Source: Deltaproteobacteria bacterium (GTDB lineage Bacteria; Desulfobacterota; Desulfomonilia; Desulfomonilales; Desulfomonilaceae). From it: a stretch of DNA of 53,841 bases. Below, piece by piece: positions 1-53,841 of the stretch. Each line of letters opens with the position of its first letter. Position 1 is the stretch's first letter. The translations under genes were made by a program, and so were the position numbers. The DNA is taken from NCBI GenBank assembly GCA_026388665.1, contig JAPLJJ010000061.1, forward strand, positions 1 to 53,841, read 5' to 3'. A model generated the notes under the pieces. The model saw only the letters and a program-made list of their open reading frames with translations, was not told the DNA's origin and searched no databases.

Positions 1-131
1 GTGTTTCTTGACTCACCCCTTGTGGGGTATTAGTATTGGGGAAAATTAATTCGGACAAGAATCAGACTGGAGGGGGATTATTCGTCGCTGGATCGTAACA
101 GCGCCGGGAATCCGGGAGTTTATATAACGCC

Positions 132-1070
132 ATGAAGAGGCGTGATTTCATCAAATCTTTAGGGGTAGCCGGGGCTATATCTATTCTTCCATGCGGAACG
201 TCAAAAGCGCTTTCCAAGAAGAAAGAAACAAGTTTTGGGCCGTTCTTTAGTCGGGTTCAAAGTGACGTCCCCAAGACCCCCTTCTCTTTGGCGTTTGATT
301 CCACAGGCAGTCTACTCGTCACAGATCCGTCACTTTATCGGGTATGGCGTCTAGATGATTCCATGACTGTTTCGAATATGTTTGGTCGGCCGGGGTCCAT
401 ACCTGGCAGTTTCAATTATCCAAAGGGCATCGCAACAGATTCCAATAATTTTATTTATGTTGTTGATTCCAATAATTGCCGAGTTCAAGTTTTCGACATA
501 TCAGGGCGCCTCTTTAAAATAGTTGGAGCCATTGGATCAATCGGTGGGCTGTTCGCTACCCCGCAAGGCATATGTATAGACCGTAAAAACAATATGCTCG
601 TGGCCGATACAAGAAATCATCGGATCCAAATTTTCGAATCTTTTCAATTGGTCTCGGTCATAGGCGAACTGGGGGACGGAAACGATCAGTTCAGATTGCC
701 TGCCGCCTGCCAGGCGACCCCTGATGGGGAAATTTTGGTGCTCGACAGTAAGCATGGGTTGGTAAAACTTTTCGACAAAAATGGAAACTTCAAAAGGAGT
801 TTTGCAGGAGATGGAAGTAGCCCAGGCATGTTAAACGCTCCGCAGGGCATGGTCTTGGACTCTGACGGCTCAGTACTTGTAGCGGATACAGGTAACCACA
901 GGATTCAAAAGTTTGATTTTAGTGGAAAACTGATCAGTATTTGGGCATCGGACAATTCCGGGGCTCCTCTTTTTAAAACACCGACGGGTTTGGCTGTTAA
1001 GGATGGCTCAGTTTATGTAGCCGACACCGGCAAAGGGGCCATAATTAAGTTGAATACGTCTAACTCATGA
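132..1070 (+). CDS. Tat-exported NHL-repeat beta-propeller protein
   Basis: The 312-residue product begins with a twin-arginine signal (KRRDFIKSLGVAGA), so export of a folded protein by the Tat system is expected. The rest is a series of NHL-type repeats of about 45 residues, each with the pattern 'P.GI..D....+.V.D..N.R+Q.F' (for example VVDSNNCRVQVFD, VADTRNHRIQIFE and VADTGNHRIQKFD), enough for one six-bladed propeller. NHL propellers are usually protein-binding scaffolds, and no catalytic residue can be named. It stands first in the redox locus that continues to 13627 and may be an accessory or assembly factor for it; that is inference. The ribosome site is weak (GGGAG about 14 bases upstream). 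Confidence 0.85.
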   Translation: MKRRDFIKSLGVAGAISILPCGTSKALSKKKETSFGPFFSRVQSDVPKTPFSLAFDSTGSLLVTDPSLYRVWRLDDSMTVSNMFGRPGSIPGSFNYPKGIATDSNNFIYVVDSNNCRVQVFDISGRLFKIVGAIGSIGGLFATPQGICIDRKNNMLVADTRNHRIQIFESFQLVSVIGELGDGNDQFRLPAACQATPDGEILVLDSKHGLVKLFDKNGNFKRSFAGDGSSPGMLNAPQGMVLDSDGSVLVADTGNHRIQKFDFSGKLISIWASDNSGAPLFKTPTGLAVKDGSVYVADTGKGAIIKLNTSNS

Positions 1071-1098
1071 CGGTAATTCTACTGACCTTGGTTCATAG

Positions 1099-1437
1099 AT
1101 GATAGACATAGAACAAATAACCTTGTTTTTTCTGATAGCTGTATTCATTCTGGCTGAAATATATAGGGCCAGACGCTCTGTCAGAGGAATTGTCATATCC
1201 GTAGAAAATTCCTCGCCTCAAAATTTCCTTGGGGAGATCAAAACCGCGATTGTCAAACTCAACTCGGGAAGGGAAATTACAGCCACATTAACTTCTTGCT
1301 CGGCTTGTCTCGGTAAAATCGACGTCGGTTCGGAAGTAAAGGTCTTCAATTCATCAAATGGCTATGTAATAGATCCTGTCTGGTTCAGATCAAGGAAACA
1401 ATGCGCTCTCTCGGGGCAGCTTGGAGGGTGCAGATAA
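1099..1437 (+). CDS. Small membrane-anchored protein, possibly NfeD-like barrel
   Basis: 112 residues. An N-terminal hydrophobic segment (about residues 7-20) is followed by a soluble, beta-rich part (residues 29-95) with the alternating pattern of a small OB-like barrel. Three cysteines occur in SCSACLG and near the C-terminus, and the tail is SGQLGGCR. The layout (one membrane anchor plus a small barrel) recalls NfeD-type proteins, but no diagnostic motif is visible and the family is not certain. It lies 28 bases after the NHL gene and 64 bases before the transporter-like gene, so it is probably in the same transcript. No clear ribosome site precedes the ATG. Confidence 0.55.
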   Translation: MIDIEQITLFFLIAVFILAEIYRARRSVRGIVISVENSSPQNFLGEIKTAIVKLNSGREITATLTSCSACLGKIDVGSEVKVFNSSNGYVIDPVWFRSRKQCALSGQLGGCR

Positions 1438-1501
1438 TGTTTCACTTGGCCTGTGATTTGGACACGGATTTATGAAACAGTAGCATAACGGAGATTCTTT
1501 T

Positions 1502-3205
1502 TTGGAGTTCTTGGGATACATTACTCTTTCAATTTTTGTCGGCCTAATGCTGCTGACTCTTTTCGGTTACATTAGAACTCCTGTTCAGACAGTGCTCGTG
1601 CTATCTACCGTGTTGTGCTTAATAGTCGGTGGCGTGTTCAAATACATCGCGTATGGCTGGGATGCTGTCGCGTTGCTTCCGAATGAGTTCCTGGGCGGAA
1701 TCATTTTACATCCCATAACAGCTTTGCTCACCGGGCTGTTCCTCGCCGGTGGGCTGAAGGCTTCCGGTGGATTCGAAGCCCTGAAAGAGCTATTGGGCTA
1801 TTTGAGGCGGAGTCCCATCGGGTTGGTTGGAACTCTCGTTATACTAATTAACCTCCCCGTCATATCGTCACTGCCTTGCGGTCGTATCTTGGCAGCGGCG
1901 TTACTTCCTTTGCTTTTCACCTTCGGTTTCGAAGGCGGGATGGGAATACTTACCAAATCTCAACTGATAGTTTTAATAGGGGCTTTCACACGAAACTCCA
2001 TGGGATCCTGCGGCCCATCCCCCATTGGCGGGGTTGGCCAGATCGCCGAAGGATTTCTCGGGAGCTTTTTTCCTACCGCGTCCGACGGAATCCTCAGGGC
2101 GCCTCAGGCCTTCGCGTTGATGCTAGGAACCGCGATCGTGGCTTTATTCCTGAAGTTCGTGAGCCAGAAGCTTTATCCGAATGATGTTGCTCTGAGAGAA
2201 ACCCCTCCGGGTTTTAATATGCAAAATCGTTCGGATGTCCAGGTGAAGGCCCCGGTTAAGGGGTTCATTGCCCTTGCAATATTTGTCGTTTCTCTACTGA
2301 TAGCGATATTTCAACCACTTGGTAAGATGCCGGTACAATCGGTTTTGGTAGCGGGCGCTCTTCTTATGATCCTGATCTGCCGAATTCACCTGAATGATCT
2401 GCTTGAAGGTATCATTCTTTTGCCGGTGACAGCCATGGCAGCAGGTTTCTTGGCCGCGGGAGCGCTGGCGGCGACAGGAGGATTCACCGCCCTCGCTTCA
2501 ATATTAAACAGTCTTGTTGCCATTAAAGCGCTTGGCGTGGCCGGCATGTTAGCCATATTTGTTCAGTTTCAGACGATTCTTCCTCTTTCGTGCGCTCGAA
2601 TACTTACAGCCGCTTTAGTTCCAACTTTGTACTTGTTCGGCCCGGCACAGTTTGATTTCCTTAGCTGGTCCCAATTGGCGATTGTCATGGCAGCGTACAT
2701 AATTAACGCCACAACGTCTTGCGGACCTTCCCCTCTAGGTGGCGGCGGTATGATGGGAGAGGGAACAATGCGAGCTGAAACCGGTTTTATCAAAGGAGCT
2801 TACACGTTCGCCTCAATGGCGGTTATGGCCCCTATGGCGGCAATATTTATGAAGTTCTTGAATTTGTCCGTATTTCAACCATCTGATCCTAGATTTGTCC
2901 GTGATATATTAATGATAGGTTCATTTGCGTTAGCTATCGCTGGAGTTAACGTGATCTTCATATTCTTGGGATCTCGAATTTTCAACCCCAGCGCATCCCG
3001 TAATTTCTTGGTTCAATTGTTCGGTTTTTTGTTTAGTGGCGGATTGGGAGGCGGCATTCTGGCTTTCGCTCTGTTCGAAATTGACATTACTAAAATTTTC
3101 CAGGGAGCTTTAGGTGGAGTCATCGCCGCTGCCTTAATCGGTCTCATGGTCCCAAAGACTTTATCCAAGAGACTTACCGCCACACTTGCAGGACCAACAA
3201 TATGA
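1502..3205 (+). CDS. Internally duplicated polytopic membrane protein, transporter-like
   Basis: 567 residues, about 14 hydrophobic segments. The protein consists of two homologous halves. The first has LPCGRILAAALLPLLFTFG then NSMGSCGPSPIGGVGQIAEG; the second has LSCARILTAALVPTLYLFG then NATTSCGPSPLGGGGMMGEG. Paired 'SCGPSP.GG' loops in inverted halves are what one expects of re-entrant hairpins in ion-transporter (IT) superfamily carriers, though no family can be named. A C-terminal segment (FQGALGGVIAAALIGLMVP) is repeated in the tiny gene that follows. The start is TTG, chosen because GGAG lies about 10 bases upstream and the hydrophobic N-terminus begins at once. Its position ahead of a fumarate reductase-like operon makes substrate uptake or exchange a reasonable guess. 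Confidence 0.7.
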   Translation: MEFLGYITLSIFVGLMLLTLFGYIRTPVQTVLVLSTVLCLIVGGVFKYIAYGWDAVALLPNEFLGGIILHPITALLTGLFLAGGLKASGGFEALKELLGYLRRSPIGLVGTLVILINLPVISSLPCGRILAAALLPLLFTFGFEGGMGILTKSQLIVLIGAFTRNSMGSCGPSPIGGVGQIAEGFLGSFFPTASDGILRAPQAFALMLGTAIVALFLKFVSQKLYPNDVALRETPPGFNMQNRSDVQVKAPVKGFIALAIFVVSLLIAIFQPLGKMPVQSVLVAGALLMILICRIHLNDLLEGIILLPVTAMAAGFLAAGALAATGGFTALASILNSLVAIKALGVAGMLAIFVQFQTILPLSCARILTAALVPTLYLFGPAQFDFLSWSQLAIVMAAYIINATTSCGPSPLGGGGMMGEGTMRAETGFIKGAYTFASMAVMAPMAAIFMKFLNLSVFQPSDPRFVRDILMIGSFALAIAGVNVIFIFLGSRIFNPSASRNFLVQLFGFLFSGGLGGGILAFALFEIDITKIFQGALGGVIAAALIGLMVPKTLSKRLTATLAGPTI

Positions 3206-3294
3206 TTGGGAATTGGTTCGTGCATGAGCTTGACAAATGTTGGGTTAATCGGTGTGGACCAACGTGGGCACCATCTGAGAGTGAGTGATTTTAA

Positions 3295-3447
3295 GTGTTG
3301 CTGTGGATTATCTTTGCGTTTGTAGGTGTTTTGTCCGGCTTGATTATTGCCTGGGCGTTGGATATGAACTCGCCGAAAGAGTTGTTTCAGGGCGCATTAG
3401 GCGGACTCATAGCGGGTTTATTAATGTCGGCGATGCTGCCGCACTAA
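3295..3447 (+). CDS. Tiny membrane protein, paralogue of the upstream carrier's C-terminus
   Basis: A 50-residue open frame beginning with GTG directly after an in-frame TAA and ending 30 bases before the next gene. It encodes one or two membrane helices: LLWIIFAFVGVLSGLIIAWAL, then NSPKELFQGALGGLIAGLLM. The second part matches the C-terminus of the 567-residue carrier just upstream (IFQGALGGVIAAALIGLM), so the frame is under protein-level constraint and is likely real. The ribosome site is poor (GAGAGTGAG about 9-16 bases upstream). It could be a separate small subunit of the carrier or a duplicated remnant. Confidence 0.55.
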   Translation: MLLWIIFAFVGVLSGLIIAWALDMNSPKELFQGALGGLIAGLLMSAMLPH

Positions 3448-3477
3448 ATAGGACGATTGGAAGAATAGGAATTCTTT

Positions 3478-4020
3478 ATGTCGGACAGGGAAGGGCCTCC
3501 AAAAATAGGCGTAAAACGTTCAGATGCGAGTCAACCCTTGGTATTGCCGGGTATCCATCGGTACCAGTTTTTCAGCAATCTAAAGGACAGGGGTTGGACT
3601 CTCAATCTGGATAGAGTAGCCCTATTCGGTATAGTGTCCGCTTTACTTGCGACTGTTATTAAACCTCTTCTCCGTGGAAATCCGGCGACGATTTATTGTT
3701 ATGAATGTAGAGCATGTTACGCGACTCAGGACAGGTGTCCGGTAGGAATATCGTTACAAGCTGAACTCGTGGTAGCAGGCAGAGTGCTTGATTATAATCG
3801 GTTCATTCGTAATGGCGGTCTGAAGTGTATCAGGTGTGGCAACTGTCAAAGTTATTGTGTCCAATATTTGCCGCTTCCCAAAATGTTTGAAGTTATGCAA
3901 CAGGAAACAAAACAGGCTATTGTTGCGGGAACTGTTCCCCAGGAATCTTTGGCGCAAGGTCTTGAGCAAGGTTTAATTGGTAAGGAATTTATAGATGACG
4001 TCGTCAAAGCTGTTTCATAA
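3478..4020 (+). CDS. Membrane-anchored ferredoxin-like protein, two [4Fe-4S] sites
   Basis: 180 residues. One hydrophobic segment (about residues 43-60, ALFGIVSALLATVI) is followed by two cysteine groups, CYECRACYATQDRCP and CIRCGNCQSYC. These are the C-x2-C-x2-C-x(n)-C patterns of [4Fe-4S] clusters, although the first has an unusually long x6 spacer and the second lacks the usual closing proline. The C-terminal 50 residues are soluble and helical. The gene overlaps the next one by 26 bases, which suggests translational coupling and a shared complex. AGGA stands about 8 bases before the ATG. The role inferred from context is electron relay at the inner membrane. Confidence 0.75.
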   Translation: MSDREGPPKIGVKRSDASQPLVLPGIHRYQFFSNLKDRGWTLNLDRVALFGIVSALLATVIKPLLRGNPATIYCYECRACYATQDRCPVGISLQAELVVAGRVLDYNRFIRNGGLKCIRCGNCQSYCVQYLPLPKMFEVMQQETKQAIVAGTVPQESLAQGLEQGLIGKEFIDDVVKAVS

Positions 4021-5023
4021 CCCACTGAACACCTTGTGGAGCGTGTTAAGGACCAGAGGAGTTCGTCTCGTCATTTATGCGCTTGTTGTGGCCGCGCTCT
4101 TTCCTTCAAGCCGTTTTATTTTGTTGGTGACGATATTATTAGCGATAGGCTCCATTTGGTGGACTGAGTACCGATCGAACCGGAGTCACAAATTTTTTTA
4201 TCTCCTTGGATTCGTTCTTTTTGTCTTGGCTGGATATGTCGTGACGTTTGTAAATGTGAAAAATGTGGATCAGCTTAGATCTGGCATGAGCCCATGGGGT
4301 GATGGAATTTATCAAGTTAAGGACGGTAAGTATATCGGTGAAAGTCAAGGGTACCGCGGGCCGATCAAAGTACAAATAAAAGTTAAGGACCATCGGGTCA
4401 CAAGTTTGGAGACATTGGAATATCCAGACCTGATTTCTGTGCAGGATAATGAAGTAGCATCTTTCAAGAAGCATTTGCTGGAAAATGGACGCCTTTTTAT
4501 ACCTGAAGACACTGAGATGCTGCGAGGCGCCACGGACACACTCACAGGGTACGTTAATGCAATCCAAGACGCTCTGTCAAAAGGGATCCCGGATTTTCCC
4601 CGGTATGATTGGTTCTCAAATTTTTTCCTGAATTGGTTCATAGGACAGTCCCCTAATCAAGTGACCTTAAACGCTTTGGCCATTTTATTCGCAGTGTTCA
4701 TGGTTTTTGAATACACGTTTCAATCCATGTTAACCCCTGGAACAGGGCGTTCCATAAACTGTTACAATTGTGCGTCTTGTGTAGGAGTTTGCCCTATAAA
4801 AGAGGTAGAGGGCGTCCAAATGCCTATGGGTTTAGTGCTTCTAACAAGATTGGGCAATTATGAACGGGTTATGGAATTGTCCAAGTATTGCGTAGGATGC
4901 GGTCGTTGCGCTGCGAAATGCCCGATTGGAAACTCCGGTCCTATGGTTATTTCCGCGGCTTTCCAGGCAGCCCGTGAAAAGAAACGCTCAGCACATACCG
5001 GAAATGAAAGAGAAACCGCGTGA
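3995..5023 (+). CDS. FMN-binding domain membrane protein with C-terminal 2x[4Fe-4S] ferredoxin
   Basis: 342 residues. Three hydrophobic segments (about 24-36, 41-56, 68-86) lead to a soluble domain with the FMN-binding fold seen in RnfG, NqrC and NosR. Its motif MLRGATDTLTGYV (residues 175-187) carries Thr180 at the position to which FMN is joined through a phosphoester bond in that family. A fourth helix (about 226-242) returns the chain to the other side, where two ferredoxin motifs lie (Cys256/259/262/266 and Cys299/302/305/309). With this topology FMN would be periplasmic and the clusters cytoplasmic. It resembles a NosR/RdhC-type electron conduit in miniature. AAGGA precedes the ATG; the stop overlaps the next start. 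Confidence 0.8.
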   Translation: MTSSKLFHNPLNTLWSVLRTRGVRLVIYALVVAALFPSSRFILLVTILLAIGSIWWTEYRSNRSHKFFYLLGFVLFVLAGYVVTFVNVKNVDQLRSGMSPWGDGIYQVKDGKYIGESQGYRGPIKVQIKVKDHRVTSLETLEYPDLISVQDNEVASFKKHLLENGRLFIPEDTEMLRGATDTLTGYVNAIQDALSKGIPDFPRYDWFSNFFLNWFIGQSPNQVTLNALAILFAVFMVFEYTFQSMLTPGTGRSINCYNCASCVGVCPIKEVEGVQMPMGLVLLTRLGNYERVMELSKYCVGCGRCAAKCPIGNSGPMVISAAFQAAREKKRSAHTGNERETA

Positions 5024-6069
5024 TGCGTGGTGGTTACGGATACTTATTTCTTGGCCTTCTAATCGTGGCCCTTGCTTTCACATTAGGCGAGGTTTCCATT
5101 CGAAGCTTTTCGTGTAAAGCCTGTCATCAACGACAGGCTGAATATGCGCAGTGGATGACTCATCAGTTGAAAGACCAGAATAAAGGTTTTTCTCATGAAT
5201 TGATCGCATGCGCGGATTGTCATATCGAAGGAAGTCCTCAAAACACGATATTATCGAGGGGACGAGCATTACTTCACGCTGTAACCTATCTCGTTCCTCA
5301 GATTGACCCGCGACAAAATCAGACTACCGGGTTATTTTATCGAACGCGAATACCGAGCGCTAATTGTCAATATTGCCATTTCGCTGCCATTTACAGGAAA
5401 ACCGTTTATTTGAAAGATTTACCGAAAGGCCTTAAAGAAATCGGACTTGTAATGGATCACCGCAAACATGTTGTGGCTCGAGACAACACGTGTTCAAAAT
5501 GTCACGAACGTTTTAAAGAGATAGAAGAAAATAAAGCCGACAAAGAAGTCAATTATTCGGAAGTGAATCATCTCGCGTGTGATTCCTGTCACGTGTTCGC
5601 ATCGCATGATTATCAAAAGGGTCGACTCATGCCTTTAAGCGACTCCCAATTCATCGATTCTCGTAAGAACGCCTGGAATGATCTGGTTAGGAATCCGAGA
5701 TGGATGGTCGCAATACCGTCCGAGAAAAGTTGCAGACGTTGCCATAATGGGAAAATTCACTATAAAACCAAGATATTCCTATCCGACTGTCGAGAGGGTG
5801 ATGACTATAAGAATTGCGTAAAGTGTCATCCGGTAATGACCCCGGAATATTTCGAACGCTACCTGAAAGACCGCAACAAGAAAACAATAGCCTCTAGAAT
5901 TTCTCAGGAATTCATATCACCTGATCGATACTCGGAGACAGTTAAAACCTCGACTGCGAGTTCCGACAAAATAGACAGAAGTTATGGTAACCCTAACAAT
6001 CGATTAGAATTAAATTTCCCCAATTCCACAATGAATTGGAGCGGCGGACATGCCAACAGTAATAGATAA
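5023..6069 (+). CDS. Membrane-anchored seven-haem cytochrome c
   Basis: 348 residues from the ATG that overlaps the preceding TGA; a GTG one codon earlier (5020) is an alternative. An uncleaved N-terminal helix (YLFLGLLIVALAFTLG) is followed by CKACH, CADCH, CQYCH, CSKCH, CDSCH, CRRCH and CVKCH, giving seven c-type haem sites. The N-terminal anchor with an early CKACH followed by CADCH recalls the NapC/NirT quinol dehydrogenase layout, but haem count and spacing differ, so membership is uncertain. The haems must be periplasmic. About 70 residues at the C-terminus are hydrophilic and haem-free. The stop overlaps the next gene by 20 bases. Confidence 0.8.
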   Translation: MRGGYGYLFLGLLIVALAFTLGEVSIRSFSCKACHQRQAEYAQWMTHQLKDQNKGFSHELIACADCHIEGSPQNTILSRGRALLHAVTYLVPQIDPRQNQTTGLFYRTRIPSANCQYCHFAAIYRKTVYLKDLPKGLKEIGLVMDHRKHVVARDNTCSKCHERFKEIEENKADKEVNYSEVNHLACDSCHVFASHDYQKGRLMPLSDSQFIDSRKNAWNDLVRNPRWMVAIPSEKSCRRCHNGKIHYKTKIFLSDCREGDDYKNCVKCHPVMTPEYFERYLKDRNKKTIASRISQEFISPDRYSETVKTSTASSDKIDRSYGNPNNRLELNFPNSTMNWSGGHANSNR

Positions 6070-6529
6070 GTCAAAAGAAAAAATGAATCGTGACGTAGCT
6101 GACATGATCCTGAACACCAAGGAACCTCCGGTAGCTCGTTTCCGGTTGCTTTCCAAGGGGATGGAGCCATATCACAGATTATATATATCAGACGAAGACT
6201 CTGATGTTACGGGAGATAAAGGTTGCCTGGCGTGCGGTAATTGCATTGATTCTTGTCCGGTATTGCGAAAGGACCCAAAGCGTTTTGATAAAACTGCTCA
6301 GCGAACTTCATTCGCACTTGAATCATGTGTAGGCGAAGATTGTGAGCAATGCTATTCCTGTGTTCTCGCGTGTCCCCAGGTTGATACCGCCTATAAGGAT
6401 TACATTGTTGACGAAGTAGTGCCTGAGACAATCCAACCCGCGCCAAAAATCACTTCACTTGACAATTACTTCATGGGTTTGATTGCTCTCATCATGGGAA
6501 TCGTCATAGGTGTTTTTCTGGCGCGATGA
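6050..6529 (+). CDS. Tail-anchored ferredoxin-like protein, two [4Fe-4S] sites
   Basis: 159 residues. It contains GCLACGNCIDSCPV and EQCYSCVLACPQV, two [4Fe-4S] motifs in an alpha-helical HdrC/FrdB-like arrangement, preceded by a further Cys pair (SCVGEDC). The C-terminus is a single membrane helix (YFMGLIALIMGIVIGVFLA), so the clusters should face the cytoplasm, near the fumarate reductase-like pair encoded next. It overlaps the cytochrome gene by 20 bases and has GGAG about 8 bases before its ATG. Its likely role is to link a membrane electron donor to the soluble iron-sulfur and flavoprotein subunits; that is inference from gene order. Confidence 0.75.
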   Translation: MPTVIDKSKEKMNRDVADMILNTKEPPVARFRLLSKGMEPYHRLYISDEDSDVTGDKGCLACGNCIDSCPVLRKDPKRFDKTAQRTSFALESCVGEDCEQCYSCVLACPQVDTAYKDYIVDEVVPETIQPAPKITSLDNYFMGLIALIMGIVIGVFLAR

Positions 6530-6574
6530 TTTTTGTTACAAGTCGAGCGTAAGTATTTAGAAAGGATTTGGAAG

Positions 6575-7354
6575 ATGTCCGCGGTCGCTCAACAGTCAAA
6601 GGAACAGACCGGCGCTTCGTATGAAGGTTCTGTTCGAACCGATTTGGTCCCTATTTTCATAATGGGCAAGAAATATGATGTACCCAGCACTCTGACTATT
6701 CAGAAGGCTTTTGAATATGCCGGGTATCAGTTGATTAGAGGTTGCGGTTGCCGAGGCGGCATTTGTGGGGCTTGTGCGACAGTGTACAGGCTACCGGGAA
6801 GCGCCAAGATTAATGTAGGGCTTGCGTGCCAGACAGTAGTCCAGCCTAATATGTACCTCACGATGATCCCGTTCTTTCCGGCTAACCGTGCCGTTTACGA
6901 CATAGATGAACTGAAACCTGATGCGCAGACAATCCTAAAATATTATCCGGAACTGGCTAAATGTATGGGATGCAACACATGCACGAAATCGTGTCCCATG
7001 GAAATACCTGTTATGGAATACATTTCTGCTGCGCTACGAGGTGATATTGAACAAGCCGCTGAAATATCGATGTCTTGTGTTATGTGCGGAATATGTGCGG
7101 CCCGTTGCCCGGCTGAACTGGGCCAGTACAATATCGGAATAATGTGTAGAAGAATAACAGGGAAACACATTAACCCCCGGGCCGAACACTTGCGTGAAAT
7201 GATCGAACGGATCAATTCAGGTCGTTATGAAGATCCATTAAACAAGTTAGTTAACTCGGACCTTCAAACACTTAGGAAGCTCTATGTTGAACGCGAGATG
7301 GAGCCTCACACAGCTCCCGAAGATTGGGCCCCTACTGACAAAGCTTTTTTGTAA
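6575..7354 (+). CDS. Fumarate reductase/succinate dehydrogenase-like iron-sulfur subunit
   Basis: 259 residues from the ATG at 6575, which has AGGA about 8 bases upstream; an in-frame TTG at 6533 is less likely. The N-terminal half is a plant-type [2Fe-2S] ferredoxin domain (CRGGICGAC, then Cys in GLACQT). The second half holds CMGCNTCTKSCP and CVMCGICAARCP, as in FrdB, SdhB and the front part of TfrB, but both C-terminal motifs look like full [4Fe-4S] sites rather than the mixed [4Fe-4S]/[3Fe-4S] set of classic SdhB. There is no CCG domain, so it is not a full TfrB. It is followed at once by the flavoprotein subunit. Confidence 0.85.
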   Translation: MSAVAQQSKEQTGASYEGSVRTDLVPIFIMGKKYDVPSTLTIQKAFEYAGYQLIRGCGCRGGICGACATVYRLPGSAKINVGLACQTVVQPNMYLTMIPFFPANRAVYDIDELKPDAQTILKYYPELAKCMGCNTCTKSCPMEIPVMEYISAALRGDIEQAAEISMSCVMCGICAARCPAELGQYNIGIMCRRITGKHINPRAEHLREMIERINSGRYEDPLNKLVNSDLQTLRKLYVEREMEPHTAPEDWAPTDKAFL

Positions 7355-7395
7355 TTAATTTTTGAAACACTCAGCCTTTTTTGATGGAGGCGACC

Positions 7396-9075
7396 ATGGG
7401 ATATACGTCAGATTTACTTGAACTCATAAAGAGAGTTGACAAAACTAGACCCGAGCGAGTTGCTCGTAAAAAAGCCGGTGAAGAGTTTCCGGCCCTCACT
7501 TTGGATCAGCGCAAGGCCAGACTCGAGAAATATCATCCGGATTATAGACCCGGAGCGCTCCGCGAACTCAAGATCGGCCCAAGTAAGGGCTATTCCGTAG
7601 CTCAGGAAATAGCTGATCAGTTTGAAGCTAGGAGCCGGATAGACCCCGACAAGATAGACTTGAACGAAGTTCATTACGAAACTGATGTTTTGGTTATCGG
7701 AGGCGGCGGCGCAGGAACAGCGGCCGCTCTATTGGCCGAAGAAAAAGGCGCGCAAGTTATCATCGCGACCAAACTACGGCATGGCGACGCTAACACTATG
7801 ATGGCTGAAGGCGGAATTCAGGCCGCAACCAAGAGTTGGAAGGATTCTCCTTACTACCATTATCTTGACGTAATTGGGGGTGGTCACTTTGAAAATGACC
7901 CACTCCTCGTAAAAACCATGGTGTCAGAAGCCCCAAAGGCAATAGGCTGGTTGGAAAACCTGGGTTGCATGTTCAACAAATGGCCTAGTGGGAGTTTGTT
8001 CACACTCCACGGGGCAGGGACGTGTCGCAAGAGGATGCATTACGCAGGCGACATCACCGGCGCTGAAATAATGAGGACTCTAAGGGATGAAGCCAGAAAC
8101 AGAGTCAAAAACATAGGGGTTCTTGAATTTTCTCCTGCAGTGGAGTTGCTTCTCGACGATCAGGGGACTTGTTCCGGGGCAGTGCTCTACAACCTTGAGA
8201 CTGAAGAGTATTTTCTAGTCAAGGCTAAAGCTGTAGTTATGGCTACCGGTGGATCCGGTCGCCTTCACATGCAAAAATTCATGACCACTAACCATTACGG
8301 AGCGACTGGCGATGGGCTGGTTATCGGATACCGTATCGGCGTTGGCGTGAGATTCTTACACGCGACTCAATATCATCCGACCGGCGCAGTATTCCCTGAA
8401 CAGGTTGAAGGCTTGCTAATTACGGAGAAAGTAAGGGGCGCAGGCGCAAACCTCGTCAATACAGATGGTGAACAGTTTGTTTTCGAACGTGAGCCGCGAG
8501 ACATCGAATCCTCAAGTATTATTCGTGAGTGTGAAAAAGTAGGTAAAGGGATACCGGTCCCAGGACAGGCAGGTAAATTTGGAGTATGGCTTGATTCCCC
8601 TATGATTGACCTCCTCGAAGGAGAAGGGACAGTAGAACGGGAATTCCCGGCTAAATTCATTCTCTTCAAACGCCATGGAATAGACATTTCCAAAGTGCCT
8701 ATGTTGATCTACCCCACACTGCACTACCAAAATGGGGGATTGGAATATAAATCAGACGGATCAACTAAAGTGCCAGGTTTTTTTGTGGCTGGTGAAGTAG
8801 GTGGAGGCGTCCACGGAGCGAACCGATTGATGGGTAATTCTCTTCTGGATATTACGGTCTTCGGGAGATTGGCTGGTGAATCAGCCGGTAAGTTCGCTGT
8901 TGAGAGAAAAGATGTAGGGAAAATCAGTGTTGAGCATGTTCGTCAGTACCACAAGGAACTTGAAGCCTCCGGAATCATAACGGATAGGGTTTCCCCAATG
9001 GTCTTGCCGGATTATACGAACCCTGAAGTGAAAAAGCGTCAATTGACCACAACATATATAGGGTCCTTAAGATAA
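7396..9075 (+). CDS. Fumarate reductase/succinate dehydrogenase-like flavoprotein subunit
   Basis: 559 residues from the ATG at 7396, chosen because GGAGG lies 5 bases before it; in-frame TTG 7381 and ATG 7384 have no such site. After a 95-residue N-terminal extension the FAD-binding Rossmann motif VIGGGGAGTAAA appears. Residues that bind or act on the dicarboxylate in FrdA/SdhA are present: QYHPTG, ITEKVRGAG, the Arg of EPRDIESSS, the His of YPTLHYQNGG and the Arg of HGANRLMGNSLL. The His that carries covalent 8-alpha-FAD in SdhA/FrdA is replaced by Asn (GDANTMMAEGG), so the FAD should be non-covalent. The C-terminal helical domain is short. No Tat signal: cytoplasmic. The substrate may be fumarate/succinate or a related unsaturated acid. 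Confidence 0.85.
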   Translation: MGYTSDLLELIKRVDKTRPERVARKKAGEEFPALTLDQRKARLEKYHPDYRPGALRELKIGPSKGYSVAQEIADQFEARSRIDPDKIDLNEVHYETDVLVIGGGGAGTAAALLAEEKGAQVIIATKLRHGDANTMMAEGGIQAATKSWKDSPYYHYLDVIGGGHFENDPLLVKTMVSEAPKAIGWLENLGCMFNKWPSGSLFTLHGAGTCRKRMHYAGDITGAEIMRTLRDEARNRVKNIGVLEFSPAVELLLDDQGTCSGAVLYNLETEEYFLVKAKAVVMATGGSGRLHMQKFMTTNHYGATGDGLVIGYRIGVGVRFLHATQYHPTGAVFPEQVEGLLITEKVRGAGANLVNTDGEQFVFEREPRDIESSSIIRECEKVGKGIPVPGQAGKFGVWLDSPMIDLLEGEGTVEREFPAKFILFKRHGIDISKVPMLIYPTLHYQNGGLEYKSDGSTKVPGFFVAGEVGGGVHGANRLMGNSLLDITVFGRLAGESAGKFAVERKDVGKISVEHVRQYHKELEASGIITDRVSPMVLPDYTNPEVKKRQLTTTYIGSLR

Positions 9076-9082
9076 GCATTTC

Positions 9083-9625
9083 ATGATATCTGATTTGTCA
9101 AAAAAAAAGGGTAACCTGTCAGGTCTTTTGGGCTATCTCGCAAAACTCAAAGATCCTGAGTCCTATTGGGGGCGTCAGGCGGTCTATTGCGGGATCATGC
9201 TTGTATTGTTGATAGGGGCCGGTGTCTTATTAGGGTTTTTGACGTTATCAGGTGTTTTTGGTGGTGGAAACATTTCATATCCAGCCTATGGTTCCCCCGG
9301 GCAGGTGGTTTTCAAACATTATACGCACATGTGGTTCAAGAACGGAAAATACAAGGATTGTAAAACCTGTCATGACAAGTTGTTTGCTTCCCAACAATAC
9401 GGCACTTTTATCTTAAGGGCGTTAAAGGATTCCCCACCTCTAAAGGTCCACATAGGGAAAGAGGAGTCAACCCTTTTCGTGCCCGGAACGTTAGAGGAAG
9501 ATGAAAAGTCTATGGTGAAATACGGGGTTCCTAGAGCATGCGCTACGTGCGCCACAGGCGCCTGCCATGACGGCAAGGAGTCTTTTAGTCGATTTGAATG
9601 TTTGGGTTGCCATAGAGTTAAATGA
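9083..9625 (+). CDS. Membrane-anchored three-haem cytochrome c (c7/c3-like)
   Basis: 180 residues. One N-terminal membrane helix (about residues 37-58) anchors a periplasmic domain with haem sites CKTCH (103-107), CATGACH (156-162, a C-x4-C-H motif) and CLGCH (173-177). The segment VVFKHYTH ahead of the first site supplies His residues of the kind that serve as sixth haem ligands in class III cytochromes c3 and c7. C-x4-C-H sites are known in tetrahaem c3, so the third site is believable. The gene sits between the fumarate reductase-like pair and the molybdoenzyme-type module, 7 bases after the former, and could be the haem subunit of either, as QrcA or ActA is in related complexes. Confidence 0.75.
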   Translation: MISDLSKKKGNLSGLLGYLAKLKDPESYWGRQAVYCGIMLVLLIGAGVLLGFLTLSGVFGGGNISYPAYGSPGQVVFKHYTHMWFKNGKYKDCKTCHDKLFASQQYGTFILRALKDSPPLKVHIGKEESTLFVPGTLEEDEKSMVKYGVPRACATCATGACHDGKESFSRFECLGCHRVK

Positions 9626-9658
9626 ATTGCTTATCTAATTAGTTAGAAAAATAAACTT

Positions 9659-10411
9659 ATGAGTGGAACTGAAATAAGAGACAAAATTGATACTGCAAAA
9701 ACAGGTCCTGACGCTAAATCGGGGGATGGCGGTTGCGTCATGAGTCAGGAGAAACCTAAACGCTGGGGTATGGTTGTTGATCAGAGGCGCTGCATCGGTT
9801 GTCATAGCTGCACAGTCGCCTGCAAAAGCGAAAACAATGTACCTCTGGGCTATTGGCGATCTTGGGTTAAAGGAATCCAAAAAGGGGATTTCCCCAGCGT
9901 TAGCAATATGTTTCTGAGAAGACTCTGTAACCAATGCGACTCTCCACCCTGTGTTCAGGTTTGTCCGGTGCAAGCCACGGTCAGGAGACCTGAAGATGGT
10001 GTTATCGTGATGTATTACGGAAAGTGCATCGGTTGTGGAATGTGTATCTCAGCTTGTCCTTATGACGCCAGATTCTTTAACCCCTTCAGGAATACAGCCG
10101 ATAAGTGCGATTTCTGTGTCACCCGAATTGATAACGGTCTCCAGCCTGCCTGTGTAGAGGCTTGTGTCTCAGGAGCCTTGATTTTTGGAGATATCGACGA
10201 TTCTTCGTCTGAAATCTACCATGTTCTAGCGACTATCCCTACCTCGGTCATAAAATCCGAATTAGGAACGAAACCCAAGGTCTATTACATTCAGGCTGAA
10301 CACTCCTTAAAAGGAAGAATCTCGTTTTCGGAAAATTTCAAAGAGGCTATTATCGATTATCGGAAAAGTATCCCGAGCCCCGAAGCTTCTTACTGGGAAA
10401 AACAGGAATAG
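9659..10411 (+). CDS. PsrB/DmsB/QrcC-like four-cluster ferredoxin subunit
   Basis: Up to 250 residues. Sixteen cysteines in four groups (CIGCHSCTVACKS, CNQCDSPPCVQVCP, CIGCGMCISACP, CDFCVTRIDNGLQPACVEAC) match the electron-transfer subunit of complex iron-sulfur molybdoenzymes. There is no export signal, as is usual for a subunit that hitch-hikes with the Tat-exported catalytic partner. The start is uncertain: ATG 9659 lacks a ribosome site, while ATG 9740 (MSQEKPKRWGMV) has GGGGGAT about 12 bases upstream and would give the typical family N-terminus. It precedes the NrfD-type gene by 10 bases. Confidence 0.9.
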   Translation: MSGTEIRDKIDTAKTGPDAKSGDGGCVMSQEKPKRWGMVVDQRRCIGCHSCTVACKSENNVPLGYWRSWVKGIQKGDFPSVSNMFLRRLCNQCDSPPCVQVCPVQATVRRPEDGVIVMYYGKCIGCGMCISACPYDARFFNPFRNTADKCDFCVTRIDNGLQPACVEACVSGALIFGDIDDSSSEIYHVLATIPTSVIKSELGTKPKVYYIQAEHSLKGRISFSENFKEAIIDYRKSIPSPEASYWEKQE

Positions 10412-10421
10412 AAATAAACAA

Positions 10422-11312
10422 ATGGAATCTACCGTTCTTTACAACGTGCCTCACGAAATTCCCTGGAAGGTTTTGATTCCTCTATATTTTTATTTTACGG
10501 GGCTTAGTGCTGGTTCGTTCATTCTTTCAACACTATCAACAGTTTTCAGGATCAAACGTTTCAAACCGATGGCACTGCCTGCGGCGATTATTTCTTTTTT
10601 TCTGCTATTGCTGGCACCGGCCTGTCTGATTTTGGATCTTCGGCAACCGTTGCGATTCTGGCATACCCTGGTTCCGGAATATTTCAATCCTACATCCGCC
10701 CTATCTTACGGGTCATGGTTGTTGACCCTGTACCCAATTGCGAATCTTATCTACATCTATTTTATATATGTGAAAAACGATCGTATAACCCGAATTATTG
10801 GGACGATAACAGTGCCTCTGGCTATTTTCGTACATGCGTATACAGGGTTCGCTTTCGCGTTGGTTAGAGCCCGGGCATGGTGGCATTCAGCGTTAATGCC
10901 CGGCTTTTTTCTTACTTCCGCTCTCTTGTCTGGTATAGCCCTTCTTGTAATTGTCGCTCTCATTATGGATCGATTCCGGACTGAAAAATTGGAGGAGGAT
11001 TTATACAAGAGCCTCCGTATTATGATGATTGGTATCTTGCTTACCGATCTATTTTGGACAGGAAGTTTTTGGCTAACTCTTTTGGTATCAAATGCGGATG
11101 GACATGCATCCATATTGTTGGCGTTGCATGAAACATTTTACCTATGGGGAGAAATCGTTGCTGGAATGCTTTTCCCCTTGGCAATACTCGTTTACCCAAA
11201 AACCGGAAACAATAAGATGTGGCTGTCCTTTGCCTCGATATTGATAATTTGCGGTGTTTTCTTGATGAGATACTCAGTTGTTTTCATCGGTTTTGATATC
11301 CCTTTGAGTTAG
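10422..11312 (+). CDS. NrfD/PsrC-family quinone-interacting membrane subunit
   Basis: 296 residues with about eight strongly hydrophobic helices and short loops, the standard NrfD/PsrC/QrcD architecture. The N-terminal segment PWKVLIPLYFYFTGLSAGSF matches the family's first helix, and the helix with HAYTGFAFALVRARAWWHSALMPG has the charged and aromatic residues expected near the quinone or proton path. It would anchor the ferredoxin and catalytic subunits to the inner membrane and exchange electrons with menaquinone. It lies between those two genes with spacings of 10 and 23 bases, a typical B-C-A order. Confidence 0.9.
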   Translation: MESTVLYNVPHEIPWKVLIPLYFYFTGLSAGSFILSTLSTVFRIKRFKPMALPAAIISFFLLLLAPACLILDLRQPLRFWHTLVPEYFNPTSALSYGSWLLTLYPIANLIYIYFIYVKNDRITRIIGTITVPLAIFVHAYTGFAFALVRARAWWHSALMPGFFLTSALLSGIALLVIVALIMDRFRTEKLEEDLYKSLRIMMIGILLTDLFWTGSFWLTLLVSNADGHASILLALHETFYLWGEIVAGMLFPLAILVYPKTGNNKMWLSFASILIICGVFLMRYSVVFIGFDIPLS

Positions 11313-11335
11313 AGGCTTACCTGTAAAAAGCTAAT

Positions 11336-13627
11336 ATGTCTAAATTAACACGTAGAGACTTTCTAAGAATTGCTTCCTTAATGGGAGGGGCGTCTCTGTT
11401 CGCCGGTTGTTCCTTGTTTGAAAAACAAGCAGACGTGCCTGAATACATCGAAGGCGCTCCGGCAGTCGATCCTATAGAAACATTGCCGGGAATCGGAAAT
11501 AAATATACTGTTTGCGCCCTTTGCTCGGGAGCCTGCGGCATTAGCTGTCGGATAGCCCAGGGAAAACTTGTAAAAATAGGCGGGAATCCATTTCATCCGG
11601 TTTCTAAGGGAGAGCCTCTAGCTTTTGACACACCGCTGGAGCTGGCGTGCAAAGTCGGGGCGTCCATTTGCGCTATCGGATCTAGCGGCATACAAACTCT
11701 GTATGATCCCTTCAGAATCCTTAAGCCACTTAAACGCATCGGTCCGAGGGGATCAGGGAAATGGAAGGCAGTTTCATGGGATCAGGCCATTCATGAAATA
11801 GTTCAAGGCGGCAATCTTTTTGGAGAGGGCGACGTTGAGGGCCTTAGAACAATCAAAGCGTCCGGATCTGGGCCCACACTATTAGCCGGTAGAATTGACT
11901 GGGGAGCGCTTACCTTTGTGGAAAGATTTTTTTCATGTTTCCCCGGGGCGACTCTCGCACGTTCTAGTGATGTGATCTTAGATCACAGAGCTTCTTTAGT
12001 CGCTGAATCGGTTTTTGGACCTGGACTTGGTTTATTGGATGCCGATTACCGAAAGGCAGAATTTTTGCTGACTTTTGGTTTGACACCACTAGATTCCGGT
12101 GAACCATTAGTGTCAATCGCTCGCGAAATAGCGAATGCGCGATTAAAATCGCCATGTATGTCTTGGGTAGTGGTGGATCCACGACTTTCGACTTCTGCGT
12201 CCAAAGCTGACCATTGGGTTCCCATTATTCCTGGAACAGACGATAAATTAGCCTTAGCCATCGCAAAGGCCCTTTTTGAGAAATATTCAGAATCTTTGAA
12301 ACAGCGCGATGATGAACTAAAAAAACTTACCGAAAAATATTCATTTCAGGAACTCGCCTCATCTTGTGGAATTGAATCGGGGATCATATTCAAGATAGCT
12401 GATATGTTGGTTAAAGCCGGCCCAAAATCCGCAGCGCTCTGTGGAAATAGTATTTTAGGACAGCCTGATGGTGAAAATACCGCTCGATTAATCCTGACAC
12501 TTAATTCATTGGTTGGATCGACCCCATGGTCGGGTGGTTTATTGAGCCGGAAGCAAGGGGTCTTTGAACATTTGAAGACTTCGTTCCTGGGTCCGGATTC
12601 TCTTAAGTTAGATCCCATACCGCTGCCCCCAAAGAATCGCGCTCTTATTATGTGGGAGGCAGATCCGGTTTATTACGAACCTCAAACAACACCTGATACG
12701 CTTTCTGACAGAGCGGCAAATCCGTTATTTATAACAATTGATCGGACTATCACCGAGACAGGAGCCTTTTCAGATTACATTCTCCCTGACACAACGTATC
12801 TGGAGAGATGGGACATTTGCTCATTACCGCCGTCTTGTGACAAACCTGGGTTCGGGGTCAGATCTCCGGTTGTTGGTGGTATTGATTCTGAATCCGGTCA
12901 TTACTTCCCTGTTTTACCCGATAATGTGATCATGGAAGATATCCTGATTCGACTCGGAGCTTCAGTTGGGTTACCGCAATTTATCCCGGACCAACAGGGT
13001 AAATTACCCAACTCGTGGCAGTTCTATCAAAAGGCATTTTCAATCGCTGCAACTTATATTGACAAGCAATACGAGGGCATTGGTCAAGATTCAAGGCGTC
13101 AGGTCTCCGAAATATTAGACCGTGGAGGCATATTCCCAGTTTCTGACAAAAAAATTGTTTCGAGCCAATCCATAGATACCAAGGCAAAAGCTCGAAAAAC
13201 ATGGCTAATTAACTTCTCATCGGAGAAAAAAGAATCGGAAGAAGATTTAATATTGGTGGCTTATACGTTGCCTTTTCATCGATCCCCTCGATCCGGTATC
13301 AATTCGTGGTTACTTGAAACCTTACCTGAAAATAAACTAATTATAAATCCACGAGACGCTACGAAGAGAAAAATTAAACAGGGCGATGAGTTAATTGTTC
13401 AAACAACTGATGGAAAGGTTACAACTCACATAAAAGCTCAAGTCGCGCCGGGGATACGTCCAGGAATCGTGGCTATCGCAAAAGGCTTCGGTTACAAAGG
13501 ATCTGGAGCAATCGTAAATACTATTGACACCTTGAAGTCTAAGTCGGACAGAACTAGGGGCGCCGGTATAAACACTGAGATGTTCTCGGGCCAGTTGCCT
13601 GTGAGGGTCAAAATAAATAAAGTCTAA
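11336..13627 (+). CDS. Molybdopterin oxidoreductase-family catalytic subunit, Tat lipoprotein
   Basis: 763 residues. The N-terminus combines a Tat motif (TRRDFLRIASL) with a lipobox ending at Cys25 (LFAGC). The [4Fe-4S] site is Cys60, 63, 67 and 112 (VCALCSGAC and SICAIG), followed by GIQTLYDPFRILKPLKR, which identifies the PsrA/PhsA/QrcB branch. The residue two after the last Cys, normally Lys or Arg on the path from cluster to pterin, is Ile114. The molybdenum-ligand position cannot be assigned with confidence (the region around RSSDVILDH has no Cys). This raises the option that, like QrcB, it binds no molybdenum and only passes electrons. The C-terminal pterin-binding domain is complete (HRSPRSGINSWLLE...GDELIVQTTDG). 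Confidence 0.85.
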   Translation: MSKLTRRDFLRIASLMGGASLFAGCSLFEKQADVPEYIEGAPAVDPIETLPGIGNKYTVCALCSGACGISCRIAQGKLVKIGGNPFHPVSKGEPLAFDTPLELACKVGASICAIGSSGIQTLYDPFRILKPLKRIGPRGSGKWKAVSWDQAIHEIVQGGNLFGEGDVEGLRTIKASGSGPTLLAGRIDWGALTFVERFFSCFPGATLARSSDVILDHRASLVAESVFGPGLGLLDADYRKAEFLLTFGLTPLDSGEPLVSIAREIANARLKSPCMSWVVVDPRLSTSASKADHWVPIIPGTDDKLALAIAKALFEKYSESLKQRDDELKKLTEKYSFQELASSCGIESGIIFKIADMLVKAGPKSAALCGNSILGQPDGENTARLILTLNSLVGSTPWSGGLLSRKQGVFEHLKTSFLGPDSLKLDPIPLPPKNRALIMWEADPVYYEPQTTPDTLSDRAANPLFITIDRTITETGAFSDYILPDTTYLERWDICSLPPSCDKPGFGVRSPVVGGIDSESGHYFPVLPDNVIMEDILIRLGASVGLPQFIPDQQGKLPNSWQFYQKAFSIAATYIDKQYEGIGQDSRRQVSEILDRGGIFPVSDKKIVSSQSIDTKAKARKTWLINFSSEKKESEEDLILVAYTLPFHRSPRSGINSWLLETLPENKLIINPRDATKRKIKQGDELIVQTTDGKVTTHIKAQVAPGIRPGIVAIAKGFGYKGSGAIVNTIDTLKSKSDRTRGAGINTEMFSGQLPVRVKINKV

Positions 13628-13845
13628 GCTTTACAAGTGGATTTCTCTAACATTCTGACATTACCAGTCTTTTGTTATTTTTCTCAATCAAATCGCCATT
13701 CTTAATTTTATTCCAAAGCGCTAGTAGCTCTTCTTTAACACACAGAGATAATATATAGCATTAACCTTTATGTATATCATTTTCATTTGACATGACATAT
13801 TATCTTTGTTACTAGATTTTCTCAGATTTTACGATGGGGTAACCT

Positions 13846-15357
13846 ATGTTCTCGTTAAAATTGAGAAGGTCTAACGCTTCAGTCAAGATTCCTAACCATA
13901 CCCTGTTGTATGGCATAGTCGTCGCTGCTCTAGGCTCTTTTATTACATTGGGAGCCGTGACCAGGCTATACGAATTGAAGGAATTTTTCCCACTCAGGCT
14001 ACCCGACCAATTAAATGAATTCCTATTAAATTATGTCCCGTTCATGTTTGGGGTCTTTATTACAACTGTTGCCGCGTGCGCTGGTGTGATTGTTGGATTG
14101 AATTGGCTATTCGGAGGCCTTAAGCGAATTTTCAGGCTGAGATTGACTTTCCAGAACCCCAGGGAGTTTTATAGATTAAATGAAGTTACCGAGGGACTGC
14201 GTGAAGGCAAGATCACAACTTATGATTCGGCTCCTTCGATAATTTTTTATGTCCTTGGGAGGGTCTGGTCCAACGCGAGATACATATCCCAAATACCGGG
14301 CCACATCATCAAATGGAACATGAAATTCATTTGGAAAGCCGTAGCGGTAGGGATTGTAATCCATTTCTTTTTCAAAGTATTGGAGTCCGCTCCCAACTAT
14401 TTGGCTTCTTTGGGACTTGGCTCAAATTATCTACTGCCATCCCCTTATCCATTCTATAAGCTATTGTTCATTGTCTGTGTACTAAAATTGTTTATTTCTC
14501 TGTTGCTTATACCGCTAAAAAAACCAGTGGCCGCCAGAGAAATGGATTCAATGATCGTTGAGGGAAAGGGACATCCTTCTGTATTTTTCTCAATCATTGA
14601 AGAAGGATCAAAGATTTTCTCCTATAAAGGACTGCCGAATCGAGTGATGAGGTCAAATCCAACCAAATCGACCGACGGGGAAACCGTAATCGGATCACTC
14701 ATAGAAAGTTTTCCGGAATACGTGAAGACCTCCAATAGAGTCGCTTCATTGTTGAGTCTAACACTTGGATCGGTCATGTGTCTGGTTGGATTTCTGCAAT
14801 TAATATTGATGCAGTACCCGAGTTTTTCCGTCGCGTACGATGATTTTTTTCGTATTTATATGTTTACAGCCTTAGTGGATATCATGCTTAATATTCTCAT
14901 AATTCTTTTTGGGAAGAGCTTTCTTGATCAGGCCCAAGCTCTTATGGCAGTCTATCGTTTCAAATCAAATTTGGTTTATGCAGAGGCTAAAGGAGATTTC
15001 GACACCGATTCAGTCGCTCGTGACAAGGAAAAAAAAGGTGCCGCGTCAGGTTTCAACCCACTTAGAGAGGGCGCATTTAACGTTCGTTATTTCTCTGCTG
15101 TGGCAATATCGGAATCAGTGACCCCTGAAGGTCCCCGTGAACTAATTGGCCTCGGAACATCAGAAAATTTGACAAAGGTCGTCACAAACTTGAAGTATCT
15201 GCCGTTCCAGGTTCAATTCGTGGATCGTTACCCCAGTGCATGGACGTCAGATCTCGAAATTATAGAAGACAGTGATGACACATGCACAGAGCCTCAGGAA
15301 TCGAATATAGACGCAGTGTCGCATCAAGGACATCAAACAATTTGCACAAACGCTTAG
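13846..15357 (+). CDS. Polytopic membrane protein of unknown function
   Basis: 503 residues. Hydrophobic segments lie near residues 18-38, 62-88, 160-175, 197-225, 300-325 and 338-360. A long soluble C-terminal tail (about 370-503) ends in an acidic stretch with several His and Cys. I do not recognise a family. A 218-base AT-rich spacer separates it from the molybdoenzyme gene and contains TTGACA at about 13789, so it probably has its own promoter. It is followed 126 bases later by the secreted PA14 protein; the two may act together at the envelope, which is only a guess from proximity. Confidence 0.6.
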   Translation: MFSLKLRRSNASVKIPNHTLLYGIVVAALGSFITLGAVTRLYELKEFFPLRLPDQLNEFLLNYVPFMFGVFITTVAACAGVIVGLNWLFGGLKRIFRLRLTFQNPREFYRLNEVTEGLREGKITTYDSAPSIIFYVLGRVWSNARYISQIPGHIIKWNMKFIWKAVAVGIVIHFFFKVLESAPNYLASLGLGSNYLLPSPYPFYKLLFIVCVLKLFISLLLIPLKKPVAAREMDSMIVEGKGHPSVFFSIIEEGSKIFSYKGLPNRVMRSNPTKSTDGETVIGSLIESFPEYVKTSNRVASLLSLTLGSVMCLVGFLQLILMQYPSFSVAYDDFFRIYMFTALVDIMLNILIILFGKSFLDQAQALMAVYRFKSNLVYAEAKGDFDTDSVARDKEKKGAASGFNPLREGAFNVRYFSAVAISESVTPEGPRELIGLGTSENLTKVVTNLKYLPFQVQFVDRYPSAWTSDLEIIEDSDDTCTEPQESNIDAVSHQGHQTICTNA

Positions 15358-15483
15358 GGATTAATTCAAGAGAAAAACAATGAGGCATTCGACTTGAGAA
15401 TCTTAAGATGTGATTAGAACCTTTTTTGTATTAAACTCGTTTTCCAGTTTTCCGCTTTTGTCTTGCTGATATGAGGTGGACAG

Positions 15484-17346
15484 ATGAAGCTATCAAAGTT
15501 TCGAATCGTTTCCCTGTTATTTGCGCTAATAACTTTCTTAACCGTCAATATTAGTTTCGGCGAGGACTACCTGGTAATAAAGAAAAAAAGTGGGTCCAGC
15601 CAAAAAGTACCTTTGAATTTTTCTCCTGACCAAATCGAATCTTTTCAGGTTGAATCCGGCCCAAAGGCTCAACAGGCGGAAACAGGCGTTCAGCAACAGC
15701 TTCAAACTGGGGCTGAAAAAGATACCCGGACACCCAGGGAACGACCTGCCATTACATCAGACGAAGAATCAGTTGATACGTCTAGACCCTCAGTTTTTTC
15801 GCAGGAATCGCAACCTTTGAAACAGGGTCCGCCAACCAGGCAAATTCTTCCGCAGTCAGGCCCGACGCGCCAAACCCCCGGACCAGAAAAAACTCCTTCA
15901 TCCAAGCCATCGACTGCCGAGTTGTCTCAGGCCCTACAGGCATCGCCCACTCAAGCTAGGTTCAATGTGAGCGTGTTCAAATTACCTGAAGGTGTGGCAT
16001 CGCTTCCTGATTTTAGCGCTTTTCGGCCGTCTCAGGTCCTTACAACGGATCATATTAGTGTTGATCCGGCCAAGGGGGAAAATGAACCGTCCGGTTTACC
16101 TGAAAAGGCCGACAATATAGGTTTGCGAGCTATAGGGACTTTCCTTGTGACTGGAGAAGGTCTCTTCCGTTGGAGAGTGCAATCTAAAGATGGCGTAAGG
16201 CTGCACATAGACGACAAAACCCTGATTGAAAATGATGGCGTTCATGAAACGGCCTCCAAGGATGGTTTTGTCCATTTGGCCGAGGGAGTGCATTCCATAA
16301 TACTGGACAGTTTCAATTCAAAAGGATCACCTTTATTAAAACTTTTCGTCCAGCCACCAATTGGCCAGGAACAGATTTTTTCCATAAGCAACGGTCTGGC
16401 TGGTTGGAAGGAGCCTGCAAAACCTTACGACGTATTATGGGGTCACATATATTTTGTTCCACAAGGAAATTATCCCGAAGGTCCGGATTTTAATAAGCTT
16501 AGTCCTATCGGCCGATTGATAGCTCCACAATTGGACATATCCGGTGGAGGATTTCCAGGGATACCCGGACGTAAGGATATGATTGGATTGAAGTACCAGG
16601 GGTTCTTCAATGTTGACGGGGCCGGGATCTTCGCCTTTAGACTCCTGTCGGACAATTTCGCCAGGCTTACGATTGGGAAAAGCGCTATTGTAGAACTGCC
16701 CAAGGGATCAAAGAATGAACCCCAGGGATCCATTGGATGGGCATTCTTACAACAGGGAAGCTACCCGATTGTGTTGGATTATTTCCATCCTCAGGGCGAG
16801 TCTAAACTCGAGTTATTTGTAACTCAACCAACCAAGACTGAGGAACTTTTCTCCCCCGCTCAAACGCTGACCGGTTTTTCCGCTGACAGCGGCAAGCTCA
16901 ATCTTATACCCGCGTTTGTCTATTTCATACCCCCGAACACCAAAAAGATGCCTAATTTTAACAAGCTATCTCCGGCTGGTATGTTCTTTAGCAAGTCGAT
17001 CGATTATCCCGTAGACAGGGGGACCAGAGAATTCCCAGGGATTCCGAAGCGTGAAGAATGGTTCGGTATTCGGTTCTATGTCAAGTTTTCCCTATCTGAT
17101 CAAGAATCTGGAACTTATAAATTTAGAATCGTTTGCGATGACTCAGCTCGGTTGATCATCGGTAAAAAGATAGTGGTTAATGCGGAAGGCGGCGGGGTCA
17201 AACCTGTCAGTCAAACGGGTAGCGTTGAACTTACCCCCGGCAGCCACGAAATGTTTCTCGATTATTTGCAGACAACTGGCCCGGATGGTTTACAGTTGTT
17301 TATAACCCCGCCGGGAGGACAGGAAAAGATTTTCTCTTTCGAGTAG
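15484..17346 (+). CDS. Secreted protein with three PA14-type modules
   Basis: 620 residues. A cleavable signal peptide (KFRIVSLLFALITFLTVNISFGE) is followed by a Gln/Pro/Ser-rich linker (about residues 55-155) and three related modules of roughly 140 residues. Each carries the PA14 signature: 'FxVxxxGxFxFRLxSDDxxRLxIxxxxxV' (SKDGVRLHIDD, SDNFARLTIGK, CDDSARLIIGK), then 'GxHxIxLDYFxxxGxxxLxLFVxPP'. Modules two and three also share 'FPGIPxRxxxxGIxxxxxF'. PA14 modules bind carbohydrate in many secreted or surface proteins; that role here is inference. There is no membrane anchor at the C-terminus. The gene starts after GAGGTG 8 bases upstream. Confidence 0.75.
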   Translation: MKLSKFRIVSLLFALITFLTVNISFGEDYLVIKKKSGSSQKVPLNFSPDQIESFQVESGPKAQQAETGVQQQLQTGAEKDTRTPRERPAITSDEESVDTSRPSVFSQESQPLKQGPPTRQILPQSGPTRQTPGPEKTPSSKPSTAELSQALQASPTQARFNVSVFKLPEGVASLPDFSAFRPSQVLTTDHISVDPAKGENEPSGLPEKADNIGLRAIGTFLVTGEGLFRWRVQSKDGVRLHIDDKTLIENDGVHETASKDGFVHLAEGVHSIILDSFNSKGSPLLKLFVQPPIGQEQIFSISNGLAGWKEPAKPYDVLWGHIYFVPQGNYPEGPDFNKLSPIGRLIAPQLDISGGGFPGIPGRKDMIGLKYQGFFNVDGAGIFAFRLLSDNFARLTIGKSAIVELPKGSKNEPQGSIGWAFLQQGSYPIVLDYFHPQGESKLELFVTQPTKTEELFSPAQTLTGFSADSGKLNLIPAFVYFIPPNTKKMPNFNKLSPAGMFFSKSIDYPVDRGTREFPGIPKREEWFGIRFYVKFSLSDQESGTYKFRIVCDDSARLIIGKKIVVNAEGGGVKPVSQTGSVELTPGSHEMFLDYLQTTGPDGLQLFITPPGGQEKIFSFE

Positions 17347-17559
17347 CGAGAAAACGATCCGCTAGCCCAGAAAGTGCTGTTGTTCCCTAGTAGCCTACAA
17401 TATGTGTTAATATTACACAGGAATTAGGAACACTAACGGATATTGCTTTCTTAAACAAGGACATTACGATTATTTATTACCCCTCCAAGTGGACAAGAAA
17501 AAATCTTTTCGTTCGATTAGGACATATGGCTTAAGCCAACAGAAGACTAGGTGCCTTAT

Positions 17560-18306
17560 CTACGCGACATATTCCACCGAAATTAGGCTCAGTCCCTGCG
17601 GCGGGGCCGCTGGCCCGGATTTTGATCGATCACGAGATTCCAGAATCTTACCAAAATCCGGAACAGTTATTTTACCCGAACCGACCCTGACAAGAGTCCC
17701 AACCAAGCCTCTAACCATAAAACGCAAAAAACCGGATCCTCTGATTGTGAAGATCAGGGTTGCGCCCCCATCTGTTTTTCCCCAAACAGCTTCAAAGATC
17801 TCACGTACCGTTGACGGAGTTCCCGAAGTAGGCGTTCCAAATGTCGCAAAATCATGAGCCCCAACGAGCAAGTCAGATGCTTCTTGAAGTTTACTCAAGT
17901 CAAGAGGTTGACTCACCTCCCAATTGTACAGTCGCCTCAATGGGGATCGAATATCCTGATTAAGTATTTGATACTGATAAGTTTTTGAAACCGCAGAGTG
18001 TCTCGCGTGGAAATCATCCGGCGCCAAACAAACATCTCTTATGCTGATGTCTTCCGGGAGCAATGCGTTAAACGCCCTTTTCAGGTTTTCCGTTGAATGA
18101 TTCCAAGGCGCAATCAAATGCGCGACCTGACCACTGGCATGAACCCCGGCGTCTGTGCGCCCCGCCCCATAAACTACGATTCTTGTATGAAAAATCTTTT
18201 CCAGGGCCTTTTCGATTTCGCCCTGAATTGTGGAGACGTTTGGTTGTAATTGCCACCCGTGATAATTTGTCCCATCGTATTCGACAACAGTCTTGAACTT
18301 GGGCAT
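17560..18306 (-). CDS. truA: tRNA pseudouridine(38-40) synthase TruA
   Basis: 248 residues, normal length for the family. It converts uridines 38-40 in the tRNA anticodon arm to pseudouridine. The catalytic Asp lies in GAGRTDAGVHASGQVAH, and the flanking blocks YDGTNYHGWQLQP and LPEDISIRDVCLAPDDFHARHSA are characteristic. The C-terminal RFMVRGLVGTLVRVGSGK block is complete. AAGAGA lies 4 bases before the ATG. It is the last gene of a minus-strand run that includes pdxT and pdxS, 31 bases downstream of pdxT. Confidence 0.97.
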   Translation of the reverse strand: MPKFKTVVEYDGTNYHGWQLQPNVSTIQGEIEKALEKIFHTRIVVYGAGRTDAGVHASGQVAHLIAPWNHSTENLKRAFNALLPEDISIRDVCLAPDDFHARHSAVSKTYQYQILNQDIRSPLRRLYNWEVSQPLDLSKLQEASDLLVGAHDFATFGTPTSGTPSTVREIFEAVWGKTDGGATLIFTIRGSGFLRFMVRGLVGTLVRVGSGKITVPDFGKILESRDRSKSGPAAPPQGLSLISVEYVA

Positions 18307-18337
18307 ATTTCTCTTAAGGGTCTATTTTTTCAGGCAA

Positions 18338-18910
18338 TCAATTCTCTTGTGAGACTATATCAAGGAAGTAATGATGAACCCGATCATCGTCAGTCAACTC
18401 AGGATGGAATGATGTGGCAAGAAATTTACCCTGACGCACTGCGACAATTGAACCATCTTTTAATTTGCAGATGATTCTAACCCCGGATCCAACTTGCTTG
18501 ACCCTCGGGGCCCTTATAAAAATGCCTCTGAAAGAACCGCCAGGCAGACCGGTGATCTGAAGATCTTCTTCAAAACTTTCGACCTGTCGGCCGAAAGCGT
18601 TTCTTTCCACAACCATGTCGATAAGGCCGAGAGTTGGTTGGTCGGTCCCAACATCTCTAGCCATGAAAACCAGTCCACCGCAGGTTCCCCATACGGGTGA
18701 AGATCTTGCGAAATTGCGAATAGGGTCTACAAGGTCGAAATCCGTAGCAAGCTTACCTATGGTAGTACTTTCACCACCTGGTATTATTAAACCATCTAAT
18801 TCCTGAAGCTGGGACGGCAGCCTGATTTCAAAGGCTTCTACTCCAAGGCGTTTGAGGCAGACACAGTGTTCTTCAAAATCTCCTTGTAACGCCAACACAC
18901 CAATCTTCAT
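18338..18910 (-). CDS. pdxT: Pyridoxal 5'-phosphate synthase glutaminase subunit PdxT
   Basis: 190 residues. It hydrolyses glutamine and passes ammonia to PdxS for synthesis of pyridoxal 5'-phosphate by the deoxyxylulose-independent route. The class I glutaminase features are visible: GVLALQGDFEEH at the N-terminus, IIPGGESTTIG, the nucleophile Cys in GTCGG (commonly GTCAG) and the catalytic His/Glu in FHPEL. It lies 7 bases after pdxS, so the two subunits are almost certainly made from one message. Confidence 0.97.
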   Translation of the reverse strand: MKIGVLALQGDFEEHCVCLKRLGVEAFEIRLPSQLQELDGLIIPGGESTTIGKLATDFDLVDPIRNFARSSPVWGTCGGLVFMARDVGTDQPTLGLIDMVVERNAFGRQVESFEEDLQITGLPGGSFRGIFIRAPRVKQVGSGVRIICKLKDGSIVAVRQGKFLATSFHPELTDDDRVHHYFLDIVSQEN

Positions 18911-18917
18911 AAATCAA

Positions 18918-19799
18918 TTACCATCCCCGAACAGCCAGTCTTTCCCCCTCGGGCAATTGGGTAACGCTTATACCAACCATTGCCTCACCAAGCCCTTTGC
19001 TCACCTCAGCTAATATTTTAGGATCATTGTAGTGTGTTACGGCTTTTACAATTGCTTTGGCACGGGCAGCAGGATTACCGCTCTTGAAGATGCCGGATCC
19101 TACAAATACACCATCCACACCCAACTGCATCATCAATGCCGCATCAGCCGGGGTAGCCACACCACCGGCGGCAAAATTAACCACCGTCATTCTCCCTTTT
19201 TGGGCTGTTTCTATCACCAACTCAAGGGGCGCTCCTATCTCTTTGGCGTATGAAGCTAGTTCGTCTGGACGCATCGAGTTGATGCGCCGGATTTCTCCTA
19301 TCACCGAACGCGCATGTCTTACGGCTTCAACAACATCGCCGGTTCCAGCTTCGCCCTTTGTCCTGATCATGGCCGCGCCTTCAGCTATTCTGCGCAGCGC
19401 CTCACCCAGGTTTCGACAACCACATACAAATGGGACTTTGAATTTTGTTTTGTCTATGTGATGTTGCTCATCCGCAGGAGTAAGGACTTCACTCTCGTCA
19501 ATATAATCGACACCAATGGCCTCTAATATTTGAGCCTCCACAAAATGACCTATTCGGCACTTGGCCATAACCGGTATTGTTACGGATTCCATGATCTCAA
19601 GAATAAGACCAGGGTCACTCATACGGGCTACACCGCCATCAGCCCTTATGTCAGCCGGAACCCGTTCTAAGGCCATGACCGCGCACGCTCCCGCATCTTC
19701 TGCTATACGGGCGTGTTCCGGGGTCACTACATCCATAATTACTCCGCCCTTTAACATTTGAGCGTGGCCACGTTTAACCGTTTCAGTCGCTTTTTCCAT
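18918..19799 (-). CDS. pdxS: Pyridoxal 5'-phosphate synthase lyase subunit PdxS
   Basis: 293 residues, full length. PdxS is a (beta/alpha)8 barrel that joins ribose 5-phosphate, glyceraldehyde 3-phosphate and ammonia into pyridoxal 5'-phosphate. Family blocks are intact: [20 protein letters not shown], the catalytic Lys of [35 protein letters not shown] and [14 protein letters not shown]. It is the promoter-proximal gene of the pdxS-pdxT pair. A 100-base AT-rich spacer lies upstream, before the GcvH-like gene. Confidence 0.98.
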
Positions 19800-19900
19800 T
19801 AATTTTCTCCGAATGTTCGACGATATTGAAAATCAGTGTTCAAAGTTCTTATAAAATGAAGATTTAGAACTGTCTTTATCTATATAAGTATAATAACGTA

Positions 19901-20329
19901 TCATTTCTGTTCTTGAACCTTTTTAATTTCTCCTCCGACAAAATTCTCAAAAGAGTCATCCACTGTCATGAGGGCATCCCATTCATCCGTCAGGTTGGAG
20001 GGTTTGATTTTACATATCCAACCTTCTCCATACGGATCAGAGTTAATTTTTTCAGGCTCGTCTTCGAGCAAAGTGTTTACTTCAAGCACTTCCCCGGATA
20101 CCACCGCATAAATTCGTCCTACCCATTTCCCGGATTCAATAGAACCGTACGGCTTGCCTTGGGTTAATTCGTCGCTTTCCTCAGGAAGATCGACAAAAGT
20201 GATCTCGCCGGCCTGTTTCGAAATGAATTCACCGGCTCCTGTGATTACTATATCGCCATCCATTCTAGCCCAATAATGGTTCTTTTCGAACTTAAGATCA
20301 TCCGGGAAAAAATAGCCTTCGAACTCCAT
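19901..20329 (-). CDS. GcvH-like lipoyl-domain protein in an Hdr cluster
   Basis: 142 residues from the second of two in-frame ATGs; AGGAG lies 6 bases before it, whereas the first ATG (20335) directly abuts AGGAG. The fold blocks of the glycine cleavage H protein are present, with the lipoylated Lys in SIESGKWVGRIYAVVSGEV and the following VLEVNTLLEDEPEKINSDPYGEGW. No other glycine-cleavage gene (gcvT, gcvP) is near. Instead hdrB and hdrC lie directly upstream. Lipoate-binding H-like proteins (LbpA) work with Hdr-like complexes in sulfur oxidisers, so it may carry a dithiol or sulfur substrate for this Hdr. A housekeeping H protein displaced from its operon is the alternative. Confidence 0.85.
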   Translation of the reverse strand: MEFEGYFFPDDLKFEKNHYWARMDGDIVITGAGEFISKQAGEITFVDLPEESDELTQGKPYGSIESGKWVGRIYAVVSGEVLEVNTLLEDEPEKINSDPYGEGWICKIKPSNLTDEWDALMTVDDSFENFVGGEIKKVQEQK

Positions 20330-20407
20330 TTTCATCTCCTAAAGGTATGACGCAAACTCTATCCCGAAAAGATTGGGTGAGTGAATGAGAAAAATTATTT
20401 GCGTAAA

Positions 20408-21283
20408 TCAGCCCTCGACAATTTTAAGAAGGGTCGCCGATTTAATCCTGTTAAGTTTAAAACCTAACTGTTCGGATGTCATGCCGAGCGCCAGCCCCAA
20501 GACTTGAGGATAGTAAACTACAGGCGCCTTGAGGTCAAGACCAGTTGATTTAGCGATTTTTTTCTGTTGTCCTTCATACATAACATTGCAAAACGGACAG
20601 ACTAAAACCAAGGCATGAGCGCCGGACTGCGAGACATCTTCAAGTTTTCGCGCCGCCATTGCATTGGCAATCTCTTCTGAAAAACCTAACAAACCGCCTC
20701 CACAACAGTCCAAGAGTGATGGATAGTTAACCACGGTCGCACCCGTGGCGGATATCATTTCAGAAAGTGTTCTCGGTGTTTCAGGGGAATCAAAGCCAAC
20801 ATTCAACTCAGAAGGTTTTAAATAATGGCAACCATAATGAGGGGCCAACATTATCCCTTCTAGTGGTCTGACGATAGCTTTTCGGATTCCCTCGACACCA
20901 ACTTCTTCCCAGAGTAGCCTCATGAAATTTCTGACTCTGACATTTCCTTCAAGATGAAGCCCGATAAGTCTAAGCCTTTGGTTGATTTTTTCTCTTGTTT
21001 CTGGATTGGTTCTTACCTGATGCGCTACCTCGTTTAATGTGCCGGCGCACGCGTTGCATAATGCGCAAATATCCAAGCCTTCTCTTTCTGCCAGCGCTAG
21101 GTTCCTTGCAGCAGTGACCAAGGTGTCTTCAACGTTGAGAGATTTCAGAGGGAACCCGCAACAACCAAACTCCTCGAGATCCCGGAAAGTTATACCGAGG
21201 GCCTTTGCCGTCAGTCTTGCAGAAACCTCATAATTCAAATTTCTTACCGGAACGGTGCAGCCAAGATACAAAAGGGCTTCCAT
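20408..21283 (-). CDS. hdrB: Heterodisulfide reductase subunit B-like protein (two CCG domains)
   Basis: 291 residues. Both CCG (cysteine-rich) domains that bind the non-cubane [4Fe-4S] clusters of HdrB are intact. The first has Cys9, Cys41-Cys42 (GCCGFP) and CNAC at 76-79; the second has HYGCH, DCCGGG and CPFC. In methanogens this subunit reduces the CoM-S-S-CoB heterodisulfide; in sulfate reducers HdrB-like proteins act on unknown disulfide or quinone-linked partners. It follows hdrC by 31 bases and precedes the lipoyl protein. The C-terminus is about 30 residues longer than the last CCG motif. Confidence 0.93.
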   Translation of the reverse strand: MEALLYLGCTVPVRNLNYEVSARLTAKALGITFRDLEEFGCCGFPLKSLNVEDTLVTAARNLALAEREGLDICALCNACAGTLNEVAHQVRTNPETREKINQRLRLIGLHLEGNVRVRNFMRLLWEEVGVEGIRKAIVRPLEGIMLAPHYGCHYLKPSELNVGFDSPETPRTLSEMISATGATVVNYPSLLDCCGGGLLGFSEEIANAMAARKLEDVSQSGAHALVLVCPFCNVMYEGQQKKIAKSTGLDLKAPVVYYPQVLGLALGMTSEQLGFKLNRIKSATLLKIVEG

Positions 21284-21314
21284 AAAAAATTACCTGCTAA
21301 ATAAGCTAAAAATT

Positions 21315-21824
21315 CTATGTTGTAGCGCCATGATTTGGGGTGTTATTGACAGACTGATCCGGTAACAAAGCTTCAAAATCTTCAGGATGCTCGACAATCG
21401 GAGGCAACCCAAACTTCAGACGCTTGTCATTTTCAAAGTCGCCTACTTCATAAAGCCTTCCGTGTCTTTTGAGTAGGGATCGCTGCACAGTCAGGCCTGG
21501 AGGTATACAAGCTTCTCTGGCGGCTAAGTTCTTAATTGCGTACATTACTTCTGTAAAGCGCACATTTTGCGGACATACCTCCTGACAACCATAACAGGAA
21601 GAACAAAGCCATATGAAATCACTTTCCAAGACCTGCTTCTTCATCCCGAGGAGGGCCATCCTTATTATTTTTCGCGGATCATAACGCTTATCCAGGGGTT
21701 GAATAGGGCAAGCCGCGGTGCAAGCCTTACACGCGAAACAGGCTTTCAGACCTTCTCCACCGGGTTGTTCCGCTATCTTATGCTTAAATTCAGGGTCTAA
21801 ATCGTTCAGATTGATTCTAGTCAT
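21315..21824 (-). CDS. hdrC: Heterodisulfide reductase subunit C-like ferredoxin
   Basis: 169 residues with two [4Fe-4S] motifs, CFACKACTAACP and CSSCYGCQEVCP, in the all-helical HdrC arrangement. There is no membrane segment, unlike QmoC, so with HdrB it forms a soluble pair. In several Gram-positive sulfate reducers a soluble HdrCB pair replaces QmoC next to QmoAB; the order seen here (hdrA-like, hdrA-mvhD-like, hdrC, hdrB) is the same. CGAGG stands about 5 bases before the ATG. It should pass electrons from the HdrA-type flavoproteins to HdrB. Confidence 0.93.
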   Translation of the reverse strand: MTRINLNDLDPEFKHKIAEQPGGEGLKACFACKACTAACPIQPLDKRYDPRKIIRMALLGMKKQVLESDFIWLCSSCYGCQEVCPQNVRFTEVMYAIKNLAAREACIPPGLTVQRSLLKRHGRLYEVGDFENDKRLKFGLPPIVEHPEDFEALLPDQSVNNTPNHGATT

Positions 21825-21865
21825 GACCTCGTTTCCTGACTCAAAATTGGAAACCGGAATTATTA

Positions 21866-23263
21866 CTAATTGTCTGTACGACTCTTCAATCGCGCAATTG
21901 CTTCCACAATCCGTCCAGGGGTATTTCCCGCCAAATATATAAATTCAAGCCTTTCCGGATCTATACCCGCTTGTTTGAGTGTCTTGGAAGTCTGCGTGAC
22001 TCTTTCCTCCGCAAGGGTTGACCCATAAATAGATGCGCAGTTGCCCTTGAAACATCCAGCCACTATTATCCCGTCGGCTCCATCAAGAAAAAATTTCAAA
22101 AGGGAATTAGGGTCTAAAGACCCTGCGCAAGGAAGGGCGCAAATTTCAACGTCAGACAGTAAGGTCTGATTAATTTTCCCCGCTGCTTGCAACCCGGAAC
22201 GGGAGCACACAAGCAACTTGATTCGTCCCGATTCGCCGGTTTTGGCGCCATTGGAGAACAGATTGGAGTCTACTTCCAAAACATCAGCATTATTTGATCG
22301 AGTTTGAATGGCTCCCATGGGGCATTCTAATATGCAAATCCCGCACATCTTACAGGACAGCGGATCTACTTCAGGACGAGAATGAAATCCTATAGCTCCG
22401 TGAGGACACAACCTAATACATGTCAGACAAAACGCACATTTGGTCTTATCTACAAAAGCCGCTTCCCGTTCAGTAATCCTCGACAATTCGGGCAAAGTTT
22501 TCAGCACGGATACCATGACAGCGTCGATATCCGCTTTAAGGGATTCATTATCAAAAACCCCTCTTGCAGGCCCGACGGCGTAAACACCTGCTTTGGGGGT
22601 TTCTGCTCCATTAAATCTAGTAGATTCCGGTTGTAAATAAGGAGCAAATGCAGGGGCCGAAGGAATCATTTTCAACAAAGGATCAAGGTCAATTGGAGGA
22701 CCTAAGATTTCATCAAGCACTATCCAATCCGGGGTAAGTTCCATTTTCTCGCCAAGCAACGGTTCCACAAATTCGATTACGCAGCCTCTCTCGTTCTGAA
22801 CAATTTGTGGATCAGGGCCATCGAATTTGAAAAACACAACGCCTCGTTGACGATGATATCGATACCTAGCCTCCAGTCCAGCAGACGCCACTTTCAGGTC
22901 GCGTGTGAAAATGTAGGGTTGAACTTGATGGAAGATTTCCAGCCGGTCGAGAATCGACAGCAATGTTTCAAACTGAGAAATGTCCGAGGAACCTTTTAAA
23001 TCAAAGAAAAACGCAATGTGACGCCAGGTTCCGTTGTTTTCCGACAACCTATCACCTGAATCTAAGAAACGCTTGAACTCTGAGAGACTATAGATTTTGT
23101 CCGAACTCGTTAGAGAAAATGCATTGGTTTTGGATTGCTGATTGGCAGGCTGCGCAGCAATGATGAAACCAAACATCTCATCATATCGATCAGTTGGCGT
23201 ATGTATTTGAACATCAAAATTACCGACAAACCCGGAAACCTGACTTATCGAGCCCTGAATCAC
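21866..23263 (-). CDS. Degenerate HdrA/QmoB-like protein fused to MvhD domain (main frame)
   Basis: 465 residues from GTG 23263, but the frame is open without a start back to a stop at 23326, and homology continues into it. The first part (VSGFVGNFDVQIHTP) matches the HdrA segment that follows its FAD and cluster region. Residues about 60-240 correspond to the rest of HdrA but have lost its CVGSRD and YCSQICC blocks. Then come two [4Fe-4S] motifs (CAFCLTCIRLCP, CKMCGICILECP) and a C-terminal MvhD-like [2Fe-2S] domain (LLVCSRSG, LPCAGSLDP, GCFKGNC). QmoB has the same HdrA-ferredoxin-MvhD order but with a full FAD domain. An N-terminal piece lies in another frame at 23292-23435. Confidence 0.75.
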   Translation of the reverse strand: MIQGSISQVSGFVGNFDVQIHTPTDRYDEMFGFIIAAQPANQQSKTNAFSLTSSDKIYSLSEFKRFLDSGDRLSENNGTWRHIAFFFDLKGSSDISQFETLLSILDRLEIFHQVQPYIFTRDLKVASAGLEARYRYHRQRGVVFFKFDGPDPQIVQNERGCVIEFVEPLLGEKMELTPDWIVLDEILGPPIDLDPLLKMIPSAPAFAPYLQPESTRFNGAETPKAGVYAVGPARGVFDNESLKADIDAVMVSVLKTLPELSRITEREAAFVDKTKCAFCLTCIRLCPHGAIGFHSRPEVDPLSCKMCGICILECPMGAIQTRSNNADVLEVDSNLFSNGAKTGESGRIKLLVCSRSGLQAAGKINQTLLSDVEICALPCAGSLDPNSLLKFFLDGADGIIVAGCFKGNCASIYGSTLAEERVTQTSKTLKQAGIDPERLEFIYLAGNTPGRIVEAIARLKSRTDN

Positions 23264-23291
23264 GTCAACTTTTGAATTTTCAGAATGTATG

Positions 23292-23435
23292 TCATTGGGT
23301 CCAATCAGGACACAAAAGTTCAGCTATTCTGATTCCGGATTCGTCTCCCCCCAAGACCAAGGCTCTATTTGAGACATGATCTTTAATTTTGAGTGTGCCC
23401 TCTAGAAAAACCGATTCTGTGACCCGTCCTCTCAC
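23292..23435 (-). pseudogene. Frameshifted N-terminal fragment of the HdrA-MvhD-like gene
   Basis: A 47-codon frame starts at GTG 23435, two bases after the stop of the upstream hdrA-like gene and with GAGGGGAG 9 bases before it. It encodes RVTESVFLEGTLKIKDHVSN then RALVLGGDESGIRIAELL, which looks like the start of an HdrA-type Rossmann fold with the GxGxxG motif eroded. After ELL, at a run of four T (plus-strand AAAA at about 23314-23317), a shift by one base joins it to CVLIGPNDIHSENSKVDV in the main frame. Removing one T would fuse both parts into one protein of about 522 residues. A sequencing error, a true mutation and programmed shifting cannot be told apart from this sequence. Confidence 0.6.
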
Positions 23436-23437
23436 AA

Positions 23438-24670
23438 TTATTCTCCCCTCTTAATCCGATCGAGATATTTCTTAATCTGAGAAGCGGCCAAAATCGATTG
23501 TGAAATGCAGCCAGTTATAGATTTCGGACCCTTCGCGGCGCCTGCCACAAAGATTCCTGGATGGCCTGCGGCAACGTCATTGCCTTCTGACCCGATAAAA
23601 CCATCTCGGTTTTTCCACAGGGCTGGGAAGCTTCCCGGCAAATCAGGGTCTCTTGGAGAAATCCCAATGCTTAGTATAACAAGGTCAAAGGGGACTATTT
23701 GTTTTGTATCATCATTGCCATGATAAATTATTTCAGGGCGTCCATCTTCGCCTGAGCGAATTTCTGAAGGCATTGATCTGACAAACATCATATCGTTCTT
23801 AGTTTGGTCTAATGTTTTGTCGAATTCTCTTTCGAACGTTTGAATGTCCATATAGAAAATCGTTATCCGGGTCTCAGTGTGCCGGCTCTTGATAAGACGA
23901 GCCAACCTTATTGAGACTCCGCAGCAGATTTGTGAACAATAATTTGCGCCCGATTTGGGATCTCTGCTACCAACACACTGAATAAAAGCTATTGATTTGA
24001 GTCCGTCAGAAGACTGAGGAAGCTGAAAATTTTCTGCTCGCAGCAAAGAATCTAGTTCCAGCGAAGTCAAGACTCCCGGAACTCGCTGGTACCCAAGTCT
24101 AGGCTTCTGAGACGCGTCAAAAGGCGTAAAACCTGTGCATAACGCGATAGCCGAAGATTGAATCTCTAACTCTCGATTTTTTTCTTCTAATTCTATTGCT
24201 CCCTGGGGACAGATCTGAGCGCAGGCTTCACAAGAAATTCCCTTAGATTTCAGACACTTTTCGTTGGAAATGTGCAGGCTGGAATCTAAAGGCGATTTGA
24301 ACAGCGCTCCTTCCGCTGGACAAACCTTTTCGCATAGACCGCAATCGTCGCATTTTTCGTTGATTACTCCAGATCGCCTCTGCATAATGAGGGCATTGAA
24401 TTCTCGACCAGCCTGGCTAAATGAATCGATCCTAGATCCTACCAACATTTGGATATTGTTAGTTCTGGGCAATTTGCTCAGGTAATCCTCCAGGAGGCAA
24501 GCGCCACATCTTTGGCATGTCTGAGTCGCTTTACAGGCAAATTGAGAGACATGTCCCCCAATGAAAGGAGCTTTTTCGATGAGAATTGATTGAATCCCCA
24601 GACACGAGAGTTCCCAGGCTAAGCTCAGGCCGGTGATTCCGCCACCTACTATGAGTACGTCTTTTTTCAT
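23438..24670 (-). CDS. HdrA/QmoA-like FAD iron-sulfur protein
   Basis: 410 residues, the size of QmoA and shorter than methanogen HdrA. The FAD site is VLIVGGGITGLSLAWEL and the second FAD block is HPGIFVAGAAKGPKS. The HdrA cysteine group is CKATQTCQRCGAC, and two ferredoxin motifs follow (CDDCGLCEKVCP and CLKSKGISCEACAQICP). The blocks IQCVGSRDPKSGANYCSQICC and FYMDIQTFEREFD are typical of HdrA and QmoA. Such proteins collect electrons on FAD and clusters in Hdr or Qmo complexes. It heads a five-gene minus-strand run and is divergent from the ECF sigma gene across 174 bases. Confidence 0.9.
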   Translation of the reverse strand: MKKDVLIVGGGITGLSLAWELSCLGIQSILIEKAPFIGGHVSQFACKATQTCQRCGACLLEDYLSKLPRTNNIQMLVGSRIDSFSQAGREFNALIMQRRSGVINEKCDDCGLCEKVCPAEGALFKSPLDSSLHISNEKCLKSKGISCEACAQICPQGAIELEEKNRELEIQSSAIALCTGFTPFDASQKPRLGYQRVPGVLTSLELDSLLRAENFQLPQSSDGLKSIAFIQCVGSRDPKSGANYCSQICCGVSIRLARLIKSRHTETRITIFYMDIQTFEREFDKTLDQTKNDMMFVRSMPSEIRSGEDGRPEIIYHGNDDTKQIVPFDLVILSIGISPRDPDLPGSFPALWKNRDGFIGSEGNDVAAGHPGIFVAGAAKGPKSITGCISQSILAASQIKKYLDRIKRGE

Positions 24671-24844
24671 ATTCCTTGAAAAGTTCTTCTCTATGGTTAG
24701 TGCAGCTTCTTATATTCGAATAACCTATAGTAAAAGGGAAGGACATATCAAACAAAATTGTTGTGAAATTATTTATATTCATACAAAATATAAGATTCTT
24801 AGGAAATTATCTCCGATACATATTACCTGTAGTTGAGATGTCTT

Positions 24845-25435
24845 ATGGAAGACGATTTACAATTAATAAAGGGAACCTTGGGAGGCGATTTTAGGGCTTT
24901 CGAGAATATCGTCGAGAAATACCAGGGCAAAATCTTTAGACATTTGCGAAAAATGGTGAATGACCCCTCTTTAGCTGAGGATCTCTTACAAGACACATTC
25001 CTGAATGCATATCGAGGTCTCAACAGTTTTAGCGGAGCTTCCTCTTTTTCAACCTGGCTATTCCGGATAGCAACCAATTCTGCGCTGATGTATCTCAGAA
25101 AGGAACGCCCTGAGACGGTTGAATATGATGACAAAGTCTTGACGGATTCTGTTGATGTGTTAACTCCTTCTCCCGCGTTTGTAAGCACCCCCTTAGAAAT
25201 TCTCCTTTCCCTCGAAGGCAAGGCAAAAATCGAAGAAGCGATAGATCAATTACCTTTAATTTATAGATCCGTGGTCATACTAAGAGACGTTGAAGGCTTC
25301 TCTCTGGAAGAAGTGGCAAATATCTTAGGGGCGTCCATTCCGGCAATAAAATCTAGGTTACATAGAGCGAGGAACATTGTGCGAGAAACATTGACGTCCT
25401 ATTATATGGAAAAGGGCTCACCCCGAAAATCATGA
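24845..25435 (+). CDS. ECF-type RNA polymerase sigma factor
   Basis: 196 residues from ATG 24845, with TGAGA about 7 bases upstream; an in-frame TTG at 24833 is less likely. Region 2 is clear (FENIVEKYQGKIFRHLRKM, AEDLLQDTFLNAYRGL, FSTWLFRIATNSAL) and region 4 is intact (LPLIYRSVVILRDVEGFSLEEVANIL, IKSRLHRAR). No region 1 or 3 is present, so it belongs to the extracytoplasmic-function group. A zinc-type anti-sigma factor, trxA and trxB follow on the same strand with gaps of 19, 27 and 1 base, pointing to one transcript. Control by the redox state of the anti-sigma factor is plausible. Confidence 0.93.
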   Translation: MEDDLQLIKGTLGGDFRAFENIVEKYQGKIFRHLRKMVNDPSLAEDLLQDTFLNAYRGLNSFSGASSFSTWLFRIATNSALMYLRKERPETVEYDDKVLTDSVDVLTPSPAFVSTPLEILLSLEGKAKIEEAIDQLPLIYRSVVILRDVEGFSLEEVANILGASIPAIKSRLHRARNIVRETLTSYYMEKGSPRKS

Positions 25436-25454
25436 GACTCAAAAGGTAAAGCCC

Positions 25455-25691
25455 ATGAAAAAGTGCAAGGATTTTTGTGATCAGCTTTCTGATTATTTAG
25501 ATAAAGAGCTAGGGGCCCGAGAATGTGTTTTAATTCAAGAACATCTGGAAAAGTGCGCCCCATGCGCTCTAATTTTTGAAGGTTTGAAAACTACTGTTAT
25601 TGTTTGCTCGGAGGGAATTTCTGACGAAGTGCCCGAAGAGGTTAAAATGAGATTGAAGGAGTTCTTGCGAACAAATTGTACGGCTGAATAG
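25455..25691 (+). CDS. Zinc-finger (ZAS) anti-sigma factor
   Basis: 78 residues. It contains CxxFCDQLSDYLDKELG, typical of the N-terminus of anti-sigma factors, and the zinc motif His-x3-Cys-x2-Cys (EHLEKCAPC) that defines the ZAS domain of RsrA, ChrR and RseA-type proteins. There is no membrane helix, so it is a soluble cytoplasmic inhibitor of the sigma factor encoded 19 bases upstream. In RsrA, oxidation of such cysteines releases zinc and frees the sigma factor. Five further cysteines (two near the N-terminus, one each near 25, 51 and 75) could add redox sensitivity. Confidence 0.85.
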   Translation: MKKCKDFCDQLSDYLDKELGARECVLIQEHLEKCAPCALIFEGLKTTVIVCSEGISDEVPEEVKMRLKEFLRTNCTAE

Positions 25692-25718
25692 TAATAATAT
25701 GCTGAGAGGAGTTAACAG

Positions 25719-26051
25719 ATGGCAGAGAGTGGAACGCTTTTACATGTTACGGATGCTGATTTTGACCAGCAGATACTGAAATCTGAGGTGCCGGCGCTGG
25801 TGGATTTTTGGGCTGCATGGTGTGGGCCGTGCCGAACAGTGGGGCCGGTGGTGGAAGAACTTGCCGGAGAATACAAAGATAAGATTAAGATTGCCAAGTT
25901 AAACGTGGACGACAATAAGCAAACCCCATCTAAGTACGGCGTTAAAGGAATTCCGACATTAATGCTCTTCAAGAATGGTCAGGTTATTGACCAAATAGTA
26001 GGAGCGGTCCAGAAGAACCGAATCAAGGAAATGCTTGACAAGGTAAGTTAG
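25719..26051 (+). CDS. trxA: Thioredoxin
   Basis: 110 residues, normal size. The active site is [11 protein letters not shown] (Cys35 and Cys38), and the cis-Pro block [13 protein letters not shown] is intact. It reduces protein disulfides in the cytoplasm with electrons from the thioredoxin reductase encoded one base downstream. AGGAG lies 8 bases before the ATG. The link with an ECF/ZAS pair suggests that expression rises on thiol stress. Confidence 0.97.
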
Positions 26052-26052
26052 A

Positions 26053-26970
26053 ATGCAAGCCGATCTTATAATCTTGGGAGGCGGCCCGGCGGGTCTGACA
26101 GCGGGCCTGTACGCGTCTCGAGCCAGGATCAATGTGATTCTCCTCGAAAAAGGCTTGCCAGGTGGACAACTGGCCGCCACGGAGCTTGTTGACAATTATC
26201 CGGGCCAGCCTGAACCTATTCTGGGCTTTGAGTTGGCGCAAAAAATGGAATCACAAGCCCGTAGGTTCGGACTCGAGATTCAAACTGCTGATATTGTGTC
26301 TATTTCAAGAACAGATGCCGGTTTCGACCTGAAAAATGAAGAAGGAACCGCATACTCCTGTCGAGCGCTCATAGTAGCAACAGGAGCAAACCCGATAAAA
26401 CCTGGAATCCCGGGCGAACTTCAGTTCGCAGGACGCGGTGTTAGTTATTGCGCTGTTTGTGATGGTCCATTCTTTAGGGATGTCGAAGTTGCGGTAATCG
26501 GTGGTGGCGACTCTGCGGTCGAAGAAGCTGTTTACCTCGCAAGATTCGCATCAAAGGTTCATCTCGTTCATAGACGAGACAAATTGCGAGCTGTAAAGGA
26601 AATCCAGGAAAAAGCCTTTGCGGAACCCAAGATGGTCATTCATTGGAACAGCGTTCCAGAAGAAATAATTGGTGAGTTTGATGTTAAAACCCTAAGGATT
26701 CGATCAACTCTAGATGGCTCAATATCCGAACTGCAGGTAGGCGGTGTTTTCTTTTATGTTGGCATAAAACCGACCAACGAAGCTTTTAATGGTCTGGTTA
26801 ATGCTGATGAAAGAGGTTTTGTGCTTACTGACGAAAATATGGCCACCTCTGTTCCCGGAGTTTTCGCCGCGGGCGATGTTCGTGTAAAAGTCTTGAGACA
26901 AATATCGACGGCCGTAGGCGATGGCGCCATAGCTGCTTATAGCGCTCAACACTATTTGGAGAGCGCATAG
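26053..26970 (+). CDS. trxB: Thioredoxin reductase
   Basis: 305 residues. The low-molecular-weight thioredoxin reductase pattern is complete: FAD site LIILGGGPAGLTAGLYASRA, redox pair CAVC (Cys133/Cys136) in SYCAVCDGPFF, dinucleotide site VAVIGGGDSAVEEAVYLA and the C-terminal FAD block GVFAAGDVRVKVLRQISTAVGDGA. The block after the second Rossmann motif reads VHRRDKLRA, which is the HRRxxxR signature of NADPH use. The start lies one base after the trxA stop, so the two are translationally coupled. Confidence 0.97.
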   Translation: MQADLIILGGGPAGLTAGLYASRARINVILLEKGLPGGQLAATELVDNYPGQPEPILGFELAQKMESQARRFGLEIQTADIVSISRTDAGFDLKNEEGTAYSCRALIVATGANPIKPGIPGELQFAGRGVSYCAVCDGPFFRDVEVAVIGGGDSAVEEAVYLARFASKVHLVHRRDKLRAVKEIQEKAFAEPKMVIHWNSVPEEIIGEFDVKTLRIRSTLDGSISELQVGGVFFYVGIKPTNEAFNGLVNADERGFVLTDENMATSVPGVFAAGDVRVKVLRQISTAVGDGAIAAYSAQHYLESA

Positions 26971-26989
26971 AACCGATTGAGCGTCTGGT

Positions 26990-27490
26990 TCAATGCTGGG
27001 TCTGTGACTTCGGGAGTCCAAAATATTTTGGGGGAACAGGCCCATTGAACCAGAATGGGTCAGGATCACAATAATCATCTGGGCCAAAATCAACATCGGG
27101 AGTTCTCTTTGGAGGCAAACGTCTTAGAACTGTTCCTGGACGCCAGAATGTCGCTGTTTGTAGCAACCCCTGATTCATTTGCCTAATCATGGCCACAAGG
27201 CCGGTCACCGATCCCGCAAGATAACCGCCCATTGCGCCTGTCATATAGCCGGAGAACCCTCCAGTGTATGAGCCTTCATAAGCGCCTTCGATAGCAGAAT
27301 TAGTCATACAGGCGTATAACTCGTACGGCGCGGATACTATGTTCGTAATGCCTCGCCCCAGCTTCCATGCCGAGCTTTCTAGTCGGGAAACACAAGTCTG
27401 ATCCGATTCGGATGCGTTAGAAACATTTGCAGTAGCGAATAACGAGACGAAAAGCCCTGTCAATAGCAACACGGAAATTGTTATTTTCAT
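26990..27490 (-). CDS. Secreted TIGR04073-like (exosortase-system-associated) protein
   Basis: 166 residues from ATG 27490, chosen because GGGGGAAG lies directly upstream and a clean signal peptide starts there (KITISVLLLTGLFVSLFATANVSNA). The mature part begins with SAWKLGRGITNIVSAPYELYAC, the block of the TIGR04073 family, and goes on with a Gly-rich hydrophobic stretch (GGFSGYMTGAMGGYLAGSVTG) and a Pro/Asp-rich tail. The family's function is unknown. No exosortase gene or PEP-CTERM protein lies in this window. It is convergent with trxB across 19 bases. Confidence 0.65.
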   Translation of the reverse strand: MKITISVLLLTGLFVSLFATANVSNASESDQTCVSRLESSAWKLGRGITNIVSAPYELYACMTNSAIEGAYEGSYTGGFSGYMTGAMGGYLAGSVTGLVAMIRQMNQGLLQTATFWRPGTVLRRLPPKRTPDVDFGPDDYCDPDPFWFNGPVPPKYFGLPKSQTQH

Positions 27491-27775
27491 CTTCCCCCGC
27501 CTTGAACATGAGATCAGAGTGTTGGGATTCAATGTCAGGTATTCATGCAGACATTGAAGGAAAAGTCTTTCTTTGACGAAACTCCAACACCAGCCATTAT
27601 AACAAAACCCTTATCAGCGTAGCAAGAAATAAACATTGTCATGTCAAAAGATTATATGGGTTTACTAAACCATATTTAATGTTTCCGCGCTTGCCTGCCT
27701 TAATCAACTGGTGTATTATCGAAATGACAAGATATGACCAAGATTTGGTTTGTTCATCAAAGGCGCGAGGTTGTC

Positions 27776-27916
27776 ATGAAAAAGTGGCTTGTGATTCTTC
27801 TGGCGACTTTCTTAATAGCGGGTTGTTCATTTAGTCGCGCCTGGAAATGGATAGAAGAAATGGATTGGGAACGCGATGATCAAACCATCAAGATAGTCGA
27901 CATTTTCTTCAAATGA
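27776..27916 (+). CDS. Small lipoprotein of unknown function
   Basis: 46 residues from ATG 27776 with GAGG about 7 bases upstream; an in-frame ATG at 27734 would hide the signal peptide. The signal is MKKWLVILLATFLIAGC with a lipobox LIAGC, followed by a short mature part rich in Trp and acidic residues (WKWIEEMDWERDD). It is too short to assign a role. The gene stands alone between divergent neighbours, 70 bases ahead of hisI. Confidence 0.55.
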   Translation: MKKWLVILLATFLIAGCSFSRAWKWIEEMDWERDDQTIKIVDIFFK

Positions 27917-27986
27917 AATTCCGGTGTTTGGAATAACCCTTTGGTCATAAAAATTGTCTCAACAGGGACGTAAGTGAGGAGGCTGG

Positions 27987-28361
27987 ATGAGAGGGTCACT
28001 AGATGCCTCTACTATTAATGACATAGATTTTGACAAGGGTGGTGGCTTGGCGCCGGCAATAGCCATGGATATCAAGACAGGCAAAGTCTTGATGATGGCC
28101 TATATGAACCGGGAAGCTCTGGACGTTACTCTTAGAGAAGGGCGAGCCTGCTACTGGAGCAGGTCCCGCAAAGAATTGTGGCGCAAAGGGGCAACTTCGG
28201 GAGATATCCAGATTGTCAAAGAGGTCCTTGTTGATTGTGACATGGATACTATACTTCTCTTGGTAGACCAACAGGGCGAAGGCGCTTGCCATACCAAGAG
28301 ATGGAGCTGCTTTTTCAGGCGAATTAATGAGGAAGGAGAAATCACGGAAATTGATACGTAG
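27987..28361 (+). CDS. hisI: Phosphoribosyl-AMP cyclohydrolase HisI
   Basis: 124 residues, monofunctional (no HisE domain). It opens the adenine ring of phosphoribosyl-AMP in histidine synthesis. Conserved blocks: [33 protein letters not shown], the metal-binding [12 protein letters not shown] and [12 protein letters not shown], with the Cys and His residues that bind zinc. AGGAGG lies 6 bases before the ATG. The coding region overlaps hisG by 35 bases. Confidence 0.96.
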
Positions 28362-29232
28362 AGACCCCCTTAAAATAGTGATTCCCAAAGGAAGTCTGGA
28401 ACAGGCGACGATTGAATTGTTCCGTCGCGCTGGATGGAACATAAGCGTTTCGCCTCGAAGCTATTTTCCGACGGTTGACGATGATGAGATCTTCATGGCG
28501 CGTTTGAGAGCGCAGGAGATATCTCGATATGTGGAATCGGGAAACTTTGACGCAGGCCTGACAGGTAAAGACTGGATACTGGAAAATGAGTCAAATATTA
28601 AGGTGATTGACGACCTTGTCTATTCGAAGGTTTCCCAAAATCCCGCAAGGTGGGTGTTAGCGGTTGACGCCAGTTCAAATTATCATGTTCCAGAGGACCT
28701 CGAAGGCAAGCGTATAGCTACTGAACTCGTAGGTGTTACAAAGAAATTTTTCTCCGATCGCGGAGTGCATGTTGAGGTTGAATTTTCATGGGGGAGCACG
28801 GAGGCCAAAGTTCAAGAGGGTGTAGTTGACGCTATTGTTGATGTGACGGAAACCGGAAGCACTTTGAGGGCCAATGGCTTAAAGATCATACATAATATTT
28901 TGACGACGAATACTCAGCTCATAGCTAACCACAAATCTTATTCGGACCCATTCAAGAAAGAAAAAATAGATCAGATACATTTGATGCTTCAGTCGGCTCT
29001 GGAAGCCCTAAAAATGGTTGGTTTGAAAATGAACGTGCCCAAAGAGCAGCTCGATACCATTGTTGGTCTCCTGCCTTCTTTGAACGCGCCAACTGTGGCC
29101 GGTCTGTATAAGTCCGATTGGTTTTCCGTTGAGTCGGTAGTCTCGGAAGAAGTTGTAAGGACGTTGATTCCAAAGCTTCTGAAAGCCGGGGCAAGTGGAA
29201 TAATAGAATATTCCATCAACAAGGTTCTGTGA
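28327..29232 (+). CDS. hisG: ATP phosphoribosyltransferase HisG (long form)
   Basis: 301 residues at most. First step of histidine synthesis, ATP plus PRPP. The catalytic blocks are present ([32 protein letters not shown], and the PRPP site [16 protein letters not shown]), and about 80 extra residues at the C-terminus form the ACT-like domain that binds histidine in the long HisG form, so HisZ is not needed. The start is uncertain: ATG 28327 has a weak site, while TTG 28351 has AGGAGAA about 11 bases upstream. Either overlaps hisI, indicating coupling. Confidence 0.96.
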
Positions 29233-29261
29233 TTTATACCCTGGCCAAACTGAGTGAATTT

Positions 29262-30242
29262 TCAATTGCTGTTTAGGCTTTTGGCAATCTGATCCAAGAC
29301 CATAAGAGAATCTAAGGCTCTTCGACCATCAGTAATCGGGGAGCGGTTGTTTTTTATTGAATCTAGAAAATCCTCTATTTCAGCCCTCAAAGGCTCTTTT
29401 TCAGCTCTACAAAACTCTTCCACTACAAAATCTCCCATTAAGCAGATTCCTCCGTCAACCTCTGAAGTGATATCCTTGGCTGAATGAATAGTGAGCGTGC
29501 GTGAAATAGTGTCGGACTGAAAAAATCTAGTCCGGGTTGTGACATTAATCTCCCTGATTTTCCTGGGAGAGCACTTGGATGTCCAAAAAACCGCTGTGAT
29601 TCCATTTTCAAATTGCACGAGGATATGCGCATCGTCGATAAGGTTTGAATAAACCTTTCTTCCCACAGCGAAGATATCGACAATATCGGAATCTGCAATT
29701 TCCAGCGCAAGGTCTATATCATGAATCAGCAGATCATATAAAACATCAACATCAAGACACCTCGTGCCATCGAAAGGATTAAGCCTCCGGGCTTCGATTG
29801 AAATTACAGGCTCCCTATTTTTCTTGATGATGTCGATCATCAGGCTGACCGCGGGATTATATCGTTCTATGTGGCCTACCATTAGGATTAAATCATTTTC
29901 TTCGGAGAGACGAACCAGCTTCTCTGCTTCTTCCAGATTTGCGGCTAGCGGTTTTTCCATCAGAACATGGATACCGTGACCAAGACATTTTTCCCCAAGT
30001 TCTCCATGAAGCCACGTCGGGGCCGCAACAACTACCGCATCAACTTCATTTAAGAGTTTGTCCAGTTCTCTGAATCCTTTACAGCCGTATGACGCGCAAA
30101 TTTCTCCTGCACGAAATTCGTTGACATCATAAATACCTACGAAATCACATTCTTCCACTTGTGAAAGGACTCGGGCATGATTGCGCCCCATCGATCCAAC
30201 ACCTACCACGCCAACTTTAACTATGTCTGATCTAGTTTTCAT
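29262..30242 (-). CDS. Gfo/Idh/MocA-family NAD(P)-dependent oxidoreductase
   Basis: 326 residues from ATG 30242 (a GTG at 30257 is also in frame). The N-terminal Rossmann fold reads VGVVGVGSMGRNHARVL and is followed by the family signature MEKPLA and the substrate-domain block VGHIERYNPAV. A YDLLIHDIDLAL segment supplies the His/Asp pair typical of sugar dehydrogenases of this family. The substrate cannot be told from sequence; nucleotide sugars and inositols are common. No sugar genes flank it, as hisG lies convergent and livK divergent. Confidence 0.88.
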   Translation of the reverse strand: MKTRSDIVKVGVVGVGSMGRNHARVLSQVEECDFVGIYDVNEFRAGEICASYGCKGFRELDKLLNEVDAVVVAAPTWLHGELGEKCLGHGIHVLMEKPLAANLEEAEKLVRLSEENDLILMVGHIERYNPAVSLMIDIIKKNREPVISIEARRLNPFDGTRCLDVDVLYDLLIHDIDLALEIADSDIVDIFAVGRKVYSNLIDDAHILVQFENGITAVFWTSKCSPRKIREINVTTRTRFFQSDTISRTLTIHSAKDITSEVDGGICLMGDFVVEEFCRAEKEPLRAEIEDFLDSIKNNRSPITDGRRALDSLMVLDQIAKSLNSN

Positions 30243-30420
30243 GGGGCCAAAATACACCGGCGTCTAAGACGCGTCAAAGGTTAATCGGGTTTACTTTGAA
30301 AGCGATTAGTGGTTTAATGCGCACGGTCTAAAGTTCATAGACCTGTTCCGATCACTGTTACGCCTGACAAATTTAGTCCTTAAACAAACGGATATTCAGC
30401 AAAAAATTCGGAGGTGCTTC

Positions 30421-31536
30421 ATGCATCGGGTTTTCTTGATGATCACCGCCCTTTGTTTGGGCACGTTGTCATGTGCCATGGCCGCTGAACCGATCAACGT
30501 CGGCGCGTTGTTACCTATGACCGGTAGTGTAGCGGCATTTGGACAAATGGCCTGGGAGGGAATAAATACAGCCAAGAAAATTGAGCCTGAAGCGCTCGGT
30601 CGTCCCATCGAGATTAAACTTGCTGATACCAAATCAGAAAAGGTTGACTCAGCAAACGCAGTTTCAAGACTGATCGAGAAAGAAAAAGTCGTAGCAATAA
30701 TCGGGGAAATGATATCGGGCAACACCATTGCAGCTTCAGACCACGCGGAAAGAAGTAAAATTCCAATGATATCGCCCACTGCGACCAATCCACTCGTTAA
30801 TCAGGGTAAGAAGTACGTATTTAGAGTCTGTTTCATAGATCCCGAACAGGGTCAGGTAGCCGCAAGATTGGCGTTGGATCAGCTTCACGCTAAAACCGCA
30901 GCCATCATATATGATATTTCACAGGATTATTGCGTCGGGCTAAAAACGTTCTTCCAGCGGGAATTTACCAAAGGTGGCGGAAAGATATTGGCTGAGACAA
31001 TGTATAAGATGGGAGATAGGGATTTTACCGCTCAACTCAGCAGGTTAAAAGCAGCCAAGCCTGACATAATTTATGCTCCCATTTATTACACGGAGTTAGC
31101 GCTGATCGCCAAACAGGCCAGAGAAATGGGTCTAGATGTCACAATATTAGCCGGAGACGGTGCCCAGGCGCCCGAACTCGTTCAGTTGGGTGGGAAAGCA
31201 GTTGAGGGTTTGTACTTTACGGCCCATTTTCATGAAGATACAATTAATACGCCAATGGGCAAGAAATTTTACGAGCTGTTCAAGAAAGAAATCGGGAAGG
31301 AGCTTGATTCTTATACTGCACAGTCCGCAGACGCATACTTCATTCTTGTGGACGCGATAAAAAGAGCGGGATCTACTGATCCTGTGAAGATACGCGAAGC
31401 CATCAGCTCCACAAAAGACTTTGAAGGATTGACGGGCAAGATCACTATTAAGCCGGATGGTAACGCAATCAAGGCTATGGTGGTTAATAAGGTACAGGAC
31501 GGCAAATTTGTTTATGTGACAACAATTGTGCCGTGA
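30421..31536 (+). CDS. livK: Branched-chain amino acid ABC transporter substrate-binding protein
   Basis: 371 residues with an N-terminal signal peptide (FLMITALCLGTLSCAMAA) and a two-lobed periplasmic binding protein of the LivJ/LivK type. It shows PINVGALLPMTGSVAAFGQ, the conserved ISPTATNP and YDISQDY blocks, and GKITIKPDGNAIKAM near the C-terminus. It delivers the ligand to the LivHMGF importer encoded next; the ligand may be a branched-chain or another small amino acid or an amide. GGAGG lies 5 bases before the ATG. A 175-base gap with a hairpin separates it from livH, which often lets the binding protein be made in excess. Confidence 0.95.
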   Translation: MHRVFLMITALCLGTLSCAMAAEPINVGALLPMTGSVAAFGQMAWEGINTAKKIEPEALGRPIEIKLADTKSEKVDSANAVSRLIEKEKVVAIIGEMISGNTIAASDHAERSKIPMISPTATNPLVNQGKKYVFRVCFIDPEQGQVAARLALDQLHAKTAAIIYDISQDYCVGLKTFFQREFTKGGGKILAETMYKMGDRDFTAQLSRLKAAKPDIIYAPIYYTELALIAKQAREMGLDVTILAGDGAQAPELVQLGGKAVEGLYFTAHFHEDTINTPMGKKFYELFKKEIGKELDSYTAQSADAYFILVDAIKRAGSTDPVKIREAISSTKDFEGLTGKITIKPDGNAIKAMVVNKVQDGKFVYVTTIVP

Positions 31537-31621
31537 TGAGATATTGTGCTGTCTTAAAAACCAGCCGATAGCATCAATAAAAATTTAGATTTCCAAGAAG
31601 AATAGGCATCCTGAAATCCAC

Positions 31622-31653
31622 GGGACCGAAGGCGGTTTAAGGCTTTCGGTTCC
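31622..31653 (+). other. Hairpin in the livK-livH spacer
   Basis: An imperfect inverted repeat (GGGACCGAAGGC and GGCTTTCGGTTCC around the loop GGTTTAA) with about nine pairs and one or two bulges lies midway between livK and livH. No T tract follows, so it is more likely a message-stabilising or attenuating element than a full terminator. Confidence 0.4.
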
Positions 31654-31711
31654 TCGGTTCAAGATCTCATTGATCTAATACGTATTATTTTGTGAAGGAG
31701 CAGACTCCACC

Positions 31712-32599
31712 TTGGATTATAGTTTCGCTCTTCAGCAACTCGTATACGGTCTCACGGTAGGATGTTTGTATGGCCTCTTAGCCATCGGTTATACGATGGT
31801 CTACGGTGTGTTGCGTCTCATAAACTTTGCTCACGGCGATCTATTAATGGTTTCCGCCTACGCTGGTTTCTTTGGAATAGTTATTTTCCAGATCCCATGG
31901 CCGGTTTCTTTCGCAGGCGCAATTATTCTGACTGCATTGCTGGGCATATTGATTGACCGTGGAGCTTACAAGCCTATCCGCAAGAGTCCTAGAATTAATG
32001 CCCTTATAACCGCCATCGGGGTTTCCTTTCTACTAGAAAACCTTGGCCTGGTGATAATTGGGGGAAGGCCCAAATCATTTCCTATGCCCGATGTTTTTGC
32101 GGGCTCTATTTTATTGGGCGCTGTCAATATACCGGCTCTTTCGATTTGGATCCTTGTCATCACCTTGGTTTTGCTGGCTGTTTGTCTGGTTGTCGTAAGA
32201 AAAACTCGTATCGGTATGGCTATGAGGGCATTATCCAGAGACATGGAAACAGTAATGCTAATGGGAGTTGACAAGGACAGGGTAATATCTTTTACGTTTG
32301 CTCTAGGGTCTGCTTTGGCCGCTGCAGGCGGCATAATGTGGTGCATGAAATATCCTGCTGTGGAGCCGTTTATGGGGGTTATTCCAGGCTTAAAAGCATT
32401 TGTGGCCGCTGTATTAGGAGGCATAGGCAATGTAACGGGCGCAGCCCTGGGCGGTCTGATTCTAGGTCTGGCTGAAGTGCTGATTGTAGCCATTGAGCCT
32501 GACTGGTCGGGCTATCGTGACGCTGTAGCGTTTTTCCTTATGATCATTATTCTTCTGACTCGCCCTACCGGAATTATGGGAGAGCAACTTCCGGATTAG
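31712..32599 (+). CDS. livH: Branched-chain amino acid ABC transporter permease LivH
   Basis: 295 residues with about eight membrane helices. It begins with TTG (LDYSFALQQLVYGLTVGCLY), chosen because AAGGAG lies about 12 bases upstream and the family N-terminus aligns. LivH hallmarks: LINFAHGDLLMVSAYAG near the N-terminus and GLKAFVAAVLGGIGNVTGAALGGLILGLAE near the C-terminus. It forms the membrane channel with LivM, encoded 35 bases downstream. Confidence 0.95.
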   Translation: MDYSFALQQLVYGLTVGCLYGLLAIGYTMVYGVLRLINFAHGDLLMVSAYAGFFGIVIFQIPWPVSFAGAIILTALLGILIDRGAYKPIRKSPRINALITAIGVSFLLENLGLVIIGGRPKSFPMPDVFAGSILLGAVNIPALSIWILVITLVLLAVCLVVVRKTRIGMAMRALSRDMETVMLMGVDKDRVISFTFALGSALAAAGGIMWCMKYPAVEPFMGVIPGLKAFVAAVLGGIGNVTGAALGGLILGLAEVLIVAIEPDWSGYRDAVAFFLMIIILLTRPTGIMGEQLPD

Positions 32600-32634
32600 G
32601 ACATAATGGGACCCGATAAAAGAAACTGGAAGGG

Positions 32635-33684
32635 TTGAACAAAACAAAAGTGTCTCGTGATAAAAGCCTTACCATTTTTAGTGTTTTGCTTTTATTGGCA
32701 TTTATTTTTTATGCAGAACGAAATTTTAATCATTATACGATTCGAATTCTGGAAAACATCGCAATATTTATAACCCTTGCGGTTAGTTACAATTTAATTA
32801 ACGGGATCATGGGCCAATTCTCATTGGCGCCGAATGCCTTTCTTGCCATAGGCGCATACACAAGCGCGATTTTTACCCTTTCCCCCGAAGAGAAATTGCG
32901 ATCTTTTATAATCGAACCGATGATCTGGCCTTTATCTGTATTATCTCTTCCGTTCGCTGTTTCATTGTTGTTGGCGGGTTTGGTGACGGCTCTAGTGGCT
33001 TTTTTTATGGCAGCGCCGGTCTTTCGTGTCCGAGGAGATTACCTCGCGATTGTTACTCTTGGTTTCGGGGAAGTTATCCAGGTCCTTGCAAATAACCTGA
33101 TTTCTCTTACCAATGGTTCGTTGGGACTAAAGGGTCTGCATCCTTACACAAATCTTTGGTGGGCATGGGGTGTCTGCATTTTCACGATATTCTGCACGGT
33201 ACGGCTTATCAATTCATCGTATGGCCGAGCAATGAAGGCCGTTCGTGAAGACGAGATAGCAGCAGAGGCTATGGGTATCAACGCATTTCGGGTCAAGACC
33301 TTAGCTTTCACTTTTAGCGCATTCTTTCAAGGAGTAGCGGGAGGATTGCTGGCCCACCTGATCACGACCATTTCTCCATCGTTATTTACGTTCATGTTTA
33401 CATTTAATCTACTCATCATAATCGTTATAGGGGGACTCGGGAGCACTACAGGCTCAGTGATAGCCGCTATTTTGATCACATGGGGAGGGGAAGCGCTTCG
33501 TGTTTTTGAAGAACCGTCAAATTTTCTGGGCTTCAATTATAAAGGGGTTCCAGGTATGAGAATGGTTTTGTTCTCACTGATACTGATCTTGGTGATGTTG
33601 TTCGCGAGAAGCGGAATAATGGGTAGGGCTGAGTTCAGTTGGGAAAGTCTATTTCGATGGTTTAGAAGAAAATTACCGTGTTGA
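32635..33684 (+). CDS. livM: Branched-chain amino acid ABC transporter permease LivM
   Basis: Up to 349 residues with about nine membrane helices. Typical blocks are INGIMGQFSLAPNAFLAIGAY, RVRGDYLAIVTLGFGEVIQ, SSYGRAMKAVREDEIAAEAMGIN and the coupling segment NLLIIIVIGGLGSTTGSVIA. The start is uncertain: TTG 32635 directly abuts GGAAGGG, so GTG 32650, 15 bases after it, may be used instead. It pairs with LivH and precedes the two ATPase genes. Confidence 0.94.
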   Translation: MNKTKVSRDKSLTIFSVLLLLAFIFYAERNFNHYTIRILENIAIFITLAVSYNLINGIMGQFSLAPNAFLAIGAYTSAIFTLSPEEKLRSFIIEPMIWPLSVLSLPFAVSLLLAGLVTALVAFFMAAPVFRVRGDYLAIVTLGFGEVIQVLANNLISLTNGSLGLKGLHPYTNLWWAWGVCIFTIFCTVRLINSSYGRAMKAVREDEIAAEAMGINAFRVKTLAFTFSAFFQGVAGGLLAHLITTISPSLFTFMFTFNLLIIIVIGGLGSTTGSVIAAILITWGGEALRVFEEPSNFLGFNYKGVPGMRMVLFSLILILVMLFARSGIMGRAEFSWESLFRWFRRKLPC

Positions 33685-33699
33685 TGGCGTGAAGGCGAC

Positions 33700-34497
33700 A
33701 TGGATTTATTACTTGACGTAAGATGTTTGTCGGTTTCTTTTGGGGGAGTTAGAGCAGTCAATTCGCTGGATCTAGAAATAAGAAAAGGTGAGATCGTAGG
33801 ATTAATCGGCCCCAACGGAGCCGGGAAAACCACTGCCTTTAATGCGGTAACGGGAAGAATAAGACCTTCGTCAGGCGCTATTTTCTTTTGTGGCGCCGAG
33901 ATCACTGGGTGGCCATCTCCGAGAATTGCCCGCAACGGTATAGCAAGGACGTTTCAGAATATTAAGCTCTACGAAGACCTTTCGGTCATAGAAAACGTTA
34001 TGATCGCAGCCCATTCATCTATTTCTTACTCCTTCCTGGAAGCGATATTTGGATTCGGCAGATTTTCCGCGGATGAATCAAGAATTAGGTCTAGAGCTGA
34101 GGAACTGTTGAAATTGATGAACCTAAAGGAACTGGCCTTCGAACGTGCAAGTTCGCTTCCTTATGGGAGCCAGAGGAAGCTGGAGATAGCGCGAGCCTTG
34201 GCTCTTGAACCAAAATTGTTACTGTTGGATGAACCGGTAGCAGGAATGAACCCTACGGAGACAAGGGAATTTGGGGGTTTCCTGTTGAGACTGAGGGACA
34301 ATCTTTCTATTGGGGTAGGCTTGATCGATCACGACATGAGTTTTGTGATGGAGGTTTGCGATAAAATCAGAGTCATAGATCACGGGATTCCCATAGCGTG
34401 GGGAACTCCGTTCGAAATCAGGAACGATAATAAAGTAATAGCCGCCTATCTTGGAACAGACTTCGGCGGTCAGCCAGTCGATTATGCTACAAATTGA
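33700..34497 (+). CDS. livG: Branched-chain amino acid ABC transporter ATPase LivG
   Basis: 265 residues. Walker A is GPNGAGKTT, the Q-loop follows in RTFQNIKLY, the signature motif is LPYGSQRKLEIARAL, and Walker B is LLLLDEPVAGMN with a His switch in GLIDHDMSFV. The 'AGMNP.E' and 'IDHDM' motifs separate LivG from LivF. GAAGG lies 6 bases before the ATG. The gene overlaps livF by 14 bases. Confidence 0.96.
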   Translation: MDLLLDVRCLSVSFGGVRAVNSLDLEIRKGEIVGLIGPNGAGKTTAFNAVTGRIRPSSGAIFFCGAEITGWPSPRIARNGIARTFQNIKLYEDLSVIENVMIAAHSSISYSFLEAIFGFGRFSADESRIRSRAEELLKLMNLKELAFERASSLPYGSQRKLEIARALALEPKLLLLDEPVAGMNPTETREFGGFLLRLRDNLSIGVGLIDHDMSFVMEVCDKIRVIDHGIPIAWGTPFEIRNDNKVIAAYLGTDFGGQPVDYATN

Positions 34498-35203
34498 AGA
34501 TCTTCACGTTAACTATGGTGGGATTCGAGCTCTAAAAGGGGTCTCTATCGAGGTAGGCGAAAAAGAAATCGTTTCCTTGTTGGGATCCAATGGGGCAGGA
34601 AAGAGCACCACCATTCGAGCAATATCCGGTCTGGTTTCCGCTCAATCAGGTGACATTCGTTTTGAAGGCAAGAGCATAAAGGGCTTGGCTCCACACAAAA
34701 TTCAGAGACTTGGCCTAGTTCATATACCGGAAGGGCGGAAGGTTTTCGCAAACCTGACAATTCGGGAAAATCTGATGATGGGAGCATACTACGTTAGAGA
34801 GAAGTCCCGCTTGTCTAAACTGTTTGACGGGGTTTATGAGATGTTCCCGGTTTTGGAGTCACGATCTCAACAGTTAGCGGGAACACTATCCGGTGGTGAG
34901 CAGCAAATGTTGGCTATCGGGAGGGCCCTGATGTCTCAGCCACGATTGCTGATGATGGATGAGCCCTCTCTGGGGCTTGCTCCTCTAGTGGCTGCCGATG
35001 TGTTTCGAATTATAGAAAAAATTAGAATCGAAGGAGTGACTATTTTCCTGATTGAACAGAATGCGAATGCAGCGCTTAGAATAGCTGATTATGCCTTCTT
35101 ATTGGAAAATGGAGTAATATCCCTCGAAGGACCAGGGTACGAACTGCTGATGAATCCAAAAGTTAGACAGGCATATTTAGGGGGTGTTACGGAAGAAACT
35201 TAG
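34484..35203 (+). CDS. livF: Branched-chain amino acid ABC transporter ATPase LivF
   Basis: 239 residues from ATG 34484 (MLQIEDLHVNYGG); an in-frame TTG at 34451 would add eleven residues not seen in the family. Walker A is GSNGAGKSTT, the signature is LSGGEQQMLAIGRALM, Walker B is LLMMDEPSLGLAP, and the H-loop position is Gln in LIEQNANAAL, as usual for LivF. It is the last gene of the importer operon. Confidence 0.96.
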   Translation: MLQIEDLHVNYGGIRALKGVSIEVGEKEIVSLLGSNGAGKSTTIRAISGLVSAQSGDIRFEGKSIKGLAPHKIQRLGLVHIPEGRKVFANLTIRENLMMGAYYVREKSRLSKLFDGVYEMFPVLESRSQQLAGTLSGGEQQMLAIGRALMSQPRLLMMDEPSLGLAPLVAADVFRIIEKIRIEGVTIFLIEQNANAALRIADYAFLLENGVISLEGPGYELLMNPKVRQAYLGGVTEET

Positions 35204-35635
35204 ATTGGCGGGTCCCTATATAGGCTATGTAAACCATAACCTTTTCTAATGAAGAAATTTATTGGCACTTAGCAGGAAAAGATCAGGTTTTTTATCAATA
35301 AAATCAACATACCTGTAAGAATAACTTGACTAGTGATTCATGTGGTGATAGCAAAATGCCGGCCTCAACCTCGGGGGAGGGAGGGGCCTGTTAAACCGGC
35401 GGACCGGGGGGTGAGGAACCAATTCTCCCCTCCGGTTTCTTTTTGTCGAACAAAGAGAAAAATGTGGCCGGAACTTATGTCTCTGAAAATGTTAGAAAGA
35501 TTGGAAGCTTGGGGATAATGTTGAGCCAATTTATCGAACCATCCGAACCGTACCGCTTTACACCTTCGATAACATGTCATATATGATTAGATTTGATCGC
35601 TATCGAAAAAGCGAAACAGATTGAAAGAGAAAAAA
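35204..35635 (+). other. Gene-free spacer with a GC-rich island
   Basis: No convincing protein frame is present. The first 150 bases are AT-rich. A sharply GC-rich island at about 35357-35436 contains two potential stems: GCCGG at 35358-35362 with CCGGC at 35396-35400, and the strong terminator hairpin described separately. It also has four G-tracts. The region could end the liv transcript or hold a short structured RNA of about 100 bases. The last 190 bases carry nothing recognisable apart from the lepB ribosome site. Confidence 0.4.
35404..35444 (+). terminator. Rho-independent terminator between livF and lepB
   Basis: Arms CCGGGGGGTGAG (35404-35415) and CTCCCCTCCGG (35425-35435) pair over eleven positions with one bulged T and one G-T pair. 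The loop is GAACCAATT, and the stem is followed by TTTCTTTTT. It reads on the plus strand and lies 200 bases after livF. Confidence 0.8.
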
Positions 35636-36277
35636 ATGGCTCAATCCTTAAATGTTCCCGAACCTGTAAAAAAATCCCAACGAACTATTTTTCAAGAGTA
35701 CAGCGAAGCTCTAGTAGTAGCTATAATCCTGGCCATAATAATAAGGGCCATATTTATTCAAGCTTTCAAAATTCCTTCCGGCTCCATGGAGCCAACCTTA
35801 CTTATTGGCGATCATATCCTAGTAAATAAGTTAGTTTATGGCGTTAGAATTCCGTTCACCAACACAAGATTTCCAAACCTGTTCGAACCGGAAAAATCAG
35901 ACGTCATAGTATTTGTGTATCCGGAAGATCGCACGAAGGATTTCATAAAAAGGGTTGTAGCGGTAGGCGGGGACACAATAGAGATAAAAAACAAAAAAGT
36001 TTTTATTAACGGCAATGAATCTATAACTCCCGGGGCCAGATTTAATAGTAACGTGATTATGCCTGGGGACCTTAATCCGAGAGATAATATGCAACCTGCA
36101 AAGGTCCCTGGTGGCTTTCTTTTCGTTATGGGCGATAACAGGGATTTCAGCCATGACAGCCGATTTTGGGGTTTTGTGCCCCTGGAAGATGTTAAAGGAA
36201 AGGCGTTTCTGATTTACTATTCTGCTCAGGACATGGCGAAAATAAGGTGGGATCGTATCTTTAAACTCATTCACTAG
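35636..36277 (+). CDS. lepB: Signal peptidase I
   Basis: 213 residues from ATG 35636 with AAAGAG about 8 bases upstream; an in-frame TTG at 35621 is an alternative. One N-terminal membrane helix (ALVVAIILAIIIRAIFIQAF) anchors the periplasmic serine/lysine protease domain. The nucleophile Ser50 lies in PSGSMEPTL and the general base Lys105 in DFIKRVVAVGGD; the boxes MGDNRDFSHDSRFWG and the C-terminal IRWDRIF are intact. It removes signal peptides from exported proteins. It stands alone between the liv operon and a convergent gene. Confidence 0.96.
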   Translation: MAQSLNVPEPVKKSQRTIFQEYSEALVVAIILAIIIRAIFIQAFKIPSGSMEPTLLIGDHILVNKLVYGVRIPFTNTRFPNLFEPEKSDVIVFVYPEDRTKDFIKRVVAVGGDTIEIKNKKVFINGNESITPGARFNSNVIMPGDLNPRDNMQPAKVPGGFLFVMGDNRDFSHDSRFWGFVPLEDVKGKAFLIYYSAQDMAKIRWDRIFKLIH

Positions 36278-36376
36278 TGTGGCGTTTGAGAAATAGATTG
36301 GACACGTAGATCGGCCTGCGGCCACCGGATTCAGGAAACGGTGGAGAATGCCCGCTTAGCCTGCACGAGATGACTA

Positions 36377-37228
36377 TTATTTATTCGAGGGGGCCTGCCC
36401 TCGGCGGTTAATCGCGTAAGTTCCCGGGTTGCCGATAAACGGCAGTACAAGTATCCATGGAAGAGTGAGACGTGTAGGTTCTCGAAACTGATTCAGGCCT
36501 ATGGTCATTCCCTCATGGCCCAGTCTGGGTTGTGATCGGTAGGTTCCCAGAAGCCAGTCCCACCACGGTAAATTAAATCCAAAATTGCTGTTTGTTTCAT
36601 TCGGGAACACCGAGTGATGTACACGGTGCATATCCGGCGTTACTACAAACAGCCTCAGAATTTTATCCTTCGATTCAGGCAGTTTGATGTTGCTGTGATT
36701 AAACATCGCTGTCCCATTGAGCAGGACCTCAAAGAGAATCACGCCAAGAACCGGCGGCCCCAGAGCTAATATTGCCGCTGATTTTATGACCATCGAGAGC
36801 CAGATCTCAATTGGGTGGAACCTAGCCCCAGTCGTAACGTCAAAATCAAGGTCTGCATGATGAATCATGTGGAGGCGCCAAAACGCCGGGGCGGCATGAA
36901 ACATCACGTGTTGCAAATAGATTATGAAATCCAGGATAAAGACACTCGCTATAACGCTCACGAAGTAGGGAAGTCTAAGGATATTCATGATCCCCCATCC
37001 GTGTTGATCGACCCAATATGCTACGCCAACAGCCCCTGCGGAAAAGAAAAATCTAGGCGCAATGGAGTTTATGACTACGATTCCAATATTAATAATCCAT
37101 CGACTGGTCTTTGAGACGGTCAATTGTCTGCGAGGCAGCTTGGTCTCATAAAAAGCTACTACAGCGAATATGAAAATGAAGAAAACCAGCCTTATTGAGG
37201 CTTCATTAATTAAGATAAAATCAGTCAT
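36377..37228 (-). CDS. Fatty acid hydroxylase/sterol desaturase superfamily membrane protein
   Basis: 283 residues with four or five membrane helices and the histidine clusters of the di-iron fatty acid hydroxylase superfamily: HVMFH (His-x3-His), HMIHH (His-x2-His-His) and HRVHH, with FNHSN between the last two. Such enzymes bind a non-haem di-iron centre and hydroxylate or desaturate lipids, normally with O2. Its presence among genes of an anaerobic cast is notable; the substrate is unknown. It is convergent with lepB. Confidence 0.88.
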   Translation of the reverse strand: MTDFILINEASIRLVFFIFIFAVVAFYETKLPRRQLTVSKTSRWIINIGIVVINSIAPRFFFSAGAVGVAYWVDQHGWGIMNILRLPYFVSVIASVFILDFIIYLQHVMFHAAPAFWRLHMIHHADLDFDVTTGARFHPIEIWLSMVIKSAAILALGPPVLGVILFEVLLNGTAMFNHSNIKLPESKDKILRLFVVTPDMHRVHHSVFPNETNSNFGFNLPWWDWLLGTYRSQPRLGHEGMTIGLNQFREPTRLTLPWILVLPFIGNPGTYAINRRGQAPSNK

Positions 37229-37239
37229 GACCCTGAGGC

Positions 37240-38423
37240 CTATCCCTCAAGGTTTCGACGACCAAAAAGAATCTCAATCAAATTCATCCCCTGAGGTTCT
37301 ACAATTCCTGAATCGGCCGCGGACCTCTCGGAAAACTTTATGTGATCGGATTTATCGGATTTCTTCCATGCCTCAGAATCCAAAAACATGAATGGAATTG
37401 GACCTCGCGTGTGGACCCTCTTCGCCACAGGCGTCTGATGATCAGGGGCCAGCAGTATTCGCCAGTTTTCAAAAGCGTCCAGTTCTTTCAAGACCGGACC
37501 GACGACCCTTTGATCGCCTCATCAGGAGCTTCGACATGGAGAAGCACAAAATCACCATTGGCCAGAGAGTCAATTGCGGCTCGAACTTTACCGGCGTAAT
37601 TCGTGTCAAGATATCCTGTAGCGCCTTCAACGTCTATCATGTTAAGGCCTGAGTACTTGCCGATACCTCTGACCAGATCTACAGCGGCTATCACACTGCC
37701 GGTGATACCAAAACGCTCCTGCAATGTCTTGATTCTTGGGGGTTTTCCCTGTCCCCAAGGCCAGACGGAATTCGCCATCCCCTGTCCGCGTTTCAATCGC
37801 CGCTGATTCACTGGATGTTTGTCCAGGATTCGCCACGATTTGACTATGAGTCGCATTAGCTTCTCTGATCCTCGTCCGGTGGGAAAATAATGAGTAATCG
37901 GTTGCCCTGGAAAATCATGAGGAGCATGTGTAACAATCCCTTCGGGCCCGTTTTCCCAAATCAAGAGATTTCTGTAAGATACTCCTGGATAAATCTCAAA
38001 CCCAAGAGATTCAAATTCAAGAGCCAACGATCCTATTAGTTCTCCGGCTTCAGGTGACGAAATATGATCACCGCTATGATCTGCCATAATAGTGTAATTT
38101 CGGTCGAGCGTTACAAGATTGAGACGGAACGCAAGATCTCGCGACTTTAATTCTATTCCCATTGACGCTGCTTCAAAAGGAGCTCGTCCGGTGTAAGTTT
38201 CGGCCGCCGAGTATCCCATCAGTGAAAGAGTAGCTACATCACTCCCCGGTGATAGGCCCTCAGGAATTGTGTTGGAGGTCCCAATCTTACCTGCCGAGGC
38301 TGCTTTGTCCATCCACGGAGTGTTGGCCGATTCCAAAGGGGTAGGCTCCGAAGAATCATCGAATGCGTCAGCCATACCATCAGGCACAATTATCAAATAC
38401 TTCGTATTAGAATCCGAGGACAT
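37240..38423 (-). pseudogene. apgM: Cofactor-independent phosphoglycerate mutase (ApgM-like), deleted and frameshifted
   Basis: The main frame (38423-37488, 311 residues) begins KYLIIVPDGMADAF and has the phosphate-accepting Ser in EGLSPGSDVATLSLMGY and the block ADHSGDHISSPEAG. After HVEAPDEA, where the family has GHxGD with a metal-binding His and about 15 further residues, it reads IKGSSVRS and stops. The C-terminus continues in another frame (codons from about 37515 to the stop at 37240): VVGPVLKELDAFENW, APDHQTPVAKRVHT, PIPFMF. So roughly 15-20 codons are missing and the frame is broken. The enzyme interconverts 2- and 3-phosphoglycerate and sits in the usual place after hom and thrC, overlapping thrC by 17 bases. 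An assembly error is the other explanation. Confidence 0.75.
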
Positions 38424-39459
38424 TTAACACCTTCTTCGTTTCCGGTTCGCATGTTACCGGTTCTCTAGAAACTTTAATAGCATTGTCAGGATCTTTTAGA
38501 CCATGGCCGGTTAGAGTGCATACTACCCGTTCTCCTCCATTGAATAAGCCCTGGGTGTTTTTCTTGATAAGTCCTGCAATCGAGGCGGCGGACGCCGGTT
38601 CACAAAAAACACCCTCTAAAGAAGAAACCATCTTGTAAGCTTCAAGAATTTCATCATCAGTCACCGAGTCAATCAATCCACCCGATTCATCACGAGCTTG
38701 CACGGCCTTTTGCCACGATGCTGGGTTACCGATTCGGATCGCAGTAGCAATTGTCTCAGGTTTTTCAAAAATCCGCCCCTGAACTATAGGTGAGGCCCCT
38801 TCGGCCTGAAAACCAATCATCCTGGGCAAATTCTTTATTTTTCCACAATCAAAATAAGCCTTATAACCTGCCCAATACGCTGTTATATTTCCTGCGTTTC
38901 CAACCGGCAATGAATGATAGTCCGGCGGTGAGCCTAGAGAATCACAAATTTCAAAGGCTCCTGACTTCTGGCCTTCAATTCTGTGCGGGTTCAGGGAATT
39001 TACCAGCGTTATTGGGTAATCTTCGGATATCTTCTTCACAATATTTAAAGCGTCATCAAAATTACCGAGAACTTTTATGACGGTAGCTCCGTGAATCATA
39101 GCTTGCGCAAGTTTGCCGAGCGCTATTTTCCCTTCAGGTATCACAACAAAGGCTTTAATTCCGGCCCTGGCAGCGTAAGCAGCCGCAGATGCGGAGGTGT
39201 TACCGGTAGATGCGCATATTACTGCCTTTGATCCAGATTCCACCGCTCTTGAAACTGCTAGAGTCATCCCCCGATCCTTGAACGAACATGTGGGGTTGAG
39301 TCCCTCATATTTCAAAAAGATCGATATGTTAGGGTTTATCTTCTCCGCGAGTCGAGGCGCAGGAATCAAAGGAGTATTTCCTTCAAGTATGGTGACCACA
39401 TGTTTTTGATCCGAGAATCTAAAGAAATCAGGATATTGCCTAATAATACCTTTCCACAT
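38407..39459 (-). CDS. thrC: Threonine synthase
   Basis: 350 residues from ATG 39459, which has GGAG 7 bases upstream; adjacent ATG 39462 and a further in-frame start at 39495 are less well placed. A PLP enzyme that turns O-phosphohomoserine into threonine. The PLP Lys is in TCSFKDRGM, the phosphate-binding loop is VGNAGNITAYW, and ASTGNTSASAAAYAARAG and EPASAASIAGL are conserved blocks. It lies 72 bases after hom, and its end overlaps the apgM-like gene. Confidence 0.95.
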   Translation of the reverse strand: MWKGIIRQYPDFFRFSDQKHVVTILEGNTPLIPAPRLAEKINPNISIFLKYEGLNPTCSFKDRGMTLAVSRAVESGSKAVICASTGNTSASAAAYAARAGIKAFVVIPEGKIALGKLAQAMIHGATVIKVLGNFDDALNIVKKISEDYPITLVNSLNPHRIEGQKSGAFEICDSLGSPPDYHSLPVGNAGNITAYWAGYKAYFDCGKIKNLPRMIGFQAEGASPIVQGRIFEKPETIATAIRIGNPASWQKAVQARDESGGLIDSVTDDEILEAYKMVSSLEGVFCEPASAASIAGLIKKNTQGLFNGGERVVCTLTGHGLKDPDNAIKVSREPVTCEPETKKVLNVLGF

Positions 39460-39531
39460 CATATATCTCCATTGACCCAAGCCTTCTCCTGCCAAGAAAA
39501 ATCAGGGAAAACGGCCGGGGCATCCTATAAT

Positions 39532-40854
39532 TTAGTCTAAATCTTCATCTTCGATTCTAATTATCGCGGGTGGAGCATCAACTACATCCAGGTTTCCGAT
39601 TTTTTGCCTGGCCTTTTGCACATCAGCTTCTTTAGCCGAATGCGTTATGAACACTACGGGCACTGCCCCGGCCCCTGAGCGATCTCGACGTTTTTGAACC
39701 ACCGAATGAATGCTGATGTTGTGATCAGCCATTATCCCGGCTATTCGGGACAATACCCCGGGTCGGTCAATCGCTTGAATTCGAATATAATAATTGGTGA
39801 CTACCTCGTTCATATCCAGCACTGAATCTGCCGACGCCAGATGACCGGGATAGCCCAAAGGCGGTACACGCCCAGCCTTACCAAGCCTTCTGTTGCGAAT
39901 CAATTCGATAACATCTGCAATTACTGCTGAAGCGGTAGGTTCTCGACCGGCGCCTCTGCCATAGAATAACTGATCCCCAACCATGTCGCCACGTAGAAAG
40001 ATTCCATTAAACACACCATCGACTTGAGCCAGAGGATGGTTTTGTGGAATCATTGTAGGGTGCAGTCTGACTTCTACCTTGGTCCCGTGCCTTATTATCA
40101 TAGCCAGTAATTTGATCTTGTATGAGAATTCACGCGCCATAACGAGGTCAAAAGGGTCAATGCGAGTAATGCCTTCAACATGAATGTTTTGCAAAGTCGC
40201 ATGAATCCCGTGTGTTAGAGCAAGGACAAGCACAAGTTTATGAGCCGAATCAATACCTTCTATGTCCAATGTCGGGTCTGTTTCGGCATAACCTAACTTC
40301 TGAGCCCTTTGTAGGGTTTCGTTGAATGAGGCTCCCGGATTATCGGTCATCTCGGAAAGGATGAAATTGCACGTTCCATTTAGAATCGCCAATATTTTGT
40401 CAAATTTATTTGCAATTAATCCTTCTCGAAGGGATCTCAAGATAGGGATTCCACCTGCGACAGCCGCCTCGAAAGCTATGTCAGTTGAATTTTCACGCGC
40501 GGTCTCAAAAACTTCGAGTCCATGTTCGGCGAGCAATGCCTTATTGGCTGTGACAACTGATTTCCCGTTGCGAATAGCTTCCGTGATGAACGTCCGAGCA
40601 GGTTCGCAGCCGCCCATGAGTTCGATTACGATCGATATCTCAGGGTCTCTAATGATTTGGTACGCGTCGGTTGTGAGAATTGATTCATCGAACGATACCC
40701 CGCGATCTGTATGAATGTCCAAATCAGCAATCCGTTTAAGCTTAATTCGAAATCCGGTCCTTGCTTCTAAAATGGCCTGATTTTCTTTTAGGATTTGAAC
40801 AACGCCACTGCCTATCGTTCCAAAACCGATAAGACCGATCGAAATTTCATCCAT
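39532..40854 (-). CDS. hom: Homoserine dehydrogenase
   Basis: 440 residues from ATG 40854 (MDEISIGLIGFG), with AGG about 10 bases upstream. It reduces aspartate semialdehyde to homoserine. Parts: the NAD(P) fold GLIGFGTIGSGVVQIL, the catalytic domain with VVTANKALLAEHG, ILNGTCNFILSEM and the DIEGIDSAHKL block holding the active-site Lys, and a C-terminal ACT domain (YYIRIQAIDRPGVLSRIAGIMADH) for feedback by threonine. It is between the aminotransferase and thrC, forming a threonine branch operon. Confidence 0.96.
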   Translation of the reverse strand: MDEISIGLIGFGTIGSGVVQILKENQAILEARTGFRIKLKRIADLDIHTDRGVSFDESILTTDAYQIIRDPEISIVIELMGGCEPARTFITEAIRNGKSVVTANKALLAEHGLEVFETARENSTDIAFEAAVAGGIPILRSLREGLIANKFDKILAILNGTCNFILSEMTDNPGASFNETLQRAQKLGYAETDPTLDIEGIDSAHKLVLVLALTHGIHATLQNIHVEGITRIDPFDLVMAREFSYKIKLLAMIIRHGTKVEVRLHPTMIPQNHPLAQVDGVFNGIFLRGDMVGDQLFYGRGAGREPTASAVIADVIELIRNRRLGKAGRVPPLGYPGHLASADSVLDMNEVVTNYYIRIQAIDRPGVLSRIAGIMADHNISIHSVVQKRRDRSGAGAVPVVFITHSAKEADVQKARQKIGNLDVVDAPPAIIRIEDEDLD

Positions 40855-40947
40855 AGATTGTACCTGTCTCAATGTCGTTTTCCCGATCCGGCGATTTCTA
40901 ATGGGTTTCTCAATCTGTGGAATTGAATGCCGGAGCGACCCTTTCCG

Positions 40948-42174
40948 TCAGACGCTTACAGCTTGCGCTACAGGTATCTCTTGAGCCTTACTGATACATT
41001 CAGGTTTGCTCATAAAATGCCGGATGCCCCGAATCGCCTGATTGATACGCATCCGATTCTCAACTAAAGCAAACCTCACATGTTCATCTCCGAACGGTCC
41101 AAAACCTATGCCGGGGCTCACAGCCACTTTCGCTTCCTCCGTCATAAGTTTTGAAAATTCGAGGGATCCCATATGCCGAAATTGCTCTGGTATTTCGGCC
41201 CACACAAACATGGTGCCTTTTGGGGGAGTCACAGGCCAGCCACAGTCTATGAGACCCGAGCAAAGGGCGTCGCGGCGATCTTTATATTCCGACACGATTT
41301 CTAAAACACAATCCTGATTTTCATTCAAAGCGATGATCGCAGCGATCTGTATTGGCTGAAACATTCCATAATCTATGTAACTTTTTAACCTTTTTAGAGC
41401 ATTAATCATCTGGGGATTTCCAGCAGCGCAGCCTACTCGCCAACCCGCCATTGAATAGCTCTTGGATAGAGAGAATGTTTCTATTCCGACCTCCTTGGCT
41501 CCAGGAACAGACAGGAAGCTTGGAGCCTGATAGCCGTCATAGGTCAAATCGGCATATGCGAAATCATGAACAATCATGATCTTGTATTCATGGGCGAATT
41601 CGACAATTCGTTTAAAGAAATCTTGATCTACAACCATCGTCGTCGGGTTGTGAGGAAATGAAATAATTAGTATTTTAGGTAGCGGCCAGGTAAGACGAGC
41701 CGCTGCTTTCAGGTCCTCAAAGAAATCCTTGTCAGGACTGATTGGAATATGCCTTAAATCACCACCAGCTATAACCACCGAATAGGGATGAATCGGATAT
41801 GTTGGAGAAGGGACAAAAACCACATCTCCTGGATTTACTATGGCCAAAACGAGGTGAGCCAACGCGTCTTTTGCCCCCATAGTGGCCACTACCTCGACGT
41901 CAGGATCCAGCTCCACCCCATATCGTCTCTGCCACCAATTTGCGAATGCCAACCTCAACTTGGGAATACCCGCCGACGCGCTATATCTGTGATTTCTGCC
42001 GTTCTGCGCGGCTTCAATTAATTTGTCCACTATGTGTTTTGGGGTAGGTATATCAGGGTTACCCATCCCCAAATCTACTATGTCGTCCCCAGCTCTTCTG
42101 AGCTTCATTTTCAGCTCATTTACCACCTGGAAGACATACGGAGGTAGTCTTTTGATTCTGCTAAACTCTTCCAA
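40948..42174 (-). CDS. AlaC-like class I/II aminotransferase
   Basis: 408 residues. A fold-type I PLP aminotransferase: [13 protein letters not shown] at the N-terminus, [11 protein letters not shown] (the NP.NPTG block), [12 protein letters not shown] with the PLP-binding Asp and Tyr, the Schiff-base Lys in [14 protein letters not shown], and the carboxylate-binding Arg in [12 protein letters not shown]. Similarity is greatest to AlaC-type glutamate-pyruvate aminotransferases, which commonly precede hom in related bacteria. LL-diaminopimelate aminotransferase is a less likely option. Confidence 0.88.
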
Positions 42175-42227
42175 ATTCGCCTCCTGCTAAACTCGAAAAC
42201 GTACCGCTTTGAACAATAAGGCCACGG

Positions 42228-42971
42228 CTAGCACATTAGTTCCTCACCAGCCAGAATAGCCTCTGCCTGAGGGGTCCTGATCCCATTGGAATGGTATAAA
42301 CAAATTCGCTCTTCAGTCAAATCTTTATCCACCGTTGATTTGTGTGCCTCAACACAAACAAGAACCGGCTCAGCGCCTTGATGGGGATGGATCCACAATC
42401 TGCGATTTATCTTTAATTTGGAAATTGACGCGGCCCCATCGAGCTGACATGATCCACTCGCCGGATAAATCAGACACAGTTTACCTGAAGGTTTGAGTAA
42501 CCGTGAGGAAACCATGAATAAATCTTGGACAGGCATCATTATTTGGTGCCTTGACAGAGCCTTTTCGCTTAACAAACTAACCCGTCCTGAACCGGACTGA
42601 TAGTAAGGGGGATTAGATACCACCATGTCGAATACACTTTCACGAAAAAATAAATCGGCGTTTCTGAGATCTCCCCGTAAAACAAAGACCTTGGAAACCA
42701 AATTGTTTAAGCTCACTCCACGTTGAGCCCTGCTGACCAGACCTTCTTGGATTTCCAAACCCACAACACTAACAGATGGGTTTTTCATCGCTAGTCCAAA
42801 AGCGATTACCCCGCAGCCGGCTCCGGCGTCAAGAATCAGGTCACCTGCACAAGGTTTGGCGAACCAGGTTAATATTATCGCATCTTCGGAAACGCGATAC
42901 CCTTTTGATGCCTGAATAACTCGTAACTTGTTTCGAAAGAGACCATCAATCGTTTCGGCGTGGTCCTGCAA
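42228..42971 (-). CDS. TrmN6-like tRNA/N6-adenine methyltransferase
   Basis: 247 residues with TTG start (AGGAC 6 bases upstream). A class I SAM methyltransferase: DLILDAGAGCGVIAFGLA is the SAM-binding motif, VVGLEIQE the acidic ribose-binding loop, and VSNPPYYQSGSGR the catalytic NPPY motif of amino-group adenine methylases. The layout agrees with TrmN6/YfiC, which methylates A37 of tRNA1(Val). It lies 53 bases upstream of the aminotransferase gene, on the same strand. Confidence 0.85.
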   Translation of the reverse strand: MQDHAETIDGLFRNKLRVIQASKGYRVSEDAIILTWFAKPCAGDLILDAGAGCGVIAFGLAMKNPSVSVVGLEIQEGLVSRAQRGVSLNNLVSKVFVLRGDLRNADLFFRESVFDMVVSNPPYYQSGSGRVSLLSEKALSRHQIMMPVQDLFMVSSRLLKPSGKLCLIYPASGSCQLDGAASISKLKINRRLWIHPHQGAEPVLVCVEAHKSTVDKDLTEERICLYHSNGIRTPQAEAILAGEELMC

Positions 42972-43043
42972 GTTCTGTCCTGATTCTTTCTAAGATAGCT
43001 TTAGTGCTGCCGTTCATTCAACCTACAAAGAAGCCTGAAGGAA

Positions 43044-44318
43044 TCAAAACACGTTCAACACTAATCCAGATGAGATCTTTGGATAAAAATAAGTGGATTT
43101 GTGTGGTAATTTGTACCCCAGCTCCGCGGCTCTTCGCATTTGGTCGACTCTGGTTGGGTTAAGAATAAAACTGACCTGAACATCTCCTAGCAATGCCTTG
43201 TTTATGGCTGCCGAGAGCGAAGGAGTGTACTCGATATGACCTTCAGAATTTCCCTTGTCCAATCCGAATCCGTGACCAAGGATTAACTCACGAAGTATTG
43301 TCACGTCTAAGTTGTTTATCGCTTCAGGAATACTGGAATCCAAAATTGGCGGATTTACCTTGGAGTCTCTGAGACTGAGCAAGTAGAATTTCTTCTCCCC
43401 GTTAATCACCATTCCAAAAAGACCGCCGACTATATCGTTGCTTTCAAAACTTACTTCCCGAATATCAAAACAATCTCGTAGCTTCGCCAAAAAGACGTCT
43501 TTGCTAAGATTTGGAAGGCCATTCAACATTCGGTGCGCAGGCAAGATCGTTAATCCCGGGTGGGACATAGAGGTAAGATACATCATCACGTACTTGTGTG
43601 ATTGATCTGAAGTGATGGGATTTTGAGCTTCAACTTCCCTGCAATAGGCTAAAGACGTTTCGTATCGGTGATGACCATCTGCAATAAAAAGGCTTTTTCC
43701 CCGAAGAAACTCGGCGATTGAATCTAGAGACTCTTTATCACAAATGGTCCACGTGCGATGAATCGTCTGATCGGCATCTTTCACTTCCTGTTCAGGTTTG
43801 GATTGCAGAAAAGATCCGTACAGTTTTAATATGACTTCATCGGGGTCATCGAACATAGCGTGAATTGGAGTTAAATTGGCCTTGCACGCGCGCAACAATT
43901 CCAATTGATCCTTCTTAGGCCCCATGTAAGTTTTTTCATGGGGAAGCACCTTGCCAACCCCATAATCGTCAACCTTCACCAGTCCTACTAGGCCATCCAA
44001 TCGTCTCCAAGTACCGTCAGGCTGCTTGAAGTCCATCTGGTATAATGTAAATCCGGGCTTCGGTTTCCGAACCAGCACATGGTCCGTCATCCATTTTTTA
44101 AGCGTATTAGCCGCTCTAGTATAACGATTGTTTTCGTCCGTATCGCCGGCGAATTGTTTTCCTAGAACCAATCTGATGATGTTGTTGGGGTTGGCGTTAT
44201 AGAAGGATTCCTGTTCCTCAGGAGATATCACATCATAAGGAGGAGTTATGAGATTACTAAGTGATTCCGAATAGTCGGGGTTATAATGAACCATTTGAAA
44301 AGGTATAACTTCGGCCAT
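43044..44318 (-). CDS. DUF1015 family protein
   Basis: 424 residues from ATG 44318 (MAEVIPFQMVHYN) with GAGG about 10 bases upstream; a TTG at 44333 is in frame. Family blocks: TPPYDVISPEEQESFYNANPNNIIRL at the N-terminus, KVLPHEKTYMGPKKDQLELL, LFIADGHHRYETSLAYC and MMYLTSMSHPGLTILPAHRML. DUF1015 proteins are widespread in anaerobes, and their biochemical role is not established to my knowledge. The conserved ADGHHRYET segment looks like an active-site or ligand loop. It may be read with dnaK only if the terminator between them is passed. Confidence 0.92.
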   Translation of the reverse strand: MAEVIPFQMVHYNPDYSESLSNLITPPYDVISPEEQESFYNANPNNIIRLVLGKQFAGDTDENNRYTRAANTLKKWMTDHVLVRKPKPGFTLYQMDFKQPDGTWRRLDGLVGLVKVDDYGVGKVLPHEKTYMGPKKDQLELLRACKANLTPIHAMFDDPDEVILKLYGSFLQSKPEQEVKDADQTIHRTWTICDKESLDSIAEFLRGKSLFIADGHHRYETSLAYCREVEAQNPITSDQSHKYVMMYLTSMSHPGLTILPAHRMLNGLPNLSKDVFLAKLRDCFDIREVSFESNDIVGGLFGMVINGEKKFYLLSLRDSKVNPPILDSSIPEAINNLDVTILRELILGHGFGLDKGNSEGHIEYTPSLSAAINKALLGDVQVSFILNPTRVDQMRRAAELGYKLPHKSTYFYPKISSGLVLNVF

Positions 44319-44480
44319 GAAAAAGGTCCTCAATCGATTATAATTTTAGTGAGAGAAAGCTAGAATTCGTGTCATTTAGCAAGTTTCTATGAGATTCGTT
44401 GTAAGGCTCGTTTAAAGAAAATATCTTCATAGAATAACATACTTTTGTAAGCGAGATCAAACTCGATTTCCCGAAAAGCA

Positions 44481-44515
44481 AAGAAGGGGCTTTTCTCTTG
44501 GAAAAGCCCCTTCTT
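44481..44515 (-). terminator. Terminator downstream of dnaK
   Basis: A perfect 15-base-pair stem (AAGAAGGGGCTTTTC at 44481-44495 with GAAAAGCCCCTTCTT at 44501-44515) has a five-base loop. On the minus strand it is followed by TTGCTTTTCG. It lies 22 bases after the dnaK stop. Being nearly symmetric, it could also stop transcripts arriving from the other side. Confidence 0.88.
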
Positions 44516-44537
44516 GCCTGTACAAAAGCTTCGATAA

Positions 44538-46478
44538 CTATTTCTTCGTATCTTTAACTTCTTCAAAATCAGCGTCAACAACGTCATCGTCATGTTTGGC
44601 GCTCGACTGAGCCTGTTCGCCTGTTGGTCCACATCCAGGTCCGCAGCCTGAGCCTGCCCCAGCGGACGATGACGCTTGCTGATACATAGCCTCAGCGAGT
44701 TTATGGGATGCTTGCTGCAACTCTTCCATGGCAGTTTTTATGGTCTGAGCGTCTGCCCCTTCCATCGCTGTCTTAGTCTTGGTTACTGCAGCTTCTATGG
44801 CGGTTTTCACGGACGAATCCACCTTGTCGCCGTAGTCCTTAAGGGATTTTTCCGTCATGTAAATAGTGGAGTCTGCCTGGTTTCTTACGTCTATCAACTC
44901 ACGCTTGTTCTTGTCTTCTTCCGCATGAGCTTCCGCGTCTTTGACCATACGTTGAATTTCTTCTTCGGTCATGCCGCTTGAAGCAGTGATTTTTATGGAC
45001 TGCTCCTTCCCTGTTCCTAGATCCTTCGCCGATACATGGACTATCCCGTTCGCGTCAATGTCGAATGTGACTTCGACTTGTGGCATACCTCGAGGCGCCG
45101 GAGGAATTCCGACGAGTTCAAAGCGGCCAAGGGTTTTGTTGGTCGACGCCATTTCGCGTTCACCCTGCAACACATGGATCGACACTGAGGGCTGATTGTC
45201 AGATGCGGTCGAGAAGATCTGACTTTTTCGCGTCGGGATCGTAGTGTTCTTTTCAATTAACCTTGTAAAGACACCGCCTAATGTTTCGATCCCCAGAGAC
45301 AATGGCGTGACATCTAATAAAAGGACATCTTTTACATCACCTTTTAGGACCGCTCCTTGAATTGCAGCCCCAATAGCGACTACTTCATCGGGATTAACCC
45401 CTTTGTGGGGTTCTTTATTGAAAAGATCTTTAACTTTCGCCTGAACCGCAGGCATCCTGGTCATTCCACCAACCAAAATGACCTCGTCGATCTGGTCAGG
45501 GGTTACTCCTGCGTCCTTAATGGCCATCTTGCACGGTCCAACCGTTTTTTCGATCAGGTCCTGGACAAGCAGTTCCAGCTTGGTTCTCGTGAGCTTCATT
45601 GTAAGGTGCTTCGGCCCGGAGGCGTCTGCAGTGATGAACGGCAAGTTAATATCAGTTTCCATCGAAGAGCTTAGTTCGATCTTAGCCTTCTCAGCAGCCT
45701 CTTTCAAACGCTGAAGAGCCATCTTGTCTTTACGCAGATCGATACCCTGATCTTTTTTGAACTCATCGGCAAAATAATCCATCACTCGTTGGTCAAAATC
45801 TTCTCCACCAAGATGAGTGTCCCCATTTGTAGACTTGACCTCAAACACACCATCACCAATTTCGAGAACTGAAATGTCAAAAGTTCCACCACCCAAATCA
45901 AAAACAGCTACCTTTTCCTCTTTCTTTTTGTCCAGACCGTAAGCAAGAGACGCTGCCGTAGGCTCGTTTATGATTCTGAGCACATTCAGTCCGGATATAC
46001 GGCCGGCGTCTTTGGTGGCCTGTCTCTGGGAATCATTGAAGTACGCAGGTACAGTTACAACAGCGTCTGTAACCTCTTCGCCGAGATAATCCTCAGCAGT
46101 CTTTTTCATTTTCTGGAGAATCATGGCTGAAATCTCCGCCGGTGTATATTCTTTACCCCTGACTTCTACCGCTGCGTCCGAGTTCTTGCCCCGGATAATT
46201 TTGTAGGAACAAACCTTAATATCGTTTTGAACCTCTTTCGATTCATACTTGCGACCAATTAACCTTTTTATGGCAAACAAGGTGTTTTCCGGATTAGTTA
46301 TCGCCTGCCTTTTCGCTACCTGTCCAACGAGGCGTTCCCCTGAATCAGTAAACGCCACCATGGAAGGCGTAGTGCGGCCACCCTCGGAATTGGGTATGAC
46401 AACCGGATCCCCACCTTCAAGAATTGCGACACATGAGTTTGTAGTCCCTAAATCTATGCCAATGACTTTACCCGCCAT
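44538..46478 (-). CDS. dnaK: Chaperone DnaK (Hsp70)
   Basis: 646 residues, full length. The ATPase domain starts [21 protein letters not shown] and includes [19 protein letters not shown] and [13 protein letters not shown]; the substrate-binding domain carries [23 protein letters not shown]. The C-terminal tail is unusual: between the lid and the acidic EEVKD end it contains the two-Cys stretch [21 protein letters not shown] lies 5 bases before the ATG. It follows grpE by 58 bases; dnaJ is not in this window. Confidence 0.98.
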
Positions 46479-46536
46479 TTTAGCCTCCTCGCCATTTTGG
46501 ATACTTCTGATAACTTAAAATTTTCTATATAGTTTT

Positions 46537-47136
46537 TCATTTGGCGGCCATTGATACCACTACCTTGGACGGTCTGAGCAATCGATCCTTGTACATGTAG
46601 CCCTTCTCAAGTTCTTTCGAGACTACGTTTGAAGGTCCATTTTGCACCGGCTCCTGAGCTATGGCCTCATGAAACTGCGGATTAAAATTCGCTCCTAGTG
46701 ATTCGATTTCGGCGACGCCATATTTTTTCAACACTTCCCTAAACATTCCCATTACCATTCTTACACCCTGAGCAACGGGATCTTTTTTTTCCCCTTTAGT
46801 CCCGTGAGCCAGAGCCCTTTCCAGATTGTCAACTATAGGCAAAAGCTCTCTAAGCAAATCCTCTTCCTTATATTTGATAAGCTTGGTCCTCTCCTGCATA
46901 GAGCGTTTCTTGAAATTTTCAAGATCCGCTACTGCTCGTAACCATCTGTCCCTATTGTCCTCAGCCTCCTTAAGGGCTTTTTCCAAATCCGGTTCCTCTG
47001 ATTGATCCGAATCGGACGGTTGAGACAGCGCTTGGTCCGTTACAGCCATTAGTTCAGTCGGTCGATGAGACTGAATTTGACCGGCGCTTTCGGTTTCCTT
47101 AAGAGCTGGCCCCTCTGGGCCGGTTGTTTTGACCAC
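46537..47136 (-). CDS. grpE: Nucleotide exchange factor GrpE
   Basis: 199 residues beginning with GTG, which has GGAGG 5 bases upstream. After an acidic, variable N-terminus (about 50 residues) come the long coiled coil (LEKALKEAEDNRDRWLRAVA, DLENFKKRS) and the GrpE core with LLPIVDNLERAL and the C-terminal beta wing FNPQFHEAIAQEP, VVSKELEKGYMYKDRLLRPSKVVVS. It releases ADP from DnaK, encoded directly downstream. No hrcA lies upstream. Confidence 0.97.
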   Translation of the reverse strand: MVKTTGPEGPALKETESAGQIQSHRPTELMAVTDQALSQPSDSDQSEEPDLEKALKEAEDNRDRWLRAVADLENFKKRSMQERTKLIKYKEEDLLRELLPIVDNLERALAHGTKGEKKDPVAQGVRMVMGMFREVLKKYGVAEIESLGANFNPQFHEAIAQEPVQNGPSNVVSKELEKGYMYKDRLLRPSKVVVSMAAK

Positions 47137-47479
47137 TATCGCCTCCGGTTACTCAATCTGAGACGCCATCTTTTGATATTCTGAACATTGATACTAAATC
47201 GATACAAATTAGGCGCTCTGGTTAGTCTGTTAATAAAAGTTAAGAGCTACAACCAACTCAAGACTGTATTCACAATTAACGGCTATCTTGAATCCATTCA
47301 AAAACAGCCCCTAAAATACAACCAAAGACTCAATACGAGTCTTCATTTGGGCGCCACGGGACTCTTTGTCAAGTGTTCATGCAACAAAAGGAGGGTAAGG
47401 AAGCGATCTGAACTGAAAAATGTCGGGAAGAACTTGTATTCAGGTCAAACTCATACATTTTTAAATGTTAAATTATCCA
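47137..47479 (-). other. Gene-free spacer upstream of grpE
   Basis: 343 bases between the end of pncB and the start of grpE. I see no protein frame with family support and no CIRCE repeat. The only regulatory candidate is the heat-shock-like promoter at 47344-47373, which would give a leader of about 200 bases. The rest is AT-rich without clear stems. Confidence 0.4.
47344..47373 (-). promoter_or_regulatory. Possible sigma-32-type promoter for grpE-dnaK
   Basis: On the minus strand CTTGACA (47373-47367) is followed after 15 bases by CCCAAATG (47351-47344), close to the heat-shock pattern CTTGAAA-N(11-17)-CCCCATNT. There is no TATAAT-like box at 17 bases, so a vegetative promoter fits less well. 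The call rests only on this resemblance and on the identity of the genes downstream. Confidence 0.35.
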
Positions 47480-49075
47480 CTAACCGTCTGAATTAAGGCT
47501 CTTCTTGTCAGATTTCAATTTGCTTCGATGGAATGACAAGAGATTTTTCTTTACTCTGTGTAGCTTCTCGGAGAGCGACACCTTGTAAATGTGAGGATTG
47601 GAAAATCTCTTGAATTCAGGTTCAAGCTCGTCGAGCTGCTGTAACGCTCGTTTTCTAACACTTGTTAAAGGAGGGCAATTATAGACTTGATTCCCGTTCA
47701 AGAAAATGGGAACCATTAATTCAACCGCTCGGAAAGGCGGTCTGTACACTTTCTTCATATAGTCGTACATCGGATGATGAGCCATTACTGGACGTGAGTG
47801 AGGAACAGTCTCATCAATTTGAGTCAGCAGGTCACCAATCATACGATTCCCACCGCTATAGAAACGAAGTATCTTTTTGACACCTGGATTGGTCACTTTG
47901 TTTGGATTGTGAGAGATCTTGATTCTCGGGACAAGCCTGCCGTCTCCATGATCTACTGCCATCAACTTGTAGACTGCGCCTAGCGCCGGGGTTTGATACG
48001 ATGTCATGAGACTAGTTCCCACGCACCATATGTCAATCTCGGCCCCCTGTTGTTTGAGGCTTTCTATCAACCATTCATCCAAATCACTGCTTGCCAGGAT
48101 CTTTGTTTCGGTTAATCCAGCTTCGTTTAGCATCTGTCTGGCGGTTTTCGAGTAATAGGCTAAGTCGCCACTGTCGATTCTTATTCCGAGCAGTCTTTTC
48201 CCTTTTTCTTGAAGTTCGTGACCAACACGAATAGCGTTTCTCACTCCTTGTAAAGTGTCATAAGTGTCGACCAATAGTACGCAATTGTCCGGGAAAATTT
48301 CACTGAATCCCCTGAAGGAGTCTATTTCGTTCTCGAAACTTTCGACCCAACTGTGAGCGTGAGTGCCTCGGACAGGTATTCCAAAGAGTTTACCGGCTTT
48401 GATATTTGATGTGCCATCGCAGCCCCCGATATACGCGGCTCGCGCTCCATACAAAGCTGCTTGAGTTCCGTGCGCCCTCCGTGTGCCAAAATCGACAATA
48501 GGCGCCCCCTTGGCCGCGATTCCCAATCTGGCTGCTTTTGTGGCAATAAGCGTTTGATGTCCCACAAGAGCAAGCAGCGTCGTTTCCAGGATTTGAGCCT
48601 CAGCTATTGGACCTATGACCCTAATTAATGGTTCGTTAGGAAAAACAACCGTTCCTTCCGGAACCGCCCAAACATCACCAGTGAAACGAATTCCAGCGCT
48701 AAGAGCATCAAGAGCTTCCTGGGGGAAAATACCCGTTGTAGACAAGTATTCGATATCATCAGGATAAATTGATAAGTTGTTGATATAATTAATAACACTT
48801 TCGATTCCAGCGAAGACGCAAAACCCGCCGTCATCGGGATTCTGTCTGTAATAAAGATCAAAACACGCTTTCTGATTACCTCGACCGAGCAATTGATAAC
48901 CAGCGGACATCGTGAGTTCGTACAAATCGGTATCGATGGTAAGGTTTTCTCTTCTTAGACAGCTTAACACGGTACCGGCGTCTGCTGACCCAATTACTCG
49001 TCCGGAGTTGTTTTCAATTATCTCTAACGAGTCTATTTTATTTTTACTCTTCTGGTCGCGGATAGAAATTTTCAT
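47480..49075 (-). CDS. pncB: Nicotinate phosphoribosyltransferase
   Basis: 531 residues, longer than enteric PncB because of about 40 extra N-terminal and 60 C-terminal residues. It makes nicotinate mononucleotide from nicotinate and PRPP for NAD salvage. Conserved parts: TDLYELTMSAGYQLLG near the N-terminus, DFGTRRAHGTQAALYGARAAYIGG, RGTHAHSWVESF, LLVDTYDTLQGVRNAI and GIRIDSGDLAYYSKTAR. The HAHSW block carries the phosphohistidine position of the family. It lies 18 bases after mtnA on the same strand. Confidence 0.95.
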   Translation of the reverse strand: MKISIRDQKSKNKIDSLEIIENNSGRVIGSADAGTVLSCLRRENLTIDTDLYELTMSAGYQLLGRGNQKACFDLYYRQNPDDGGFCVFAGIESVINYINNLSIYPDDIEYLSTTGIFPQEALDALSAGIRFTGDVWAVPEGTVVFPNEPLIRVIGPIAEAQILETTLLALVGHQTLIATKAARLGIAAKGAPIVDFGTRRAHGTQAALYGARAAYIGGCDGTSNIKAGKLFGIPVRGTHAHSWVESFENEIDSFRGFSEIFPDNCVLLVDTYDTLQGVRNAIRVGHELQEKGKRLLGIRIDSGDLAYYSKTARQMLNEAGLTETKILASSDLDEWLIESLKQQGAEIDIWCVGTSLMTSYQTPALGAVYKLMAVDHGDGRLVPRIKISHNPNKVTNPGVKKILRFYSGGNRMIGDLLTQIDETVPHSRPVMAHHPMYDYMKKVYRPPFRAVELMVPIFLNGNQVYNCPPLTSVRKRALQQLDELEPEFKRFSNPHIYKVSLSEKLHRVKKNLLSFHRSKLKSDKKSLNSDG

Positions 49076-49093
49076 TGGTCGCTCGAAATTTGG

Positions 49094-50137
49094 CTACGCA
49101 AAAAGGGCACGCAGAGAATCTTCAAACGGTCTTTCAGCTACGCCCTTTTCGGTGACTATGGCCGAAATGAGTTCATTTGGCGTCACATCAAAGGCAATAT
49201 TTCTTGCTGAAACGCCTTCCGGAGCAATTCGATTACCGCAAATGTGTGTCACCTCGGCAGGATCACGCTCTTCGATTGGTATCATTTTTCCGGTGGCTAG
49301 CTTCATATCTATCGTGGACAATGGCGCAGCCACATAAAACGGCAAATCATGTCGCTTTGCCAACACCGCTACGGAATATGTCCCAATTTTATTAGCGGTA
49401 TCGCCATTTGCAGCTATCCTATCAGCCCCGACAATAGCCTTGTTTATTTCACCTGCCTGCATCAGAGCGCCTGCTGTACTGTCAGTGATCAGTGTCACGG
49501 GAATGCCCAGTTTATTCAGTTCCCAAGCTGTAATTCTAGAACCCTGATTCAAGGGCCTTGTTTCGTCGGCATAGACCCGAACGTTCCTGCCGGCTTCAAA
49601 AGCTGCTCTAATAACCCCAATCGCAGTGCCGTAACCGGCCGTGGCCAGCCCGCCGGCGTTGCAATGTGTCAAAATAACATCCCCGTCTTTAAAAAGATCG
49701 CGTCCCCACATTCCGATACGTTCACACAGGCGTCTATCTTCGGATTCAATGGAAACCGCTTCTTGGATAAGAGTTTCTTGAAGTTCAGAGAGGTTCAACC
49801 CCAAATTCGCAAAAAAAATCTCTTTCATTCGATCTAAAGCCCAAAATAGATTTACCGCTGTCGGGCGAGTGGCTGCAATCCGGGAGCTAATGTTCTCAAA
49901 ATACCCTTTAACAACTTCAATGTTCCCGGCAGGGGCTTTAAGCATCCCGAGCGCGACCCCCATAGCGGCTGCAACACCTATCGCCGGCGCACCCCTTACC
50001 GCAAGTCTTTTTATAGCGTCGCATAGCTCACTCAAATCATATATCTCAATGTATCTCTCTTCTTTAGGAAGCAATGTCTGGTCAAGAAGCCTTATATGAT
50101 CATTCATCCATTGTATGGTCCTGAAAGGGTCTTCCAC
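49094..50137 (-). CDS. mtnA: S-methyl-5-thioribose-1-phosphate isomerase
   Basis: 347 residues from GTG 50137, which has GGAGG 6 bases upstream; a longer frame to 50212 adds 25 residues without family support. It converts methylthioribose 1-phosphate to methylthioribulose 1-phosphate in the salvage of methylthioadenosine; some homologues use ribose 1,5-bisphosphate or deoxy analogues. Blocks: LLDQTLLPKEERYIEI, VRGAPAIGVAAAMGVALG, ILTHCNAGGLATAGYGTA with the catalytic Cys, and VGADRIAANGDTANKIGTY with the catalytic Asp. No other mtn gene is nearby, so a role in anaerobic MTA recycling is open. Confidence 0.95.
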   Translation of the reverse strand: MEDPFRTIQWMNDHIRLLDQTLLPKEERYIEIYDLSELCDAIKRLAVRGAPAIGVAAAMGVALGMLKAPAGNIEVVKGYFENISSRIAATRPTAVNLFWALDRMKEIFFANLGLNLSELQETLIQEAVSIESEDRRLCERIGMWGRDLFKDGDVILTHCNAGGLATAGYGTAIGVIRAAFEAGRNVRVYADETRPLNQGSRITAWELNKLGIPVTLITDSTAGALMQAGEINKAIVGADRIAANGDTANKIGTYSVAVLAKRHDLPFYVAAPLSTIDMKLATGKMIPIEERDPAEVTHICGNRIAPEGVSARNIAFDVTPNELISAIVTEKGVAERPFEDSLRALFA

Positions 50138-50454
50138 CGCAATCCTCCAGTAAAATACGTAATTTCCACTTTGTACTCTGAAACAATAACAATAACACGC
50201 GCCAAAAATCAAAGGGAAGCTTTATGATTTCAAAATGTCGAACCGGATGACACATCTAACCTGTTGTAAGTATTGAAAGTAGTCAAATCAAGAGGTTTGA
50301 AGGATCATTAAGGCTTTGCAAATCTACATCAGTCACGTGGACTAATAATACAAAAAGAATTCAAATATGAAATAGTTATATGATTAATTTAATAAACTAG
50401 TTGCAATAGCAAATTAAAGATGCTATAGACGCATAAAAAACAAGAGGTGAAAGA
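50138..50454. other. Divergent AT-rich intergenic region
   Basis: 317 bases between the divergent mtnA and the small secreted-protein gene. It is strongly AT-rich, above all at 50340-50430, and should hold promoters for both directions. No SAM-riboswitch-like core or other known leader element was recognised upstream of mtnA, and there is no additional reading frame with support. Confidence 0.4.
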
Positions 50455-50802
50455 ATGAGCCTCAGATTCATAGCATCGCTCTTATTTGTTCTTACGCTCC
50501 TAACTCTCCCTTGCACTAACGATGTCTACTCAGACAACAGCATGGGGCTAAACGTATGCCAGGAGCTTGTGAACAACGCTCGAGGATACGAATCCCGCGC
50601 TACCTGGCATAATCGAGTTGCTCAAGGTCTTATGCAACAAATACAGAATATGGCAAAACAACCTCAGAATCCCGGTACGGCTCAAGTAATGGATAATCTT
50701 TTCCAGCAGTATGATCAAAACCGTCAGATGGAAACCCAAATGAGGCAGTTATTCCGTCAATACTCCGATCAAGCCCAGCAATGTATGAAATCCGTAAATT
50801 GA
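50455..50802 (+). CDS. Small secreted Gln-rich helical protein
   Basis: 115 residues. A signal peptide (LRFIASLLFVLTLLTLPC, cut near VYSDN) is followed by a helical, Gln/Asn/Met-rich segment (residues 55-110) with heptad-like spacing and two or three cysteines, one near residue 35 and one close to the C-terminus (QQCMKSVN), which could form a disulfide. AGAGGTGA lies 6 bases before the ATG. I do not recognise a family. It is monocistronic, with a hairpin 30 bases after the stop. Confidence 0.6.
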   Translation: MSLRFIASLLFVLTLLTLPCTNDVYSDNSMGLNVCQELVNNARGYESRATWHNRVAQGLMQQIQNMAKQPQNPGTAQVMDNLFQQYDQNRQMETQMRQLFRQYSDQAQQCMKSVN

Positions 50803-51123
50803 GAATCCCCTTGATCAAATATATACAATGAGCGCCTCGAGCCAGTTAGTCATGCCGAGGCGCATAAGCTGTTTAATCCCGCCCAAGGAATAAAACTCCA
50901 TTTTTACCCCGTCTGCCGTACGTGCTGAGAACTCCCGTTTTTTTTCTAGTCAAGCATCATGACCTTTTTTGTTGGCCCGTGTTGACAAAAAACTGATCCA
51001 GCAGCATCAATAAACAGGTTTGATCTGTGGAAAGACTATAAACACTCCGTCATTCGTGAAAGGTGTTACAAATGTCTTTGTAGGGGTCAGTGCGCGTAAC
51101 CAAACCCGAAATCGGAAACAAAC
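50803..51123 (+). other. Gene-free spacer before prmA
   Basis: 321 bases. It holds the hairpin at 50832-50863, a run of eight T at about 50938-50946 after CTCCCG without an obvious stem, and TTGACA at about 50983, a candidate -35 box for prmA-miaA-hfq. No protein-coding frame is supported. Confidence 0.35.
50832..50863 (+). terminator. Candidate hairpin terminator after the secreted-protein gene
   Basis: A perfect eight-base stem (GCGCCTCG and CGAGGCGC) encloses a 16-base loop. Only a weak T-containing tail (ATAAGCTGTTTA) follows, so termination may be incomplete or the hairpin may stabilise the message end. Confidence 0.45.
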
Positions 51124-52005
51124 ATGTCGGAACAGTGGACCACCGTGGGAATAATCGTGTCAAATGAGGCCGTTGACTCAGTTGCAAGTTTTGTTTCGGA
51201 TATTCAATCCGGGGGCTGTCTCCTTCAAGACGTAGATCCTGATACAGTAAAGATTACAGCGTATTTTCAAGATCTCGCGTGGTCGCTGTCACAAGACAAA
51301 ATCCGAAAATTCTTAGCGAATCTCAAGAATTTCTTTCCCAAGATTGCAGAACCAATAATTTTAACTAGTCCGCTCAAATACGAAAACTGGGCAACAGTAT
51401 GGAAGGATAGATTCAAAGCGCTTAAAGTTGGTTCTCGTTTAATTGTAGCGCCGCCTTGGGACAAACCCAAACTACTATTGGGCAGGCTTCCGGTAATCAT
51501 AGAGCCTGCAGAAGCGTTTGGAACGGGAACTCATGAAACCACTCAAGGATGTTTGGTCCTTTTGGAACAAGCAGCGGACAATATTGTCTCTGAATCGAGG
51601 GAATTTAGCTTGCTTGACATTGGCTGTGGATCAGGGATCCTGGCGTTTGCAGCTTGCAGGTTGGGCGCTAACCCGGTTATCGCGATAGACAATGATCCAA
51701 TAGCCGTAGAGGCGGCAAAAAAGAACGCCATTTTGAATGAATTAGAAAAATTGGTAGAAATTAAGGTAGCGCAACTTTCTGATATTTCCGATTCCGCCGA
51801 TATAGTGACCGCCAATTTAGATTTTCTGACGCTGACAGCTCAGGTCGAATGTCTGGCAAGAGTTTTCCGGGAATATCTGATAATTTCCGGGGTAACCAAT
51901 AAAGACTGGGAAAGACTAAAGAACGAATTTCAAAACTCCGGCGTGCGGTGTCTGAAAGAAATCGTGGGCCCAGAGTGGGGAGCGGGGTTATTTGTTCATG
52001 GTTAA
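51124..52005 (+). CDS. prmA: Ribosomal protein L11 methyltransferase
   Basis: 293 residues. The SAM-binding domain has the PrmA signature EAFGTGTHETTQGCL, then LLDIGCGSGILAFAACRLGA, AIDNDPIAVEAAKKNA and the NPPF-like position VTANLDFLTL, where the family usually has NIL/NAL. The N-terminal domain that docks L11 is present (residues 1-95). It trimethylates several amino groups of L11. GGAAAC lies 5 bases before the ATG. miaA follows 34 bases downstream. Confidence 0.92.
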   Translation: MSEQWTTVGIIVSNEAVDSVASFVSDIQSGGCLLQDVDPDTVKITAYFQDLAWSLSQDKIRKFLANLKNFFPKIAEPIILTSPLKYENWATVWKDRFKALKVGSRLIVAPPWDKPKLLLGRLPVIIEPAEAFGTGTHETTQGCLVLLEQAADNIVSESREFSLLDIGCGSGILAFAACRLGANPVIAIDNDPIAVEAAKKNAILNELEKLVEIKVAQLSDISDSADIVTANLDFLTLTAQVECLARVFREYLIISGVTNKDWERLKNEFQNSGVRCLKEIVGPEWGAGLFVHG

Positions 52006-52039
52006 TCAACCCACGAAGAGTTATTTTTGAGACACTTTT

Positions 52040-52957
52040 ATGAAACCGAAAGTCATAATAATTGCCGGTCCCACAGCTTCCGGGAAAACGGCGGTAGCGC
52101 TCACATTAGCGCGTGAATTCCAAGCAGCGATTGTATCGGCTGATTCTGTTCAAGTGTATAGATTTCTGGACATCGGATCAGCTAAACCCACTTTATCCGA
52201 ACGTAATAGCGTTCAGCATTACATGATTGATATTAGATACCCGGATCAGGATTTCAGCGCTGGGGACTATGTCAAAGAAGCTAGGGCCGTAATTGAGAAA
52301 ATTGTAGAAAAATCTATGGTTCCGCTTGTAGTTGGCGGTACAGGTTTGTATATTAGATTATTAAGAGGGGGAATAGCCGATCTGCCACAGGCTGACATCA
52401 AATTGAGATCCAAGTTTCGGGAACTTGAGCAAAAGGAAGGAAGTGGATCGCTATTTCGCAAATTAGAAGCTATTGATCCTGCATCGGCTCAAAAGATAGG
52501 TCCATCAAATCTTGGAAGGATCTTGAGAGCTTTAGAGGTTTTTGAGTTAACTGGAAGACCAATATCGGAATTTCATAAAGATCATGCATTAAGAGATTGT
52601 CCGTATGAAATTCTTTATGTTGGACTTACTTCTCAACGTGAAAAACTGTATCGGTCGATTGATAATCGTGTGGACAGTATGATAAACGGTGGTTTATTAG
52701 AAGAGGCCCGGGATTTATTTGATCGAGGTTATAACAAGAATTTGAAATCCTTGCAGTCGCTTGGTTATCGTCATGCCGGAATGGTCCTGGCTGGAGAAAT
52801 GGACCTCTCAGAAGCGACCCAAGTAATGAAAAAGGATACGCGTCATTACGCGAAGAGACAATTAACGTGGTTTAGGTCTGAGCCCGATGTAAGATGGTTT
52901 GATCCTCAGGAAATCTCGACTATCGGGGTTGAGGTTGACAACTTTCTCGGACACTAA
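52040..52957 (+). CDS. miaA: tRNA dimethylallyltransferase MiaA
   Basis: 305 residues. It adds the isopentenyl group to A37 of tRNAs that read UNN codons. The P-loop is IAGPTASGKTAVAL, followed by the family blocks SADSVQVYRFLDIGSAKPT, HYMIDIRYPDQDFSAGDYVKEA, VVGGTGLYIRLLRGG and the C-terminal DTRHYAKRQLTWFR. hfq follows 92 bases later, the classic miaA-hfq order. Confidence 0.97.
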   Translation: MKPKVIIIAGPTASGKTAVALTLAREFQAAIVSADSVQVYRFLDIGSAKPTLSERNSVQHYMIDIRYPDQDFSAGDYVKEARAVIEKIVEKSMVPLVVGGTGLYIRLLRGGIADLPQADIKLRSKFRELEQKEGSGSLFRKLEAIDPASAQKIGPSNLGRILRALEVFELTGRPISEFHKDHALRDCPYEILYVGLTSQREKLYRSIDNRVDSMINGGLLEEARDLFDRGYNKNLKSLQSLGYRHAGMVLAGEMDLSEATQVMKKDTRHYAKRQLTWFRSEPDVRWFDPQEISTIGVEVDNFLGH

Positions 52958-53048
52958 TCGTTTGGTTCGAGATTTTCCCCAACGAGTAGGCAACGTCTTG
53001 AAAGCTAGAGACTCCCGCTCGAGGGATTATTTGTTAGGGGGCGCTGAA

Positions 53049-53282
53049 ATGCCAAAAACTCATTTTAATATTCAAGATCAATTTCTAAATCAGGTCCGCA
53101 AGGCCAGAATTGAAATTGAAGCGATTCTTGTGTCCGGGTCTTCGATAAAGGGCTTTGTCAGAAGTTTCGACAGTTTTTGCATCATCGTTGAAGATCATGA
53201 AGACACACAACTTGTTTATAAGCACGCTCTTTCTTTGATAAAACCTGCTGAAAGCGGTGTTAAGATACCAGGGCTTGTTTGA
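53049..53282 (+). CDS. hfq: RNA chaperone Hfq
   Basis: 77 residues from ATG 53049, which has AGGGGGC about 6 bases upstream; the open frame runs back to 52899 but that part overlaps miaA and has no Hfq similarity. Sm1 is FNIQDQFLNQVRKARIEIEA with LVSGSSIKGFVRSFDSFCII, and Sm2 contains VYKHALSLI, the YKHA motif of the proximal U-binding face. It is shorter than enteric Hfq, lacking the disordered C-terminal tail. It likely assists pairing of small RNAs with messages. Confidence 0.95.
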   Translation: MPKTHFNIQDQFLNQVRKARIEIEAILVSGSSIKGFVRSFDSFCIIVEDHEDTQLVYKHALSLIKPAESGVKIPGLV

Positions 53283-53381
53283 AGCTGAAGATATTGAGAT
53301 CAACAAAGAATTCTTGCACATTCTTTTGGCGGGATAATAGCGCGCGAATCCTATACAAAATAAAACAATTGAAGACGCTTA

Positions 53382-53841
53382 TCAAAAACTGGTTTGTGTC
53401 TCCAATTCTATCCCTACGGGGCAATGATCAGAGCCCTGAACCGCTGTCAATATAAAAGCGCGTTTAACATATTGCTCGAGATCAGGACTTACAAACACAT
53501 AATCTATTCTCCAGCCGATGTTTCGACTTCTGGCTCCGCTTTTCATATCCCACCAACTGTATTGAACCAGGTCTCCATTTAGCTTTCTAAAGGTATCCAG
53601 GTATCCTTTTGCGACAGCCTTATCGATCCATTCCCGTTCAATCGGCAGAAACCCGGAAACTTTTGAGTTCTCCTTTGGCCGGGCTAAATCTATCTCCCTG
53701 TGAGCCGTGTTAACGTCTCCAACAAAGATTATTCGCCGTTTTTTCTCTCGCAACTTCTCTACATAATCCAGGAAAGCCTCGTAAAAATCCAACTTGAACT
53801 TCAATCGATCAGGCCCCATCTTCCCATTTGGGAAGTAAACA
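53382..53841 (-). CDS. xth: Exodeoxyribonuclease III, C-terminal part (cut by window end)
   Basis: The frame covers 145 residues from an internal ATG and continues in frame to the window edge (VYFPNGK), so the start lies outside. The visible part has the endonuclease/exonuclease/phosphatase fold blocks of Exo[38 protein letters not shown] with the catalytic Asp and Asn, [14 protein letters not shown] and the terminal [11 protein letters not shown] with the catalytic Asp-His pair. ExoIII cuts DNA 5' to abasic sites and degrades 3' ends in repair. Confidence 0.93.

Follow-up and report, generated by a model that had tools for sequence, protein, structure and literature searches.

A QmoAB-HdrCB-like gene cluster of Desulfomonilaceae with an LbpA-type lipoyl protein: a candidate lipoyl-based electron-transfer system

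HdrABC-type complexes occur in many bacteria without CoM and CoB, and the disulfide substrate of most of them is not known; DsrC of Desulfovibrio is the known case, as cited in PMC10504309. Among the described systems closest to the locus presented here, the sHdr-LbpA sulfur oxidation system (Cao 2018, PMC6067878; Tanabe 2023, PMC10332631) likewise encodes an ESGKW GcvH-like lipoyl protein together with Hdr-like subunits, and relies on sLpl-LipT-LipS1/S2 lipoate assembly of the type found in the window genome; only 42% of the LipS1/S2-containing bacteria are reported to have sHdr (PMC10332631). The Hdr-type methylene-THF reductase of Moorella and Sporomusa (MetVF-HdrABC-MvhD; PMC9430772) shares the HdrA, HdrB, HdrC and MvhD modules and MetV, and also MetF at two related loci (L079 and L088). 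The QmoAB-HdrBC complexes of Gram-positive sulfate reducers and some Deltaproteobacteria (PMC4759654, PMC10504309) comprise the same QmoA, QmoB, HdrB and HdrC without the membrane subunit QmoC. In Culexarchaeia, a GcvH is encoded beside HdrB/HdrA2B2C2 and a hydrogenase, and a possible interaction between a GcvH-borne lipoyl disulfide and HdrB has already been suggested (PMC9723716).

Gene content and order of the cluster

In the window, the whole stretch of 53,841 nucleotides that was analysed, open reading frames and profile matches bear out the genes, strand and coordinates originally predicted:

23438..24670, minus strand: 410-aa QmoA/HdrA-like FAD iron-sulfur protein (E 1e-75 with the NCBIfam HdrA2 model, under the equivalog cut-off)
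23292..23435, minus strand: start of the QmoB-like gene, 47 codons long and cut off by a frameshift (alignable to residues 1-41 of uninterrupted orthologues)
21866..23263, minus strand: remaining open frame of the QmoB-like HdrA-MvhD protein, 465 aa (PF02662 E 2e-23; Fer4)
21315..21824, minus strand: HdrC, 169 aa, with two CxxCxxCxxxC (4Fe-4S) motifs (TIGR03290 E 2e-27, under the equivalog cut-off)
20408..21283, minus strand: HdrB, 291 aa, with both CCG motifs complete (TIGR03288 E 5e-69, under the equivalog cut-off)
19901..20335, minus strand: LIP1, GcvH-fold lipoyl protein of the LbpA type (PF01597 E 1e-34; ESGKWVG motif; tree placement); its true start is probably the internal ATG at 20329
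20126..20128, minus strand: codon for K70, the lysine of SIESGKWVG predicted to carry the lipoyl group and invariant in the alignment

The QmoA-like protein is only 27-29% identical to the real QmoA of its own and related genomes, and 33% identical to HdrA from an archaeal locus with a lipoyl protein. The start of the QmoB-like gene is at 23435, and its first codons are read in a different frame from the remaining open reading frame, which carries two 4Fe-4S motifs and a C-terminal MvhD/FlpD domain and is 62-65% identical to its orthologues. Since the gene, compared with the uninterrupted orthologues of 521-569 aa, lacks about 23 nt near 23312 (a net deletion/frameshift), the GTG at 23263 is not its true start; the gene is intact in the relatives and the interruption is seen in the window assembly. 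HdrB has both CCG ligand sets complete (C9/CC41-42/C76-x2-C79 and C152/CC193-194/C229-x2-C232), as in HdrABC heterodisulfide reductases, and is expected to hold two non-cubane 4Fe-4S sites. CoM/CoB biosynthesis genes would not be expected in the lineage of the window.

HdrC, HdrB and LIP1 stay adjacent across the genera of Desulfomonilaceae (70-92% identity) and in Desulfarculaceae and their allies (47-61%), with LIP1 among the most conserved members; related genera share the gene order, which is therefore not due to chance. The proposed likeness to the soluble Gram-positive variant holds in part only, the order in Desulfotomaculum reducens being HdrC-HdrB-Sat-AprBA-QmoAB (PMC4759654), and the reported absence of aprAB applies to the cluster and not to the genome, where aprA lies on contig C251 and canonical qmoBC, with the end of a qmoA, on contig C9. 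A main role as Qmo for APS reductase was rejected on account of these canonical apr/qmo genes elsewhere in the genome.

Affiliation of LIP1 and the lipoate-assembly operon of the genome

LIP1 has the H-protein fold and the lipoyl lysine, and its lipoylation motif, ESGKW, is common to authentic LbpA, whereas the GcvH type reads ES(V/T)K(A/S). In a tree that takes its proteobacterial LbpA from an Acidithiobacillus plasmid, a starred branch (99/98) splits ESGKW-type from GcvH-type proteins, and LIP1 falls with LbpA in a starred set of 39 rows (99/91 with the motif columns, 98/90 without them; root not inferred). Leaving out the motif columns preserves the split except for one row on a long branch, which changes place; monophyly is not rejected. 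The sole cysteine of LIP1, C108, is invariant in the alignment; the LbpA rows have C7 and another cysteine at about 144-148, both absent from LIP1. As judged from sequence, LIP1 is a member of the LbpA subfamily and not a glycine-cleavage H protein.

PDB searches returned GcvH structures only. That LIP1 is an ordinary GcvH of glycine cleavage or reductive glycine synthesis may draw on its scores slightly above the cut-off of the NCBIfam GcvH models. Nevertheless, no GcvP (GDC-P) match was found in the seven genomes of the window genus, two of them 97% and 99% complete; genomes with gcvTP, such as G010, have a distinct GcvH with the ESTKA motif next to these genes; and the tree sets LIP1 apart. 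A housekeeping GcvH was discarded on the absence of gcvP and the tree, and this reading is extremely improbable. In the 99% complete genome (G004), LIP1 is the only GcvH-type match, and the PF00364 matches are biotin carriers or, in one instance, marginal.

The window genome encodes, on contig C165, a lipoate-assembly operon of the sLpl-LipT-LipS1-LipS2 type, as its relatives do, and its lipoate ligase, whose presence was one of the proposed checks, is of the sHdr type; LIP1 is the only visible client of this operon. Ligases were searched with PF21948, PF03099 being dropped as it matched BirA, and the only LplA-type gene of G004 sits in this operon; LipS1 and LipS2 score just below the NCBIfam equivalog cut-offs, and LipT was assigned by position and its FAD/geranylgeranyl-reductase type.

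Genomic partners of the lipoyl family

A first scan of the whole collection was seeded with GSIESGKW and was thus biased to that motif; the control, an even draw of the phylum, was seeded with PF01597 only. In this draw, lipoyl proteins of the [GR]KW type have a CCG (HdrB/HdrD) protein as neighbour at 9 of 12 loci, versus 1 of 62 for the others, and gcvP at 0/12 and 26/62, respectively. Within the GKW class, two members have only a GlcD-type gene nearby and one has lipoate-assembly genes only. Three partner types recur, namely the soluble QmoAB-HdrCB, a 2-hydroxyacid-dehydrogenase-HdrD fusion and a membrane HdrD-NarI cytochrome, and the lipoyl protein may lie between two of them (HdrCB and HdrD-NarI at L252, GlcD-HdrD and HdrD-NarI at L246).

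MetV is located directly upstream of QmoA in four genomes (G009, G010, G012 and G013) and adjoins the cluster in a fifth (G014, locus L073), and the order MetV-MetF-QmoA-QmoB-HdrC-HdrB-LIP occurs at loci L079 and L088, the only two with adjacent MetF. In the window genus, MetV and MetF do not form an operon with the cluster, as they do in the Hdr-type methylene-THF reductase; MetV lies about 20 kb away, and on a separate contig (C303) in the window genome. Most Desulfarculaceae loci are without MetV. MetV is probably part of the system in Desulfomonilaceae, in which case the methylene-/methyl-tetrahydrofolate step of the Wood-Ljungdahl pathway would be the probable destination of the electrons. 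The original prediction had passed over the ESGKW hallmark, MetV in other genera, the alternative CCG partners and the QmoB frameshift.

Candidate functions and comparison with known systems

The set of genes, the preserved active-site residues, the synteny, the tree, the lipoylation operon and the lack of competing clients, all read from the DNA, point to LIP1 as the redox carrier of a soluble Hdr-like complex, with its lipoyl group as the thiol/disulfide substrate, a function that we hold to be somewhat on the probable side; we infer the lipoylation of LIP1, the role of the lipoyl group as HdrB substrate, the direction of flow and the coupling to MetV. The complex would consist of the QmoA-like protein, the QmoB-like protein with MvhD, HdrC and HdrB. 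The two non-cubane clusters of HdrB would make or break the lipoyl disulfide of LIP1, lipoylated by the sLpl-LipT-LipS1-LipS2 machinery, and HdrC and the flavin/FeS QmoAB-like subunits would relay the electrons onward; LIP1 may be a two-electron carrier shared with the membrane HdrD-NarI cytochromes and the 2-hydroxyacid-dehydrogenase-HdrD proteins of the same organisms. The potential of lipoamide, about -290 mV, is lower than those of the lactate/pyruvate and methylene-/methyl-THF couples, so that electron flow in the oxidative direction would require confurcation or a shifted potential. The dedicated lipoyl carrier originally predicted by analogy with sHdr-LbpA has passed the proposed checks, while electron transfer through it is still inferential. 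A wider proposal, tentative and rather less than an even bet, makes a protein-bound lipoyl disulfide the bacterial counterpart of CoM-S-S-CoB: in many sulfate reducers and syntrophs the ESGKW carrier, with its own LipS1/S2 route, would cycle among soluble HdrABC-type, membrane HdrD-NarI and 2-hydroxyacid-dehydrogenase-HdrD enzymes.

LIP1 could instead carry a sulfur substrate, as proposed for LbpA, its lipoyl group binding sulfane sulfur for oxidation by Hdr, for instance in thiosulfate or sulfur disproportionation. The shared subfamily, motif and type of lipoate-assembly operon agree with this, as does the listing of Desulfomonile tiedjei as a disproportionator (PMC12998232), but HdrB and HdrC are each present only once in the cluster, inspection by eye of the open reading frame lists around it revealed no gene for TusA, DsrE or a rhodanese, the LbpA cysteines are absent from LIP1 (as they are from some archaeal LbpAs), and related loci have 2-hydroxyacid dehydrogenase and cytochrome partners; this function is unlikely. 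An Hdr-type methylene-THF reductase, in which the lipoyl protein is structural or accessory, seems unlikely too: MetV beside the cluster in related genera, MetVF at L079/L088 and the physical interaction of MetVF with Hdr subunits described for Sporomusa (PMC9430772) speak for it, whereas the lipoyl lysine is invariant together with the residues around it, and the same lipoyl family stands beside CCG enzymes at loci without detected MetV, as in most Desulfarculaceae. Donation of electrons to APS reductase by a soluble QmoAB-HdrBC, with the lipoyl gene as a hitchhiker, has a precedent in the variants reported in some Deltaproteobacteria (PMC10504309), but canonical qmoABC exists elsewhere, with qmoA-C directly behind aprBA in G010, LIP1 is one of the best conserved members of the cluster, and the lipoyl class is found next to CCG proteins far more often than the background rate; such a function is very improbable.

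If the lipoyl carrier function proposed for LIP1 is true, bacterial Hdr-like enzymes may have in lipoic acid the thiol/disulfide electron carrier that has been missing; several orphan Hdr and CCG clusters would find a common explanation in a dedicated lipoyl protein, the non-canonical role that lipoic acid plays in sulfur oxidisers would reach strict anaerobes as well, and some bacteria having LipS1/S2 without sHdr would gain a possible client. Unlike sHdr-LbpA, the window has single HdrB and HdrC subunits, QmoAB-like flavoproteins with MvhD, a linkage to MetV and a LIP1 without the LbpA cysteines, in an anaerobe of the sulfate-reducer type. It differs from MetVF-HdrABC-MvhD in the split of HdrA into QmoA- and QmoB-like genes, the fused MvhD and the added lipoyl protein, of which the accessible text of PMC9430772 makes no mention, and from QmoAB-HdrBC in that the cluster does not lie beside aprBA, the genome having its own QmoABC, and is followed by a lipoyl gene. 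The Culexarchaeia case concerns an archaeal membrane hydrogenase cluster, for which the available text of PMC9723716 draws no link to a motif, a tree or a lipoylation operon.

The window cluster and the canonical Qmo complex

The cluster lies on the minus strand, from 24670 down to 19901, in the following order:

From 24670, minus strand: QmoA/HdrA-like FAD-FeS protein
23435 to 21866, minus strand: QmoB-like protein ending in an MvhD domain, gene broken
Minus strand: HdrC, both ferredoxin motifs present
Minus strand: HdrB, all cysteines of both CCG motifs present
19901-20335, minus strand: LIP1, a GcvH-fold lipoyl protein

In the QmoB-like gene, the reading frame changes after the first 47 codons (23435-23292), the remainder being open between about 23311 and 21866, and about 23 nt (net) are lost near position 23312 relative to the orthologues; since close relatives carry a single uninterrupted ORF of 521-569 aa, the break points either to a deletion confined to this MAG or to an error in its assembly.

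Contig C110, which makes up the window, comes from a genome (G000) of 83% completeness; among named organisms, the locus has its closest relatives in Desulfomonilaceae MAGs, several of them labelled Desulfomonile. LIP1 orthologues (71-87%) are found in six of the seven genomes of the window genus and in most other Desulfomonilaceae genera, almost always immediately preceded by HdrC-HdrB, with the exception of G011, where LIP and HdrCB are on different contigs. Desulfarculaceae, Desulfocarbo indianensis and Dethiosulfatarculus sandiegensis among them, also share the HdrC-HdrB-LIP order, with HdrC, HdrB, and most LIPs 47-61% identical; the gene after LIP there usually encodes an 860-aa protein of the FAD-dependent 2-hydroxyacid-dehydrogenase type fused to an HdrD-like CCG domain.

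The original prediction matched this gene order to the soluble variant found beside aprBA in Gram-positive sulfate reducers, and noted that aprAB is absent here. The components agree, but the match in order is partial, since Desulfotomaculum reducens has HdrC-HdrB-Sat-AprBA-QmoAB (PMC4759654); QmoAB-HdrBC was previously reported for some Deltaproteobacteria (PMC10504309). The cluster lacks aprAB, but the genome does not: outside the window, aprA is on contig C251 of G000, and the canonical qmoBC pair, together with the qmoA end, is on C9. In G010, a two-contig 6.5 Mb Desulfomonilaceae genome, aprB-aprA-qmoA-qmoB-qmoC are contiguous. These locations, and the identity of only 27-29% between the window QmoA-like protein and real QmoA, indicate that the cluster probably encodes a complex additional to canonical Qmo, and not the APS reductase donor.

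LIP1, GcvH, and lipoate assembly

The possibility that LIP1 is the housekeeping glycine-cleavage H protein, with gcvTP elsewhere, is rejected on the lack of a GDC-P match in the genomes of the genus, the lipoyl motif, and the tree. No GDC-P match was obtained in the seven window-genus genomes, two of which reach 97% and 99% completeness; GDC-P is present in G010, G011, G013, and G014, and G010 encodes a GcvH distinct from LIP, with the motif ESTKA, flanked by gcvT and by gcvPA/gcvPB. The LIP1 lipoyl lysine lies in SIESGKWVG, and ESGKW or a close variant is common to authentic LbpA from Bacillota sHdr loci and an Acidithiobacillus ferrooxidans plasmid; in the Bacillota loci L104, L115, and L118, one LbpA has ESAKW, and the N- and C-terminal cysteines are present. 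In a maximum-likelihood tree of 76 proteins (short alignments of 134-143 columns, root not inferred), a branch supported at 99/98 divides the rows into 23 on the GcvH side and 53 on the ESGKW side, and both LIP1 and LbpA fall among the 53. After removal of nine motif columns, the sole row to change sides is L039, truncated and on a long branch; a set of 39 including LIP1, LbpA, and LIP2 (a second such protein of Desulfomonilaceae) retains 98/90, and a single group of 53 is not rejected (p-AU 0.295).

Other GcvH-like proteins were observed: a very divergent one with LipA, lipoate ligase, dihydrolipoamide dehydrogenase, and small redox proteins (L039 of G006, also G001 and G003); GcvH-fold proteins of the phylum in which the lipoyl lysine is missing, with sequences like SIESSESVS or SIESQNEV (L243, L247, L263, L268, L291); and proteins of 230-340 aa that contain a GcvH-like domain and often come in several tandem copies per genome (L038; G043:C10, G061:C1, G064:C14).

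A lipoate ligase is encoded on contig C165 of G000, where a 527-aa LplA-type ligase (DUF116 C-terminus), a LipT-type FAD protein of the geranylgeranyl-reductase family, LipS1, and LipS2 stand in a row, the last two as top NCBIfam matches scoring slightly below the equivalog cut-offs. The same row occurs in G001, G004, G006, and G010, and is the pathway type described for sHdr sulfur oxidisers (PMC10332631). In G004 (99% complete), LIP1 is the only GcvH-type match, the only LplA-type gene is that of the operon, and PF00364 picks up only biotin carriers (EAMKM, ESMKM) and a marginal HlyD-like hit, so that LIP1 is the operon's only visible client there. At L194:6793-9821 in G010, the sLpl-LipT-LipS1-LipS2 operon is immediately preceded by a gene for dihydrolipoamide dehydrogenase, a hint of NAD(H) exchange with the lipoyl carriers.

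Partners of the KW lipoyl proteins

Because the scan behind most of these relatives was seeded with GSIESGKW, a draw independent of that motif was made of 59 genomes spread evenly over the phylum, yielding 74 GcvH-family loci, 12 of them with KW at the lipoyl lysine ([GR]KW). A CCG/HdrB/HdrD gene lies within about 3 kb in 9 of these 12 versus 1 of the 62 others (Fisher 2e-8, the 12 coming from about six families and thus not independent); a GlcD-type gene adjoins 8/12 versus 0/62, and gcvP 0/12 versus 26/62. The partner sets overlap:

Partner arrangements of KW lipoyl loci
L277, L281, L283: QmoB-HdrC-HdrB-LIP-GlcD/HdrD
L252: LIP flanked by HdrCB and, across from it, HdrD-NarI
L246, L273: GlcD/HdrD with LIP, HdrD, NarI-type cytochrome
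L276: cytochrome-LIP-HdrD-LplA
L033, L034, L036, L040: LIP2 with HdrD-like protein, multiheme/NarI-type cytochrome, lipoate ligase

LIP2 (ESGKW), whose Desulfomonilaceae neighbourhoods form the last line, was not found in the window genome (83% complete) or in G004 (99%). This combination of varied partners with a single carrier family is, in our view, the strongest argument from sequence that the redox carrier is shared. L033 additionally has lactate-racemase-like and GlcDF-like genes. In the Bathyarchaeota loci L095, L097, and L103, an ESGKW lipoyl protein and a lipoate ligase lie downstream of HdrA-MvhD-HdrC-HdrB, with hydrogenase genes too in L103.

Proposed function and known systems

HdrB-type CCG sites act on disulfides, and LIP1 would supply a protein-bound one; the QmoAB-like subunits would contribute flavin, FeS, and the MvhD docking site, and LIP1, as dihydrolipoyl, would ferry two electrons between the Hdr-like complex and further CCG enzymes. 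Electrons could flow either way; with lipoamide as a low-potential couple (about -290 mV), methylene-THF reduction is downhill and lactate-type substrate oxidation uphill unless coupled. The main rival, in which LIP1 binds sulfur as in sHdr, is disfavoured by the absence from LIP1 of the two cysteines conserved in LbpA (PMC6067878) and by the lack of recognised sulfurtransferases.

A C1 role is plausible for the Desulfomonilaceae cluster, given the MetV genes beside it and the MetVF-Hdr-MvhD complexes known from acetogens (PMC9430772). A MetV-like gene without MetF is directly upstream of QmoA in G009, G010, G012, and G013, and one lies beside the cluster in G014; in the window genus the corresponding gene lies some 20 kb from the cluster, with conserved surroundings (contig C303 in G000), and in two further MAGs (L079, L088) genes for both MetV and MetF stand ahead of QmoA-QmoB-HdrC-HdrB-LIP. 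Such a role would not be general, as no MetV is seen at most Desulfarculaceae loci. The interval from MetV to the Hdr genes holds, throughout the window genus, a conserved respiratory-looking cluster (window 3478-13627) with an FeS protein, an FMN-binding/4Fe-4S membrane protein, cytochromes, an SdhA/FrdA-like flavoprotein, an NrfC/NrfD-like pair, and a molybdopterin oxidoreductase.

A literature search covering few subscription papers returned no LbpA-type lipoyl protein with QmoAB-HdrCB, GlcD-HdrD, or HdrD-NarI in sulfate reducers. The sHdr-LbpA system and Hdr-type MTHFR are already known, and the idea of a GcvH-HdrB disulfide interaction has been voiced for Culexarchaeia (PMC9723716).
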